A DNA stretch of 64,000 nt, from the NCBI GenBank assembly GCA_026545225.1, contig CM048852.1, positions 14,840,146 through 14,904,145 on the forward strand, written 5' to 3'. Source of the DNA: Cornus controversa. Taxonomy: Eukaryota > Streptophyta > Magnoliopsida > Cornales > Cornaceae. The notes beneath the pieces are model-generated. The model searched no databases. It was not told where the DNA came from and saw only the letters and a list, made by a program, of their open reading frames with translations. Positions 1 to 64,000 of this stretch are shown in pieces (positions within the stretch are counted from its first letter, which is position 1; every line of letters starts with the position of its first letter). Both the position numbers and the translations under genes were made by a program.

Positions 1-577
1 ACCACTTTTAAAGGTTATTAATTGTTCATCTCTCTTTATAGAAAATATATTCCTAATTATAAGGTTATATGCTTCCGCAAATTTAAGATAGTCTTCCCGA
101 CATGATTTTTATCTCCATATCCATGCCCACCATGTACCATTTCATATCCTCCACTCTCTTTTCTTACATGTCCATTAAAGTCTCCTCCTATATACATTTT
201 TTCTCCTTTGGGTATCCCTTGCATCAATTCGTCCATATGTTCCCAAAAAAGTGTTTTAATATTGTCAACTAGTCCTACTTGGGGTGCATATGCACTAATT
301 ATATTAACTATATTTCCTCCTAATACGAGTTTTACTACTATAATCCTATCTTCTTTTCTAATAACGGTTATTACATCATCTTTTACATTTTTCTCTATAA
401 TTATCCCTACTCTATTTCTATGTCTAGTCTTTCCTGTATAATATAATTTATATCCTTCAATTTCTCTGGTTTTTTCACCTACCCACTTATAAAATAGGAT
501 ATTAATCTTTCTTCTAATCATAGTGTCTACTAACTCCATTCCCTTACCCGTCAAAGTTCCTATATTCCAAGTCCCTA
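1..577 (-). pseudogene. RTE-type LINE, endonuclease domain remnant
   Basis: The minus strand encodes the N-terminal part of an apurinic-endonuclease-like domain of a non-LTR retrotransposon. Visible motifs in order are TWNIGTLTGKG (near 575-545), KWVGEK, ISAYAPQVGL and GGDFNGHV; this combination is typical of plant RTE-clade LINEs, whose endonuclease nicks the target DNA before reverse transcription. The residues before KWVGEK read LFY where the family usually has QET, so the catalytic glutamate appears lost. Near position 85 the family reading moves to another frame (FAEAYNLIIRN), so there is a frameshift, and the rest of the element lies beyond the left edge. The apparent N-terminal extension upstream of TWNIG is read through a 30-bp minisatellite and is not LINE protein. 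The family call is firm; the clade call is from motif memory. Confidence 0.8.
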
Positions 578-581
578 TCCT

Positions 582-722
582 AAAGACATGAATTAAAATG
601 CATGAAAATGTAAAGACATAAATTAAAGTGCTAGAAATGTAAAGACATGAATTAAAATGCAAGAACATGTAAAGACATGAATTAAAGTGCTAGGAAATGT
701 AAAGATATAAATTAAAGTGCCA
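582..722. repeat. 30-bp minisatellite, about 5 copies
   Basis: Units beginning AAAGACAT(G/A)AATTAAA start at about 582, 612, 641, 671 and 701, a period of 29-30 bp with a few substitutions per copy. The array directly abuts the 5' end of the LINE endonuclease reading frame. Confidence 0.85.
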
Positions 723-852
723 CATAAATGGTGGAGAATGATTTTCCAACCAAAAAACCTTCTAATGGATCTTCATGGCAAGAGAGCTTGGTGGTTGAAG
801 ATAGGAGAAGATGTAAATTTCATATCTATCCTAGACAGTGTGCATAGTGAAA

Positions 853-1468
853 AGACTATTTTGCCCCTAAGTTAGGGTTTTGGTCAAAAGAATGTCCATC
901 TTGTAAATATGTTGATATTAAAGTGTATCCTAAGGTTTTTGGATGCAATAATCACAATGGTGAGGTCCGTTCATCGATTCGATGATTAGTTTGTCAGTTA
1001 AACTTTTGGATTATCCATTTTGACCCTAATTTAAGGTTTTGGTTAATGGAATGTCCAGAGTGGAACGGGTTCATGATTATAGTGTTTTTTTTTAATGATT
1101 TTTGGACTTTTCGAATGCCATGGTGAGGTCCATGCATTTATTTTACAATTGGTTTATCGGTCAAACTTTTGGGTTGACCATTTTGCTCCGATGCTAGGGT
1201 TTAAGACAACGAATTATTTAGGAAGGCTCATGACGCCAATGAGTAGTCTTTTCTAGGGTTTTTGTTCCATCTGGACTCAATGATCAAGTCAGTTTATCAA
1301 TTGGACAATTGGATTGAAAGTTGAATTTTTAAAGTGACCGTTCTACCCCCATCTAGGGTTTAGGTTAAATCGGGGCATTCGGGAAAGCTCATGATACCCA
1401 TTAGTACTATTTTCTAGGGTTTTGGGCCCTAGTGAACATATTCCATGGGTCGATTTGATGGTCAGAAT
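853..1468. repeat. Degenerate tandem repeat, ~165-bp unit, about 4 copies
   Basis: Four diverged units each carry a version of 'ttttgacccctanntagggttttggt', followed by a 'tgaggtccat' block and an 'ttgaccat' end. They start near 853, 1018, 1180 and 1340. No coding capacity is seen. The units are far less alike than those of the array at 52.6 kb, so this array is older. Confidence 0.6.
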
Positions 1469-2600
1469 TGTAGTGGTCTATTTTTGCTATCTATGGTGCT
1501 CATGATTTTAGGATTTAGAATGAAAACAGGAGGTAAAAAATGGAGTGTCTATAATAATATTTCACGCCACACCTTTTATTGGAGGAGATGATGACCGAGG
1601 GATCATAATGAAGATCCTTTGAAAAAAGAATGTTGCCCCATATATGACTATGCCTGAATGAGCCAATAGAAACTCGGGCTCCTTAAAAAATACCAGTGGG
1701 GTGAGAAGGGGGAAGTCCCTTGAAAAATCCATTCAGGTATAAAGAAGTTGAAAGTAGCCTTAAAATCAAGATTCACGGGCAGGGTTGTAAGACCGATAAA
1801 GTATGTATTGGGCAAAGGGTTAAGGTCTCCTCGAAACTCAGGGATATATGCATACATTCAGCCCCGCAATAACTATAGAGGTCGAAGAACTTCTGAAACC
1901 TAGACTGAGTAAAATCACAATGCCTCGATGTAGGTGGGAGAGAATGAGCAGGGCAAGAGCAAGCTTCCGACTAGTGGAGAGAACATCAATTATTTAAGTA
2001 AAGCATTTGGTTATGCCCTCAGCATTGGGACAGAGGAAGAATAATTGATTGACAAAATATACAAGAAAAGCTATATGTTCCTCCTCATCTATTTTGGATT
2101 TGAACTTAGATTTTTCCTCATTGAGATAATGGATATGAAGTGGATGAAATTAGAAAGGTGTTTTCTACCAAGGTTGTTAACATAAAAGTAAGATTTTACT
2201 TCCTCCCTATAAGAATGGATGTCGGTCAAGGCAGTAACATCTAAAATGGTGGGAGCCATCACCCCACACTAAAAATTAAAACTATTGGTTAATGAAGGCT
2301 AGAACTGGCAAACGGCCGCTAGAAACTTCATCTCCATCACAAAGGCTTTCTGGCTAAGCATTATGACATAGTATATCCCATATTCCTTTTAGGTTGAGGA
2401 GTATGTACCCTTCATACGTTTGACCCACTTGATCCAACTATTGTTATATTTGGGACAAGCCTTAGGATCAGGATTGAACCCATCAATTCCTGGCCAATCT
2501 AACTGAAATGGAAACTTACCTTCAAATGAAGGGTGAAAGGGATCGAGTGATGAGGGATGAGGTTTTTTGAATGTAGGCCTCGAAGCACAGAGAGTTGATT

Positions 2601-2831
2601 TGTAACAGCTTGCTCCACCACATGGTATGATATTATCTGCTTTGGGCCTAGCCCGCATGGTTTTGTTCTTGAGTTTTATCCCAAAAGGCCTCATACCATT
2701 TGTAGAGAACACACTACATATAAGCACATCCCCTTCTCCACACCCAAGCGATGTGGGATAGAGCATCTTGTAGCTTGCTAGTGTGGTAGCTTGCATAGTG
2801 TCTCTCGCACCCACCCACAAGGGTCACCACA
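2601..2831 (-). repeat. TRIM 3' LTR
   Basis: A 231-bp LTR that, on the minus strand, begins TGTGGTGACCC and ends TGTTACA. It pairs with 2901-3146. Confidence 0.88.
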
Positions 2832-2900
2832 ATCCACCCCCCTAAGAGGTCCGACGTCCCCGTCGGCACACTTCCAGTTGAGTCCGACTCTAATACCATT

Positions 2901-3146
2901 TGTAATAGCCCACTCCACCTGATGGAATGATATTGTCCACTTTGGGCCCAAGCCCACACGATTTTGTTCTTGGGTTTTACCCCAAAAGGTCCATACCATT
3001 TGGAGAGAACACACTACATATAAGCACATCCCCTTCTCCACACCCAAGCGATGTGGGATTAAGCACCCTGTAGCCTGCCAGTGTGGTAACTCACCCAATG
3101 TCTCTTGCACCTGCCCAAATGACACCCGCCCACAAGGGTTACCACA
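2901..3146 (-). repeat. TRIM 5' LTR
   Basis: A 246-bp LTR that, on the minus strand, begins TGTGGTAACCC and ends GGGCTATTACA. It is followed by the tRNA-Met-type primer site. Confidence 0.88.
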
Positions 3147-3240
3147 TGATTCGCTCACCAATGATCCTTTAGTTGACATAAGAAGTAAGACTTCATGTTT
3201 CTGGGTCATGCCTTTCCATTTGAACGCTCTTAGCATGATT

Positions 3241-3808
3241 CATCATAGCAAATATAAGAGCATTATGAGCCATCAAAAATATTAAGAAATCGATGGTGAT
3301 AAAGGAGGAGTGAACAAGAAAGTTACAGAAAGGGAGAAAGAGGGAAGGCAAAAGGAATAGCGAAGTCAAAAATTGATTCACTCTGAAGATAATGGAAAAT
3401 GATGTTTTTCTTGAGACGCTATCCAAAAGTAATCATAGAAAGCGGTTTGAAAATAGAGAAATTAAAAAAGTATGACAGCAAAAATGCTATCGGATTTAAT
3501 GCCATGATGTTACATATCTTCACGTGGCACAACAAGAAAGCTAACGGCCTAGAACATATATTTCAGCACGTAAGCACGATGATACAGCTGTTTCCCTTGA
3601 ACTTTGGCGCCATTAAATAGGTCTCTTAAAAATTCCAAGTGATCCTCGCACATAGACCGCAGAACCACTTTGAAGGGGGCAACATGTTTGCACCCAAATT
3701 TGACATTAGATCCACATAGGGTGTGAACAGTTACGCCCCACTCTGAGCCACATCAATGTGATTCATGGTTATGTCCAATCCTATGCTCTAATTTGATATT
3801 TTATGTTT
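3241..3808. other. Non-coding, no gene recognised
   Basis: Short open frames occur on both strands (to about 3620) but none shows a recognisable motif. This may be decayed flank of the PMD pseudogene. Confidence 0.4.
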
Positions 3809-4609
3809 TGTTACACTTGGCCGGATATTGTATATATTTTAGTTAGAATTTAGATTGAGACCTATGGTTGACTTAGCAAACCAAAAGCCTGCTACTCTCA
3901 CATCAACTGATAGGAGTACAGATTGATACCAACCAGAACAAGATCGCACTCGAGTGTTTTGATTAAACACTTGAGTGCATATCAAAAGATAAACCTTCCT
4001 CACATCGTTGGCAAACCTAGAATGTCACTTCCACGTCAATCGGGGGATGCACCTCACGTGAGATTGTTTCCTTTATCAAGAAGACTCCACAGTCGTACAC
4101 GTGGCAAACATCCAGCCATGGACCAAAGACTTTGAGAACTATAAATAGAACTCATTTATGTCAAAGTTAAAGGTCTAGCACAAGCACAACTATTTTCAAT
4201 ACATTATTCAGGACCAACGCCATCTAGACTTAAACTAAATTTATTGACTTGTGGTAGTGTAACTCGACACTTTCCTTTCTTGACTCGCTTGTGATAGTGT
4301 AACTTTGCACTTTCCTTTGTGGTAGAGTAACTTTAGATTAATCTTACTTTACTCGTAATCAGCCTTACTCTGCTAGTAACAAATTAATGGTTCAGTCAAT
4401 GAACTCTTGAGCTATGGTTCATTCAATGAACTCTTGAGCTTGTAACTAGATTTTACTTTCACTGTACTGTCCAAGATTTTGTAATCGATCCGTACTATAC
4501 TGTCTTTAAGTTAATGAAGAAAATGTTACATTCTTCTTAAAATGTACTTTGTTATCTCATACGTGGATCTCATCCTAAAACTGTCATTAGCAAAACTTTA
4601 AGTGTAACA
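3809..4609 (+). repeat. Solo-LTR-like block with 10-bp inverted ends
   Basis: The block starts TGTTACACTT (3809-3818) and ends AAGTGTAACA (4600-4609), a perfect 10-bp inverted terminal match of TG...CA type. It contains a TATA-like box CTATAAATAG near 4140 and ends in a T-rich leader-like stretch. This is the architecture of an LTR. The five bases on either side (TGTTT and ATGCC) do not match, so no target duplication supports it. Two short internal direct repeats are present: 'gtagtgtaact' copies at 4250-4330 and a 27-bp duplication ending in TGAACTCTTGAGCT at 4388-4440. Confidence 0.5.
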
Positions 4610-6089
4610 ATGCCTTTTAGGCCGAAGTACATGAACCATTGAGATGGTCATTCCTGCTTTCTTCACTCGCTACAGTTAGATTCCACACAGATGCACATTC
4701 TCACGGCTCACTAGGCTGAAAGACATTCGGGAATATTTGTTTGGCTTCCCGCTTGGACCACAAAGACACAAATCTAAGGATTCTCGCACTCCCACAAACC
4801 AAATTTACAAGCGTACCCCTCGAGGCTTATCGCTCTCGCTGTCTGGCAGTGTCATGTGGCAAAAATTTATGAAGTATGGACATTTGTGATTGAATTTGAA
4901 AAATCCAAGGCTTAGATGGAGGATATAGAAACTAGAATGTCTTTTATTTAATCTTTACTGAGATGCTACAAGTGTAGACATATTTGAGAAGGGTAGCAGT
5001 GGGTCACTAAATTGAGATGGAGCTTTTTGGTAAAGACAGAGAGTAAGATTGTAGGTCAAATATGCTCATTAAAAGGGCATTGCTACCAAAAACAATATGT
5101 TGATTTAGAATGAAAAAGAAATGTTTATTTTTTTTTCCATTTTTGAAAATATTTTTCAAAAGGATGAACTTGTTTTTCAAGAAGAATAAAAACAACTTTG
5201 GATTAACATTCATTCAAAAATATTCAAGCCAACATTTGAACGAATGTCTATTTTGTCACGCGAATGTGAACTATCTTAACATATTCAAAAGAATTTTCTT
5301 AGAAACACTCTTGTGGGCGCACATTGTTCCTCCCGGAATTAACCATGCTTTTGTCAAGCTTCCTGTACTAACAAGTCATCATTTAATCAAAAAATACTGT
5401 ACTTAAGATCGTAATGTAGGCAAATAAAAGGTCGGGAAAGAAAAGTTCAAGTTACAAACTGTTTGCACTTTTCGATCAATCTTGCAGTCTATCTGGGCTT
5501 GAGTAAGCCCAATCTACCTAAGTCTATTATAAACCTAAATCCAAAGGTGTCTAAGGTTTTTTTTTTTACCTTTTACCTATTCTGATTGAGCATCATATAT
5601 AAAACAATATGTTAGGATGTTGTGAAGTAGATTCCTTCACATGAGCATTAATAATCTTGGCAAGTATCGACTTATTAGCACATTTTGATAGCATTTGTTG
5701 AGTTGTGGCTCATATTTCAATGAGAAAGGTACACTGGGTTTAAGAGATATATAAGTTGTAATTATGTTCCGTTCTTGATAGTAAATTAATTTTTTGGCTC
5801 TCCTATGAAATAGGCACTAATGCCAAACCGCGTTAAATCAATGTGTTCTTATCTTTCTGTTATTTTTACGTGTGTGTTTGTGTGTGTGTGATCAACAACA
5901 TTCTAGTAATCAAACTTTGGAACAGAATTTTGCCAAAATACAAATATTACACTACACCATTATTTTGTTGACTCGTTCTTTCCAAGATCCAAACAGATCT
6001 AGACATTACAGTACCCGGTTGTTCACCAGGGGCTACTTGTACCAATGCATAGTCAAAGTGGTCAGCTTAAGGAGAGCGCGTGCGGGTAG

Positions 6090-6093
<4 letters not shown>

Positions 6094-6129
<36 letters not shown>
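6094..6129. repeat. (TA)n microsatellite
   Basis: An uninterrupted TA dinucleotide run of about 36 bp. Confidence 0.95.
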
Positions 6130-6135
<6 letters not shown>

Positions 6136-6653
6136 TTATATAGAAATATTACAAAATGATAGAGTTACTGCTTAGACAGTAATTTTAAACACCTTTATCA
6201 TGGTTGAGATGTTGCTGAGAGAAAATCATGAAAAAAGAAATAGAATAAAGTTGGTATATTTACTTGCATATTAGTCTGCTAAAACGAAATTACATGATCT
6301 CGAGATGATGTAATAATTTTTGTATAACAAAAACAACAGCTAGACGGTTTGAAATGGGACTAACAAGAGTCCCAGTTCAATGCATGAAGCGATTATTGAA
6401 TGAATGGTTGGGCTAGTTTTTTGTGCTCTGCCCACAAATATTGGTGTTAGACTCTTGCTCGTAACACCATATCTGCTTGGATGGTGACTTCTCCACATTA
6501 TAGTATGGTTCGAGAGTAGGAGTAGTTATTCGTTGCAATCGGCGCATCGTACGCTTGGTGCATTCCAGCCCTCCATGCACTACACGTGCGGTGGGTCCCA
6601 CCACGTGTGTAGCGCACAAAGAACTGAGATGCACCAGGCGCATATGTGTCAAG

Positions 6654-6707
6654 TGCACTTAATATTTACACCGAAAGTCCAGCGCACTTAATATTTACAC
6701 CGAAAGT
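6654..6707. repeat. Tandem duplication, 30-bp period
   Basis: GCACTTAATATTTACACCG followed by AAAGT occurs at 6654 and again at 6684, identical over about 24 bp and separated by a few bases. Confidence 0.9.
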
Positions 6708-7601
6708 GGATAATGTAAGTGTTCTTGCATCATTGTTCTTTAAGAATATTTGACCTCTATTGCATGGAAAATTAATGAATTTCACTGGTCAATATTATCT
6801 GTACGTTGTTGCTCTCCATTGGCACCAAAAGATGAGAAACAATAAAATGAAATCCAATCTATTCAACCAAACATGGATCTTTTTTCTCTTTACTATCATT
6901 TAATTTAATGAAGGTTGTTAAGGAGCATCTATCTATCTAATCAATGAAACTTTTTTTTTTTTTTTTTGGGTTTAAATTCAACACCCACTTACTTGATCAT
7001 TCTTCAAAGACACTTTGTCAAAGATAGATTTTCACCGAGGAGATTGAGATTGTCAGATTGGTCTATTGTTGTATGTATATTTCATGTGACTTTTCCATCA
7101 TCTTTATTCATGCTTTTTTCAACACACAGCTTAATTAATTAGCTTTACTCATTTGAAATACTTTTGATCCTTTTCCTTTTAAGCTCTCATGATTTCATGG
7201 TGGACTTGGTGTTTGGGATCACATGTCACATGTCCATCAACTACTTTGTGAAATGCTATAATTGCTTCATGTCTTTTATTTCCACGTACACACGATCGAT
7301 CCTAATTAATGTAGAGTGTTGAGACTTAATACTTATTATCACATCTTTACATCAAATTAAGCTATTAGCCATACGAGTTTATGTCAATATTAACAAATCT
7401 TAATCAGAATCTCTTAACAGTTTGAATAACTGCTGCATCCCACTGGTATCATCATATCGTTAGGACCTGAGCTTGATGTTACTAAAATAATGTTAATATG
7501 TTACTGTTTAAGAAACATAAATAAATGCAAAAAGTTATATATTCAAACTAAAAAATAAATAAGACAATCTGGATATAGATTGAGGTTAGAAGTAGATTCT
7601 A

Positions 7602-8249
7602 GGATAAATTACGCTAACATTTTTTAAGGTTTGGACAAATTACACACCAATAAAGTGTTTGACCATTATTACTTTGACATCTCCTGTGAACGTGACGATA
7701 ATTTGTAGTGCAAAATATCATTTTTACACTCAATATTTTAATATAAAATATCATGGATAAATTTTTCTTAACCTCTCATTTGCCAAATTACACATGGTAT
7801 AGCATTTGAAGTTTATTACTTTGACCTCTTCTAAGGTTTGGAGCGTAAGCTCAACAACACCCCTGTCGTTTTCTATCTGTCAAAACCGTGAACGAAATTT
7901 TAGAAAATTGCCATATTACCCTTCCCTTGTTTGAAAAGAAAACAATAGCCACCCATCAACAAAAGCTTGCTAACTGGTTTAGAGGAGCTCAAAGTAATAA
8001 CCATCAAACGCTCCATCCATGTGTAATTTGACAAAACTTTAAGAGAAGTCAGTGTAATTTACCCATCATTGAAGGAAAGAGCAAAATGGTTATTTTTAAA
8101 ATTTTGGTTACCAGTTCTAACGGAAAAAAAAATTTGTTAGGGGTGTTGATCACACACGCCAAATCTCAGGTGGGGTAAAAGTAATAAACTTCAGACTCTA
8201 TCCGTGTATAATTTGCCCAAACCTCAGGAGAGGTTAGTGTAATTTACCC
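7602..8249. mobile_element. Non-autonomous Mutator-like element (MITE-like), 648 bp
   Basis: The ends are inverted copies: the left end reads GGATAAATTACGCTAAC and the reverse complement of the right end reads GGGTAAATTACACTAACC. Similarity continues inward for roughly 100 bp or more, with blocks such as AAGGTTTGGACAAATTACAC. The element is flanked by a perfect 9-bp duplication TAGATTCTA (7593-7601 and 8250-8258), the size made by Mutator-type transposases. No reading frame is present, so it must have been moved by an enzyme encoded elsewhere. Confidence 0.88.
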
Positions 8250-8258
8250 TAGATTCTA

Positions 8259-10118
8259 AGATCTTAAGACAAATTTCGCTCCTCTTAGTGCTGAATAAAC
8301 AATAATAGCGATTGCCTCGTAGGATACAACAATATTTCTTTCACTGATAGCAGCACTTCAAACTAGAAGAAACATTGAACCATAGTTTGTGTTTATACTC
8401 TCTCATAGCAGACATTTAAATAAAATGCAGAAAAACAACAGAAAGGTAGAAAGAAGCAACTCAAATGAACGAGGAATGCAGGCAATGGTATTTATAGAGT
8501 TCTTGGCACCTATGGAGTCAACCCAGCCTACCATCAGACGCACCAGTTCGACCCGAACCGCCACCCATTGCATCAAGCCATCAATCGAACTCAATTCAAA
8601 TTTGGAATATTTTGAAACATTTCGGACCAGAGCAAATTCCAAGTAATTTTGTCCAAAAAAAATATTGGCTTGAGAAGTCCAAGTCCGGACCAAACGAGTC
8701 AGGTCGAGCACATGCGTGTGTTTTGATGGGATGAACCTAGATTAATCTAGCTCCTCTTCCTTCCACAAAACTGGGGTGTTGTTGGGGCCCAAACCCAAGT
8801 CAAAGCTAACTAATTAAGTCACACACCCTTCCACAACCTTCCAATGTGAAATAATTCACTTTTATCTCTTTTAACCATGAATAAATGGGCTACTTTGATC
8901 TAATTTCTCATTCATATCTCCCAGAGAAGAACACGTTCTAACATGGTCCCACCTCAAAAACTTAGGAAAACTCACTCCAATTTTGACTCAGTGTGCTTGT
9001 TTAAAACCAAGTTTCCAACACTTCATTCGAAACCTCAAGAAAGCTTGTTTAGTCCTGTTAAATTAAATAATAATAATAAAAACTTCCTAAAATCCCTAAG
9101 GAATTTTGTTAACAGAAAACCCTGAAAATATAGGTGTATTATATATATATATATATAATTTGGTTGATGTAGGCTCCAAATCATCATCATGATTTACAAG
9201 AATCAAGTGCAGTGTTGGATCATGGAGGGACCACATCTGGTCTGTTGCAATAACTATTAGATTTCCCATAAGTGAAAGTTGCATGAGCTAAGTTGTCTTG
9301 GTCTACCTGTCTTGTACTCTATTCTGAATTGTTCCCTTCTCTACTTATTTTTTTTATATTCATATTGTGTTTGTTTGTAATCATAAAACACCATGTCAAA
9401 TTTAGCAATGTAATGTAATTAATCATACATAGGTAATCTTAGTGATGATTGAGAAACAAATCACACATGAAATAGTAATTAGTTGATTGTCCATATGGGC
9501 CATTACAGTAATCTGGCATGTCTGTAGCATATAATTTATAAATCAATGCAATTATTTCTTTCTTGTACTCCAAAGATTAACTTACAAGTTTTCATTATTC
9601 CAATATTAAGTAAATGTTATCTTGGTTGGCAATATTTTAATGTCAGAAAAAAATTGATTGGGAAACGAAACCAAACACTGCCTTAGTGATGCAATGCATA
9701 ATAATACCAACATTCAAGGGTATTATTATTGTGCATACCAAGTAGTGGGTTAGTAGCTAGACAATATAGTTTGCCAGTAGTGTACTAATATATTGTGATC
9801 TACTTTTGCATTCTTTTTCAAATCTGTCCATTACATTCTGACCATCCTTCTGCTCTGAAATTCCACATTCTCTGCCATCAAACCACTAAGCCTTTCAAGC
9901 TGACCCCACATGCTTGAAATCACATTTCTCACTTTCTTTTCTTACTCATTCTTCTTACCTAATGTAATGCCCACAGTTATTAATTCAAAGCATCCTAGTG
10001 CTTCCACTAAAGAATATGAAAGCAGAGTAAACTTCCATCTCCTTTGTTCCTTCCTTCCAAATAGGTTCTTTTTTTTTTATATATGTAGCAGAGTAGGGAG
10101 AGAATGCTAATAACTTTT

Positions 10119-10154
<36 letters not shown>

Positions 10155-10327
10155 TCTCAATGGGTATGGCAGTTGTGGTGCTAAACTTATTTGCTCTAAT
10201 GCACTGAACACAAAAGTTTGCAATTGGAAACTCAGGGCCTCAATAGCATAGCATAGCATAAAAGGGCACTTAATCTTGTTGATATTTCTTGTGCATTTTT
10301 TCACCTCACCTCCCTAAAGATTAGAAG
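8259..10327. other. Intergenic, upstream region of the cytochrome b561-domain gene
   Basis: No gene is recognised. Overlapping frames on both strands at 8389-8711 have no known motifs and are probably chance. A (TA)n tract lies near 9139-9159. Close to the gene, a TATA-like TTTTTATATATG (about 10,073-10,084) precedes a GA-rich leader; this is the likeliest promoter area of the gene at 10,328. Confidence 0.4.
10119..10154 (+). repeat. (GA)n tract in the probable 5' leader
   Basis: A GA dinucleotide run with one AAAG interruption. It lies about 35 bp after the TATA-like sequence and 174 bp before the start codon of the cytochrome b561-domain gene, a common position for plant GAGA-type leaders. 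Confidence 0.85.
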
Positions 10328-12108
10328 ATGCATACAGTGCAGAAGCTGATATCTTTAATCATCCCCACAAGTCTTGCTATTCTTATACTAGTACCATTTG
10401 TCAGTTCATCTCAAGAACATACCAACACAAATAGCAGTCACTCCAGAAACAAGCACAACACCCCTGAGGTATTCTACTTTCTCTGCAGAATCAATTTAAC
10501 CCATAAATCATACCTCAGTTATTTTAGAAATTTCAAATGTTCCATGTTCATGTAAGATTCCTAATGATCTAACTGATTGTCTGTTTGCAAATATAGTTGA
10601 GTCCTAAACTGCTATTTGAAATTACACTACATGGGTTTCTCCTCTGGGCTTCAATGGGTTTCTTGGTGCCTGTTGGGATTCTTATTATCAGAATGTCAAA
10701 CAGAGAAGAATGCGGAAGACGACTCAAAATTATGTTCTACATCCATGCTACTTTACAGGCAAGTTCATCTTTTTTTTTTTTTTTTTTTGTGGTTCTGTTA
10801 AATTTCTGTTTCTTTCAACAATCTAAATCACTAATGAGAGTCTTTTAATCTGATGATTTCAAATTTTATATTTCACATGACAAACAATATCTCTACAGAG
10901 TATAAGAAAAAGCAATCATCTCAACTATGAACTTGTTTATCAGATAAAAGTACCTCACTTTTAACTTTTAATGATGATGATAAAGAAATTTAGTGCATGA
11001 TTCTAGATTTTCAATTAATTAATCTAGCCCACTGTTTCTTGATAAAATATCACCACCAACTTATCGTTTGCTTACCCCCTCAAATTGATTGCAGAGATTA
11101 TCATGAAAACTTAGAGACAAAGAAAGGGCAATTATTATAATTCTTGTTGATGAGTACTAACTACTAACTGTTTCAAATTCGATTGTTTTGGAATGAGCTG
11201 AACGTGCAATATAATTATGACTTTAGGTGTGGTATTTGCTTACTTTCACATATCATATTGTAGAGTTCTAACATTTAGTTGACATTTTAAATTACTATTA
11301 GTATAATTAGGGAAGATGCTTAGCACATGTTTAACATATCTTAATCACCACAACACTTGTGTTTGCTTTAATGTAATACATGCCCTATATTTGTTCTACA
11401 GATACTTTCAGTACTTCTTGTGACAGCCGGAGCTATAATGTCCATAAAAAACTTTGATAACTCTTTCAATAATCATCATCAGAGGATAGGGGTAGCTCTG
11501 TATGGTGTCATATGGTTGCAAGCCTTGATTGGGGTTTTCCGGCCACAAAGGTAAAAATATGATATGGTTTGATTATGACATTCAGTTATTCCATCGACTC
11601 CAAGCTCTTTTTTACACGAGGCAAGACTTTGATTCACTGATTTTTTAACTCATTGGTTTCCGAAACTTTTTTCCCTTTTCATTGATTATTGAAGTTATTA
11701 ATACAACTTTCACACAGGCAGAACTAAAAATCTAAGAGAAGTTCTAGCTAGCAGTAGCAGTGCTTTCTAAGCATACTTTCTCTATTTGTTGTCTACAGGG
11801 GAAGCAAGGGAAGAAGTGTATGGTTTTTTATGCACTGGATATTGGGGATCACAGTTTCTCTACTGGGAATCGTCAACATATACACAGGTTTACAAGCGTA
11901 CCATAAAAAAACATTAAGAAGTATAGGGCTTTGGACTATGATTTTCACTGCTGAGATTGCATTCATTGCCTTCTTTTACCTGTTCCAAGACAAATGGGAC
12001 TACATACAGAAACAAGGTGTGATTTTAGGGAATGAACCAATACCATCCACTGAACAAGAGCCTTCCCCAAAAGACAAACAGAAGGAATTGTTGGCTGAAC
12101 CTTGTTGA
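10328..12108 (+). CDS. Cytochrome b561 domain-containing protein (4 exons)
   Basis: Exons are 10328-10468, 10597-10758, 11402-11550 and 11799-12108 (762 nt, 253 residues). The protein is a predicted secretory-pathway or plasma-membrane haem protein of the b561 type, which passes electrons across membranes. Residues 1-28 form a signal peptide ending in VPFVSSS. Four hydrophobic core segments follow, each carrying one of the four haem-ligand histidines: [26 protein letters not shown] and WFFMHWILG. The signature GVFRPQRGSKGR joins exons 3 and 4. A fifth hydrophobic segment ([21 protein letters not shown]) and a polar tail end the chain. There is no DOMON domain, so it resembles the short Arabidopsis At2g30890-type proteins (about 250 residues). 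The ATG chosen opens the signal peptide. Intron 2 has a GC-AG border. The model is by eye but all joins keep frame. Confidence 0.92.
10759..11401 (+). other. GC-AG intron (intron 2 of the cytochrome b561-domain gene)
   Basis: Exon 2 ends ...TTACAG and the intron starts GCAAGT, an exact match to the GC-donor consensus AG|GCAAGT. It ends TTCTACAG before ATACTTTCA. Splicing here joins HATLQ to [10 protein letters not shown] in phase 0, as the family requires. The nearest GT downstream (AAGTTC) would insert residues into the helix. A 20-base T run lies just inside the donor. Confidence 0.8.
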
Positions 12109-14511
12109 GAAAGCAAATGAATGCTGACTTTCTTCCACTAACTTGGGATTCTTTTAAACTTTTTATCATGGTCTTCCCTTAATATGAAATTGGTGCTCTA
12201 TATTACAAGACATATGATTGGTCCTAATAAGGAAACGATTTGTTTTGGTAGTTAGTTTCTCCTCTTTTTAAGTAGGATTGCTTGTGAAAACAGCCATGAC
12301 TGTTTAAAGCTTGTAAATTGAATTCCTAAGGGCTGATCAATTTTGAATTGTATTGGAGTTAAATGTTGAATCCTATTGAATTGGAGTGTTGTAACAATTT
12401 TAAATCCTACAGAATTTGGGGTTCTGTCAAATTTTAACATATTATATTATAGATCTGCATGAAGGTGAGGGGTTAAGGGATTTGGGATTTCAGCTTCACA
12501 AACAGAAAATAATTTTAGGGGAGTAGTTCTAGAATCTCAAAGTTGAGTTTTAATATCTACAGTGGAACTTTTTGATAGGATAAGTAAGATTTCATTGATA
12601 TAATTATGGTGACCTAGTACTTTCCAGAGTATGAGATGCATTAGAATATTATTTATTTATTACTTTCTAAAACTGTGACTAGAAATTTGTTATGCTCTTG
12701 TTTGATTGTGAGAACAAGTAAGAGAAGAAGGCAGTAACATTAGTTCTCGGTCTAAGAAAAAGGTGGTAAAGTAGGCTCGACAAATTTTCTCATTAAACAT
12801 TATAGTAGAAATAGTGTAGAATCTGTCTTTCACAGGAAATAAGTTCAGAAATTATGAAGTGAATTCACAGTTCATGAGATTAATTACAAGAGTCAAGACA
12901 TTAGAGGTGCATAAAGTCCATTGGACAATCATGAATTCACTATAGCATTCAGGGACAAAGTAGTGGTGCAACACAGAGGGATAATTATATCATCAATTCA
13001 TAGTTTATGAGATTGATTACAAGACGACATTAGAGGTGTATAAAGTCCATTGGACAATCATGAATTCACTATATCATTCAGAGACAAAGTAGTGGTGCAA
13101 CACAGAGGGATAACTATATCAACACAATACAATAAAATTGAGTTCATTGCTAGATAAACTAAAATGCACTCAACTAAACATAGTTCAGAAAAGCAAATAG
13201 AGCATCACTATTCCTGTACAGAACACAATGGACCTGTTTAGTTTTCTGTGGGATACTGTTGTTGTCATATTGTTGTTGGAGATATGGGAAACAAGTACTA
13301 GTGGTACTGTGCCGATGGTGAATAAGCCAAGAGTTTTGAATTCTAAAATTCACTAGAGTTACATTGAAATGTATAATCATTCAAATTTTGAAAATTTTAT
13401 TACCTCTCTCTCAATGAGTAAAATACTAAAATTGTTCATACTGAGAGTTTGCGCTCTGCAGATGTGGATATTTGGCATAGTTTGATTTGGCGATTCCTTA
13501 TAGACCTAGAGGATTATTAGGTCTACTTGCTTCTTCTAGTGCTCTATTAAAATTTTATTTTTAATTAAATCTTATGATGCCAATCAATTACACAACAGCC
13601 CAATAAAACACAAAAGGAAAGAACACACCATGATTTTACATGAAAAATCTCAGCGAGAAAAAACCACGAGACTATAGTCCAGAGTAAAGCAATTTACTAT
13701 GTCGAAGAAAAAGTTGTACGAACTTTAACTCAGACTAATGCTTAGATGAACATTGCCAAGACATTGTTGACCGTCTTTAGATTAACGCCTTGTTTGCCAC
13801 TGAAATGCTTACAAGCCAAGTTATTGTAGATGTCAGACTCACTTCGATGATCTCGCAAATGAGCCGTTGATGTTCAAACATAATTGCTCTGTGAACAATC
13901 TACCCTTTCTTAGTGATCGAATGCTCTTCATCTTTAACTCCAAGGAAAACGGTTTAGATGAATTTCTAGTTGATATTGATTAAACACAGTGAAATTTCAT
14001 GCTCTCAACTTGATCACAAGTATATATGAAGGATATCTAATAATTTTCTACTTATGAGAGAAGAAAGCTCTCAATCTCATGAAAAACAAGGGTTTTGGAG
14101 TAACTACATGTATTCCCTCTATTCTGCAATTTTTCATTCTAAAATAACCTAAAGGCTTCCTCTTATAGATCTCAAATGCCTCATCGAAGTAGAATATGAT
14201 ATGTAATCAAATCCTTGAGGAATCTGGACAACTGATAAGTTGGATGTGTGCTAGTGAAAGACTGATGCAAGTGGTCACTGGACAGAGTTGGACCGAAGTT
14301 AGACCACTGCAAGTCCATTCTGGAAGAAGTTAGACCAGTGCAAGTTAACGTTCCACCGTAGAACTTCATTATGATATTCAACTCCAGTGCAATCTAGTAG
14401 CTAGTTGGACCGGTGCATAAAAACATGGATCAGTGCAACTATCCACTGTTTCCAGATTTATTTTAAAGTCAAATTTAACCTTTAAATCATCAAGTAAATC
14501 TAAAAACACCT
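12109..14511. other. Intergenic, mostly unassigned
   Basis: The 3' flank of the cytochrome b561-domain gene followed by AT-rich sequence. It contains the two-copy duplication at 12,861-13,121 and a stretch near 14,230-14,430 where the words 'gttagaccagtgcaagt' recur three or four times. No coding motif is recognised. Confidence 0.4.
12861..13121. repeat. Two-copy tandem duplication, ~130-bp unit
   Basis: The block from about 12,861 to 12,993 (GAATTCACAGTTCATGAGAT ... GGGATAATTATATC) is repeated at about 12,995-13,121. There are a few substitutions and a short deletion (AGAGTCAAGACATT against AGACGACATT). The distal parts, such as the run before CACAGAGGGATAA, are almost identical. Confidence 0.9.
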
Positions 14512-14764
14512 TGACAATCACCAATTAAGTACCATACCTTTTAGGAATCTTCCATTAATGTATTTTCCATATTTATCATGTGTATTCTTTAACCTATAAA
14601 TAGAGGTGGTCATTGTAAACAAAACTAAAAAAGAATACAATAAAAGTGATGTAGCCCTTTGCACTTTGTGTGCCGTGGATGTAGGCCGTAGTGGCCGAAC
14701 CACGTTATATTTTTCTTGTTTAATTTCTCTCTTGAATTTTATTTTATTTTATCAACACCTAACA
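14512..14764 (+). repeat. Copia-type LTR, R-U5 fragment
   Basis: The series CCTATAAATAGAGG (14,594), then GTGCCGTGGATGTAGGC, CCGAACCACGTTA and a T-rich tail ending CAACACCTAACA (to 14,764) is the common downstream half of Tork/TAR-like Copia LTRs in plants. The 5' limit is uncertain: I see no TG start with a matching target duplication and no primer site after the 3' end, so it is either a truncated or a solo LTR. The call rests on familiarity with the motif order. Confidence 0.55.
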
Positions 14765-17700
14765 TGATTGAGCATCACGAAACATTTTGACAAAATGTTC
14801 AAATGTAGCTTCCATCTCGTGATTCCATACAACAGATTCCCATCTCGTGATTCCAACTAACAGATTCGTTGATACAAGATTTATCGTAACAAACACACAC
14901 ACACACACATAATGAGATACATAATCATTTTGAGAGCTGACCGATCACAGATCTTGCAAGAAGTTTAGATAATTTCAAGTTAAAGGCATAAATAGGAAAG
15001 TTAACCAACTGAAGAGACATGGTTTGAGGTAGAGAAAACAGACTTGACAGCTCATGATTTAATAGAAAACATGGTTGTAAGTGGAATCATGAAAAAGGAA
15101 CACTATTACTGAGACTTGGACTGAACCCAAAATAATCAAGACAATGACTTATTTCTCAGTTGAATAAGAGAATAAGAGTCTTTCAAATGCTACAAGTACT
15201 ATATGGACTTATATTCAACACATCCAAGTAATATGAAATATCTTCAACACATCACATGCAGTAAATTCAACACCCTTCCATATTCTTTAAAAGGAGAATA
15301 AAGGCATATACAATGCAATCTGTAGCTTCACCAAAAGGCAGGCAAAATGTAACAGAATGAAACAGAATTATGACAAATCTGGTCTTTGATGTGATGCCTT
15401 ACCCAACAACCAAATGGAAATTAAACTGACACAGCTTTTTATTAAGAATGTTAAATTGAGGGAGTTGTCTCTATTTATTATAATAAGTGAATTCTTATTT
15501 TCTTCTCTCTCCTAGATAATGCTATCCTTTCCTATTCTATAAATTTTGAGGTCACTATCACTTTTTGCCTTCTCAAACACACCACGTATCCATTTTATAT
15601 GTGTGAAAATATGCAAAAAATAAACTTGAAGGCTTAAGCTAAAGTTGGAACCCATGCAGGTTGAACCTAAACCAATATTGAGGGTGAACCATCCAACAGG
15701 GAAGCTTGGGCTAGTGATTCCCAAGAAGGGTTTGGTTTGACTTAAGGTTGGTCAAGTTGGGCTGAGTCAAGGCCATGAACAGTGTGATAGAAGCTGTGCC
15801 TGTCACACACATTGTTTACATGCATTAGAGAAAATATTAGTATGCAGTATATTTGAGTTACTTTGTTAGTGCTAAGATTCTGTAAGTTTCAAAGATTCCT
15901 GCTTCTGTGATGAGAACAAAATGTAACTTGATATGTTAAAAATATATCTTCTCTTTTTTCTGAATTTATCTTCATTATAATTTCATACTTTACCAAACTT
16001 CCACAAGCCATTCTTAAAAGTGCACATAGTGGTGCATGCAACAAGAAAAAGTTTCGAAAAGTCAAAAAGGTATTACTTTACTCCAACTTGACCTGAGAAG
16101 CATGGGCTTCGCACCCAATACCCAACATACAGTGGGTTTTACAATTTTCAGCTTGTTCAACCTTTGTGATCTCCAGGTATAGGTTTTATTTCGTTCCTCT
16201 ATGTATTACCACCACAAATCTATAATGAAACGAATCTCGACTTACTTTCAGTTTAGTATATACACACATTTGTTGGGTTCAAATATTATCATTCATAAAA
16301 AAATAGAAACAAAAGTAAAAAAGTCATGCACTTTAAGTAGTAGTTTAGAAAATGACCGGGCATGTATAATAGAGCCCAAAAATAATAGGGTTTTGTATTT
16401 AAATTGGAATATTAGGCAAACAAAAAAATCCAGTAAATATAAAAGCAATTTTTTCTTAAATTTTTCTTGTCTTAAAAGAATAGGTATTCACAATTCAAAA
16501 TTTGTCATCTTTAATTCAATCTTACAAAGAAAAATTGAACAAACAAAAATAAATGACAGTTCGGCCCAGTGGTCTAAGATTTTATATTTAAGCTCTGGTC
16601 CGAAAGGGGGTATATCATTAAATCCTTAGGCTCCCTTCTATTGAAGGATTTGACATTAATGGATTAAGTTCCATTATTTAAGAAGCACAGTCTAAATTTA
16701 GATTTAGTAATTTAAATATATATTTTAACAATATGCATGGATTGATTTGAGAGGATTCCTTGTGTGGATTTCAAATAATAAAGTGCAAGAATTATATAAA
16801 ATCAATGCCAACAATGAAACTTGTCCACTATTCTTCTGTAATCTAACATTACTTTGCACTTCTAAATCTAACTCCAATAGTCAAACTTTTTTTATTTAAG
16901 TTCAAGTCCCTTAATAACAAATCCATTCATTTATCCAAATGAACCATAATATCTGTTAATTTTCACTCCAAATAACAGTATTATCATATTCCCCAGCCAT
17001 TTATTTTGCCACTCAAACAAAACCTTGATACCTTTTTCCATGTAGCCAACTACCAAGCAACCTTATGAGCTTCTAACATTCACTTGCAGGTATTCCAAGT
17101 GATTTTATGACTCCACTTGCTGGATTTCTTTTCCTTTCTTCTGTCTTCAATATCATGTTTAATTGGTTCTTTCTTATTCTTCTCTGTTTGGACTAATATG
17201 TAATTCTTTCGATTCTTATCAAATAAAATACACCAATAATTAAGGGGGGAAAAGAAAAAGAGAGATTAATGTCATTCCATTAATGACTGTTCTGGAGATT
17301 CATGCAATCACTCTTATGAGAGAGAAGGAACGAACTTCTTGTTATTGGAAACCGAAGCTCACCCTATACTCTCTTGATATTTATATCATCGTACACAATG
17401 TACAGAGAGAAACCCATGAACTTGTCCCCAGAACCATAGGGATAGATATAAAGGAAGAAAACTCTCTCGTACCTGCTAAATCCTAGAGCAAAAGTGGCTG
17501 TTATAACAAACTCCCTTGTAAGAACGATATTAATTCTAGATGATAGAATTGTTTCCTGTCATACATGAGCATATAAAAAGGATTTGACCTCGAATATTTT
17601 TGAAGGATTTTCCGGTGATAATATATGGAAAAGCTGAAGCATTCTTGACATTATATTTTTGTCTCATGTCTACATGAAAAAGATTTCAAGAAAAATTTAG

Positions 17701-17769
17701 TATGATCCTAAAGATTTCAGATTGATCTAAGAAACGGTGATTTTTCTATAATAATTTAAGGAACATATG
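14765..17769. other. Intergenic, no protein gene recognised
   Basis: It contains a 22-bp imperfect duplication around TCCCATCTCGTGATTCCA near 14,812-14,862, the tRNA-like sequence at 16,555 and AT-rich filler. The 142-codon open frame at 16,201-16,629 has no known motif and overlaps the tRNA-like sequence; I do not call it a gene. The last ~200 bp are the 3' flank of the minus-strand gene ending at 17,770. Confidence 0.4.
16555..16629 (+). pseudogene. Degenerate tRNA-Leu-like sequence
   Basis: The string GGCCCAGTGGTCTAAG matches the D-arm and A-box of plant nuclear tRNA-Leu (consensus GGCCGAGTGGTCTAAG). TTTAAGCTCTGG fits the anticodon stem-loop with a possible TAA anticodon, then GTCCGAAAGGGGG matches the long variable arm. 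The T-arm is degraded (ATCATTAAATCC where TGGGTTCAAATCC is expected), and the acceptor stem does not pair well. It could be a dead tRNA gene or the head of a tRNA-derived SINE. No clear SINE tail is seen. Confidence 0.6.
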
Positions 17770-19672
17770 TCATGGAAAAAGCTGCACATAACCAGTTATT
17801 ATAGCAATTCCTAATATTATAAGAGGGGGTAATATTACAAATGCTCCTATGGTGGCATAGAAAACTGTATCATTCCTCTGAGATACTTCGTTCAGGTAAG
17901 CCTGCCTTCTTATGTTTCTCTTCTGTGAGATAGTTAAGAACTTAGGACTGACCTTCTTTAAATTTTTACCCAATGGAATGTCGAAATTATCATCCCGGCT
18001 ACCAACCAACTGTGCAAGCTGATCACGGATTGTTAGTTTTCCAGACCCACCATCGCTTTTATAACCTGGTGATGAAATAAGTGAATCTTAGCTAGATTTC
18101 CAAAAGTACTTAGTAAATTGGGTTGATATTTTTCTTGTAATCAAGAATTTTAACTTAATTTCTTCTAAAGAAGAGATAGAACTCACGTACCATCAACAAA
18201 TGAGCTACCAGAAGTAAGCTGATCCAAGAGATCCAGCTGTGAGCGAGTAGAAGACACAGACCCTTCAAAGGAAAAACAAAATGCAGAAAAAAATTATTTC
18301 ACAACTCAAAATTTAGCTTCTTAACGGATTAATATATTATAAAAGCAAGACTGGAGCATCTTGCATTACTTTACAATATGTGTAATAACCTTCAACATAT
18401 ATATACAAACTGCTTTATGAAAAGAACCTAATGGAAAAGATTCTAACTATTTGTTATAGTCTAATGAAACCCAGTTCAAATTCATGAATTATAGAACAAG
18501 GAACAGAATATCCGTGCATTCTTTGCACACTTCTTGTCTTTTGAACAATTGGACATGTCATCTGAAAACAATTGAATAGCTCAGTTCAATTTTATGTTTC
18601 TAAGCTTATCAAAAATTGTCATTATTACTTTAAACTGAGCAACTGATTGACATGGTACTACAGGATGGCCTCGCCAAGATTCAAGATTTGCAGGGATTGA
18701 GTTCAATTAATTTGAAAGTTTAACAAACGATTGAATAGTTGAACAAACTACAAAATATTGACTCTTTTTCTTTTATAAACAACCATAATTTCAAAGACAA
18801 ATCGTGAATTGGAAATAATTTTTTCTAATGATTTAAAGTCGAAGCTATTAATCTACAAACAGAAGTTATGTGACTCATAAGTTACAAAATTACAAGTTAT
18901 GAATTCCTTATAAAATTTAAAATGACAAACTAAACTGATGATGCGATGTTCAAGTCTATGCAAGTAAGTAGCAATACTGACAATGAATCTGACATACAAT
19001 TTTGACAAATTATAAGTTGCTATAAACATTGGGAGTGACTTAGAAAATCGTAGTGTTGTAACAACATCATTTTCGTTTTTTTGTTACCTCAAAAAACCAT
19101 CTACATAAAGAAGAAAAGCAACTTCATAATGTTTCATATGTTCATTCACTAATAAACATTACAAGACTCCCATTATTGAATTCATGACATGAAAAATGCC
19201 GTCATGCGTCCACCAAAGCAGAGGTTCACCAATGATACAATTGTGCCCATGAACTGTTTAGTTTAAGTTCTGATTGAGAATCCATTCGCATGATTTCCCT
19301 CTGCTAAAGAATTATTGGTGTATAAGTTGTGATTAATACTTATTATAGAAATTTGCATTCAACCAAACGAAAGAGCTAGCCCAGTGCACGATGCTCCTGC
19401 TACTATAGGGTCTGAGAGGGTGAGATGCACACAGCCTCACGCACCAAGGCCCGCCCTCATTCAACCAAACTACCGGGAAAAATAAAAAAGAAAAATCTCA
19501 TTCAACCAATTAGATAGTAACCCAATTTCCAATATAAAGAGCAGTGAATTCATAGAACAAACTAGCTAGGTATTATAAGCTTCAGTATTTGACTAATATA
19601 GACCAAAATATAAAAGCTTCAGTACATGGGATTGATTTACAAATTTGATACATTTGGGTCATGTTAGAGAAT

Positions 19673-19728
<56 letters not shown>

Positions 19729-19915
19729 TGATGGCCATCATACCAGGGTAAGAAGGAAGGTCCTCCTCTGTGACTCCACTTTCTGTTCCTTCAGATAGAG
19801 CAGCAGTTGTTGTGAAAGAAGATGAAGAGTGGTAGAGTTTGAGGAGATGTTTGTGTTTGGGAATCAGAAATGGAGGCTTTTGGTGGAGAGAGAGAGCACT
19901 CAAATTCAAGGCCAT
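17770..19915 (-). CDS. Probable plastid-targeted membrane protein, function unrecognised (3 exons)
   Basis: On the minus strand the exons are 19915-19744, 18262-18191 and 18065-17770 (540 nt, 179 residues). All junctions are GT-AG and keep frame: exon 1 ends after the first base of a glycine codon (LPSYPG), and exon 2 is a 72-bp miniexon ending FVDG. Residues 1-39 are rich in S, L, K and H without acids (MALNLSALSLHQ ... SSSSFTTTAA), like a chloroplast transit peptide. The middle is hydrophilic with a charged KRNIRRQAYLNEV segment. The C-terminus has one long hydrophobic helix (ATIGAFVILPPLIILGIAII) followed by TGYVQLFP. I do not recognise the family; thylakoid or envelope location is inferred. 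Intron 1 (about 1.48 kb) carries a long TA run only 19 bp from the exon 1 donor. Confidence 0.8.
19674..19725. repeat. (TA)n microsatellite in intron 1
   Basis: A pure TA run of about 52 bp lying 19 bp inside intron 1 of the minus-strand gene, next to the exon 1 splice donor. Length variation here could affect splicing, but that is inference. Confidence 0.95.
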
Positions 19916-20983
19916 TTATTCCCTTCTACTTGAAGCTGTTCTCTTTCTCTTTCTATTCATCGTCTCTGAGGTTGTAATTCAATTTGTTTCAATACCACTG
20001 TATATTATTTTATTTATATGGCCATCTCAATTCAAATTGGGGGGAAAAACATCTCCTCCACATAAATTCCATGTGGGGTCAACTGTAACTAGATAGATCC
20101 AAAGAGAGAGGAATGAGATTGACCTCGTGTCACTCACTGATTTGATTAGCTTATCACAGGAAACTCCAAGAAAATATGAAATCAAGTACTTGGATTTCGA
20201 AGACCAGTACGCTTTAGAGGATTCTTATCTTTCTCCTTCTATTTTTCTTTTCTATTTTTTCCATGAATAATTTTTTTATTTTTTATTTTTGCTATGATTA
20301 GGTACAACAAGTCTAGGATATTATTTATCTCTTTGTAATCCTAAAGTTTTAAAAATAATCTCAAATTTATTAAAAAATTTCGTGACAGAATAAATTTTAC
20401 ATTTTAATATGGGAAAATCCAATAATGGAACTAGTTGTAAATCTTTTACCACTTTAGAAATTATATTAAGGTCTTACTATCATAACTCTTTGTTATATGG
20501 CAGAAGAAATTAAGGTTTGGTTAGTTTTTTTCATAATTCTCAAAATAAAAAGTTGCAAAAATTACTAACCAATTTATTTGTGACAATTTAGAAAATAACA
20601 TTTTGCTAGAATACAACATGAAAACATCAAATGTGCTTAACATTCATAAAGTCAAAAGATCTTTCTTCAATAAGTGAAGGGCTTCAACATTTATAGGCGT
20701 TCTCTCCTTGACTAGGTTATGCTTCAGGTAAATATTTATTTTGGTAATGTGCAAACAAAATTCTGCACTTCGTTCAAATTTGTAAATAACTCATCTGAAT
20801 TAGATTTTGTACACAATACTTTCTGAACTATCAAATTTTGCTTCAAAATACTCCCATGCATGTTACGTGATGAGTTATTTTTCATTAAATGATCATAATG
20901 TCATTTCTTATTGAATGACACTTTACCTATTTTTTATTATTAAAAAAATTATAAAAAAATTCATACTATTTTGATAACATATT
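19916..20983. other. Upstream region of the minus-strand gene, no other gene seen
   Basis: This contains the presumptive promoter of the gene starting at 19,915 (reading leftward) and AT-rich DNA. No recognisable reading frame. Confidence 0.4.
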
Positions 20984-22418
20984 TGTAGGAAACAAGAAAA
21001 TCGTAGCCCACGAAACTAACGTTGTCTTTTAAAATATTCTTTAACATAAAACTTAATCATGAACAGAACGTACATAAAAATATTCTCTAAATTTTTAAAT
21101 CCAAAAAGCTTGAAATTTTTTTACAATGCTGACCTTTCTTCCTCTCTGGCTAGCCGCACTCTTTTTTTTCTTGCCATTATAGAATAACTTATTTAACCCT
21201 TTCCTTTGAAAAGACTTGCAAGAGTTTTTAAGGTTGAAGAAAAATAGATAATGAGAAAACACCAAAAGACGAAAACAATCTTCTTCTTCTTTCTATCCTT
21301 TTTCTTTGTAACCTAATAATCTCACACACAGCTGAATATCTAAAACAAATATTTTAAATACATATTATCTCATATTTCATTTAAAATTCAAAAAGGATTT
21401 AATAAATCAAATTTGAATTTTAAAATAATTTGAATTCAAAATAAATTAAATTGAATTTCAATTATATGTGAGATTTCATATATGCCCTTAGTTATTTTTA
21501 ATTACATAAATGCCCCTAGCATATAAAATTACAGAAATGCCCTTAACATGTAAAATTACAGAAATGTCCCTAGCACAAATATGTCCTTAACTATTTCTAA
21601 TAATTACATATATGCTCTTGGCATATCAAATCCATTTATACCCATTCAACCAAATTAAATTTTATTTATTGGGCCAGCAGTAAGGATCTTATTTGGATCC
21701 ATTCTTTCATTAGCTTCAATGGACTATTAATTGACCCGGTCAACTCGACCACAATTCAAATATTTCATTAACCATAACTTAACTCTATATAAGTGTGGTT
21801 TCAATCCAATTCGAAAATGGTTAAACCACCATGTTAATTTACAAAATTACCCCTTTAGCACAATTGGCTATTGGATGAAAAAATACCATCAATTCAATTC
21901 TACAGTTGATTATTTATTTTGCTCACTTAATTATGCCTGTTTAATCACAAAATCTCTTTGATAATAAAATCAAAGACTCATCAAGCGCTTGGGTTTAATC
22001 GTCATCAAACTAATCAAGCTAAAAGAATTTAGCTAGCGTAGATACAAATCTTAAAAGCGTGTTTCAAAGTCAATGATCAATAGCTAGGCTACCCAACATA
22101 TTTGAATTTTAGGCCCTAGAGTCCACCGAAATATATCAAATTGATAAGGAGAATATTACTATAATGACCATCACAATCTCTCAACTAATCGATAATAACG
22201 CAATTACTATGAATTGTGTTTTCGTCTTTTATATCTCTATCATGCACACACAAAGTCACTTGCATAATCAATGAATACCTCAATTCATTTCATGAATCGA
22301 TCAATACACATCATTCACAAAATATATATAAAATATAGAGTATTAAAACCACAGATTCAATTATTAATAAATATATTTACATCTCAGTTGGTGCTATGTA
22401 GGGCATACAATTCTAACA
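20984..22418 (-). repeat. Probable 3' LTR of a Copia element
   Basis: On the minus strand the block starts TGTTAGAATTGTATGCCC (from 22,418), a common Copia LTR start. It begins 22 bp after the end of the RNase H reading frame and directly after a purine-rich AAGTTAGAGAT. A TATA-like CTTATATAGAG lies near 21,790. The proposed end ...TTTCTTGTTTCCTACA (at 20,984) has the TG...CA form, but the inner boundary is not supported by a second LTR or a target duplication, so the left limit is tentative. Confidence 0.55.
21470..21630. repeat. Short tandem repeat inside the Copia LTR, ~27-bp unit
   Basis: Variants of ATTACATAAATGCCCCTAGC recur about five times between 21,480 and 21,630 (ATGCCCTTAGTT, ATGCCCCTAGCA, ATGCCCTTAACA, ATGTCCCTAGCA, ATGTCCTTAACT). 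Confidence 0.75.
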
Positions 22419-22440
22419 ATCTCTAACTTACATTTCATAG

Positions 22441-22740
22441 TCAATTTCCTTTACATTTAACTCTCAAGCTTTCCAAATGTTGATAAAAAATGTTGACCTG
22501 CAATTCCTTTGTAAATGGATTTGCAAGGTTGTTCTCTAATGCAATTTTTACTACCACAACATCGCTGCCCCCTTGCACTATCTCTCTCATGAGATGATAC
22601 TTCATTTCAATATGTTTTTCACGCTTATGGTTTCTGGAATCCACACACTCATTTTTACTTCTATACTGACTTGATCCCTTGACCTTCCATTTTGAATGAT
22701 GAAAAAGTGCCTCTAAACTACAACTTTTAGCGTTGTGTAA
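22441..22740 (-). pseudogene. Copia polyprotein C-terminus (RNase H end), 5'-truncated
   Basis: The minus-strand frame encodes the last part of a Copia RNase H and tail. It has ALFHHSKWK, KHIEMKYHLMREIV, then ENNLANPFTKEL and HLESLRVKC, the familiar end of plant Copia polyproteins (IDIRYHFIRE ... DPLTK type). It stops at 22,441, next to the LTR, as expected for the 3' end of an element. A short insertion before KHIEM disrupts the family pattern. Everything upstream (integrase and reverse transcriptase) is missing; the sequence beyond 22,755 is a hairpin, then a TA run and the Mutator-like element. Confidence 0.8.
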
Positions 22741-22784
22741 TAGAAGAACACCCACAATTTCCTTTCAATGTGTTTTTCATGCGA

Positions 22785-22865
22785 TAGTAACCATCATAGT
22801 TAGCAAAACGTTAATATATGTACTTCATAAACATAAGAAATATAAGCTAACTATGATGGTTACTA
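22785..22865. repeat. 81-bp hairpin with perfect 20-bp arms
   Basis: TAGTAACCATCATAGTTAGC at 22785-22804 is repeated exactly as its reverse complement at 22846-22865, with a 41-nt AT-rich loop. A (TA)n tract follows directly. It could be a tiny MITE (the outer TA might be a target duplication) or a random foldback. Confidence 0.9.
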
Positions 22866-23489
22866 CTATATATATATATATATATATATACACAGAAAGG
22901 CTCTCAAGTGGTCCAAAAAAAATGGACACTTGAATAGTCCCAAGGCTATTTTTCCAAGCCTTAAAAGTCATATTGGTGGGACCACTCTTAAAAAAACTTT
23001 TGTGAACTTGTGGCATTTAAAAGCCACAACAGGTGAAAATGTTCAAGTGGAACCACTCTTTTATAAAAAAATAAAAAATAAAAAGAAACGTGTACTTCAT
23101 CACTTTAAAAATAAAGTCAGAATATACTCTTTTCACAATACACTTTTTTCTTCTTAACAAAAATGGTGTTCCTCTCTCTAACTCTCTCTACCCCCCTCTC
23201 AATCGAAGGTCTTCAACGCCACCATATCATGCCCCTGTTCTGCTTTATCCAAGTCACACACACTCTCTCTCTCTCTTTCTCTCTCTCTCTTTTTTCAAAG
23301 CGTTGAAACTAAATCCTGTCAATCTTATTTCTATTTCTACTTTATTTCTTGTGGGTTTTTTTTTTTGCTTTAAATCCAAATCTGTGAAATTTATTTTTGT
23401 TCTCTTAATTTTTTCCTTTGAATCACTGTGTATAAATGACAAGTTAAAATTTAAAAATCTTAAATAAATGATAATAAATTTATAAATGA

Positions 23490-26267
23490 CAATATTGGCA
23501 CTCACTATGTGAAATAGCACCTGAGCTTAAGCCTGAAATAGGTCAAGAATTTCAAACAATTGATGATGTCAAAAAAATTTACAATGCATATGTAGGGATG
23601 GCAACGGGGCAGGTATCGGGCGGGTATGCCAAAACCCTACCCCGCCCCACCAAGGAAATACAAAATCCATCTCCCGTTAAGAACCCTAACGGGTTTGTGG
23701 TAAGCATACCACCACCGCCCCATTTAGAGAAAAAGAGGAATAACAAAATCCTTAAAATCATTTGTTTTATTTGCTTTGAATTCGATGTTTGGGTTAAATG
23801 TACCCAAACGATGATACAACACTCCTACTGTCAAAATCCCAATATATAAGCAAAGAAAATGACACAAACATACATACATATGTAGATGGAGATAGAAACG
23901 GTTTTGATCTTCAAGAATTTTTTTTATTATACATTTATTATGTACACAAGATAGAGTTCTCTTTTAGCCATAAGATAAAGAGAGGAATAGAACAGAACAA
24001 GATAACCTAGTGGTTGCCATATATCTAGTATACTATATTTATATAAGTAATATAAACATAAAAGAAATGGTACATTTCATACAATTATGTCACTATATGT
24101 ATGTATGTATGTATGTATATAATCGGGGCGGGGTGGGTACTAGGCGGGTTTTCTTAAAAAAAAACCATACCCGCCCCTACTCCTATTAGGGGCGGACCAA
24201 ATCCCCTCCATTAGGGGCGGAGCGGGGCGAAAACCCATCGGGGCAGAGGAAATTGCCACCCCTATGCATATGCCAAAGCCTCTGGCTTTAGTGTTTGAAA
24301 TTCGGCTGTAAAAAAATGGCGAGAAAGTGGTGAAATCATAAGGAAAGAGTTTGTTGGTTGGAAACAAGGGAAAGGTAAAATAGTAGCGAACATTGAGGCA
24401 AAAAGGCGTCGGGGATCAATTAAAGAGAATTGTAATGCAAAACTTGCTATTGTGTTATCAACTAATGGCTTATATAAAGTTAGTATATTTGATGAGGGTC
24501 ATAGACACCCATTAGAAACTCTTTGGAGAATACATTTTTTACAATCTCACCACAATATTTTGACTGCCCAAAGGGCCTTGACTCAACAGCTTAGCATGGT
24601 AAATATACTACCACATCAACAATTCAATTTTCTTGTAGTACAGGCAGGGGGTTTTGAGAATATTGATTGTACGTAAAAAGATTTGTATAACCATGAAAAG
24701 GATAAATGCAATGAGATGAAGGGCATGATGGAGATATGTTGCATGAGTATTTAAAATTTGAACAAGAAAAGAATTTGTCATTTTATTTTAAAATTGAGGC
24801 AAATGATGAAAACAGAATTACTCATTGTTTTTGGGCCAATGCAACCTCGAGAAAGGTTTACAAGTTTTATTGTGATGTGGTAATATTTGATACTATTTAC
24901 AACACCAATTGGTACAGATTCATCTTCGCGCCACTAATGGGGTTCAATAATCATGGTCAGACAATAATATTTGCCTGTGCATTCTTGAGTGATGAGACCA
25001 TAGATTCTTTTGTTTGGCTCTTCAACCAATTTTTGGAAGTTATACCAGGTGATTACCCTAAGATGATTATTATTGATCAAGATCCAATTATGACAAATGT
25101 AATTTCATAAACTCTACCAAGCACATTCACAAATATTGTAGTTGGTCATTTTAACAAAATTTTTAGAGAAGATAGATTCAGTTAAATATAGTGCTTACTA
25201 TAAGGAGTTTCAAATCGCATTTGGAAATCGGAGACTAAAGAAGAGTTCGACTTGAAGTGGATAGATCTTGTTGGAAAGAGTGGGTTAAATGTCAACAAAT
25301 GGCTACAATCAATGTATCAAATTCTTTCAAAATGGATGCTGGCCTATGTAAATCATGTTTTTTTGGCTAATATGTCAAGTAGCCAATGAGCAGAAAGCTC
25401 CCACTCATTTTCAAAAAATACGTTTCATTGGTAGATTTTATAATTCAATTTGGTAGGGTACTTATGCGTCAACATCATGAAGAATTAATGGCGGATCACA
25501 AAGATATGGTTGAGTAGCTTATCGTGAAAATGACCCATGAGTTTTGTTACATGTGGTTGTAATCTATACGCGCAAAATGTTTTATAAATTTAATGATGAG
25601 ATGTTGGAGAGCTTGCCGTATAGGTTTAAACTTTTTGAAGGAGAATGAATATCACAATATTTACAAGATTCAAAGAAAAAATGTCAAAAATTATCCATAG
25701 CAAGAAATTCATTATGACAAGGTGTTGGATTTTGCTCCATATACTTGCAAAAAACTTGAGAATTCAGGAATTCCCTGTAGACACGTGTTAGGATACTTGC
25801 ACAAAAGACATGATATATGAAATTTTTTCAAGTCAATACATTTTGAGCAGATGGACAAAAATGGAAAAATGAGGGAAAGTGGTTGATGAGAGTGGCATTA
25901 AGATAATTGATGACAGATCATATCTACTAGTGAATTAATTCAACTAATTTTGGATGTGGTTGATAAGGCCCTTACTAGTGGAGAAGCAACTAAAGTTTAT
26001 ACTGATGTTTTGGGTGGTGTATGTGATAAACTCAATTAAATGGTTGGTTATAGTACAAGTTTAGTTGATGTTGTTGATAGAAGTCAAATTTGGAGTGTAG
26101 TTGCTTCGGGCATTGTGAATTACAATTACTACAATGAACCGAGTCAATTTCGTGCAAAGGGGTGTGGCAAAAGGCTTAAGGGAGAGAAAGAGAAAGCATT
26201 GGGAAGTGCCAAAAATTCTAAAGCTAAACAGTGTAATGGGTGCGGTTTGGTTAGCCAGTCACACTAA
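23490..26267 (+). pseudogene. FAR1/MULE-type transposase pseudogene
   Basis: Domains in order: a FAR1 DNA-binding domain (PELKPEIGQEF at 23,521, then IYNAYAKASGFS split by the hAT insertion, CNAKLAIVLS and YKVSIFDEGHRHPL near 24,440-24,510); a MULE transposase domain (CDVVIFDTIYNTNWYRF, FAPLMGFNNHGQTI, FACAFLSDETIDSFVWLF and PKMIIIDQDPIM, 24,870-25,095); a SWIM zinc finger (YTCKKLENSGIPCRHVL near 25,740); and a C-terminal FRS-like segment (RAKGCGKRLKG, CNGCGLVSQSH). Several stops and frameshifts break it, for example after FENIDCT and IMTNVIS. FAR1 and FHY3 are host proteins domesticated from this transposase group; the flanking inverted repeats say this copy is a transposon gene. Confidence 0.88.
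23593..24264. mobile_element. Non-autonomous hAT element, 672 bp
   Basis: The ends are TAGGGATGGCAA and TTGCCACCCCTA, imperfect 12-bp inverted repeats, bounded by a perfect 8-bp duplication TGCATATG (23585-23592 and 24265-24272), the hAT signature. The subterminal regions are packed with GGGGCGGG/CCCGCCCC words in both orientations, usual as transposase binding sites in hAT elements. The middle is AT-rich with no coding frame and has a (TATG)n tract near 24,095-24,118. Excising it with one duplication copy restores the reading of the FAR1 domain, so it landed in the transposase exon. Confidence 0.92.
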
Positions 26268-26902
26268 TAAAAGAAACTGTCCAACACTTATAAATTGGTA
26301 AGAAACTAGTAATTTTCCATTTATTTTGATAATTTCTAAATTTTATGTCAATCTTGCATGATTTTTGGTTGGTTTTTGTCTAGATTATGATAGTTATTCA
26401 TCCACAAGTGGTTGCGAAAGCCTCTTATAAAGAATGTTTTAATTTAAAAATCATCTAACTTTTACGTGAAAATGTTTGATGAGATTTGGATGTATTTTCT
26501 TTCATTTTAATGCATTACTTGTTCTGGATTGGATTTTGTATTTTACTGCATTTGATTTGAGAACTCTAAGTTAGATTTCAATGAATGTGTTTGATGAATA
26601 TAAATGGAAATGTGTTGAAATATAAATCATAGCATCTTTGTACTTATTAATCAACAAGCTAAGAAGGAAAAAAAAGATTGTTTAAAAGAGAGTGGTCCCC
26701 ACCTAGACATTTTTTCTTTGAATGGCAGCATCCACATGCTGTGGCTTTTAAATGTCACACAAGTTTACAAAAGTTCTTTTAAGAGTGATCCCACCAATAT
26801 GGCTTTTAAGACTTGAAAAAATAGTCTTACTAAACTGTTTGGGCATCCCTTTTTTTGGACTACTTCAGAGCCTTCATATATGTATTTATATATGTGTATG
26901 TG

Positions 26903-28396
26903 TGATCGGCGTTGAATGTTGATCATTCTAGCCTCTTAACTTGCGTATTTTATTCTCTTAGTGATAGATTATTTTGTGATTTTACTTCGTTTTAGTGTTT
27001 TCTGTATTTTTAGGGCCTTAATGATTATTTCAGGTAAAACCATGATTTTGGGCTTTTAAAGATGACATGCAAGAAGGTTAGATGAAGCCTACATCATGTG
27101 GATCCATTCAACTATTTATTTCAACTCAAATCAGTCCAAGGAAGAGGTCCAAGAGAATTATAGCTGCTTAAGAAGGTTTCGGGCCTGAAGCCCAATTCTG
27201 TGCATAATACAATCTTAATTCCGTTTTGGAAACTAGACCAGAATTATTATTTTCGAGTCTCAAATCGACTTAATTTTTTTGTTGGATGATTCTGCACACT
27301 TTTGTATTTCACAAAAATTTCGTGAATCGAACTTTTAGTGGGTCAAAAGTTGGGCCGAATATCAGCAGGAAAAACCCACCTGATTAGTGCTGCGGGAAAA
27401 CCTAATTAATTCCTAATTGGATTAGGACTTTGGTGTATTCTTTTGGGGCATAAAGTGGCGAATTGAAGGCTGTTTTGAGGGGAGTTTTGAGAGCTTAGAG
27501 AGCCGTTGGACAGATTGGAAGACATACTTTGCAGAGCTTTCAAGTGGAGAACCATTGGAGAACGAAGTCTTATGCATAATTCATGAAGATGATGCCTTCT
27601 TCCTCAACCGTTGAAACTTCTTCTTCTACCATGAGTGGCTAGTTCATCCACTAGGATTTTGATGTAGCCCTAACAAAGTATCAATGGTTTGATTGTTTTA
27701 ATTATTGGGGACCTTTATGTTCATGCATAGATTGTGTAATTTAGAGGATTCTTATTATAGAATTAAGCTATAAAAGTCTTATAAATTCAGTTTCAATGAT
27801 TTCTTATCTTATCTTAGATATTTGGTTGTTGTTATTGAATTCAATCTCTCTTATTTTCTGTGATCATGAGAGCGATTATTACACAATGATAATAACTGAA
27901 TATATCATTATACGTTTTGATGGAGTATGCCTAGAGAAGATGGACCATACTGCACCCTAGAGTAGAGTAGTTACGCAGATGGCCCATGCCAATTGAAGAT
28001 AGTCCATGACTTAGCCTTAATCATATGTTATCTTCTTGACGGATGAAGGTGAGCTTATAGCCACCGACACCACTTATGCATGATATAATCCCCTATAGTT
28101 GATTCAATTAACCATTGATTATGGAGTTAGTGGTGAAATCAAATACCCTAGATTTATCTCATATTATCTTCACTCTCTATTTCCTTTGTTTTATTTTATT
28201 TTGCTTTTAAATTAGTTTAAATATAAAAATCAGATTTCTTCCCTTTATAAACTTAATTAGAATTAATTCCGTATTCCAACTCATCAAACCATAATCCCTG
28301 AGGTTCGACACCCTTTTCGATAGCCCTATTCTGCAAGGAATTCGTTCTACTGCGAAGTGTGGTAATTTTAATTGAGACGCACTCACACACGAATCA
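26903..28396 (+). repeat. Element A 5' LTR (1,494 bp)
   Basis: TGATCGGCG...GAATCA. It lacks a short GTTAAACGAAATTC segment that is kept in the 3' LTR and in the family LTRs at 45,352 and 61,820 (near 27,280 here). Confidence 0.95.
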
Positions 28397-28401
28397 ATTT
28401 T

Positions 28402-28420
28402 TGGCGCCGTTGCCAGGGAT
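28402..28420 (+). promoter_or_regulatory. Primer binding site, tRNA-Asp type
   Basis: TGGCGCCGTTGCCAGGGAT begins five bases after the LTR. It is complementary to the 3' end of plant tRNA-Asp with one mismatch (A for G), as is usual in Athila-lineage elements. Element E has the perfect form. Confidence 0.88.
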
Positions 28421-28546
28421 TATCTATTTGATTGATTGGATTTTACAGAATTAATTTTAATTGGATTTTTAGTTTAGGAAATTTTTATATTTTGTTTTTA
28501 ATTTTGTTTTTGTTTTTGTTTCTTTTTAGGTACTTTTTGTTAATAT

Positions 28547-30400
28547 ATGCAAGGTCATCGTTCTGTGGCTGATCCTTTGATACCTCTTGATCCTGAGCCT
28601 GAACGTACTCTTAGACAACAGAGGAACATCCCTGTTGATACCATTGTGCAAGAGGAAGAATTCATTGAAGACATGGCGGAAGAAAGGAATAACAACCTTG
28701 TTCCTAATGCTGCTGGAGAAAGGGCCAGATTGCTCAAAGACTACTACGTTCCTGAGACATACACTTCACCAGCCTGTTTTCAACTGCCCAATGTCATAGC
28801 ACAGAATTATGAGATCAAGTCCAGCATTATTTAGATGCTGCCATCTTATTTTGGGCTGACTCAAGAAGACCCTTACAAGCATCTAGATGAATTCATTGAA
28901 GTGTGCTCAACTACCAAAATTCACAACTTCTCTGAAGATGCTTTCAGAATGAGACTTTTTCCATTCTCCCTGAAAGATAAAGCAAAGTATTGGTTCAATT
29001 CTCTACCAGCAGGTTCTATCACGACTTGAACTCAGATGCAACATGAGTTTCTCAAGAAGTATTTTCCGATAGGGAAGACCAATCAATTCAAACGTGCTAT
29101 CACTGGTTTCTCCCAACATGAGGGGGAACAATTTTATGAGACATGGGAAAGATTCAAGGACCTTCTTAGAAAGTGTCCTCATCATCAAGTTCCTAAGTGG
29201 CAATTAGTGCAGAGTTTCTATGAAGGGCTGATAGAAGCCAACAGACAGATGGTTGATACATCTTGTGGAGGTACTTTTATGTTGAAGAGTGAAGAAGAGG
29301 CACGGACATTATTTGAAAATTTTAGTGACAACTTTCTACAACATGTGTCCTCTACTCGTTCTAGCAGACCTGCCACTACAAGGAAGACTGATGGAATTTT
29401 TGAGGTTGGTGCTTCAAAAGCTATGCCAACCGACATTGATTTAATTGCACATAAGGTAGCAGCAATTATGGCTGCCAATCAAGCTCCTTCTACTACAAAT
29501 TCTTTATTGCTAGGCCCTTGTGAATTTTGCTCTAGTCCTATGCATAATGTGACCAATTGTCCTTCAATTGGACAATTTTCTGATATTTAACATGAGCAAG
29601 TCCAAGCTGCATTCACTGGACCAATGAATCCTCCACGAGGTAATACTTACAATCCCACATAGAGGAATCATCCTGGTTTTTCTTACAGTAACCAAAGGGC
29701 AGCAATGCAACCTACATATCAGCCTAGGAATTTCGTACCTCAACAGCAATATCAAACACAAAGTCCTAAGGCACAAAGAATTTCTGCTATTGAAGACAAG
29801 CTGACACTCACCTTAGCAAAGTTTGATAAGCTTGATTTCATTATAGAGACAGTGCAAGCTACTGCAGCAACAGTATAATCTACAGTTCAGCTAATACACT
29901 CTCATTCTCAATCTATTGCCAAACTGGAATCTCAGTTTGGACAGCTTGCTACTTCATTGAGTAGAAGAGAAGAAGGGAAGCTTTCTAGTCAACCAATTGC
30001 TAATCCAAGAGGGATGCAAGCTTCCACAAGCAACTCACACCATGAGCAGGTTCAAGCTATTACCACTTTGAGGAGTGGGAAAATAATTGATAACAAGGTG
30101 GGGGAAAAGAAAGAATAAGAGAAAGTGACCACAAGTCCAAGTGCTAAAATTTCTTATGAGCCCAAGGCTCCTTTCCTACAATGTTTCCTTGAAGTATCTA
30201 AATTGGGGAAGTAAGGGGACAAGCTGCATGACATGATGGAAGTGTTTTGACAAGTGAAGATTAATTTGTCACTCCTTGATGCCATCAAGCAAATTTCTCC
30301 TTATGCTAAATTTTTAAAGGACTTGTGCACTTAGAAGAGGCGTTCTAACAGTCATGTGCCAAAGAAAGTGATGCTGCCACAACAAGTGAGTTCTATAATT
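28547..30400 (+). pseudogene. Element A gag (capsid and nucleocapsid), broken
   Basis: The frame opens at ATG 28547 (MQGHRSVADPLIPL). It contains the retrotransposon gag core (EDPYKHLDEFIEVCST, MRLFPFSLKDKAKYWFNSL, HEFLKKYFPIGKT, WERFKDLLRKCPHH) and a CCHC knuckle near 29,520 (CEFCSSPMHNVTNC). It forms the capsid that packages element RNA. In-frame stops occur near 28,832 (TAG) and 29,027 (TGA), with more after 29,590. Compared with the open gag of element E (63,486 on), these two stops are single C-to-T or G-to-A changes (CAG to TAG, TGG to TGA). Confidence 0.9.
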
Positions 30401-30419
30401 TAGCAGTGCACTCCTCCCA

Positions 30420-32340
30420 AGTACAAAGATCCTGGTGCTCCAACTATCTCATGCATCATTGGGGAGCACCATATTGATAAAGCTCTTCTTGATTTGGATG
30501 CAAGTGTGAATTTGCTACCCTATTTAGTGTACTTACAATTGGGCTTGGGAGAATTGAAGCCTACATCGGTGGTGTTGCAATTTGTAGACAGATCGACAAA
30601 GCAACCCCATAGGATCATTGAAAATGTGCTCATTAAAGTGGACAAGTTCTACTTTCCAGTTGATTTCATTGTACTTGACACTAAGCCAGTTCACAACCCA
30701 AAGAGGCATATTCTAGTGATCCTTGGTCGACCTTTCTTAGCTACTGCTGATGCTTGCATAAATTGTAGGTTGGGGATCATGGATATTTCATTTGGCAACA
30801 TGAAGGTCAAGCTTAATATTTTCAATGTTGTTGAGAACCCTCCAAATCAGACTGATGTCTTTTTCATAGATTCGGCAGATGTGCCTAAACCTAGAGATGA
30901 AATAGAGGTTAAAGAGAAACAAAGGGAAGAGAATGTGCTAGAAGATCAATTTTCTACAATTGTGGTAAATTCTATATGTGCTAAACCACACAATTCACTT
31001 CAGGGTGAGCAATTTTTTGGAGTATCTGACAACTCCATGCCATGGTATGCAGATGTCATAAATTATTTGGCCACGGGAAAAGTGCTACGAGGTTGGACCA
31101 AGCGAGAGCGTGATAGATTCTTCTCTAAAGTTCATCATTACTTTTGGGAGGATCCGGAGTTATTTAAATATTGTCCAGATCAGATTATTCGGCGGTGTGT
31201 CCCGGATCATGAGTTTCAAGATGTTCTCAAGTTCTGCCATTCCTTAGCATGTGGAGGCCACTTTAGTGCAAGAAAGACAACAGCAAAGGTACTTCAATGT
31301 GGATTCTTCTGGCCTTCTCTGTTTTATGATGCCTATGTTTTTTGTAAAACTTGTGATCGATGTCAAAGATTGGATTCAATGTCAAGATGAGATATGATGC
31401 CAATAACCCCCATTCTGGTGGTTGAGATTTTTGATGTTTGGGAAATTGATTTCATGGGACCCTTTCCGCCCTCTTTTGGCTACGAGTACATTCTGGTTGG
31501 TGTGGATTATGTCTCCAAATGGGTGAAGGCCATTGCAACTCGAATCAATGACCACAAGGTGGTAATCAATTCATGCACAAGAATATTCTTAGTCGATTCA
31601 GAATTCCTTGAGTCTTGATCAGTGATGGTGGTTCTCACTTTTACAATAAATTCTTGAGAGGATTGATTGCTAAGTATTCAGTGACACATAAGGTGGCAAT
31701 GCCTTACCATCCTCAGACAAGTGGGCAAGTGGAGCTGTCCAATCGAAAAATTAAGCATATTCTTGAGAAGACAGTGAGACCGGATAGAAAAGATTGGTCA
31801 TTGCGGTTAAGTGAGGCATTATGGGCGTATCAGACTGCTTACAAGACTCCTATCGGTATGTCGCCATATCGGTTGGTGTATGAAAAAGCATGTCATCTTC
31901 CAGTAGAGATCGAGCACAAGGCACTTTGGGCAATCCAAAAATTCAATTTCGATGCAAAAAGAGCTAGAGAAGAGAGAAAGTTGCAATTGAATGAATTAGA
32001 AGAGTTTAGACGTGATGCTTATGAAAGTTCATAAATTTACAAAGAGAGGACAAAGGCATTCCATGATAGACATATCTCACAGAAGTCCTTTTCTCCAGGT
32101 GATAAAGTGTGGCTCTTCAATTCAAAGCTTCAGTTGTTTCCCGAGAAATTACGTTCAAGATGGGATTGACCATTCCAAGTGATTTCAGTTTTTCCTTATG
32201 GTGCTGTGGAAATTTGGAGTTTTCGAGATAATACTTTGATCAAAGTTAATGGTCAAAGGTTGAAGCATTGTGTAGAAGGATTTGTGCCAACAAGAGACGT
32301 GGAGTCCGTCGACTTGACGGATCCCGTCTATCCGACTTAA
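30420..32340 (+). pseudogene. Element A pol: protease joined directly to integrase
   Basis: The protease runs from about 30,440 to 30,840; its catalytic motif reads DLDAS where element D has DLGAS, then ILGRPFLATADA. About 60 codons later, without any reverse transcriptase or RNase H, the integrase begins (SMPWYADVINYLATGK near 31,035). It has an H2C2 zinc region (FCHSLACGGHF, CKTCDRCQR), a core with [10 protein letters not shown] and DYVSKWVKA, and [16 protein letters not shown] with the catalytic glutamate context (31,700-31,750). Stops fall near 31,388, 31,616, 32,032 and 32,168. Element D shows what is missing: about 1.6 kb. The pol frame family end (LTDPVYPT) is at 32,340. Confidence 0.88.
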
Positions 32341-32582
32341 TCCCTTCGGAGAGTTGATCGTCGCCTACGGACGTTAAATAGTAGGAGTTGTATGTATTTC
32401 TGTCCTTTAATATTTTTAGTTTTCTTTGATTTTAATTTTTAGTTTATGTTTTCTTAATCTTTCTTTCAATTTTAGTTACGTTTTGATGTGTTTTCTTTGA
32501 GTTTTTGATGTATAAGTTGCTTCCGGAAGATGCCAAGAGGTGTACCAAGGTCTATGGACTCAAAACGGGTGAAAAAATGAGC

Positions 32583-32820
32583 TCTCGGTCGACCTTGAGC
32601 AATAGAGACTCCAAAAATACACGTCCCGGTCGACCTTGGGCGATGGAGGCTCAAATAGGCTTCAGCTGGGGGGATCGATCGCCCATTTAAGGGGGGATCA
32701 ATCGCCCCCATGATTTTGCTACATGGGAGGACCAGCAGAGGGGCGATCGATCACCCCATCCAAGGGGGATTGATCCCCCCAGCCCAAAAGTGGGCTGTCC
32801 GAATTTTTGGGTTATAAATA
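32583..32820 (+). promoter_or_regulatory. Palindrome cluster followed by a TATA-like box, upstream of the third ORF
   Basis: Between the end of pol and the third ORF lie dyads such as GGGGGATCGATCGCCC (32,669), GGGGGGATCAATCGCCCC (32,691), GGGGCGATCGATCACCCC (32,739) and GGGGGATTGATCCCCC (32,764). A pair of GGTCGACCTTG(A/G)G words is at 32,587 and 32,628. TATAAATA follows at 32,813-32,820, about 33 bp after the last dyad. The third ORF starts 410 bp downstream. A promoter role is inferred from the layout, which is repeated in element D. Confidence 0.5.
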
Positions 32821-33228
32821 ACCCCCATCTCTCATCTACTTGCTACTACTTATTATTTGAAGACTTTGGGATCCAATTTGACTCCTACTTCAACCGGGAA
32901 TATATTTTCTTCAATTGGTGATTCTCATACAAGTATTTGTCATTGATCATCATCAACATCGACATCAAAATCGGATTGATCATCACTAGTTCTCAAGAAA
33001 ACTCTTACTTTCTCAAGTTCTTCATCAAAGTAAGTAGAGTTTTTATTTTGCAAAATTATGCCAATCTTTTTGAGGGCTTTTGAAGACCAAGTTTGGGGGA
33101 CATAATTGGTGGATTGAATTGTTCAATTTGGGGTGAAAAAATTGCCGAAAAAAGAGGTTGAAGGAGAAACTTTTATTGTACACACCAAGTGTTTGATTTA
33201 ATTCCTCAACCAAACTTTTCCTATTTCT

Positions 33229-34422
33229 ATGGCACCAAAGAGAGCAAGTCACCAAGGTGCTTCAAGCTCGTGCAATCCTCACCGAGCATGACATGATCCA
33301 ACACCTGTTTCCTCAAGATCTCGCCGAGATGGAATTTATGAGAGATGGCATCTAAGAGCCTTGAATTTTGAAGCGACATTTGACATCGCCGAACTTTATG
33401 CCATATATCCCGAGACATGATAGGGGATTTCTGACATCCGTCGTCGTCGGTCGGCTTTAATTTTTATTCCATTATCTACTACTATATACCTGAGGCTCGT
33501 CAAAGTCTTTTATCAGAACTTAATGCCAAAACCTAACAAGCGGAGTGCACTTATTTCTTCGGTGGATGGAACACGAGTTCAGGTAGATATGTCTTCTATT
33601 GGTATTGCCATGGGCTATCCTCATGAATGCCCAGTTGATTTGACCAATATCTACACTCCTTTACCCGATGATTTGTCGGTGGGTAACTTGGTTGAACATT
33701 TGTGTGCTAACCAATTCTCCAGGCCAAGCCGAGTCATCTATGGTTCCTTGATGCTATTTTGTACAAGAATGTGTGTCCCATTGGACATAAAACCAAGAGG
33801 TGTCAAGAGTTCTTTCGAGCTTTATATGTCATACATTTTGGGCATTGGCTATCATTCCCATAGATTGTCTGGGGCCAAATTGAAAAGTTCTATTCCAGGT
33901 TGTGGCCAAGGTACCGGACAGTGCAAGTGACTAGGAGTTCCATTCCCTACTATCATTCATCAATTACTCATTGCACAGGGATATGCAGTCGATGAGGACG
34001 AGCTTGCCTTTCCATGAGATATTCATTATAGCACACACGACTGGAATTTGAGTCGATCTTATATGTATTAAAGAGTCATTGCTACACCCGGTGAAATATC
34101 TCGATTGGCTCAGGGAGGGGAAGTTGTGGACATACCACCACCGGTGGAGGATCCAGAGGAGATGGAAGTAGAAGAAGAAAATGTCCATGCACAAGCTGGT
34201 GGACATGATTATCATTATTTAGAGGGGCAGATTGTTGGGTTGACCGCCCAGTTTAGCATCTTACAGACTGAGGTTTTCACACAGTTTGGAGCTATGCGGA
34301 CAGAGATGGCGGATCACTTTCGTGAGACTCGCCAGGATCAGCTAGAGATGAGGAGGATGCTGCGTGCATTGATGCGCCAGGCGAACCTGGATCTAGACGC
34401 TCAATCACCAACTCATCCTTGA
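33229..34422 (+). pseudogene. Element A third ORF (Athila-type downstream ORF), broken
   Basis: An ATG at 33,229 opens MAPKRASHQGASSS, resembling the start of the extra ORF found after pol in Athila elements (sometimes called env-like). A stop follows after 20 codons. Further pieces are in other frames: ERWHLRALNFEATF near 33,340, a 135-codon stretch at 33,523-33,930 (GIAMGYPHECPVDL, SLMLFCTRMCVPL), and 34,105-34,422 with an acidic PEEMEVEEENVHA run and a heptad-like segment (LEGQIVGLTAQFSILQTEVF) suggesting a coiled coil. I see no signal peptide or membrane helix, so envelope function is not supported. Its function is unknown. Confidence 0.6.
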
Positions 34423-36003
34423 TTGGAGGTAACTATCTTTTGTATTTTATTTTATTGTTCATTTTTTTATTATTTTTATTTTAAAAAAATATATATATTT
34501 TTAGTTTTTTTTACTTCATATTTATTTTCACCCATGCTATTTCACTTGGTCTTTGGGGTATAGTGGTTGTTTTGACAGGTTGTAACATCCAAGTTTGGGG
34601 GTGTGCTTGCTTGCCTTCATGTTATTGGTTTGCTATATTTTTGTGCCACTATTTCTCCGAAGTCCTGGTATTATCATTCTTACCCTTCTCTATGCTTTTA
34701 TTGGGTGTCCATTGAGGACAATGTACAGTTTAAGTTTAGGGGTGTGCCGATGCCTTCTTTATGTGCTTTATTGCAATATGGGGGAAATTTGTGTGAAATT
34801 CTTCTTATTTTAGGATTTTTGTTTATTTTATTTTTCTTAGTTTATTTATTATATTTTCTTTTATTTTGTTTTTAGATAAAATGTTTTGACATTTTTCGAG
34901 GGATTAATACCTTATGTAGGTGCGTAACTTGCAATTTTTGGGTATGTTTTAAATTTTTGGAAACTATGGTTTAAATTAAGTGGTTTTAATCATTATTTAA
35001 ATTGACATGTTTTGGAGTAATTGGTTTTAGTTTCCTCACATGCACGAACACACTAGTATAATCTTGTGAGGTATAAACTTTGGTTTTATGTTATTGAGTT
35101 ACATATGCTTGATATTAATTAGTATCTCTTGAGAATGAGTACCGATAATGTGTTTACTTGACTTTAATGAGAAAAAAAAAGAGAAAAAGAAATATATGTT
35201 GAATAGCAAATCAATTTGATCCTTTTCATAAGTAACCAGGCCTCTATGCCTCAAGAAGCACGGAGTGTTCGCGTCAAAAGTGAAGGGGTGAGAAAAGATG
35301 AGAATTGGTTGTCTTGATTTGTAGCCTGACTGATTCGAGTAATTAGGTTCTTCAGGGTGTCTTAAAGCCTAGTGCCCTAAAGCCATCTAGTTTGGGAGTC
35401 ACTGAATAAAAGCTTGCTACATGGATCTTTCAGAAAGCTTAATAGATCAAGACATTGCACAACCAATAAAGTAATGAAAAAAAATGAAAAAGTCATGTAT
35501 TCATGTTTGAAAGTATGATTTCAATAAGGGGAGCTAGTGAGTTGAAGGGGTATGTGCCTTAATATGAATACATCATTTTTTAACTGGGTTATGCTACATG
35601 AGATGACTGCTAGTTCACTTTACACGAGGAAGCTAGGGTTAGTTATTTTAAGATATGTTGATGTGATTTATGTATGGGGACCATTGATTTGAATTGTGGA
35701 ATTTGAAAGTCTGAAATTATTCCTAAATGTAAGTTTGTAACTATATATCGTAATCTTCTTCTTGATTAATGTTTAAAGAGAATTTTAAATATTTGTGGGT
35801 AACATTTCTGAAAACTCTCACGAGACTATAACTCATCCACTAGGGGGAACCTAGGGGTTTAAAGGCTTGTTACATATGCTAAATTCAATCGTTTCTCCCA
35901 CGAAAGTGGAGTTGGGTACTTTAGTTAGTTTTTAGTAGTTTCTTTGTTTTAGTTTTGTTTTATTCTATTGCTAAGGGACTACCAATATGTAAGTTTGGGG
36001 GTG
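34423..36003 (+). other. Element A 3' untranslated region with repeated purine-tract motif
   Basis: About 1.6 kb without coding sequence between the third ORF and the 3' LTR. The true polypurine tract AAGTTTGGGGGTG (35,991-36,003) abuts the LTR. Near-identical words AAGTTTGGGGGTGTG and AAGTTTAGGGGTGTG occur at about 34,591 and 34,733, and AAGTTTGGGGGA at about 33,090. Confidence 0.7.
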
Positions 36004-37502
36004 TGATCGGCGTTGAATGTTGATCATTCTAGCCTCTTAACTTGCGTATTTTATTCTCTTAGTGATAGATTATTTTGTGATTTTACTTCATTTTAGTGTT
36101 TTCTGTATTTTCAAGGCCTTAATGATTATTTCAGTTAAAACCATGATTTTGGGCTTTTAAAGATGACATGCAAGAAGGTTATATGAAGCCTACATCATGT
36201 GGATCCATTCAACTATTTATTTTAACTCAGATCAGCCCAAGGAAGAGGTCCAAGAGAATTACAACTGCTTAAGAAGGTTTCGGGCCTGAAGCCCAATTTT
36301 GAGAATAATGCAGTCTTAATCCCATTTTGGAAAATGGACCAGAATTATTATTTTTGAGCCTCAAATTGACTTCATTTTTGTAAATGTTAAACGAAATTCG
36401 ATTCTGCACACTTTTGTATTTCACAAAAATTCCGTGAATCGGACTTCTAGTGGGTCAAAAGTTAGGCCGAACATCAGCAGGAAAAACCCACCTGATTAGT
36501 GCTGCACGAAAACCTAATTAATTCCTAATTGGATTAGGACTTTGGTGTATTATCTTGGGGCATAAAGTGGCAAATTGAAGGCTATTTTGAGGGGAGTTTT
36601 GAGAGCTTAGAGAGCCGTTTGACAGATTAGAAGACATACTTTGTAGAGCTTTCGAGTGGAGAACCATTGGAGAGCGAAGTCTTACGCATAATTCATGAAG
36701 ATGATGCCTTCTTCCTTAACCATTGAAGCTTCTTCTTCTACCATGAGCGGCTAGTTCATCCACTAGGGTTTTGATGTAGCCCTAACAAAGCATCAATGGT
36801 TTGATTGTTTTAATTATTGGGGACCTTTATGTTCATGCATAGATTGTGTAATTTAGAGGATTCTTATTATAGAATTGAGCTATAAAAGTCTTATAAATTC
36901 AGTTTCAATGATTTCTTATCTTGTCTTAGATATTTGGTTGTTGTTATTGGACTTAATCTCTCTTATTTTTTGTGATCATGAGAGCAGTTATTACACAATG
37001 GTAATCACTGAATATATCACTATACGCTTTGATGGAGTATGCCTAGAGAAGATGGACCATACTGCACCCTAGAGTAGAGTAGTTAGGCAGATGGCCCATG
37101 CCAATCGAAGATAGTCCATGACTTAGCCTTAATCATATGTTATCTTCTTGACGGATGAAGGTGAGCTTGTAGCCACCGACACCACTTATGCATGGTGTAA
37201 TCCCCCATAGTTGATTCAATTGACCATTGATTGTGGAGTTAGTGGTGAAGTCAAATACCCTAGATTTCTCTCATATTATCTTCACTTTCTATTTGCTTTG
37301 ATTTATTTTATTTTACTTTTTAATTAGTTTAAAAATCAGATTTCTTCTCTTTATAAATTTAATTAGAATTAATTCCGTATTCCAACTCATCAGACCATAA
37401 TCCCTAAGGTTCGACACCCCTTTCGATAGCCCTATTCTGCAAGGAATTCATTCTATTACGAAGTGTGGTAATTTTAATTGAGACGCACTCACACAAGAAT
37501 CA
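36004..37502 (+). repeat. Element A 3' LTR (1,499 bp)
   Basis: TGATCGGCG...GAATCA, followed by the ATGTG duplication. By eye roughly 30 differences from the 5' LTR are visible in the first ~450 bp. Confidence 0.95.
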
Positions 37503-37509
37503 ATGTGTG

Positions 37510-38346
37510 TGTTAACACCCAAAAGTGGCCTAACATGTGGCTGCCACTTTGGTAATGACATGGGTAGAAATAAGTACATACGTGGAAAGAGAAACAGATT
37601 AACTAAGAGATATTAGTGGAATTGGACTCTATCAAGAGTCCATAGAAAATGATGGCTCTAAAGGCTTATAGGAATAGAATCATTGAGGTTTTGGACTTTT
37701 GAAACTTCATCATTGACTTTGGATATGTGTTCGCTCTTAATTAATTAGCCAGGTAGGCTGATTGTTTGCGGGCGTGCCAGAGTCGTGACATTGGCTCGAT
37801 GTAAACGGTTGGTCAACACAAGTATCTCCTTTGGAGGTCGTGTTGGATTAGGCGATTGACTAAGGAGAGAGAATAGGAAACTCCCTATTAAGTTCTTTTC
37901 TCACCTCAATCAAGAGGACTTTAATTGTGTACAAAGAATTGCGAGACTGAATCGTAGGATGGAGGGAGGTAGAAGGACGAAGATATTAAGGAGGGAGGTA
38001 GAAATTGAGGGAGAGATAGACAGACTGACTAATTAGAGGAGGCCAAGAGCAAGAAAAATGGGGAAGATGTAGATCGAGTGAGAAACAGAGCAATATTCAG
38101 GAGAATATTGAGGGAGAGAAACAGATTGCACGTGATGCAATTGTTGAATTGTGATTGTTGGGAACCCTCAAACAGAGCCCTTTTGTATTTATTTATAGTA
38201 AAGAGAAATACATCATTGTTGTTTCTAAATTTACGTTATAAGATAATATCAAAATAAAACAAATTACAATAAAAAGAAATATAAACTAACTATATCCTAT
38301 TGCACCACGACTTCAAATCCCCTTTATTGTAGCCCGTCAGCCTTCA
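37510..38346 (-). repeat. Inverted B-type LTR fragment beside element B
   Basis: Read on the minus strand, about 38,220 to 37,728 matches the downstream half of the element B LTR (38,950-39,398). Shared words include CACTCGATCTACATC, GGCCTCCTCTAAT, TCGCAATTCTTTG, GGAGATACTTGTGTT and CTCTGGCACGCCCGCAA, and it ends GAACA as the B LTR does. The primer site does not follow. Its plus-strand left end (37,510) starts TGTTAACACCCAAA, like the LTR start TGTTAGCACCCAAA of B at 38,351, for only ~15 bp. It appears to be a rearranged or truncated LTR in opposite orientation, forming a large inverted repeat with B. Confidence 0.65.
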
Positions 38347-38350
38347 TTTG

Positions 38351-38529
38351 TGTTAGCACCCAAACTTGGCGCCACTTGGCAGCCAAGGATAAGGTTGTTG
38401 TTAAGGGGCTGACAAAGATTCCATCTTGGAAAAAACTTTAAAGGGGCTGAGACTCTAGTAGGATTGTCCTAAAGGAATAACTGATACCTGTAAAATATGT
38501 ACACATATCCGGTCACCGTTATGGAACAT

Positions 38530-38565
<36 letters not shown>

Positions 38566-39398
38566 TTAGGTGGATGTAATTTAACCTTGCAAGATGGAGC
38601 ATAAGGAGTCTACAATAATTAGGACTCCAAGTAGTTCTACATCTTATGAGAAAGTCGATGGAATAAGAAAACAGAGGATTGTTGGATACAGTTGGTACGA
38701 GTAATCAAGTCACAGCTACATATACGTATATGTAACCTGTACATATCCGTGGATAATCGGTATCGAGCAAGGACTCTTATGGGTTTCAGCCACATTAGAA
38801 AACTTGGTTGAACATGGACTCTACATAAGGAAAGACTGTATGGGATGACTTTGGGCTGAATATGGACTCTTGCATGAAGAAATTGATAAAGTGTTGATAA
38901 TGTATCTCCTTTATATTTCCATAATTACCATGTAATTTAAGATTAAATACAAGTGATGTATTTCTATTTTTCTATAAATAAAAGCAAAAAACTCTGTATT
39001 AGGGGTTCTCACAACCATAATTAACAATTGCATCAAGTGCAATTTATCTCTCTTTCTCAATATTTCCCAGAATATTGATCTATCTCTTACTCGATCTACA
39101 TCTCTCTCACTTTCTTGCTCTCGGCCTCCTCTAATCCATCTGTCAGTCTATTTCTCCTTCCTTCTAAGATTTAGTCTCGCAATTCTTTGCACATAGTTAA
39201 AAGTCCTATTAATTGAGGCAATAAAAGAACTCAATAGGGAATTTCGTATTCTCTCTCCTTAGCCAATTGCCTAATCCAGCACAACCTCCAAAAGAGATAC
39301 TTGTGTTTGATCAAAACTGTTTATATTGAGCTGACACCACGGCTCTGGCACGCCCGCAAGCAATCAGCCTACTTGGCTGATACATTTATAACTGAACA
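38351..39398 (+). repeat. Element B 5' LTR (1,048 bp)
   Basis: It starts TGTTAGCACCC and ends ACTGAACA. It contains a (TA)n run at 38,534-38,561, and a promoter-like CTATAAATAAAAG at about 38,974 followed by a CT-rich leader. The limits are inferred from the TG...CA ends and the following primer site; no paired LTR is available. Confidence 0.7.
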
Positions 39399-39403
39399 TA
39401 TTT

Positions 39404-39421
39404 TGGCACGTCCGGTGGAAC
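39404..39421 (+). promoter_or_regulatory. Element B primer-binding-site-like sequence
   Basis: TGGCACGTCCGGTGGAAC lies five bases after the LTR end, in the position and style of the TGGCGCGCCCGGTGGGAC site of other plant Tat elements. I did not assign the tRNA. Confidence 0.6.
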
Positions 39422-39447
39422 CCCAAAAGTACTCAAGAATTGAGAAT

Positions 39448-40560
39448 ATGCCGCCTAAGTTAAGGTCCACACGAAACTCAGCTACTGGTGATGACGAGCA
39501 AGAGGAAAAAGTTCCTCAGCCTGTAGGAGATCCTATGACCGGTCTGTCAGATTTGGCAGTTTTGATGGATGCCATGCATGAGATGCGTGCCATTTTGGTG
39601 AAGTCAGTACCTGTTTAGAATAACTGAATGAAAAGATCACCTAAACTAGTGTTCAAATAAATGACCGAATGAACGAATTAGCGAGGCAGTCGACCATCCA
39701 CGGTCGATCGACCATTCAGGGCTCTAATGCCCAAAAGTCTCCTCTCCAACCAAAGGCTCAGTAGGCTAATCAAAAACTAAAATGACCAATCTTACCGCTA
39801 CCTCAACCTTCTGTGCAAAACAACCTGCAGTTTAACAGTTCTCAGCCCGACAAGGCTGAAAATCAACTATCGATCGAGAACACAGATAGATGGTTGCCTG
39901 AGCAACATCAGGTACATCCTCGAAACAATCCCACAGGCCCAATCAACATTGGGGACAATCCCCTCCGGGGGAGAAGACAAGACCCCCAAATCACACCTGC
40001 ACATGAGGGGCAGATGGAAAATAATCGAACACTAAGAAGTTATACATATGTGAAAGTTTAGTCAGAGTCAAATCAGCCACTAGTGGTTCTCATTCTGCCA
40101 CCTCATCCGCCAGCCCTGTTAAAAAGGGGACGACTGATGTAGGCAAATTCTACTCGTTCGATCTGTCCTTAACTGATAAAATTTTTGATCACCTACTAGT
40201 AGATAAACAGATCACTTTGCCTAAGGGGCATAAAATTCCATCAGCTACCGAGCTAAAAGGAAAAGAATACTATAAATGTCATCATTCTTGGACCCATAAC
40301 ACTAACAATTGTATGGTATTTCATAATATTATGTAGAAGGCGATCGATGAAGGCACTCTGAAATTCCTAGATAAATAGATGGAAGTAATGGGGATCGACA
40401 ACAATTTTTTTTCCTACAATTGTTGCCAGCAACGTAATCGGTCTGGCCCCTAAGGTTGACAATGCACAGGGAGGAATGGTCGACGGTACGCTTTTAGAAT
40501 CCTCAAGCCATAAAATAATTCAGGAACTGGAGCGTAAACTACAGGAGGCCCAATTGGCTC
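39448..40560 (+). pseudogene. Element B gag remnant
   Basis: It opens MPPKLRSTRNSATG at 39,448 and soon meets stops. The recognisable Tat gag tail is near 40,150-40,380: FYSFDLSLTDKIFDHLLVD, GHKIPSATELKGKEYYKCHH and the CHH..N..C knuckle region. The central capsid domain seems deleted. A palindromic stretch with GGTCGATCGACC lies at about 39,699. Confidence 0.7.
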
Positions 40561-41279
40561 TAATTGAAAGGGGGTGTTGTCCAAATTGAAAGGCTATTGG
40601 TAGTGGCGAAGGAATCAGACTCAGGAGGCAAGTTGAGTGTTGAAGTGTGCATGAGAGGATTGTGTTTCCCTAAGATCGAGTTGATCAGATGATTGCCAAT
40701 CGATCTGTCTTTCAAATAATCTAGCTGAAAGAGGCGTACACTACATGCAGAAGGAGAGAAGTCTCCAAAAAAAGCCTCCCACTCATCATGACCCGCCAAG
40801 GTTCAAGGAGGGGTTGTCAGATCGGCCCAAAATATGGATAAAAAAGGAAGACGTTCACTCAGCGCCAAGAATGGTGAAACCACCCATGGTTACCCATAAT
40901 AGGCAGACAAGAGTGACTCATCCCAAGTTCCCTAAGAACATGATGCCAAATGGAGCCCCTACACAGACCCAGAAATGGAGGATGCAATGAAAGAGAGCTG
41001 AGCAAAGAAGGAGATAGGCCAATGACCAGACAGGATGGGTCGACGGTCACAGCCAAGAATCAGATGTGGACGTGCCGGTGGATATGTCCTTGACCTATGC
41101 TAATGAGGAGTCATCCTTGAGGGAAGACCAGTCTGATTAAGACCCTAAACACACAGCCAAATATCGAATCAAATTTGGAAATTTTCTAGAAAAGGTGGTG
41201 TGTAGTATGGTGTTCGTGTTGCCAGCCATTTTCCAAGCAAAACCTGATTAGCTATGTGTTGTGACCGATCCTCTCAAGC

Positions 41280-41930
41280 CTAACATGGATAACCTAGTGT
41301 AAAAGGACATTCCAGAAATGGCATCGGTTAATAAGGTGTAGATGTCTAAAGGAAGCTGATAAGGTGGTATTCAAAAGACCGCTAATGACCAGGACCCAAC
41401 AGTTGAGGCCTTTGTATGTCAAAGTATGGGTGGAAGGTCAGCCAGTCAACTGGGTGCTCATCGATAATAGATCAATAGTGAATGTTATTCCCTTGATGAC
41501 TGTAAAAGCGTTGGGAAAAGACCTGAAAGATGTAATCCCTACAAACGTCGCGATCAGTGGGTTTAATGGTGGTTTTACCAACACCAAAGGAATATTTCTT
41601 TTAGAAGTCACAGTTGGCAGTTGAACTTTATTTACTACTTTCTTTATTGTTGAATCAACAGCGTCCTATAACTTGTTGCTAGGCCGTGATTGGATTCACC
41701 CCAATATGTGTATCCCATCTTCACTACATCAAATGTTGATCCTGTGGGATGAAGACGAAGTCAGGATAGTGGAGGCTGATAACAAGCCTTTTGTCACCAA
41801 AGTATATGCTACCGAGGCCGTGCTATATGATGAGGCATGTGTCCCAATCATGTTCACTGGTACAGACAATGGCTCGACCAACTATAACTCTAATGAGGAA
41901 GGGGTTTGCAGCCCCAGAGATAAATGAACT
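41280..41930 (+). pseudogene. Element B aspartic protease, broken
   Basis: RPLYVKVWVEGQPVNWVLIDNRSIVNV gives the usual retropepsin position, but DNRS stands where D(G/A)GSS is normal, so the active site is mutated. The C-terminal ASYNLLLGRDWIH motif is intact (about 41,668-41,705). One stop separates the two halves. Limits are given in approximate positions. Confidence 0.75.
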
Positions 41931-42239
41931 ATTACATGAAGCACAATGGCCAATGATAGAACTCCATCGACCTGATTTTGATTCAAAAATGACAACTAAT
42001 AATGATAGACATATCTAATAAGGAGCTTGAGAGGTGGCAGGCCTACAAGGCCGCTTATGCGAGTTTAAGAGCGTATCTAGTTGAGAAGAGGATCACCAAA
42101 ACAGAACAATTTTATTATGAACTATTTGCTAATATGGCCGAAGTAACCAAAGTTGATGATGGAAAGCTGGATGCAATCCAGTTGGCAGATTTGGAATCGG
42201 CACCACCAAAACTAGATGACCTCAAGGCAGAGGTTCAAG

Positions 42240-43120
42240 ATCCTTTACTTGAAGTAAATTTGGGAATGGCCAATAATCCTCGACCCACATACATTAGTGC
42301 TTTATTAGAGCCTAAATACCAGGCTGAGTTGATCAAGTTGTTGACAGAATTCAAGGACTGCTTTTCCTGGAACTATGAAGAAATGCCTGAGCTGTCAAGA
42401 GAACTAGTGGAACACAAGCTACTAATCCAAGAGGGCTACAAACCATACAAGCAGCCATCTAGAAAAATGTCCCAAGAGGTGGTTTCCAAAGTCAAAAAAG
42501 AGATAGAGATGCTTCTGAAAGCAGGCTTTATTCAAATAGCTAGATATGTTAAGTGGATATCCAATGTGGTGCCTATGATTATGTAGAAAGGGAAGCTTAG
42601 GGTATGCATCGACTTCAAAAATTTGAACTTGGCCACCCCAAAGGATGAGTATCTCATGCTAGTGGTTGATCAATTGATAGATTTGGCTGCCAAGAATGAA
42701 GATTTATCTTCCATAGACAGTCACTCAAGATACAATCAAATATATATAGTGGAGGCTGACATCGCAAAAATGACCTTCAAATGTCCAAGCTCGATTGGGA
42801 AAGAACACTGGGGCCACGTACTAAAGGGCGATGAATGCCATATTTCATGACATGATAGGCTGATATATGTAAGTTTATATAGACGATGTGGTAGTAAAGT
42901 CATCGGCCAAAAGGCATCATCTGGTACATCTTAGGGCCTCCTTCGTGAGAATGCAGGCCCATAAATTGAAAATAAATCCTATTAAATGTGCTTTCGGAGT
43001 ATCCGCAGGAAATTTCCTAGGTTTCTTGGTACATCAACGTGGCATTAAGGTCAATCAAAACAAAATTAAAGCAATCATGAACGCCATGGCTCCTAGCAAC
43101 AAAAAATAACTCCAGAGATT
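42240..43120 (+). pseudogene. Element B reverse transcriptase, broken
   Basis: It starts with FKDCFSWNYEEMPELSRE and HKLLIQEGYKPYKQPSRKM. A stop (TAG) replaces the residue in VVPMIM*KGKLRVCIDFKNLN. A deletion removes part of the palm before the catalytic VYIDDVVVKS (near 42,870), and the thumb follows with CAFGVSAGNFLGFLVHQRGI. It is non-functional: at least four stops plus the deletion. Confidence 0.85.
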
Positions 43121-44135
43121 CATCGGTCAAGTAAACTTTCTAAGACAGTTCATCTCTAATTGTGCCGGGAAGATTCACACTTTTTCCCCATTACAGAAAC
43201 TAAAGGCTCAGGAGGATTTTGTGTGGGATGAAAAGTATCAGCGGGCATTCGAAAGAATAAAGGAATACTTAGCCAGCCCACCAGTTGTCATGCCTCCACG
43301 GAAGAAGTGGCCAATAAAACTTTATTTGTCTGTAGTTGAAGAATTAATCGAAAGTATGTTAGTTCAGGATAATGAAGTGGGTAACAAACATGCTATCTAT
43401 TATTTGAGTAGGGTCTTATCCTTGGTCAAGTGTAGATACACTTTAATTGAAAAATTATGTTTGGCCTTATACTTTTTTGCTATAAAACTAAGAGTATACG
43501 TGTTGCCAGTATTGGTCTATGTAATTTGTCAAACCAACCTCATCAGGTACATGTTATCAAGGCCTTTGATCACGGGCTGAATCAGTAAGTGGTCATTGGC
43601 CTTAATAGAGTTCAACTTTGTTCGTGTCCCTCAGAAGTCAATCAAAGAGAAGGTATTGGTAGAGTTTTTAGCAGACCATCCATCAATGGATATCGACCCA
43701 TATGTCTCAGATGAGTTAAAATTAGTAGCCTTGTTCATGGCACTTTGGACATTGATGTCTGATGGGTTTAGTACCAATGACACGGTCGGATCTGGAATAG
43801 TGATTATCTCTCCAAATGGAAGAAAGATCACCTTTTCTTTTTTCTTAGACTTCAAGTGCTCCAACAACCAAGTAGAGTACGAGGCCATGATCATCGACCT
43901 AGAAATCCTATTAGAAATGTCAGTTAGAGATGTACACATAATAGGTGATTCGAACCTCATCAGCCAAATATTTGAGGATTTTCGATGCCTTGCTTGGCAA
44001 TTGAGGTCGTCCCATTCATTGGCCCTTCAATTGGTAGAACAATTCGACTCTATGAAACTGGAATATCGGCTAAGGGAATTCAACAGAGAGGCAAACGATC
44101 TATCCCAGATTGCCTTAGGAGTGAGGGTTCCAGAA
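43120..44135 (+). pseudogene. Element B RNase H and second (archaeal-type) RNase H
   Basis: The connection and first RNase H (RFIGQVNFLRQFISNCAGK, FVWDEKYQRAFERIKEYLA, HAIYYLSRVLSLVKCRYTLIE) run to a stop near 43,578. The second RNase H follows in 43,596-44,135: DGFSTNDTVGSGIVIISPNG, NNQVEYEAMIIDLEILLEM, VHIIGDSNLISQIF and LEYRLREFNREANDLSQIAL. The D...E...D...D residues expected for RNase H can be placed in it. This tandem arrangement is characteristic of Tat elements. The frame runs straight into Cassandra. Confidence 0.87.
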
Positions 44136-44445
44136 TGTGGTGACCCTTGTGGGCGGGTGTGATGTGGGCGGGTGCGAGACACTGGGCGAGCTACCACACT
44201 GGCAGGCTACAGGGTGCTCAATCCCACATCGCCTGGGTAGGAATGGGGAAGTATTATATGTATGATTATCACCCTTCTATGACACAACGCATTTTAAAGC
44301 CGTGATGGTTGTGAACCCACCAGAACTCCACAGTTAAGCGTGCTTAGCTGGGAGTAGTACCAGGATGGGTGACCCCCTGGGAAGTCTCTGGTCCGGGGGA
44401 ACCAAAAGCGGACAATATTGTGTCGGGATAGGGTGGGGCGTTACA
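44136..44445 (+). repeat. Cassandra 5' LTR
   Basis: 310 bp. The four differences from the 3' LTR are G/A in AACGC(A/G)TTTT, T/A in GTGC(T/A)TAGC and CC/TT in GGT(CC/TT)GGGGG. Confidence 0.96.
44290..44399 (+). other. 5S rRNA-derived domain in the Cassandra 5' LTR
   Basis: CCAGAACTCCACAGTTAAGC, then GTGC (box A region, 44,320-44,343), GGAGTAGTACCAGGATGGG (intermediate element and box C) and TGACCCCCTGGGAAGTC match plant 5S rRNA closely. The first third of 5S is more diverged. In Cassandra this part is known to keep a functional pol III promoter. It is not a 5S rRNA gene. Confidence 0.93.
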
Positions 44446-44514
44446 AATGGTATCAGAGCCTAACCCAGCCGGAAGTGTGCCGACGGGGATGTCGGGCCTC
44501 CTAGGGGGGTGGAT

Positions 44515-44824
44515 TGTGGTGACCCTTGTGGGCGGGTGTGATGTGGGCGGGTGCGAGACACTGGGCGAGCTACCACACTGGCAGGCTACAGGGTGCTCAA
44601 TCCCACATCGCCTGGGTAGGAATGGGGAAGTATTATATGTATGATTATCACCCTTCTATGACACAACGCGTTTTAAAGCCGTGATGGTTGTGAACCCACC
44701 AGAACTCCACAGTTAAGCGTGCATAGCTGGGAGTAGTACCAGGATGGGTGACCCCCTGGGAAGTCTCTGGTTTGGGGGAACCAAAAGCGGACAATATTGT
44801 GTCGGGATAGGGTGGGGCGTTACA
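44515..44824 (+). repeat. Cassandra 3' LTR with a second 5S-like domain
   Basis: 310 bp, offset 379 bp from the first LTR; its 5S-like part lies at about 44,669-44,778 with box A at 44,711. The bases after it repeat CAGAA. Confidence 0.96.
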
Positions 44825-45351
44825 CAGAAGGTCTGGCCAAAAGACTGATCAGGGTATCACGGAGGAACCTTCCTTCAACTAAGACACGGAATACAACCAT
44901 GGCGGATACATTCATAGTTGATATCGACCCCTTAGAAGATGATGACTGAAGGCTTCCTTTGGTTGATTTTCTAAAAATCCAAATCAGTCGATTGATAGAA
45001 GGATCAGACGAAAGGCCATGAGGTATTTGTTACTAGCTGATAGGCTATACAAGAAAAGTGCAGAAGATGGGCTCTTGCTCCAATGCATCAATAAAACAGA
45101 ATCCTTGAGAATTCTAGCTGAAGTCCATGAAAGTACTTGTGGGGCCCATCAAGCAGGAATAAAAATGCAATGACTAATAAGAAGATATGGGTATTATTGG
45201 CCAGGAGTCTTGAAAGACTGCATAGAGTATGCTAAAGGCTACAATGCTTGTCAAAGGCATGGGCCAATCTAAAGGGTTCCTACCCAAGAGATGCAAATGA
45301 TTATTAAACCATGGCCATTCAGAGGATGGGCCATGGATCTCATTGAAAAAA
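44825..45351 (+). pseudogene. Element B integrase, N-terminal part
   Basis: After Cassandra the frame resumes as the RNase H-integrase linker and the zinc region, recognisable in pieces (EGLAKRLIRVSRRN, TFIVDIDPLEDDD, then GAHQAG-like and Y-YYWPGVLKDC-like segments across frames) and GWAMDLIEK just before the solo LTR. Many stops are present. Confidence 0.7.
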
Positions 45352-47479
45352 TGATAGGCGTTGAATGTTACGCATTCTAGCCTCTTAACTTATGTATTTT
45401 ATTCTCTTAGTGATAGATTATTTTGTGATTTTACTTCGTTTTAGTATTTTCAGGGTCTTAATGATTATTTCAGTTAAAACCATGACTTTGGGCTTTTAAA
45501 GAAGACACCCAAGATGGTTAGATGAAGCCTACATCAAGGAAATTCATTCAACCATTTATTTCAACTCAAATCAGCCCAAGGAAGAGGTCCAAGAGAATTA
45601 CAGCTGCTTAAGAAGGTTTCGGGCCTAAAGCCCAAATCTGCGCTTAATACAGTCTTAATCCTGTTTTGGAAAATAGACCAGAAGTGTTATTTTTGAGCCT
45701 CAAATTGACTTAATTTTTATACAAGTTAAACGAAATTCGATTCTACACACTTTTGTATTTCACGAAAATTCCATGAATCGGACTTCTAGTGGGTCAAAAG
45801 TTAGGCCGAACGTCAGCAGGAAAAACCCACCTGATTAGTGCTGCGGGAAAACCTAATTAATTTCTTATTGGATTAGGACTTTGGTGTATTCTCTTGGGGT
45901 ATAAAGTGAAGAATTAGAGGCTGAGTTGAGGAGAGATTGGAGAGTCTGAGAGAGCTTTGGACAGAACAGAAGACATACTTTGCAGATCCATTGGAGAACA
46001 AAGTCATACGCATAATTCATAAAGATGATGCCTTCTTCCTCAATAGTTGAAGCTTCTTCTTCTACCATGAGCGGCTAGTTCATCCAATAGGGTTTTGATG
46101 TAGCCCTAACAAAGCATCAATGGTTTGATTGTTTTAATTATTGGGGACCTTTATATACATGCATAGATTGTGTAATTTAGAGGATTCTTATTATAGAATT
46201 AAGCAATAAAAGTCTTGTAAATTCAATCTCAATGATTTCTTATTTTGTCTTAGATATTTAGTTGTTGTTATTGAACTTAATCTCTGTAAATACCGTGACC
46301 AATTTTGGCCGGTTTATCGATTTTTCATCATTTTCGCTATAAATGCGTTTTGAATGATGTTGTGGATGTTTCGAGGGTGGAAAACATGTTTGGAAGGTTA
46401 ATTTGAGGTTTATAAAAGTTTTCAGGACATTTGGAGAAGTTTGACTTTTTGGTCAAACCGAGGCCCGGGATGCGACTTAAGTGGGCTCGAGAATCCGAAA
46501 ATTTCTCAGAAATATTTATTTTTGAGAATGGCTTAGATGAAATATTTAGAGAGTTAAGCTAGTGGTTTCGAGACCGTAGGAGGTTTTGGAATCGAAAATG
46601 GAGTCCGGGAAGGTTCGTTAAGTGGCCCGGGGATATTTTGGTCTTTTTGCGGCCTAGGGACTTTAAATATCAGATGTGGTAGAGATATTTCATATCTCTA
46701 ATGCTCCAGCAGCCGGCCATGGCTTCTTTCTCTCTCTTCTTTCTCCCTCTTCCTTCTCTCTAGGTTTTGGAGGCCTTTGGGTGTGATTCGTGATCCGCCG
46801 AAGAAGGGAGATACGTAGGGGACGGCTAGGGCTTCCCTTTTAACTGATCAAAGTTGCAGTTTGGCAAGGTTGACATTACTGGGATTTTGAGAAGTGCTTA
46901 GATGGCCTTCATTTTCGAGGTAGGGGTTCTTCTTCTCTTCTAATTGTCGATTCTAGGGTTTTGGGTGAAGAAGAGAGGTGTAGGTTGTGTTTCACATGCT
47001 TTAGGATGGTGAGAGGTGTGGAAAGTTGTGCTTTCTTCTTCTCTAGAGTCCTATCTTTTCACAATTGTGTATATTGTGTTGGTGGTAGCATGTGGGTTTG
47101 AAGTATGTGAATGTAAGAAATTGATACATAGGCATTATGTGCTCAATTTGGTGTATATGTGAAAAATGTGTACCAAGTGTCATATATGTGATTATATGTG
47201 GGAATTTGGTTGTTGAATGCATGTTAGTTCTATGTACTAAAATTATGCATGGAGTGTAGCATGAGTAAAATATGCTAATTTTGAAGTTGTATGCATATGA
47301 GATGATATATGCATGTGTTATACATATATGTGCTATATGTGGTGTGTGGTGGTGAGAAACATGCTTTTTACTTCTTTTTAGTATCAATGAGCATGAAGTA
47401 GTGCATGAAAATAAAATGCCATGTGTTTATGCATTCATATTGCATATGTGGGAAGTTGCGGGAAAAATGACGCAAATGA

Positions 47480-47800
47480 GGTACACGGGGCTTCGGAGTG
47501 GTCCAACCGTGTTGTGAAATGTGGTAAAATTATCCACTATGTATGGCCCTCAGAGTGGACCCGCCATACCAAGGCTTAATGCCTAGGATCGGAGTATGTC
47601 CAATACTAATGACCCCTCGGAGTTGTCCCGGTCATAGGATGATTATCGGAGAATGTCCAAGAATTGTGAGCCTCGGAGTTGTCACCTCACTCTATGGCAA
47701 TCATAAATATTGCTATGGTAGAATGACCTTTCGGAGTTGTCCCGATCATTGGATGGTTATCGGAGGTGTCTAAAGTTACATGATCCTCGGAGCGGGCCAA
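47480..47800 (+). repeat. Alternating CGGAGT...TCC repeat inside the LTR-like insertion
   Basis: About eight imperfect copies of a ~45-bp unit built on CTCGGAGTTGTCC or ATCGGAGTATGTCCAA alternate through this stretch. Two larger units (CCGGTCATAGGATGATTATCGG at 47,629 and CCGATCATTGGATGGTTATCGG-like at 47,742) repeat with a period of about 113 bp. Confidence 0.7.
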
Positions 47801-48526
47801 TCATGTAGGGTATCGGATGAGGACCGAGAGAGAGAGCATTTACCTTTGTTAATGCTTGTATGTTTGAACATGTTATACATGAATCGTAATATGTGCAATT
47901 CTCTTTAATTGTAATTATTGAAGTGTTTGTGAGATTGTGGATGTGGCATGTAGTGTATTCATATGCATTCCATGTAGGTCGGTGTCGAGTTGGCACTTAG
48001 AAGGGTTGGGGAACCTTTACTGAGCCGCAGTGGTGCTCACCCATTTATTATAAACTCTTTTACAGATAAAGCACCGATGACGGATGGGATATGAGTGTCT
48101 AAGTGGAACACTAGTAGTGGTTTTGCTATCTTTTGGATGTTGCACATTTTGTGGCTATCCATGTCGACTTGTGGCATGTGACTTCCTTTTTAGTTGTGGT
48201 TGTACTTTGGACATATGTACTTTTGATGTATGTATTGGATTATAAACTTGTTGGGTGTGGAAAGACAATGGTTTAATTTATGTAATGCCCATGGTGGCAC
48301 TTAATTCATTTTGATGATGTTTCCATTATGAATGGGTTGTGTTCATGAAAGAAATGATTCATTTTGGTGTATGAATTCAATTATGAATGCGATCTTGAGT
48401 GTGAGATTGATGTTAGAACCTTTCATCTATGTTATGGATCATGTATGAGGAGTTCTAGGATGATAGAATATTGATTGGGCTCCAAATGAACCATGTATAG
48501 GGTTGTTGGAGGTCCCGTGGGGAGCA

Positions 48527-48758
48527 TTTCGATCGTGCGAAGTCCCCATTTCGATCGTGCGAAGGGGTGATGATTTATGGTGATTTTTAGGGTCCAGACA
48601 GGAGGAATTTCGATCAATCGAAACCCCCATTTTGATCAATCAAAATATTGCAGGTCTGGGGTCCCGAGAGGGTGAATTCTCACACAATCGAGATTTATTT
48701 CGCACAATCAAGATGCCTATTTCGCACAATCGAGATTGGCATTTCGATCAATCGAAAT
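48527..48758. repeat. Palindrome cluster in the LTR-like insertion
   Basis: About eight dyads: TTTCGATCGTGCGAA (twice), TTTCGATCAATCGAAA (48,608), TTTTGATCAATCAAAA (48,631), CACACAATCGAGA variants, TTTCGCACAATC (twice) and TTTCGATCAATCGAAA (48,742). The core and dyad style match the clusters in elements A and D although this is a different element type. Confidence 0.85.
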
Positions 48759-49812
48759 TACTATTCACAACATTTTCCAAAACTTCATTTCGACGTAATT
48801 TCTTCGTTCTAGATCGGAATTGAGTGTGGTTTTTTTTGAAATTGAGTATTTTTGGATTCTCTATCCAATAGTGTAGCCCTAAGTTTTAGATTCCAAACAC
48901 AGTGAGTTTTTGAGGCCAAAAAGTGAGTAATTCTTAAAAGTGTGGACAAGTAAATGTTCATTAAGGTGTATGATTCGATATAGGGCCCATGGGGATTGGT
49001 TAAGATGGAGTTGCATGCAATTATATGCAAGAATTGAGTTAAGCTTCTACGGTAAATGATGGTAATGAGGGTCTCTTGGGCTAAATAGACAGTTTAACCT
49101 CCGGTTCTCCGATAGTTAGAAATCGGGGCGTTATAGCATGGTATCAAATCTCGATACTATGGTGTGTGTGTAATTGAGATTGTTCACGGGGTTGAGTGAA
49201 CAGGTTCCCACTCTGGATTTGGGGTCGGTCCGAGGGAGTCCCGGCGGTCCGGGTTACGGGCGTGACAATCTCTCCTATTTTCTGTGATCATGAGAGCAAT
49301 TATTACACAATGGTAATCACTGAATATATCATTAAAAGCTTTGATGGATTATGCCGAGAGAAGATGAACCATACTGCACCCTGGATTAGAGTAGTTAGGC
49401 AGATGGCCCATGCCAATCGAAGATAGTCCATGACTTAGCCTTAATCATATGTTATCTTCTTGACGGATGAAGGTGAGCTTGTAGCCACCGACACCACTTA
49501 TGCATGATGTAATCCCCCATAGTTGATTCAATTGACCATTGATTGTGGAGTTAGTGGTGAAGTCAAATACCCTAGATTTCTCTCATATTATCTTCACTTT
49601 CTATTTACTTTGATTTATTTATTTTACTTTTTAATTAGTTTAAAAATCAGATTTCTTCTCTTTATAAATTTAATTAGAATTAATTTCGTATTCCAACTCA
49701 TCAAACCATAATCCCTGAGGTTCGACACCCCTTTCGATAGCCCTATTCTGCAAGGAATTCATTCTATTGTGAAGTGTGGTAATTATAATTTGAGATGCAC
49801 TCACACGAATCA

Positions 49813-50660
49813 AAAAATCAACCCACCATCGGTAGGAGGACACCATTGGATGATCGTAGCTACAGATTACTTCACAAAATGGGTAGAGGCCATAGCTTAT
49901 CGATCAGTGGACCAGTGGGTGGTGATCAATTTTATAAAAAAACACATCTTTCATCGCTCTGGCCTTCCAGAGTCCATTGTGGCCTATAACAGAACTGTAT
50001 TCAGAGCAATGGAAGTGTTAGCCTATGGGGATGAAATAAGGGTCAAGATCGTGATATCGACGCCTTATTATGCCCAAGGCAATGGTCAGGTTGAGGCTTC
50101 AAATAAAGTGCTCATAAGGATTATCAAAAGAATGATTGAAGAAAAGCCAAGGGTGTGGTATGCGTCATTATCAGAGGCTCTCTGGGCCTATAGGAACTCC
50201 AAGAGGACAAGTACAGGTGTTACTCCTTATTTGTTGACTTATGGTCATGACGCTATTATTCCCATGGAGTTAAATGTCCAATCGACCAGAGTAGCATTAC
50301 AGCAAAACTTACAACCGGTCGATTATAGCCTTGCCATGCTAATTGAGTTAGAGGATCTGGACGATATACGATTAGATGATTTGGATCATATTAGAGCTCA
50401 TAAATGAAAAGTGATGAAGGCCTACAACAAAAGGGTAAGGTCGAAGTCATTTGTTGAAGGCGACCTCGTATGGAAAGTAATCCTACCAATTGGGAAGCAT
50501 GATCGAGCTTTTGGTAAATGATCTCCAAATTGGGATGGTCCTTACTTGGTACATCAAATTGTGAATAAAGGGGCATACAGATTAAAAGACTTGGATGGAG
50601 AATCCCAGACTGATCAATGGAATTTATTTAAAAGAATATCGACCAACTATATTTGAGCGA
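49813..50660 (+). pseudogene. Element B integrase core and C-terminus
   Basis: An almost continuous frame from the solo LTR edge: INPPSVGGHHWMIVATDYFTKWVEA, IFHRSGLPESIVAYNRTVF, TPYYAQGNGQVEASNKVLI (catalytic glutamate in QVEASN), [20 protein letters not shown] and YGHDAIIPMELNV. A stop lies near 50,406, then GAYRLKDLDGES and NGIYLKEYRPTIFE end pol. The second catalytic aspartate region reads VAYNRT where DNGT is normal (D to Y), so the active site is lost. Confidence 0.88.
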
Positions 50661-52640
50661 CTGGTAGAGGAATCTAGTCAGACTACTCGATCTTGTAGAA
50701 AAGATCTTGCAGGAGATGCGAGAACAATTGGAGGAGTCCAACAGGAGAAACGACTTACTCCAGGAGAAGATAGCTCAGCTCACAGGAAAACGACCCAAAA
50801 ATGCCTCACCCCACAGGGAGGCCTCTATGGAACACGATTCCACTCAGGAGGGAGTTCGGGCCACAGAGCAACCGGAGTCCCGAACCACCAGATCTGATGT
50901 CAATTTTGACTCAATAACCAAATGCCTGGAGGAGGTCAATGCAGACATCAAGGACCAGAAGAATCAGAGCCCAACAGATATGGCCACTCAGGTTACCAGC
51001 AAGGTAGTACAGTCCCCTTTTACGGAAGAAATAAGAAAATCTTCGAACCCGAAGAAATTCATACTCCCGAATTTCATCACTTTTGATGGAACAACAGACC
51101 CCGTTGACCATTTCTTCCACGTACAACAGAGAATGACGCTCCATACAGAAGATGAGAGCCTCATATGTAAAATTTTCCCAACTAGCCTCTCGAGAGCCGC
51201 TCTGACTTGGTTCAAGCAACAGCCTTCTGACACTATTCCTAGTTTCACTAAGCTGTGCGAACTTTTCATTGCCCAATATATAGGCAACAGGCGTCAGAAG
51301 AAGACCATCTTTGCCCTTTTCACTATGAGACAGTCAAAGGGAGAAACGTTGAAGTCCTTCTTGACCAGATTTAATTTAGAGATGTCCTTGATCGATGGCT
51401 GCGACCAAGCCGCGACAGTGGAGGCATTCAAGGTAGCAATGATCACAGGTTCCAAGTTTCACTCATCTTTGGTGAGAATAACCCCCCGATCGATAGGAGA
51501 TCTGAACACAAAGGCGCAGGGGTATCTTAGTCTCGAAGAGGATGAGGCGCTTCGTCAGCAGAGATCAGTACTGATCAGCGTGATCAGCGTCAGCGCCCAA
51601 TCCAAAGAGAATGGGTGTAAATCAAAGGGGCAAGGCAGGGCCCACTCAACCCCACCAAAGCCAGAAAAAAGGCCCAAAATCGAGGAGAAAAGCACTCCAC
51701 TGAAGTGCACGCTGGCAAGGCTGTACCAGGAAAACAAGAGCCAGGGCATATTCCGATCCCCTCACCTATCCAAACATCAAACGAGCACAAGGACAAAAGT
51801 AAACATTGCGCCTTCCACCATGATTACAGGCACACTACCAATGAGTGCCGAAATCTAAGGGGCCAGACGGAGGCAATCATAGCCAAGGGGGGCTGACCGA
51901 GTACGTGGTTAAAGGATCTCCCTGGCCAAACTAGGCAATAGATCCCGGAGCACGTAGAAAAACATAACTTAAACCCAGTAAGGACAATCAACACCATACA
52001 TGGTTATTCGACTCACGAAGAGCGAAACATGAGTAGATCTTATATCCGTCAGGCCAAGAAGCTACAGAAGTTAGGAGAGATCAATGTAATCCAAGGTGAG
52101 AAGACCAAAGCCCAAATCACATTCGGAGACCCAAATTTGATGAGGGTGCAACTCCCCCATGAAGACCCAGTAGTTGTCAACCTACTAGTGGCGAATTGCC
52201 AGATAAAGAGAGTGCTCATTGACGCAGGATCAAGTGCTAACATAATGACGCTCGAAGTGTACGAGCAAATAGGAATCGACAATGATCGGATCAAGCCAGC
52301 AGAGGGCCCGTTTGTGGGATTTGATGGAAACAAAGTCGACCCAATTGAAACAATATTACTGTCAGTAACAGCAGCACAGGGGACGCTAAGAGAGCAATTT
52401 GTGATAACCAATGTCCGATCGTCATACAACCTCATCATGGGGAGAGGATGGATATACAGGATGTACGGAGTCCCATCAACACTACATTAGGTAGTGAGAT
52501 GCCTGGCCCCTAATGGGAAAGGAACAATAGACTTGCGCGGTGATCAAGTGGTGGCAAAGATATGTTATTCACTATATATCAAACGAGTGCCCAAAAGAGA
52601 AAATCCCCGTGCTGGGGCATGAACCCAATAGCAATCAAAG
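50661..52640 (+). pseudogene. Fragment C: gag and protease of a second Tat-type element
   Basis: A long frame (50,707-51,858) has a leading coiled-coil-like segment (MREQLEESNRRNDLLQEKIA) and a clear gag core: IRKSSNPKKFILPNFITFDG, DPVDHFFHVQQRM, FPTSLSRAALTWFKQQP, FTKLCELFIAQYI and ETLKSFLTRFNLEMSLI. After a frame change near 51,780, CAFHHDYRHTTNECRNL gives the zinc-knuckle region. The protease (52,029-52,490) has VLIDAGSSANIM, an intact DAGSS active site, and SYNLIMGRGWIYRM. It is cut off at ~52,640 by the tandem array. It sits directly after the pol end of B without an LTR, in the same orientation, and differs in sequence from the B gag and protease. Confidence 0.88.
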
Positions 52641-52648
52641 ACATTTTT

Positions 52649-53488
52649 TTATGTGTTTTCTTTCTAATTTTTTTAGCAAATTTTAGGCATATATGAAGGA
52701 GTTTTTTGCACAAAAAATAATAAAAACTCATTTTCACATTTTTTAGTCTCATTTTTATTCACTTTCCACACATTTAAATAACTTTCCACACATTTAAAGT
52801 ACTTTTACACACACTTAAAAAAAATACTTTTTTATGTTTTTTTCCCAATTTTTTAGGAACTTTTAGGCATATTCGAAGGATGTTTTTGCAAAAAACAAAT
52901 CCTAAAAATATATATTCACATTTTTTAGTCTCATTTTTTTTCACTTTTCACACATTTAAAGTACTTTTCCACACACTTAAAATTAATATTTTTTTTTGTT
53001 TTTTCTTTCCATTTTTTTGGGAACACATAGGCATATTTGAAGGATGTTTTGCACAAAAAATAAAAAAAAATTTATATTCACATTTTTAATCTCATTTTTT
53101 CTCACTTTATTTCTTTTAAAGTATATTTCCACACAATTAAAACAAATATTTTTTTATGTTTTTTTTCTTCCAATTTTTTTACGAAATTTTAGGCATATTT
53201 GAAGAATGTTTTGCACAAAAAATCATAAAAATTTATATTCACATTTTTTAGTCTCATTTTTTATCACATTCCACACATTTAAAGTACTTTTCCACACACA
53301 TAAAACAAATACTTTTTTATGTTTTTTGTTTACAATTTTTTTAGCAACTTTTAGCCATAATTGAAGGATGTTTTTGCACAAAAATTCATAAAAATTTATA
53401 TTCACATTTTTAGTCTCAATTTTATTCACTTTCCACACATGTAAATTACTTTTCCACAAACTCAAAACAAATATTCTTTTATGTTTTT
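52649..53488. repeat. AT-rich tandem array, ~162-bp unit, about 5 copies
   Basis: Each unit contains TTTTAGGCATAT (52,681; 52,861; ~53,024; 53,187; ~53,348), then GAAGGATGTTTTTGCACAAA, TTCACATTTTTTAGTCTCAT and ACTTTTCCACACACTTAAAA. Spacings are about 180, 163, 163 and 161 bp; the first unit has an extra CTTTCCACACATTTAAA copy. It is truncated on the right by element D. It may be the 3' tandem region of a Tat-like element or a dispersed satellite; I cannot tell which. Confidence 0.9.
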
Positions 53489-54868
53489 TGATAAGTGTTC
53501 AATACTATGCATTTGAACCCTCTTTATTGCATATGTTAGTCTCGTTATTACGTTTATCGAGGTACGTTTACGGTATTTTTGTGTTTTTGATGTATTGTAG
53601 GTTTTGTACCAAAAGGAGCAATGTTTGAGGCCATTTGCAATTGAAGAGTAGAATTCAGAAATGAAGCTAAGGCATCTCGATCAATTGAGATCTTGATTGA
53701 TCGAGACATGAATTTTGATTAATTGAAATCTCGAACAATCGAGATTCCAATCTCGATCAATCGAGATTCTACCGACCCACTTGCCCACTTGCTCACCTAC
53801 TCTCCCACTTGCAACAAAATCCACCTTTTTGCATGACTTGGAGGGATTTTCTGACTTGAAGAAGACACATGGAGATATTATTGATTTAGTTGATATATAT
53901 ATTGCTATATATATATACATGGTGGGTCCCAAGGAGGAAAAAGTAGCCAAATATGCACAAAAGGAGCCATTTTCTCTCATACAACATACCATACATTAGA
54001 GAATTTCGGGAGAGGAGAGGGAGAAGCTGAACAAGACCTTGAAGCTTCATTTTCTCCATCAATGGAAGAGTGTAAGGCTGCCATGATCAACTAACTTCTC
54101 TACTAGGGTGTGGGGAAACCCCTAGCCATGTAAACTTGTTCATTTTTGTAGCATTACTTGAGATTTGTATTTAAATGTTGATTACTTAGTCTAGTGATGA
54201 TGTACACTTATACATTTCTTATATATATTCATATGATGTTATTTTTATTCTTGTCTTAGAGTAGAATCCATCTTATGAATGCACAACACTTGCATCTTCT
54301 ACAAAAAGTGTAAGTGATGGCTAGGTAATGGTATTTAAATTGAATGTGTTGTTCTTACTTGTATAAACCATGCCATGATGAGGTAGTTTGGATGCATTTA
54401 GGTTTACTTAGAGAGTAGGGTAATTAGTTAGGTTGAAGAACTATGCTTGTTGAAGATGGGTTATGATAGGTTGGAAAACACATTGATATTTTGATATGTT
54501 ATTGAGGTCACAAGCCTAATGACATTGTTGGACATTTAATTTTATAAATCCCAAGCTTGCTACATTTATGGACATGTAAATGGCTAGTGGTGGAAACCAC
54601 CCCTAGTTCTCTCTCCCAACTTACAACTCTTTAAATTTAGTGTTTTTATATTTCATGCAATAGTTTTAAAACAAAACTCAAAACCTTGTTTTTAGAATTA
54701 AAGTGGAATTAATCTTTCTTCAAGACAATTAACAACTAGTCCTCATGGGATCGATACCCTCTATATAGAACCGTATCTACAAAGATTCGTGCTCTTGCGA
54801 GTGGTTAAATTATATTTTGAAAAAGGGCAAAAATAAGCTTACAATTACATCCACGTTTAGCCACACCA
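53489..54868 (+). repeat. Element D 5' LTR (about 1,380 bp)
   Basis: It starts TGATAAGTGTTCAAT and ends AGCCACACCA, six bases before the primer site. It has a palindrome cluster at 53,674-53,768 and a TATA-rich segment at 53,895-53,921. The right limit is inferred from the TG...CA form and the primer site. Confidence 0.82.
53674..53768. repeat. Palindrome cluster in the element D LTR
   Basis: Five near-contiguous dyads: ATCTCGATCAATTGAGAT (53,674), TCTTGATTGATCGAGA (53,691), TTTTGATTAATTGAAA (53,713), ATCTCGAACAATCGAGAT (53,728) and AATCTCGATCAATCGAGATT (53,749). The last has 9-bp arms around a CA centre. The TATA-rich stretch lies about 125 bp downstream. Confidence 0.88.
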
Positions 54869-54874
54869 AAATTT

Positions 54875-54892
54875 TGGCGCCATTGCCGAGGA
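54875..54892 (+). promoter_or_regulatory. Element D primer binding site, tRNA-Asp type
   Basis: TGGCGCCATTGCCGAGGA matches the Athila tRNA-Asp site TGGCGCCGTTGCCGGGGA with two changes. Confidence 0.85.
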
Positions 54893-55139
54893 CTACGGTT
54901 TAATTGTCGCCATTGAAAGATTAAATCTAGTTTAATTCTTAGGCTAGAAATTCTTTCATTTTTTTTTTTTTTGTATATATCTTGTGCTTGTCTCTCAAAT
55001 TGCTTGATTTTAGGCATACCATATAGTGGGCATCTCAAAGACTCAAGGTGGGACCCTTTGTGAGTATAAAGTCTAAAATTTGTGGATTTGAGTAATTTTT
55101 TTTATTTTGCAAATTGAGGTATTGTTTTACTTTTAATGC

Positions 55140-56470
55140 ATGCTAGGTAGACGGTCATTGTCACTTCCTTTGCTTCTGTGTAATATTGAACTTGAACGAA
55201 CACTTAGACAACGTAGAGGAACCTCTAGGGACCCTATATTGCCTAGGACTGAAAACATGGAACCAAATGATGGACAACCTCTCGGACTACCTCCATTTAA
55301 TCATGAACAACAACCTCCACCTCCTCCTCCTCAAGGAGAATTGCTTATGGACTTTTATCTTCCGACTACATTTGAAGTACCTTCATGTATTCAATTTCCT
55401 AATGGAGTGGCAAATCAATTTGAAATAAAGTCCTCCACCATCAATCTTCTTAATAGCTTCTATGGTCTCCCAAATGAAGATCCATACCGGCATTTAGATT
55501 ACTTCCTTTCTGTGTGTTCCACCAATCGGGTACCACAGTTTACGGAGGATGATCTAAAGCTTCGTATGTTTCCATTCTCCCTAAAGGATAAAGCTAGAAG
55601 TTGGTTTAATTCCTTAGAACCTAACTCAATCCATTCTTGGGTGGAGATGCAAATTGAATTCTTAAAAAAATACTTCCCAATGGGAAAGATGAGTGCAATC
55701 ACCAGATTCACCCAAATTGATCAAGAACAATTTCATGAGACTTGGGAGAGATTAAAAGATCTTCTTAAATCTTGTCTGCACCATGCTGCCCCAAAATGGC
55801 AGCTAGTGCAAAGCTTTTATGATGGGGTAAGTGAGCAACATAGGCAAATGATAGATTCTGCTTGTGGAGGTGGATACCTTTTGAAAAGCCCAGATGATGC
55901 ATGGAAACTTTTTCAAACCCAAAGTAATAATTCAGCTCAACGCACCTCCACTAGAAAAGGGAAATCCACCCAACCTTGTAGAGGAGTGCATGAGATTTCA
56001 AGGGTAGTTGAGGTTGCCATGCAAGTAGAAACCTTAACCTGAAAAATGGACCAAATTATGAAAAATGGGCTGCCTACTCCAAGCCAACCTGTTCAAAATC
56101 AGGAAGGGTGTTCGTTTTGCTATAGCACTTCACATTATGTGTGAGATTGTCCTATTGCCGGTCAATCTCCCGATTATGCTCAAGAGCAAGCGAATGCCGT
56201 GTATTCTAAACAGATTAATGATCCATATTCAAATACCTAAAATCCTGGTTACAAGAATCATCCAGCATTTTCATGGAAATCTCAAGAACCAAGTCCCTCT
56301 TTCCAAGGGCAAAATTCCTTTAATTCCCAATCTCAACAGCCTCAATATAGGCTAACTCCTCAACCTTACCATCAAAGATCCAACTACCAACAACCACCAC
56401 CTCCTCCAAGAAGCCAAGGCTTTGAGGAAAGAGTGATAAGCAATCTTGAGGCTAATACTCGCTTGTTGCA
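55140..56470 (+). pseudogene. Element D gag, broken
   Basis: A 300-codon frame (55,140-56,042) contains ERTLRQRRGTSRDPI, a proline run (QQPPPPPPQGE), EDPYRHLDYFLSVCST, RMFPFSLKDKARSWFNSLEP and HETWERLKDLLKSCLHH, the same layout as in elements A and E. After a stop at 56,040 the knuckle CSFCYSTSHYV-DC appears near 56,115 with a stop inside, and a glutamine-proline rich tail runs to about 56,470. It forms capsid and nucleocapsid in intact relatives. Confidence 0.9.
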
Positions 56471-56516
56471 ATCTCACTCCCAATCAATCTCTAAGCTTTA
56501 AGCTAACGCTCAATCT

Positions 56517-57710
56517 ATGGCTAGGTTAGAAGCTCAAATTGGGCAACTAGCTAATGCCTTGAATAGAAGAGAGGAAGGTAAGTTGCCAAGTCAACCGGTG
56601 GCAAATCCTAAGGGTGTTCATGTGATTGATGATCCGTCATCTTCATCTTGTAATGCTCCTCTGGAGCAAGTTCAATCAATCACCACCTTAAGGACTGGTA
56701 AAATCATAAATTCCAAGGTCGGGGAAGAGAAAAAGGAATCCAATGAGCAATCCAAAAATCCAAAAGAATCCCAATCAAATCCAAATGTGTCTCCTTCAAA
56801 TCCAAATGTGAACAAAGTCCCGCTAACTCCAAAAGGAAAGGCAATTGAAGTTGTGTCGCCATCTATTCCAAATCTTGACACCTCTTTTGAAACTCCGGTT
56901 CCTTTTCCTCAAAGACTGAAGGAACCTTCTCATTTTGGGAAGCAAGGAGAGAAAATTCAAGACATGATGGAGATCTTCAAACAAGTAAAGATCAATCTCC
57001 CTCTCCTTGATGTTATCCAGCAAATTCCCTCCTATGCTAAATTCTTGAAGGACTTGTGCACTCAAAAGCGCAAATCTAGGAACAATGTTCCTAAGAAAGT
57101 CCTCCTAACTGAGCAAGTAAGCTCCATTTTCCAACACCAAGCCCCTCCTAAATTCAAAGATCCGGGTGCTCCAACCATTTCATGCACCATCGAAAATCAA
57201 GCTTTTGAAAAGGCACTTCTTGATTTAGGGGCTAGTGTCAATTCGCTTCCATTCTCAGTTTACCAACAATTAGTTTTAGGGGAACTTAAGCCCACCACAG
57301 TTGTGTTGCAACTTGTCGACCACTCGGTGAAGCAACCACGTGGCATCATTGAGGATGCGATAATTCAAGTGGACAAATTTTACTTTTCGGTGGACTTCAT
57401 AGTCCTTGACACGGAACTGGTCCAAAATCCAAATAGACATATTCCTATCATTCTAGGTTATCCATTTTTGGCCACGACAAACCCTTGTGTTAATTGCCGT
57501 ACCGGAGTAATGGACATCTCTTTCAGGAATATGAAAGTCCGCTTGAACATCTTTAATGCTTCTCACCACACATCCGACGACGAATGTGAATGTTTTTGTG
57601 TTGATGTAGTGGAAGATCTCGTTCAAGAAGCGCTTCCTTCCATTCTTTCTAAGGATCCTCTAGAGGCATGCCTAAGTCATTTCAACTGTGATGATTATGA
57701 CATTGAGTAA
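56517..57710 (+). pseudogene. Element D gag tail and aspartic protease (open 397-codon frame)
   Basis: MARLEAQIGQLANALNRREE leads into a lysine- and serine-rich linker. Conserved Athila blocks follow: IFKQVKINLPLLDVIQQIP and YAKFLKDLCTQKRKSR. Then the protease has ALLDLGASVNSLP (DLGAS active site) near 57,220, and HIPIILGYPFLATTNPCVNC; the usual LGRPFLAT reads LGYPFLAT. The frame is open, so this segment has been spared stops, but it is only part of a broken polyprotein. Confidence 0.9.
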
Positions 57711-57731
57711 TCCATTTGTGAAGTTAATTCA

Positions 57732-59350
57732 ATGCTTGATGTCACGACCGTCATGGATTTGCCTAAATGGAGAGTTCCGAGAGAATCCTTGCCTCCTTTG
57801 TCTAATACTTCCCAAACTCCTTCTCTAATTTTCCCACCACAACTTGAGCTCAAGCCTTTACCGGCTACACTCAAGTATATTTTCTTGGGCTCTAATGAAA
57901 CCCTTCCAGTCATTATTGCTTCCAATCTCACCAATGATCAAGAGATGGAACTTCTAAAAGTGCTAAAAGAGCACAAGGAAGCAATAGGATAGAGTATGGC
58001 AGATCTTAAGGGAATAGATCCTTCTATTTGTATGCACCGCATACACTTGGAAGAAGATGCAAAGACCTCAAGAGAGGCACAACGTCGATTAAATCCAAAT
58101 ATGAAGGACGTTGTAATGAAGGAGGTTGTGAAGTTGCTAGATGCAGGAATCATTTACCCCATCTCAGATAGTAAGTGGGTTAGTCCCACTTAAGTGGTTC
58201 CTAAGAAGTCTGGTATTACGGTGCAACCAAATGATAAGGGTGAATTGGTTCCCCAACGCACCACCATGGGATTGAGAGTTTGCATAGATTATCGGAAACT
58301 AAATTCAGCAACTCGAAAAGATCACTTCCCTCTTCCATTTATTGATCAAATCTTAGAGAGATTAGCTGGTCAAAGTTTTTATTGCTTCTTAGATGGATAT
58401 TCTGGCTATAATCAGATTGCTATAGACCCGAGGGACCAAGAGAAAACCACCTTTACATGTCCTTTCAGCACATTCGCTTATAGACGCATGCCCTTTGGGT
58501 TGTGCAATGTATGATGTCTATCTTTTTGGACATGGTGAAAAATTTCTTGGAAGTGTTCATAGATGATTTCTCCGTATTTAGACCTTCATTCAAATCATGC
58601 CTCCAAAATCTATCCCGTGTTCTCACACGATGTCAAGAAACCAATCTAATCCTCAGTTGGGAAAAGAGCCATTTTATGGTTCAAGAGGGCATTGTCCTAG
58701 GGCACATTGTGTCTAAGAGAGGAATTGAGGCTGACAAAGCCAAGGTTGAACTTATTTCCAAACTTCCTCCACCGTCAACGGTGAGAGAGATTCGTTCATT
58801 CCTTGGGCATACGGGCTTTTATCGCCGTTTCATCAAAGACTTTAGCAAGATTTCTCAGCCTTTGTGTCACCTTCTTGAAAAAGAGTCTTGTTTTACCTTT
58901 GATGAAGCGTGCCTTAACGCGTTTGAAAAGCTCCGCACCATGCTTACAACCGCTCCAATTCTCATCCCTCCAAATTGGGCTCTCCCATTTGAGATCATGT
59001 GTGATGCATCCGATTATGCTATGGGTGCGGTCTTAGGGCAACGGGTAGACAAATTACCACATGTTATCTATTATGCAAGTAAAACCCTTTTCGAGGCTCA
59101 AATCAATTATACCACAACAGAAAAGGAGTTGTTTGCGGTAATATTTGCCTTGGACAAATTTCGAACTTATCTATTAGGTTCCAAGGTCATTGTCTATTCG
59201 GACCATGCTGCCCTCCGACATCTTTTGGCCAAAAAGGATACTAAGCCTAGATTGATCCGGTGGATACTCTTGTTGCAAGAGTTTAATTTTGAGATTAGAG
59301 ACAAAAAGGGAACCGAAAATGTGGTGGCTGACCACCTCTCTAGAATTCTT
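57732..59350 (+). pseudogene. Element D reverse transcriptase and RNase H, broken
   Basis: The spacer and fingers begin LPPLSNTSQTPS ... HKEAIG, a stop, MADLKGIDPSICMHRI, then a stop after SKWVSPT. The palm has GLRVCIDYRKLNSATRKDHFPLP and FLDGYSGYNQIAIDP. At 58,511, after MPFGLCN, about 20 nt are missing and the frame shifts. The catalytic FIDDFSVF follows (58,558), then the thumb and RNase [46 protein letters not shown] and VADHLSRI, with D, E and D catalytic residues visible. The RNase H half is open; the RT is not functional because of two stops and the deletion. Confidence 0.92.
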
Positions 59351-59379
59351 GTTGAATCCCTCAATGATTCCATTCCAGT

Positions 59380-60726
59380 TTGTGAATCCTTCCCGGATGA
59401 ACAACTTTTTGTAATCTCTCAAGAGAGTATCCCTTGGTATGCGGACATTGTCAACTACTTGGCAACCGGCAAAATACCGTCTTCTTGGACCAAGCAAGAG
59501 AAGGATCGGTTTTTTTCCCAATCACGATCATATTATTGGGACGATCCTCAATTGTTCAAATATTGTCCGGATCAAATAATCCAAAAATGTGTACCCAACA
59601 GTGAATTTCAAAGCATTCTAAAATTTTGTCAGACGCTTGCTTGTGGGGGACACTTTAGTGCTAAAAAAATCGCAGCAAAGATTATTTAATGCGGATTTTT
59701 CTGCCCAACACTTCATCGGGATGCATACTCATTTTGTCACTTGTGTGAGCGATGTCAGTGCCTTGGCGCGATGTCTCGAAAGGACATGATGCCTCTCAAC
59801 CCTATTCTTATTGTTGAGATATTTGATGTGTGGGGCATCGACTTCATGGGACCTTTTCCACCATCTACTGGTCATGAGTACATACTTGTGGCGGTGGACT
59901 ACATTTCTAAATAGATAGAGGCCGTTGCTACCAAAACCAATTACCACGTAGTCGTGGTTAAGTTCATTCAAGCTAATATCTTTAGCCGTTTTGGTATGCC
60001 TCGGGCCCTCATCAGTGACGGAGGTAAACATTTCTGTAATCGGTTCCTTTGAACTTGCTTACCAAATACTCTGTCACACACAAAGTAGCCACCCCATACC
60101 ATCCTCAAACTAGTGGACAAGTGGAAGTATCCAATAGGGAGATAAAGAACATCCTTGAGAAAACAGTTCGGCTTGACCGGAAAGATTGGTCATTACGACT
60201 AAATGATGCATTATGGGCTTACCAAACTGCTTATAAGACTCCCATTGGAACATCACCTTACCGGTTGGTTTATGGTAAAGCATGCCATCTTCCGGTTGAA
60301 TTGGAGCACAAAGCTATGTGGGCCACACAAACGTTCAATTTTGACATGCAAAAGGTCGGCTCTAATCGAAAAAATGAATTGGAAGAATTGCGACATGACG
60401 CGTATGAGAATGCTAAAATCTATAAGGCAAAGTCTAAAACATTTCATGATCACAATATTCGAGTCAAAACATTTTCTCTGGGATGGAAAGTATGGTTGTA
60501 CAACTCACACCTCCGTTTGTTTCCCAAAAAACTTCGCTCCCATTGGGATGGTCCATTTTTGGTTAATTCCGTTGCTCCCCACGGAGCGGTGGAATTGAAG
60601 GACTTGAAAGATGGAACGTTGTTCAAAGTGAACGGGCAGCACTTAAAACTGTGCGTGGATGACCAAGTTACCATGGAGTATGTGGATGTCGTCAATTTGA
60701 CGGATCCCGTTTATTTTGACTCATGA
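59380..60726 (+). pseudogene. Element D integrase, broken
   Basis: It starts [16 protein letters not shown] and [13 protein letters not shown], with the H2C2 zinc region ([11 protein letters not shown]) ended by a stop at ~59,687. CHLCERCQ follows near 59,742. The core has [16 protein letters not shown], a stop at VDYISK*IEA (59,911), RALISDGGKHF with the second aspartate, then a frame change at ~60,050. [20 protein letters not shown] and EVSNREIK hold the catalytic glutamate. The C-terminus (FDGPFLV-like and [11 protein letters not shown]) ends LTDPVYFDS at 60,726. The last 225 codons are open. Confidence 0.92.
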
Positions 60727-60888
60727 ACCGATTCCAACGTCATGCCATAGACGTATAATTTGGGGTGGCCATGGTAGCTATCATGCTTCCGTGATGTCCC
60801 TCTAATCCAAAGCAATTTTGTATCTAAGTCCCATAAGTTCAAGTCCATGAGGTTCTAAATTAAGCTGATCAACAAGGCTATTTTTTAG

Positions 60889-61169
60889 AATCTCGATTAA
60901 TCGAAACAAGGATCTCGATCAATTGAGATCTTGATTAATTGAGATTTTGGTCTCGATTGATTGAAATAATGCAGAGATTTTGGAACATTTTGCAAAGTGC
61001 AAAGTACCGAGAGGTTTTTTTTTTATAGAACTTCGATAGGTACTCGATCAATCGAAATCTCGATCAATCGAGATCCCATTCTCGATCAATCGAGATCTTA
61101 ATTAATCGAGATGTGCATCTCGATCAATCGAGATTGCCACGCTGACTGCACGTGTTTCACTTATAAATT
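60889..61169 (+). promoter_or_regulatory. Palindrome cluster and TATA-like box upstream of the element D third ORF
   Basis: About nine dyads lie between 60,889 and 61,134. Three are exact TCTCGATCAATCGAGA (within 61,057-61,074; at 61,080-61,095; within 61,117-61,134), with 7-bp arms around a CA centre; the others are variants (GATCTCGATCAATTGAGATC, TCTCGATTGATTGAAA). TATAAATT follows at 61,162-61,169, 28 bp after the last dyad, then a C/T-rich leader. The layout mirrors element A at 32,583-32,820. Promoter function is inferred. Confidence 0.55.
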
Positions 61170-61792
61170 CGAAACCGTCGGCCCCCTCTCATTTCTCCAT
61201 TTCTTCTCGCGACCATCCGACTTCTTCCTCCAGTCCGAGAGCTCCAACGCCATCCCCGATCACCTTCCAACCTTTTTTGATCATTCTCGGCCCTCCGCTT
61301 TCGTTCTACGTTGTCCGAGCCTTCCGCATATTCACGCGAGTTCGTATCTTCGCGGCTGCGTGTTGGGTTTCGTTTTCTTGCACTGTTCATCATCTTCGCC
61401 TTGAGATAAGTTGATACATGCTTTATTTTGTTTGATTTGCCGCTATTTTTGTTAGTTTACCGACTTAATAAGCATGGATAGATGATGATGGATTGGAGTG
61501 GCTTGCGTTCGCTACGTTCATAATGGGAACTTGCGGGTTATGGGGATAGGTGTGCGAGAGCGGAATGAGAGATATATTTGTGCGGGTCGTGTTAGCTTTC
61601 GAGTTGCATTGTGCATTACATGGGTTGCATGTTTTTGATTCCTCGTAGGCCTAATCAAGTGGATTCGAGCATGTTTTGGCGTGCATGTCTTGGCATCATG
61701 GACTAGAACTTCTTTTTTTATTTATTTTAGTATTCATTTTATTTTATTTTTATTTACTTTATTTTTGGAATAAGTGCAGACTGGTCCGGATT
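61170..61792 (+). other. Element D leader between the TATA-like box and the third ORF
   Basis: About 620 bp, unusually CG-rich for this window (for example TCTCGCGACCATCCGACTTC near 61,204). A 97-codon chance frame at 61,111-61,404 begins inside the palindromes and has no domain. It looks like a transcribed leader or a leader with an intron, not a gene. Confidence 0.45.
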
Positions 61793-61819
61793 ATGGCGCG
61801 TGTGAAGAATCCCACCGGT
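61793..61819 (+). pseudogene. Start of the element D third ORF, cut by element E
   Basis: An ATG opens MARVKNPTG and the next codon is the TGA of the element E LTR start. The position, after integrase and a long leader, equals the third ORF of element A (MAPKRASHQ at 33,229). The remainder must lie right of element E. Confidence 0.6.
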
Positions 61820-63341
61820 TGATAGGCGTTGAATGTTACGCATTCTAGCCTCTTAACTTATGTATTTTATTCTCTTAGTGATAGATTATTTTGTGATTTT
61901 ACTTTGTTTTAGTGTTTTCTGTATTTTCAGGGCCTTAATGATTATTTCATTTAAAACCAGGATTTTGGGCTTTTAAAGAAGACATCCAAGATGGTGAGAT
62001 GAAGCCTACATTAAGGAGATTCACTCAACCATTTATTTTAACTCAAATCAGCCCAAGAAAGAGGTCCAAGAGAATTACAACTGCTTAAGAAGGTTTCGGG
62101 CCTGAAGCCCAAATCTGCGCATAATACAGTCTTAATCCCGTTTTGAAAAATGGACCAGAAGTCTTATTTCCGAGCCTCAAATCGACATAATTATCAAGTA
62201 AGGTTGAACGAAATTTGATTCTGCACACTTTTGTATTTCACAAAAATTCCGTAAATCGGACTTCTAGTGGGTCAAAAGTTGGGCCGAAGTCAGCAGGAAA
62301 AACCCACCTGATTAGTGCTGCGGGAAACCCTAATTTATTCCTAATTGGATTAGGACTTTGGTGTATTCTCTTGGGGAATAAAGTGAAGACTTGGAGGCTG
62401 AGTTGAGGGAGCTAAGAAGGAGATTAGAGCTTACACAGAGATTGGAGAGTCTGAGAGGGCTGAAGAGAACAGAAACATATTGCAGAGCCATTGGAGAACT
62501 AAGTCATACGCGTAATTCAGAAAGATGATGTCTTCTTCCTCAACAGTTGAAGCTTCTTCTTCTACCATGAGCGGCTAGTTCATCCACTAGGGTTTTGATG
62601 TAGCCCTAACAAAGCATCAATGGTTTGATTGTTTTAATTATTGGGGACCTTTATATACATGCATAGATTGTGTAATTGTGAGGATTCTTATTAAGGAATT
62701 GAGCAATAAAAGTCTTATAAATTCAATCTCAATGATTTCTTATCTTGTCTTAGATATTTAGTTGTTGTTATTGAACTCAATCTCTCTTGTTTTCTGTGAT
62801 CATGAGAAAGATTATTACACAATGGTAATCACTGAATATATTGTTATGAGCTTTGATGGATTATGCCTAGAGAAGATGAACCATACTGCACCCTAGATTA
62901 GAGTAGTTAGGCAGATGACCCATGCCAATCGAAGATAGTCCATGGCTTAGCCTTAATCATATGTTATCTTCTTGACGGATGAAGGTGAGCTTGTAGCCAC
63001 CGACACCGCTTATGCATGATGTAATTCCCCTATAGTTGATTCAATTGACCATTGATTGTGGAGTTAGTGGTGAAGTCAAACACCCTAGGTTTCTCTCCTA
63101 TTATCTTCACTATCTTGTTTGCTTTGATTTATTTTATTTTATCTTTTTAATTAGTTTAAAAATCAGAATTTTTTTCTTATAAATTTAATTAGAATTAGTT
63201 CCGTATTCCAACTCATCAGACCATAATCCCTGAGGTACGATACCCCTTTCGATAGCCCTATTCTGCAAGGAATTCGTTCTATTGCGAAGTGTGGAAAATT
63301 TTAATTGGTATACTTTTTGAGTCACACTCACACACGAATCA
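61820..63341 (+). repeat. Element E 5' LTR (1,522 bp), A/E Athila-type family
   Basis: TGATAGGCG...GAATCA, closest in start to the solo LTR at 45,352. The 5-bp flank CCGGT (61815-61819) should recur after its 3' LTR outside the window. Confidence 0.93.
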
Positions 63342-63346
63342 ATTTT

Positions 63347-63364
63347 TGGCGCCGTTGCCGGGGA
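63347..63364 (+). promoter_or_regulatory. Element E primer binding site, tRNA-Asp
   Basis: TGGCGCCGTTGCCGGGGA, a perfect Athila-type site, five bases after the LTR. Confidence 0.93.
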
Positions 63365-63485
63365 TTATCTATTTGATTGATTGGATTTTACAGAATTAGT
63401 TTTAATTGGATTTTTAGTTTAGGAAATTTTTATATTTTATTTTTAATTTTGTTTTTGTCTCTTTTCAGGTGCTTTCGGTAAATAT

Positions 63486-64000
63486 ATGCAAGGTCGTCGT
63501 TCTGTGGCTGATCCTTTGATACCTCTTGATCCTGAGCCTGAACGTACTCTTAGACAACAGAGGAACATCCCTGTTGACATCATTGTGCAAGAGGAAGAAT
63601 TAATTGAAGACATGGCAGAAGAGAGGAATAACAACCTTGTTCCTAATGCTGATGGAGAAAGAGCTAGATTGCTTAGGGACTACTATGTTCCTGAGACATA
63701 TACCTCGCCAGCAGGTTTTCAACTGCCCAATGTCACAGCACAGAATTATGAGATCAAGTCCAGCATTATTCAGATGCTACCATCTTATTTTGGGTTGACT
63801 CAAGAAGACCCTTACAAGCATCTGGATGACTTCATTGAAGTGTGCTCAACTACAAAAATTCACAACTTCTCTGAAGATGCTTTCAGAATGAGACTTTTTC
63901 CATTCTCTCTGAAAGACAAAGCAAAGTATTGGTTCAACTCTCTACCGGCTGGTTCTATCACGACTTGGACTCAGATGCAACATGAGTTTCTCAAGAAGTA
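63486..64000 (+). CDS. Element E gag, partial and open
   Basis: The frame opens at ATG 63,486 (MQGRRSVADPLIPLDPEPE) and stays open for 171 codons to the edge. The gag core EDPYKHLDDFIEVCST, MRLFPFSLKDKAKYWFNSL and MQHEFLKK is present. It matches element A gag almost residue for residue, with CAG and TGG where A has TAG and TGA. The same ATG lies 90 bp after a CAGGTGCTTTCGG segment shared with A. Confidence 0.92.
   Translation, partial: MQGRRSVADPLIPLDPEPERTLRQQRNIPVDIIVQEEELIEDMAEERNNNLVPNADGERARLLRDYYVPETYTSPAGFQLPNVTAQNYEIKSSIIQMLPSYFGLTQEDPYKHLDDFIEVCSTTKIHNFSEDAFRMRLFPFSLKDKAKYWFNSLPAGSITTWTQMQHEFLKK

Follow-up and report, generated by a model that had tools for sequence, protein, structure and literature searches.

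The spacer between integrase and the third open reading frame (ORF3) in two retrotransposon families of Cornus controversa, here termed D and A, probably acts as a promoter from which RNA polymerase II transcribes ORF3, with palindromic dyads serving as shared cis-regulatory sites. The sequence of these parts, their order and spacing, their conservation across sampled copies and the sharing of dyads between sites were observed directly. An internal promoter unit for ORF3 had been proposed in the initial annotation, and several of its parts stood. Each family showed the order of dyads, TATA-like box, leader and ORF3 in its 30 sampled copies, the TATA core of A was kept in all 30 while its immediate flanks changed, and a splice donor, a candidate acceptor and the ORF3 ATG followed in both families. 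The proposal was weakened in D, where a TATA box exactly as in the window (the whole stretch of 64,000 nucleotides) occurred in 1/30 copies and the most common form, TTACATATT, is by our judgement a poor TATA box. The dyads, promoter and splice signals, the LTR and the ORF3 starts described below are all on the forward strand.

The window contains nested Ty3/gypsy elements. The 5' LTR of D (53489..54867, ends judged by eye) begins with TGATAAGTG, and directly 5' of it lies a tandem array with a 162-bp unit (52640-53490). The primer binding site TGGCGCC, a putative match to tRNA-Asp, was located just after the LTR at 54875, and the same motif was present in the window at 28402 and 63347. For Calypso and Diaspora, tRNA-Asp is named (PMC1142308). 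Pfam searches placed gag of D at 55140-56042 and RT/RNase H at 58502-59689. The protease gave a weak Pfam match under the cutoff, and the frame ending at 60726 (60049-60726) had no match in the Pfam search. The integrase stretch of D was recognised by alignment, with 59251-60714 of D matching 30866-32331 of A; the frame 30494-31390 of element A contains Integrase_H2C2 (Pfam). No integrase relatives were found in a scan of IMG/VR. D has RT/RNase H, the integrase stretch and then ORF3, the last seen in copy L023, and this is the order of the Athila lineage. Because RT/RNase H precedes the integrase stretch, D belongs to Ty3/gypsy and is alike to the Sireviruses but not a member of them.

ORF3 of D starts with MARVKN at 61793..61819, and its ATG was present in 25/30 sampled copies. 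Only the first codons are found in the window, where the frame is truncated because the LTR of another element begins at 61820. In copy L023, ORF3 has an open frame that starts at its ATG and runs through to where the retrieved sequence stops (L023:2533-3312, 260 aa). This product matched PF20167, a putative plant transposon protein, with 3e-7, which is below the curated cutoff of Pfam. The protein database search with the ORF3 of D gave a single relative.

About nine dyads, three of them exact, had been noticed between integrase and ORF3 of D, and this count was confirmed. The array (60891..61133) comprises nine GATC-centred dyads of 16 bp in two groups, 60891-60966 and 61042-61133. They start at 60891, 60913, 60929, 60951, 61042, 61058, 61080, 61096 and 61118, with TCTCGATCAATCGAGA exact at 61058, 61080 and 61118, and are spaced within each group by 16 bp (abutting) or 22 bp (leaving a 6-bp gap). 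With up to three mismatches allowed on both strands, by which many dyads are counted twice, 28 matches were obtained in the window compared to 0.34 expected, and none of 100 shuffles reached 28. Across the assembly from which the window was taken (772 Mb, 61 contigs), the exact 16-mer had 8063 + 8217 = 16,280 occurrences and the reversed control had none. A scan of IMG/VR for the exact dyad gave single matches in 14 contigs; we estimate that chance alone would yield as many for a 16-mer in so large a collection, and they were not used. The integrase-to-ORF3 region was compared across copies. The sample comprised 30 loci including the window copy, out of 40 scored among 2153 candidates. All nine dyads were present in order in 30/30 copies, two single dyads having a 1-bp insertion, and the distance of 28 bp from the last dyad to the box, claimed earlier for the window, was the same in all 30.

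Arm pairing was examined in 268 D dyads, after the two of 270 with the 1-bp insertion had been dropped. Perfect pairing over seven positions was found in 96 of the 268. The 253 mismatched arm pairs comprised 118 CpG-type transitions, 116 C-A or A-A pairs and 19 others. The C-A or A-A pairs were situated at the two outer positions; dyads 1, 4 and 5 accounted for 113 of these, all fixed, and dyad 7 for three. To judge from the sequences, the mismatches are a mark of methylation decay and not of compensatory change. The observed/expected ratio of CpG was 1.97 for the dyad array of the D spacer and 1.87 for that of the D LTR, compared to 0.18 downstream of the dyads in this LTR and 0.65 in the A array.

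The TATA-like box of D was confirmed at 61162..61169, where the window copy reads TATAAATT. Among the 30 copies, TTACATATT was found in 21 (as TACATATT), TTATATATT in eight (as TATATATT) and TTATAAATT only in the window copy, so that a canonical TATAWA was present in 9/30. The sequence TATAAATT was rejected as the defining D box, being private to the window copy among the 30. We judge the commonest form, TTACATATT, to be a weak TATA box. It is carried by the only near-identical pair of D copies, L026 and L031 (0.6% apart), and the most recent D copies seen are therefore without a canonical TATA. Copies with TATATATT tended to be more divergent, with a median mean distance of 0.084 compared to 0.070 and overlapping ranges. 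A G-box, CACGTG (61149..61154), precedes the box by 7 bp in 22/30 copies. As an observation of its own, GTTTC and GAAAC flank the D box within 61154-61175, weakly resembling the palindrome that surrounds the box of A (described below).

A plant initiator consensus is YTCANTYY. An initiator-like CTCATTTC at 61188..61195 fitted it in 28/30 D copies, and the distance from the box to the initiator A was 29 bp in 27 copies and 30 bp in three. From initiator and donor, an untranslated leader exon of an ORF3 transcript was predicted at 61191..61405. The donor at 61406 is GTAAGT in 25/30 copies and ATAAGT in the window copy. The predicted leader intron (61406..61779) ends with the acceptor TGCAG at 61775-61779, whose CAG was present in 28/30 copies. 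At least 90% of this intron was aligned in 29/30 copies, which would be expected were the template of reverse transcription left unspliced there. L039 is disrupted past the leader and lacks the donor, and its intron alignment (87%) may be forced. Since the sampled copies share descent, selection cannot be read from conservation of the entire spacer alone. Of the 895 8-mers of the region, 476 were as well retained as the initiator, which thus equals the median, and 66 were as well retained as the box position when two letters were allowed at one position of the box.

Element A had been described as showing the same layout with other dyad arms and a gap of about 33 bp, and this was found to be correct. 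Its dyads (about 32669..32780) have GATCRATC cores with G-rich and C-rich arms (GGGG..CCCC), and the TATA box TATAAATA lies at 32813-32820, approximately 33 bp after the last dyad. The spacers of D and A had no BLAST match to one another. Thirty A loci including the window copy were sampled out of 40 scored among 1477 candidates; L071 is absent from the listing of the A dyads. In 30/30 A copies, TATAWA was present in the segment that separates the last dyad from the start region, compared to 8.8% of shuffled segments. A GTAAGT donor at 33030 and a candidate acceptor AG at 33188-33189 were each found in 27/30 copies, and the ORF3 ATG at 33229-33231 in 25/30.

The TATA box of A is enclosed by a perfect palindrome, GGGTTATAAATAACCC (32809..32824). 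Three exact symmetric flank forms, GGGT-TATAAATA-ACCC, GGTC-TATAAA-GACC and GGCC-TATAAA-GGCC, accounted for 17/30 copies, and the rest were one-sided or further variants. Divergence was 0.13 in the TATA core, compared to 0.23 in the 6 bp to the left and 0.43 in the 6 bp to the right, with gaps counted as differences. Hexamers retained at least as well as the TATA position numbered 353 of 665 overall and 12 of 64 nearby. The case for the A box rests on the contrast with its immediate flanks, because aligned retention at this position is no better than the region median. The pairing of the two flanks within copies scored 83, compared to 44.1 between copies (sd 7.4), and the largest of 2000 permutations reached 69. 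With the 16 distinct forms, the score was 31 compared to 19.2, a value reached in 27 of 2000 permutations. Among the dyads of A, the arms of dy3 formed 160 pairs compared to 148.2 (sd 2.8), which none of 3000 permutations reached, and two of 3000 did so for the 18 distinct forms. No arm covariation was detected at dy1, dy2 and dy4 by the permutation test on the 30 sampled copies. For dy1 to dy4, 0, 1, 1 and 3 of the 30 copies were dropped, respectively, and the permutations for dyad arms and TATA flanks ignore shared descent. General covariation of dyad arms was rejected as proof of structure or dimer binding, as it was seen only for dy3 of the four A dyads and for the TATA flanks.

Dyads also occur outside the spacers, at two sites absent from the initial annotation, the D LTR and an insertion at 48608-48757. 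Five dyads of the D kind are situated in D's own 5' LTR (53675..53766), and the TATA box of this LTR, TATATATATATA (53906..53917), follows about 140 bp 3' of them. The D LTR sample held 30 loci of 40 scored among 2418 candidates and includes both probable LTRs of the window's D. The dyad array and TATATATA were present in all 30, with five dyads in 19 copies, six in 10 (one more 22-bp unit) and four in one. L082 is located at about 75712 in window coordinates, 11.7 kb past the window end, in the same orientation as the D LTR of the window. Within the sample of 30, CTCTCATACAACATACC is found only in L082 and in that LTR, and L082 is probably D's own 3' LTR. The two members of this probable pair differ by one 22-bp dyad unit, with six dyads in L082 and five in the 5' LTR, a difference that would reflect a change of array length during or after insertion. 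GATCRATC was absent from the A LTRs of the window.

Two relatives were obtained from the genome-wide dyad list. L105 is a related LTR with dyads, a TATA run and CTCTCAT. L106:1-380 is a diverged relative of the D spacer with a larger dyad array, which is followed after 32 bp by TATTTAAA and then by CCCTCTCATTTT. The dyads TTTCGATCAATCGAAA and their relatives at 48608..48757 have a core near-identical to that of D and slightly different arms. The insertion that contains them (about 46286-49265) is of another kind, lies within an A-type LTR and had no BLAST match to D or A. By inspection, no TATA box was seen after the TTTCGATCAATCGAAA dyads. Repeats of TTTCGATCGTGCGAA lie just 5' of them.

If the spacer is an internal promoter, the dyads would be upstream regulatory sites bound symmetrically by a dimeric factor, and the TATA-like box together with the initiator about 29 bp further on would set the start of ORF3 transcription. 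The first exon would be an untranslated leader reaching to GTAAGT, and the short intron removed by the predicted splicing would end just 5' of the ORF3 ATG. For family A, the TATA box appears to be built into a palindrome whose arms were exchanged symmetrically. The LTR and the spacer of D carry the same dyads, suggesting shared control. As the LTR dyads are likewise upstream of a TATA box, one factor would switch full-length RNA and ORF3 mRNA together. Such co-regulation by dyads would not be general, because the A LTRs of the window lack them. More tentatively, one palindromic code may tie the LTR and ORF3 promoters of D, with a single factor setting both as Tas does in foamy viruses; this extension, drawn by analogy, is possible but rather doubtful. 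The factor may be a host protein exploited by several retrotransposon families, because the insertion of another kind has nearly the same dyad and the 16-mer occurs more than 16,000 times in the genome. Alternatively, the shared factor could be the ORF3 product itself.

The dyads might instead act as RNA, hairpins having been the other option of the initial annotation. The array would form one long hairpin in the full-length transcript and would either feed the production of small RNAs or be tolerated by it, with the ORF3 start just downstream so that its mRNA escapes. Predicted folds were indeed more stable than those of shuffled sequences, with -105 kcal/mol for D compared to -60.4 (sd 4.35, z -10.3), -113.1 for A compared to -85.2 (z -5.5), -44.8 for the D LTR compared to -23.7 (z -6.4) and -150.8 for L106 compared to -109.8 (z -7.4). 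The two dyad groups of D pair together at long range in the predicted fold. A small-RNA role has also been proposed for the palindromes of maize Sireviruses, and an excess of smRNA at the clusters was reported (PMC10760457, citing Bousios 2016). However, arrays of palindromes tend to fold in this way anyway, and stability is therefore no separate evidence. Furthermore, the dyad cores are kept beyond the needs of pairing, with GATCRATC in two families, and arm covariation was restricted to one of four A dyads (dy3). Overall, an RNA role of the dyads appears unlikely. We consider it very unlikely that the dyads are a neutral by-product without a role in transcription, arising by slippage or template switching in reverse transcription with quasi-palindrome correction of the arms. 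Their copy number does vary, partly by the whole 22-bp unit (four to six in the sampled D LTRs and more in L106), and templating could account for the symmetric swaps at dy3 and around the TATA box of A. Yet this origin is at odds with the fixed order of nine dyads in 30/30 sampled D copies. It is likewise at odds with a core that unlike families share with the insertion of another kind, and with the position of the dyads, which precede a TATA box in the D LTR and a TATA-like box in the D spacer.

Alternatively, all ORF3 expression could start in the LTR, with the full-length RNA spliced to spacer acceptors, in which case the TATA-like box would be due to chance. Acceptors upstream of env were predicted for BAGY2 and Athila (PMC2829016). 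In D, a T-run followed by AG precedes the second dyad group in 26/30 copies, and CAG lies just 5' of the ATG in 28/30. Against this route, TATAWA was retained in 30/30 A copies despite changing flanks, and a promoter of the ENV ORF is stated for Athila6A (PMC4977677). Such a route has no need of a local donor paired with an acceptor further downstream, and expression from the LTR only is regarded as quite unlikely. Core promoter signals precede ORF3 in both families, with TATAWA in 30/30 A copies and, in D, the initiator-like motif in 28/30 but a canonical TATAWA in only 9/30.

The initial annotation knew of no description of a unit of palindromes and TATA box, but close ones have been published (PMC2829016, PMC4977677). 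Sireviruses, which are Ty1/copia elements, carry element-specific palindrome clusters (RMs) upstream of the LTR TATA box, in CpG islands (Bousios et al. 2010, PMC2829016). In ENV-bearing Sireviruses, RMs were also found upstream of ENV in 77/79 linker copies, and ENV-less elements were without these further copies (PMC2829016). On this ground the authors supported an internal ENV promoter as a hypothesis, although its conclusive identification was not possible for them (PMC2829016). D resembles the Sireviruses in having palindromes upstream of the LTR TATA (30/30 sampled), unlike the A LTRs of the window, and both D and A have palindromes upstream of an ENV-like gene, ORF3. The RM core is CGG-CCG, except for ACAATCGATTGT in Tnd-1 (PMC2829016), whereas the core in D and A is GATCRATC or a one-step variant. 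D and A are Ty3/gypsy elements, and the A array of the window is not CpG-rich. While the Sirevirus ENV promoter was left unpinned, the dyads described here are followed by a TATA-like box, an initiator-like motif, a donor, an acceptor and an ATG.

For Athila6A of Arabidopsis, the authors report having defined ORFs, an intron and start sites, and they refer to an ENV ORF promoter (Panda et al. 2016, PMC4977677). The likeness extends to the Athila lineage, the ENV ORF promoter and the start sites with an intron (PMC4977677). This likeness is one of description, and the accessible part of the promoter account mentions no palindromes (PMC4977677). In foamy viruses, the LTR and an internal promoter both answer to Tas (PMC3798896). 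Two promoters with one trans-factor are comparable by analogy only, as the foamy virus factor is virus-encoded and the internal promoter is in env (PMC3798896), whereas the factor here is hypothetical and the promoter would be in the spacer. Grande is likened by title only, for an accessory gene of the 3' internal region that is transcribed by its own promoter (Gomez-Orte 2013, cited in PMC11963269). Palindromes before TATA and ENV in Sireviruses and the ENV ORF promoter of Athila6A were thus known already (PMC2829016, PMC4977677). No description of palindrome clusters at an Athila internal promoter was recognised in the literature searched, a scope that took in few subscription papers. New are the sharing of dyads between the LTR and the spacer of an Athila-type element and, in A, a TATA box set within a palindrome.

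If the interpretation is correct, palindrome-marked LTR and internal promoters would occur in two retrotransposon superfamilies, in Sireviruses and in Athila, and in both they would go with the presence of a third or env-like gene. The question of how such genes come to be expressed in plant elements, and for what reason, would then be accessible to experiment. At their short length, spacer, dyads and box lend themselves to reporter constructs, and the many copies would provide methylation, small-RNA and start-site profiles from one data set. Apart from the elements discussed above, the window holds an inverted repeat at 37725-39401, with arms of about 500-550 bp that are 73% alike. A direct duplication of 313 bp (98%) is located at 44133-44824, and its unit is related, in inverted orientation, to 2715-3147.
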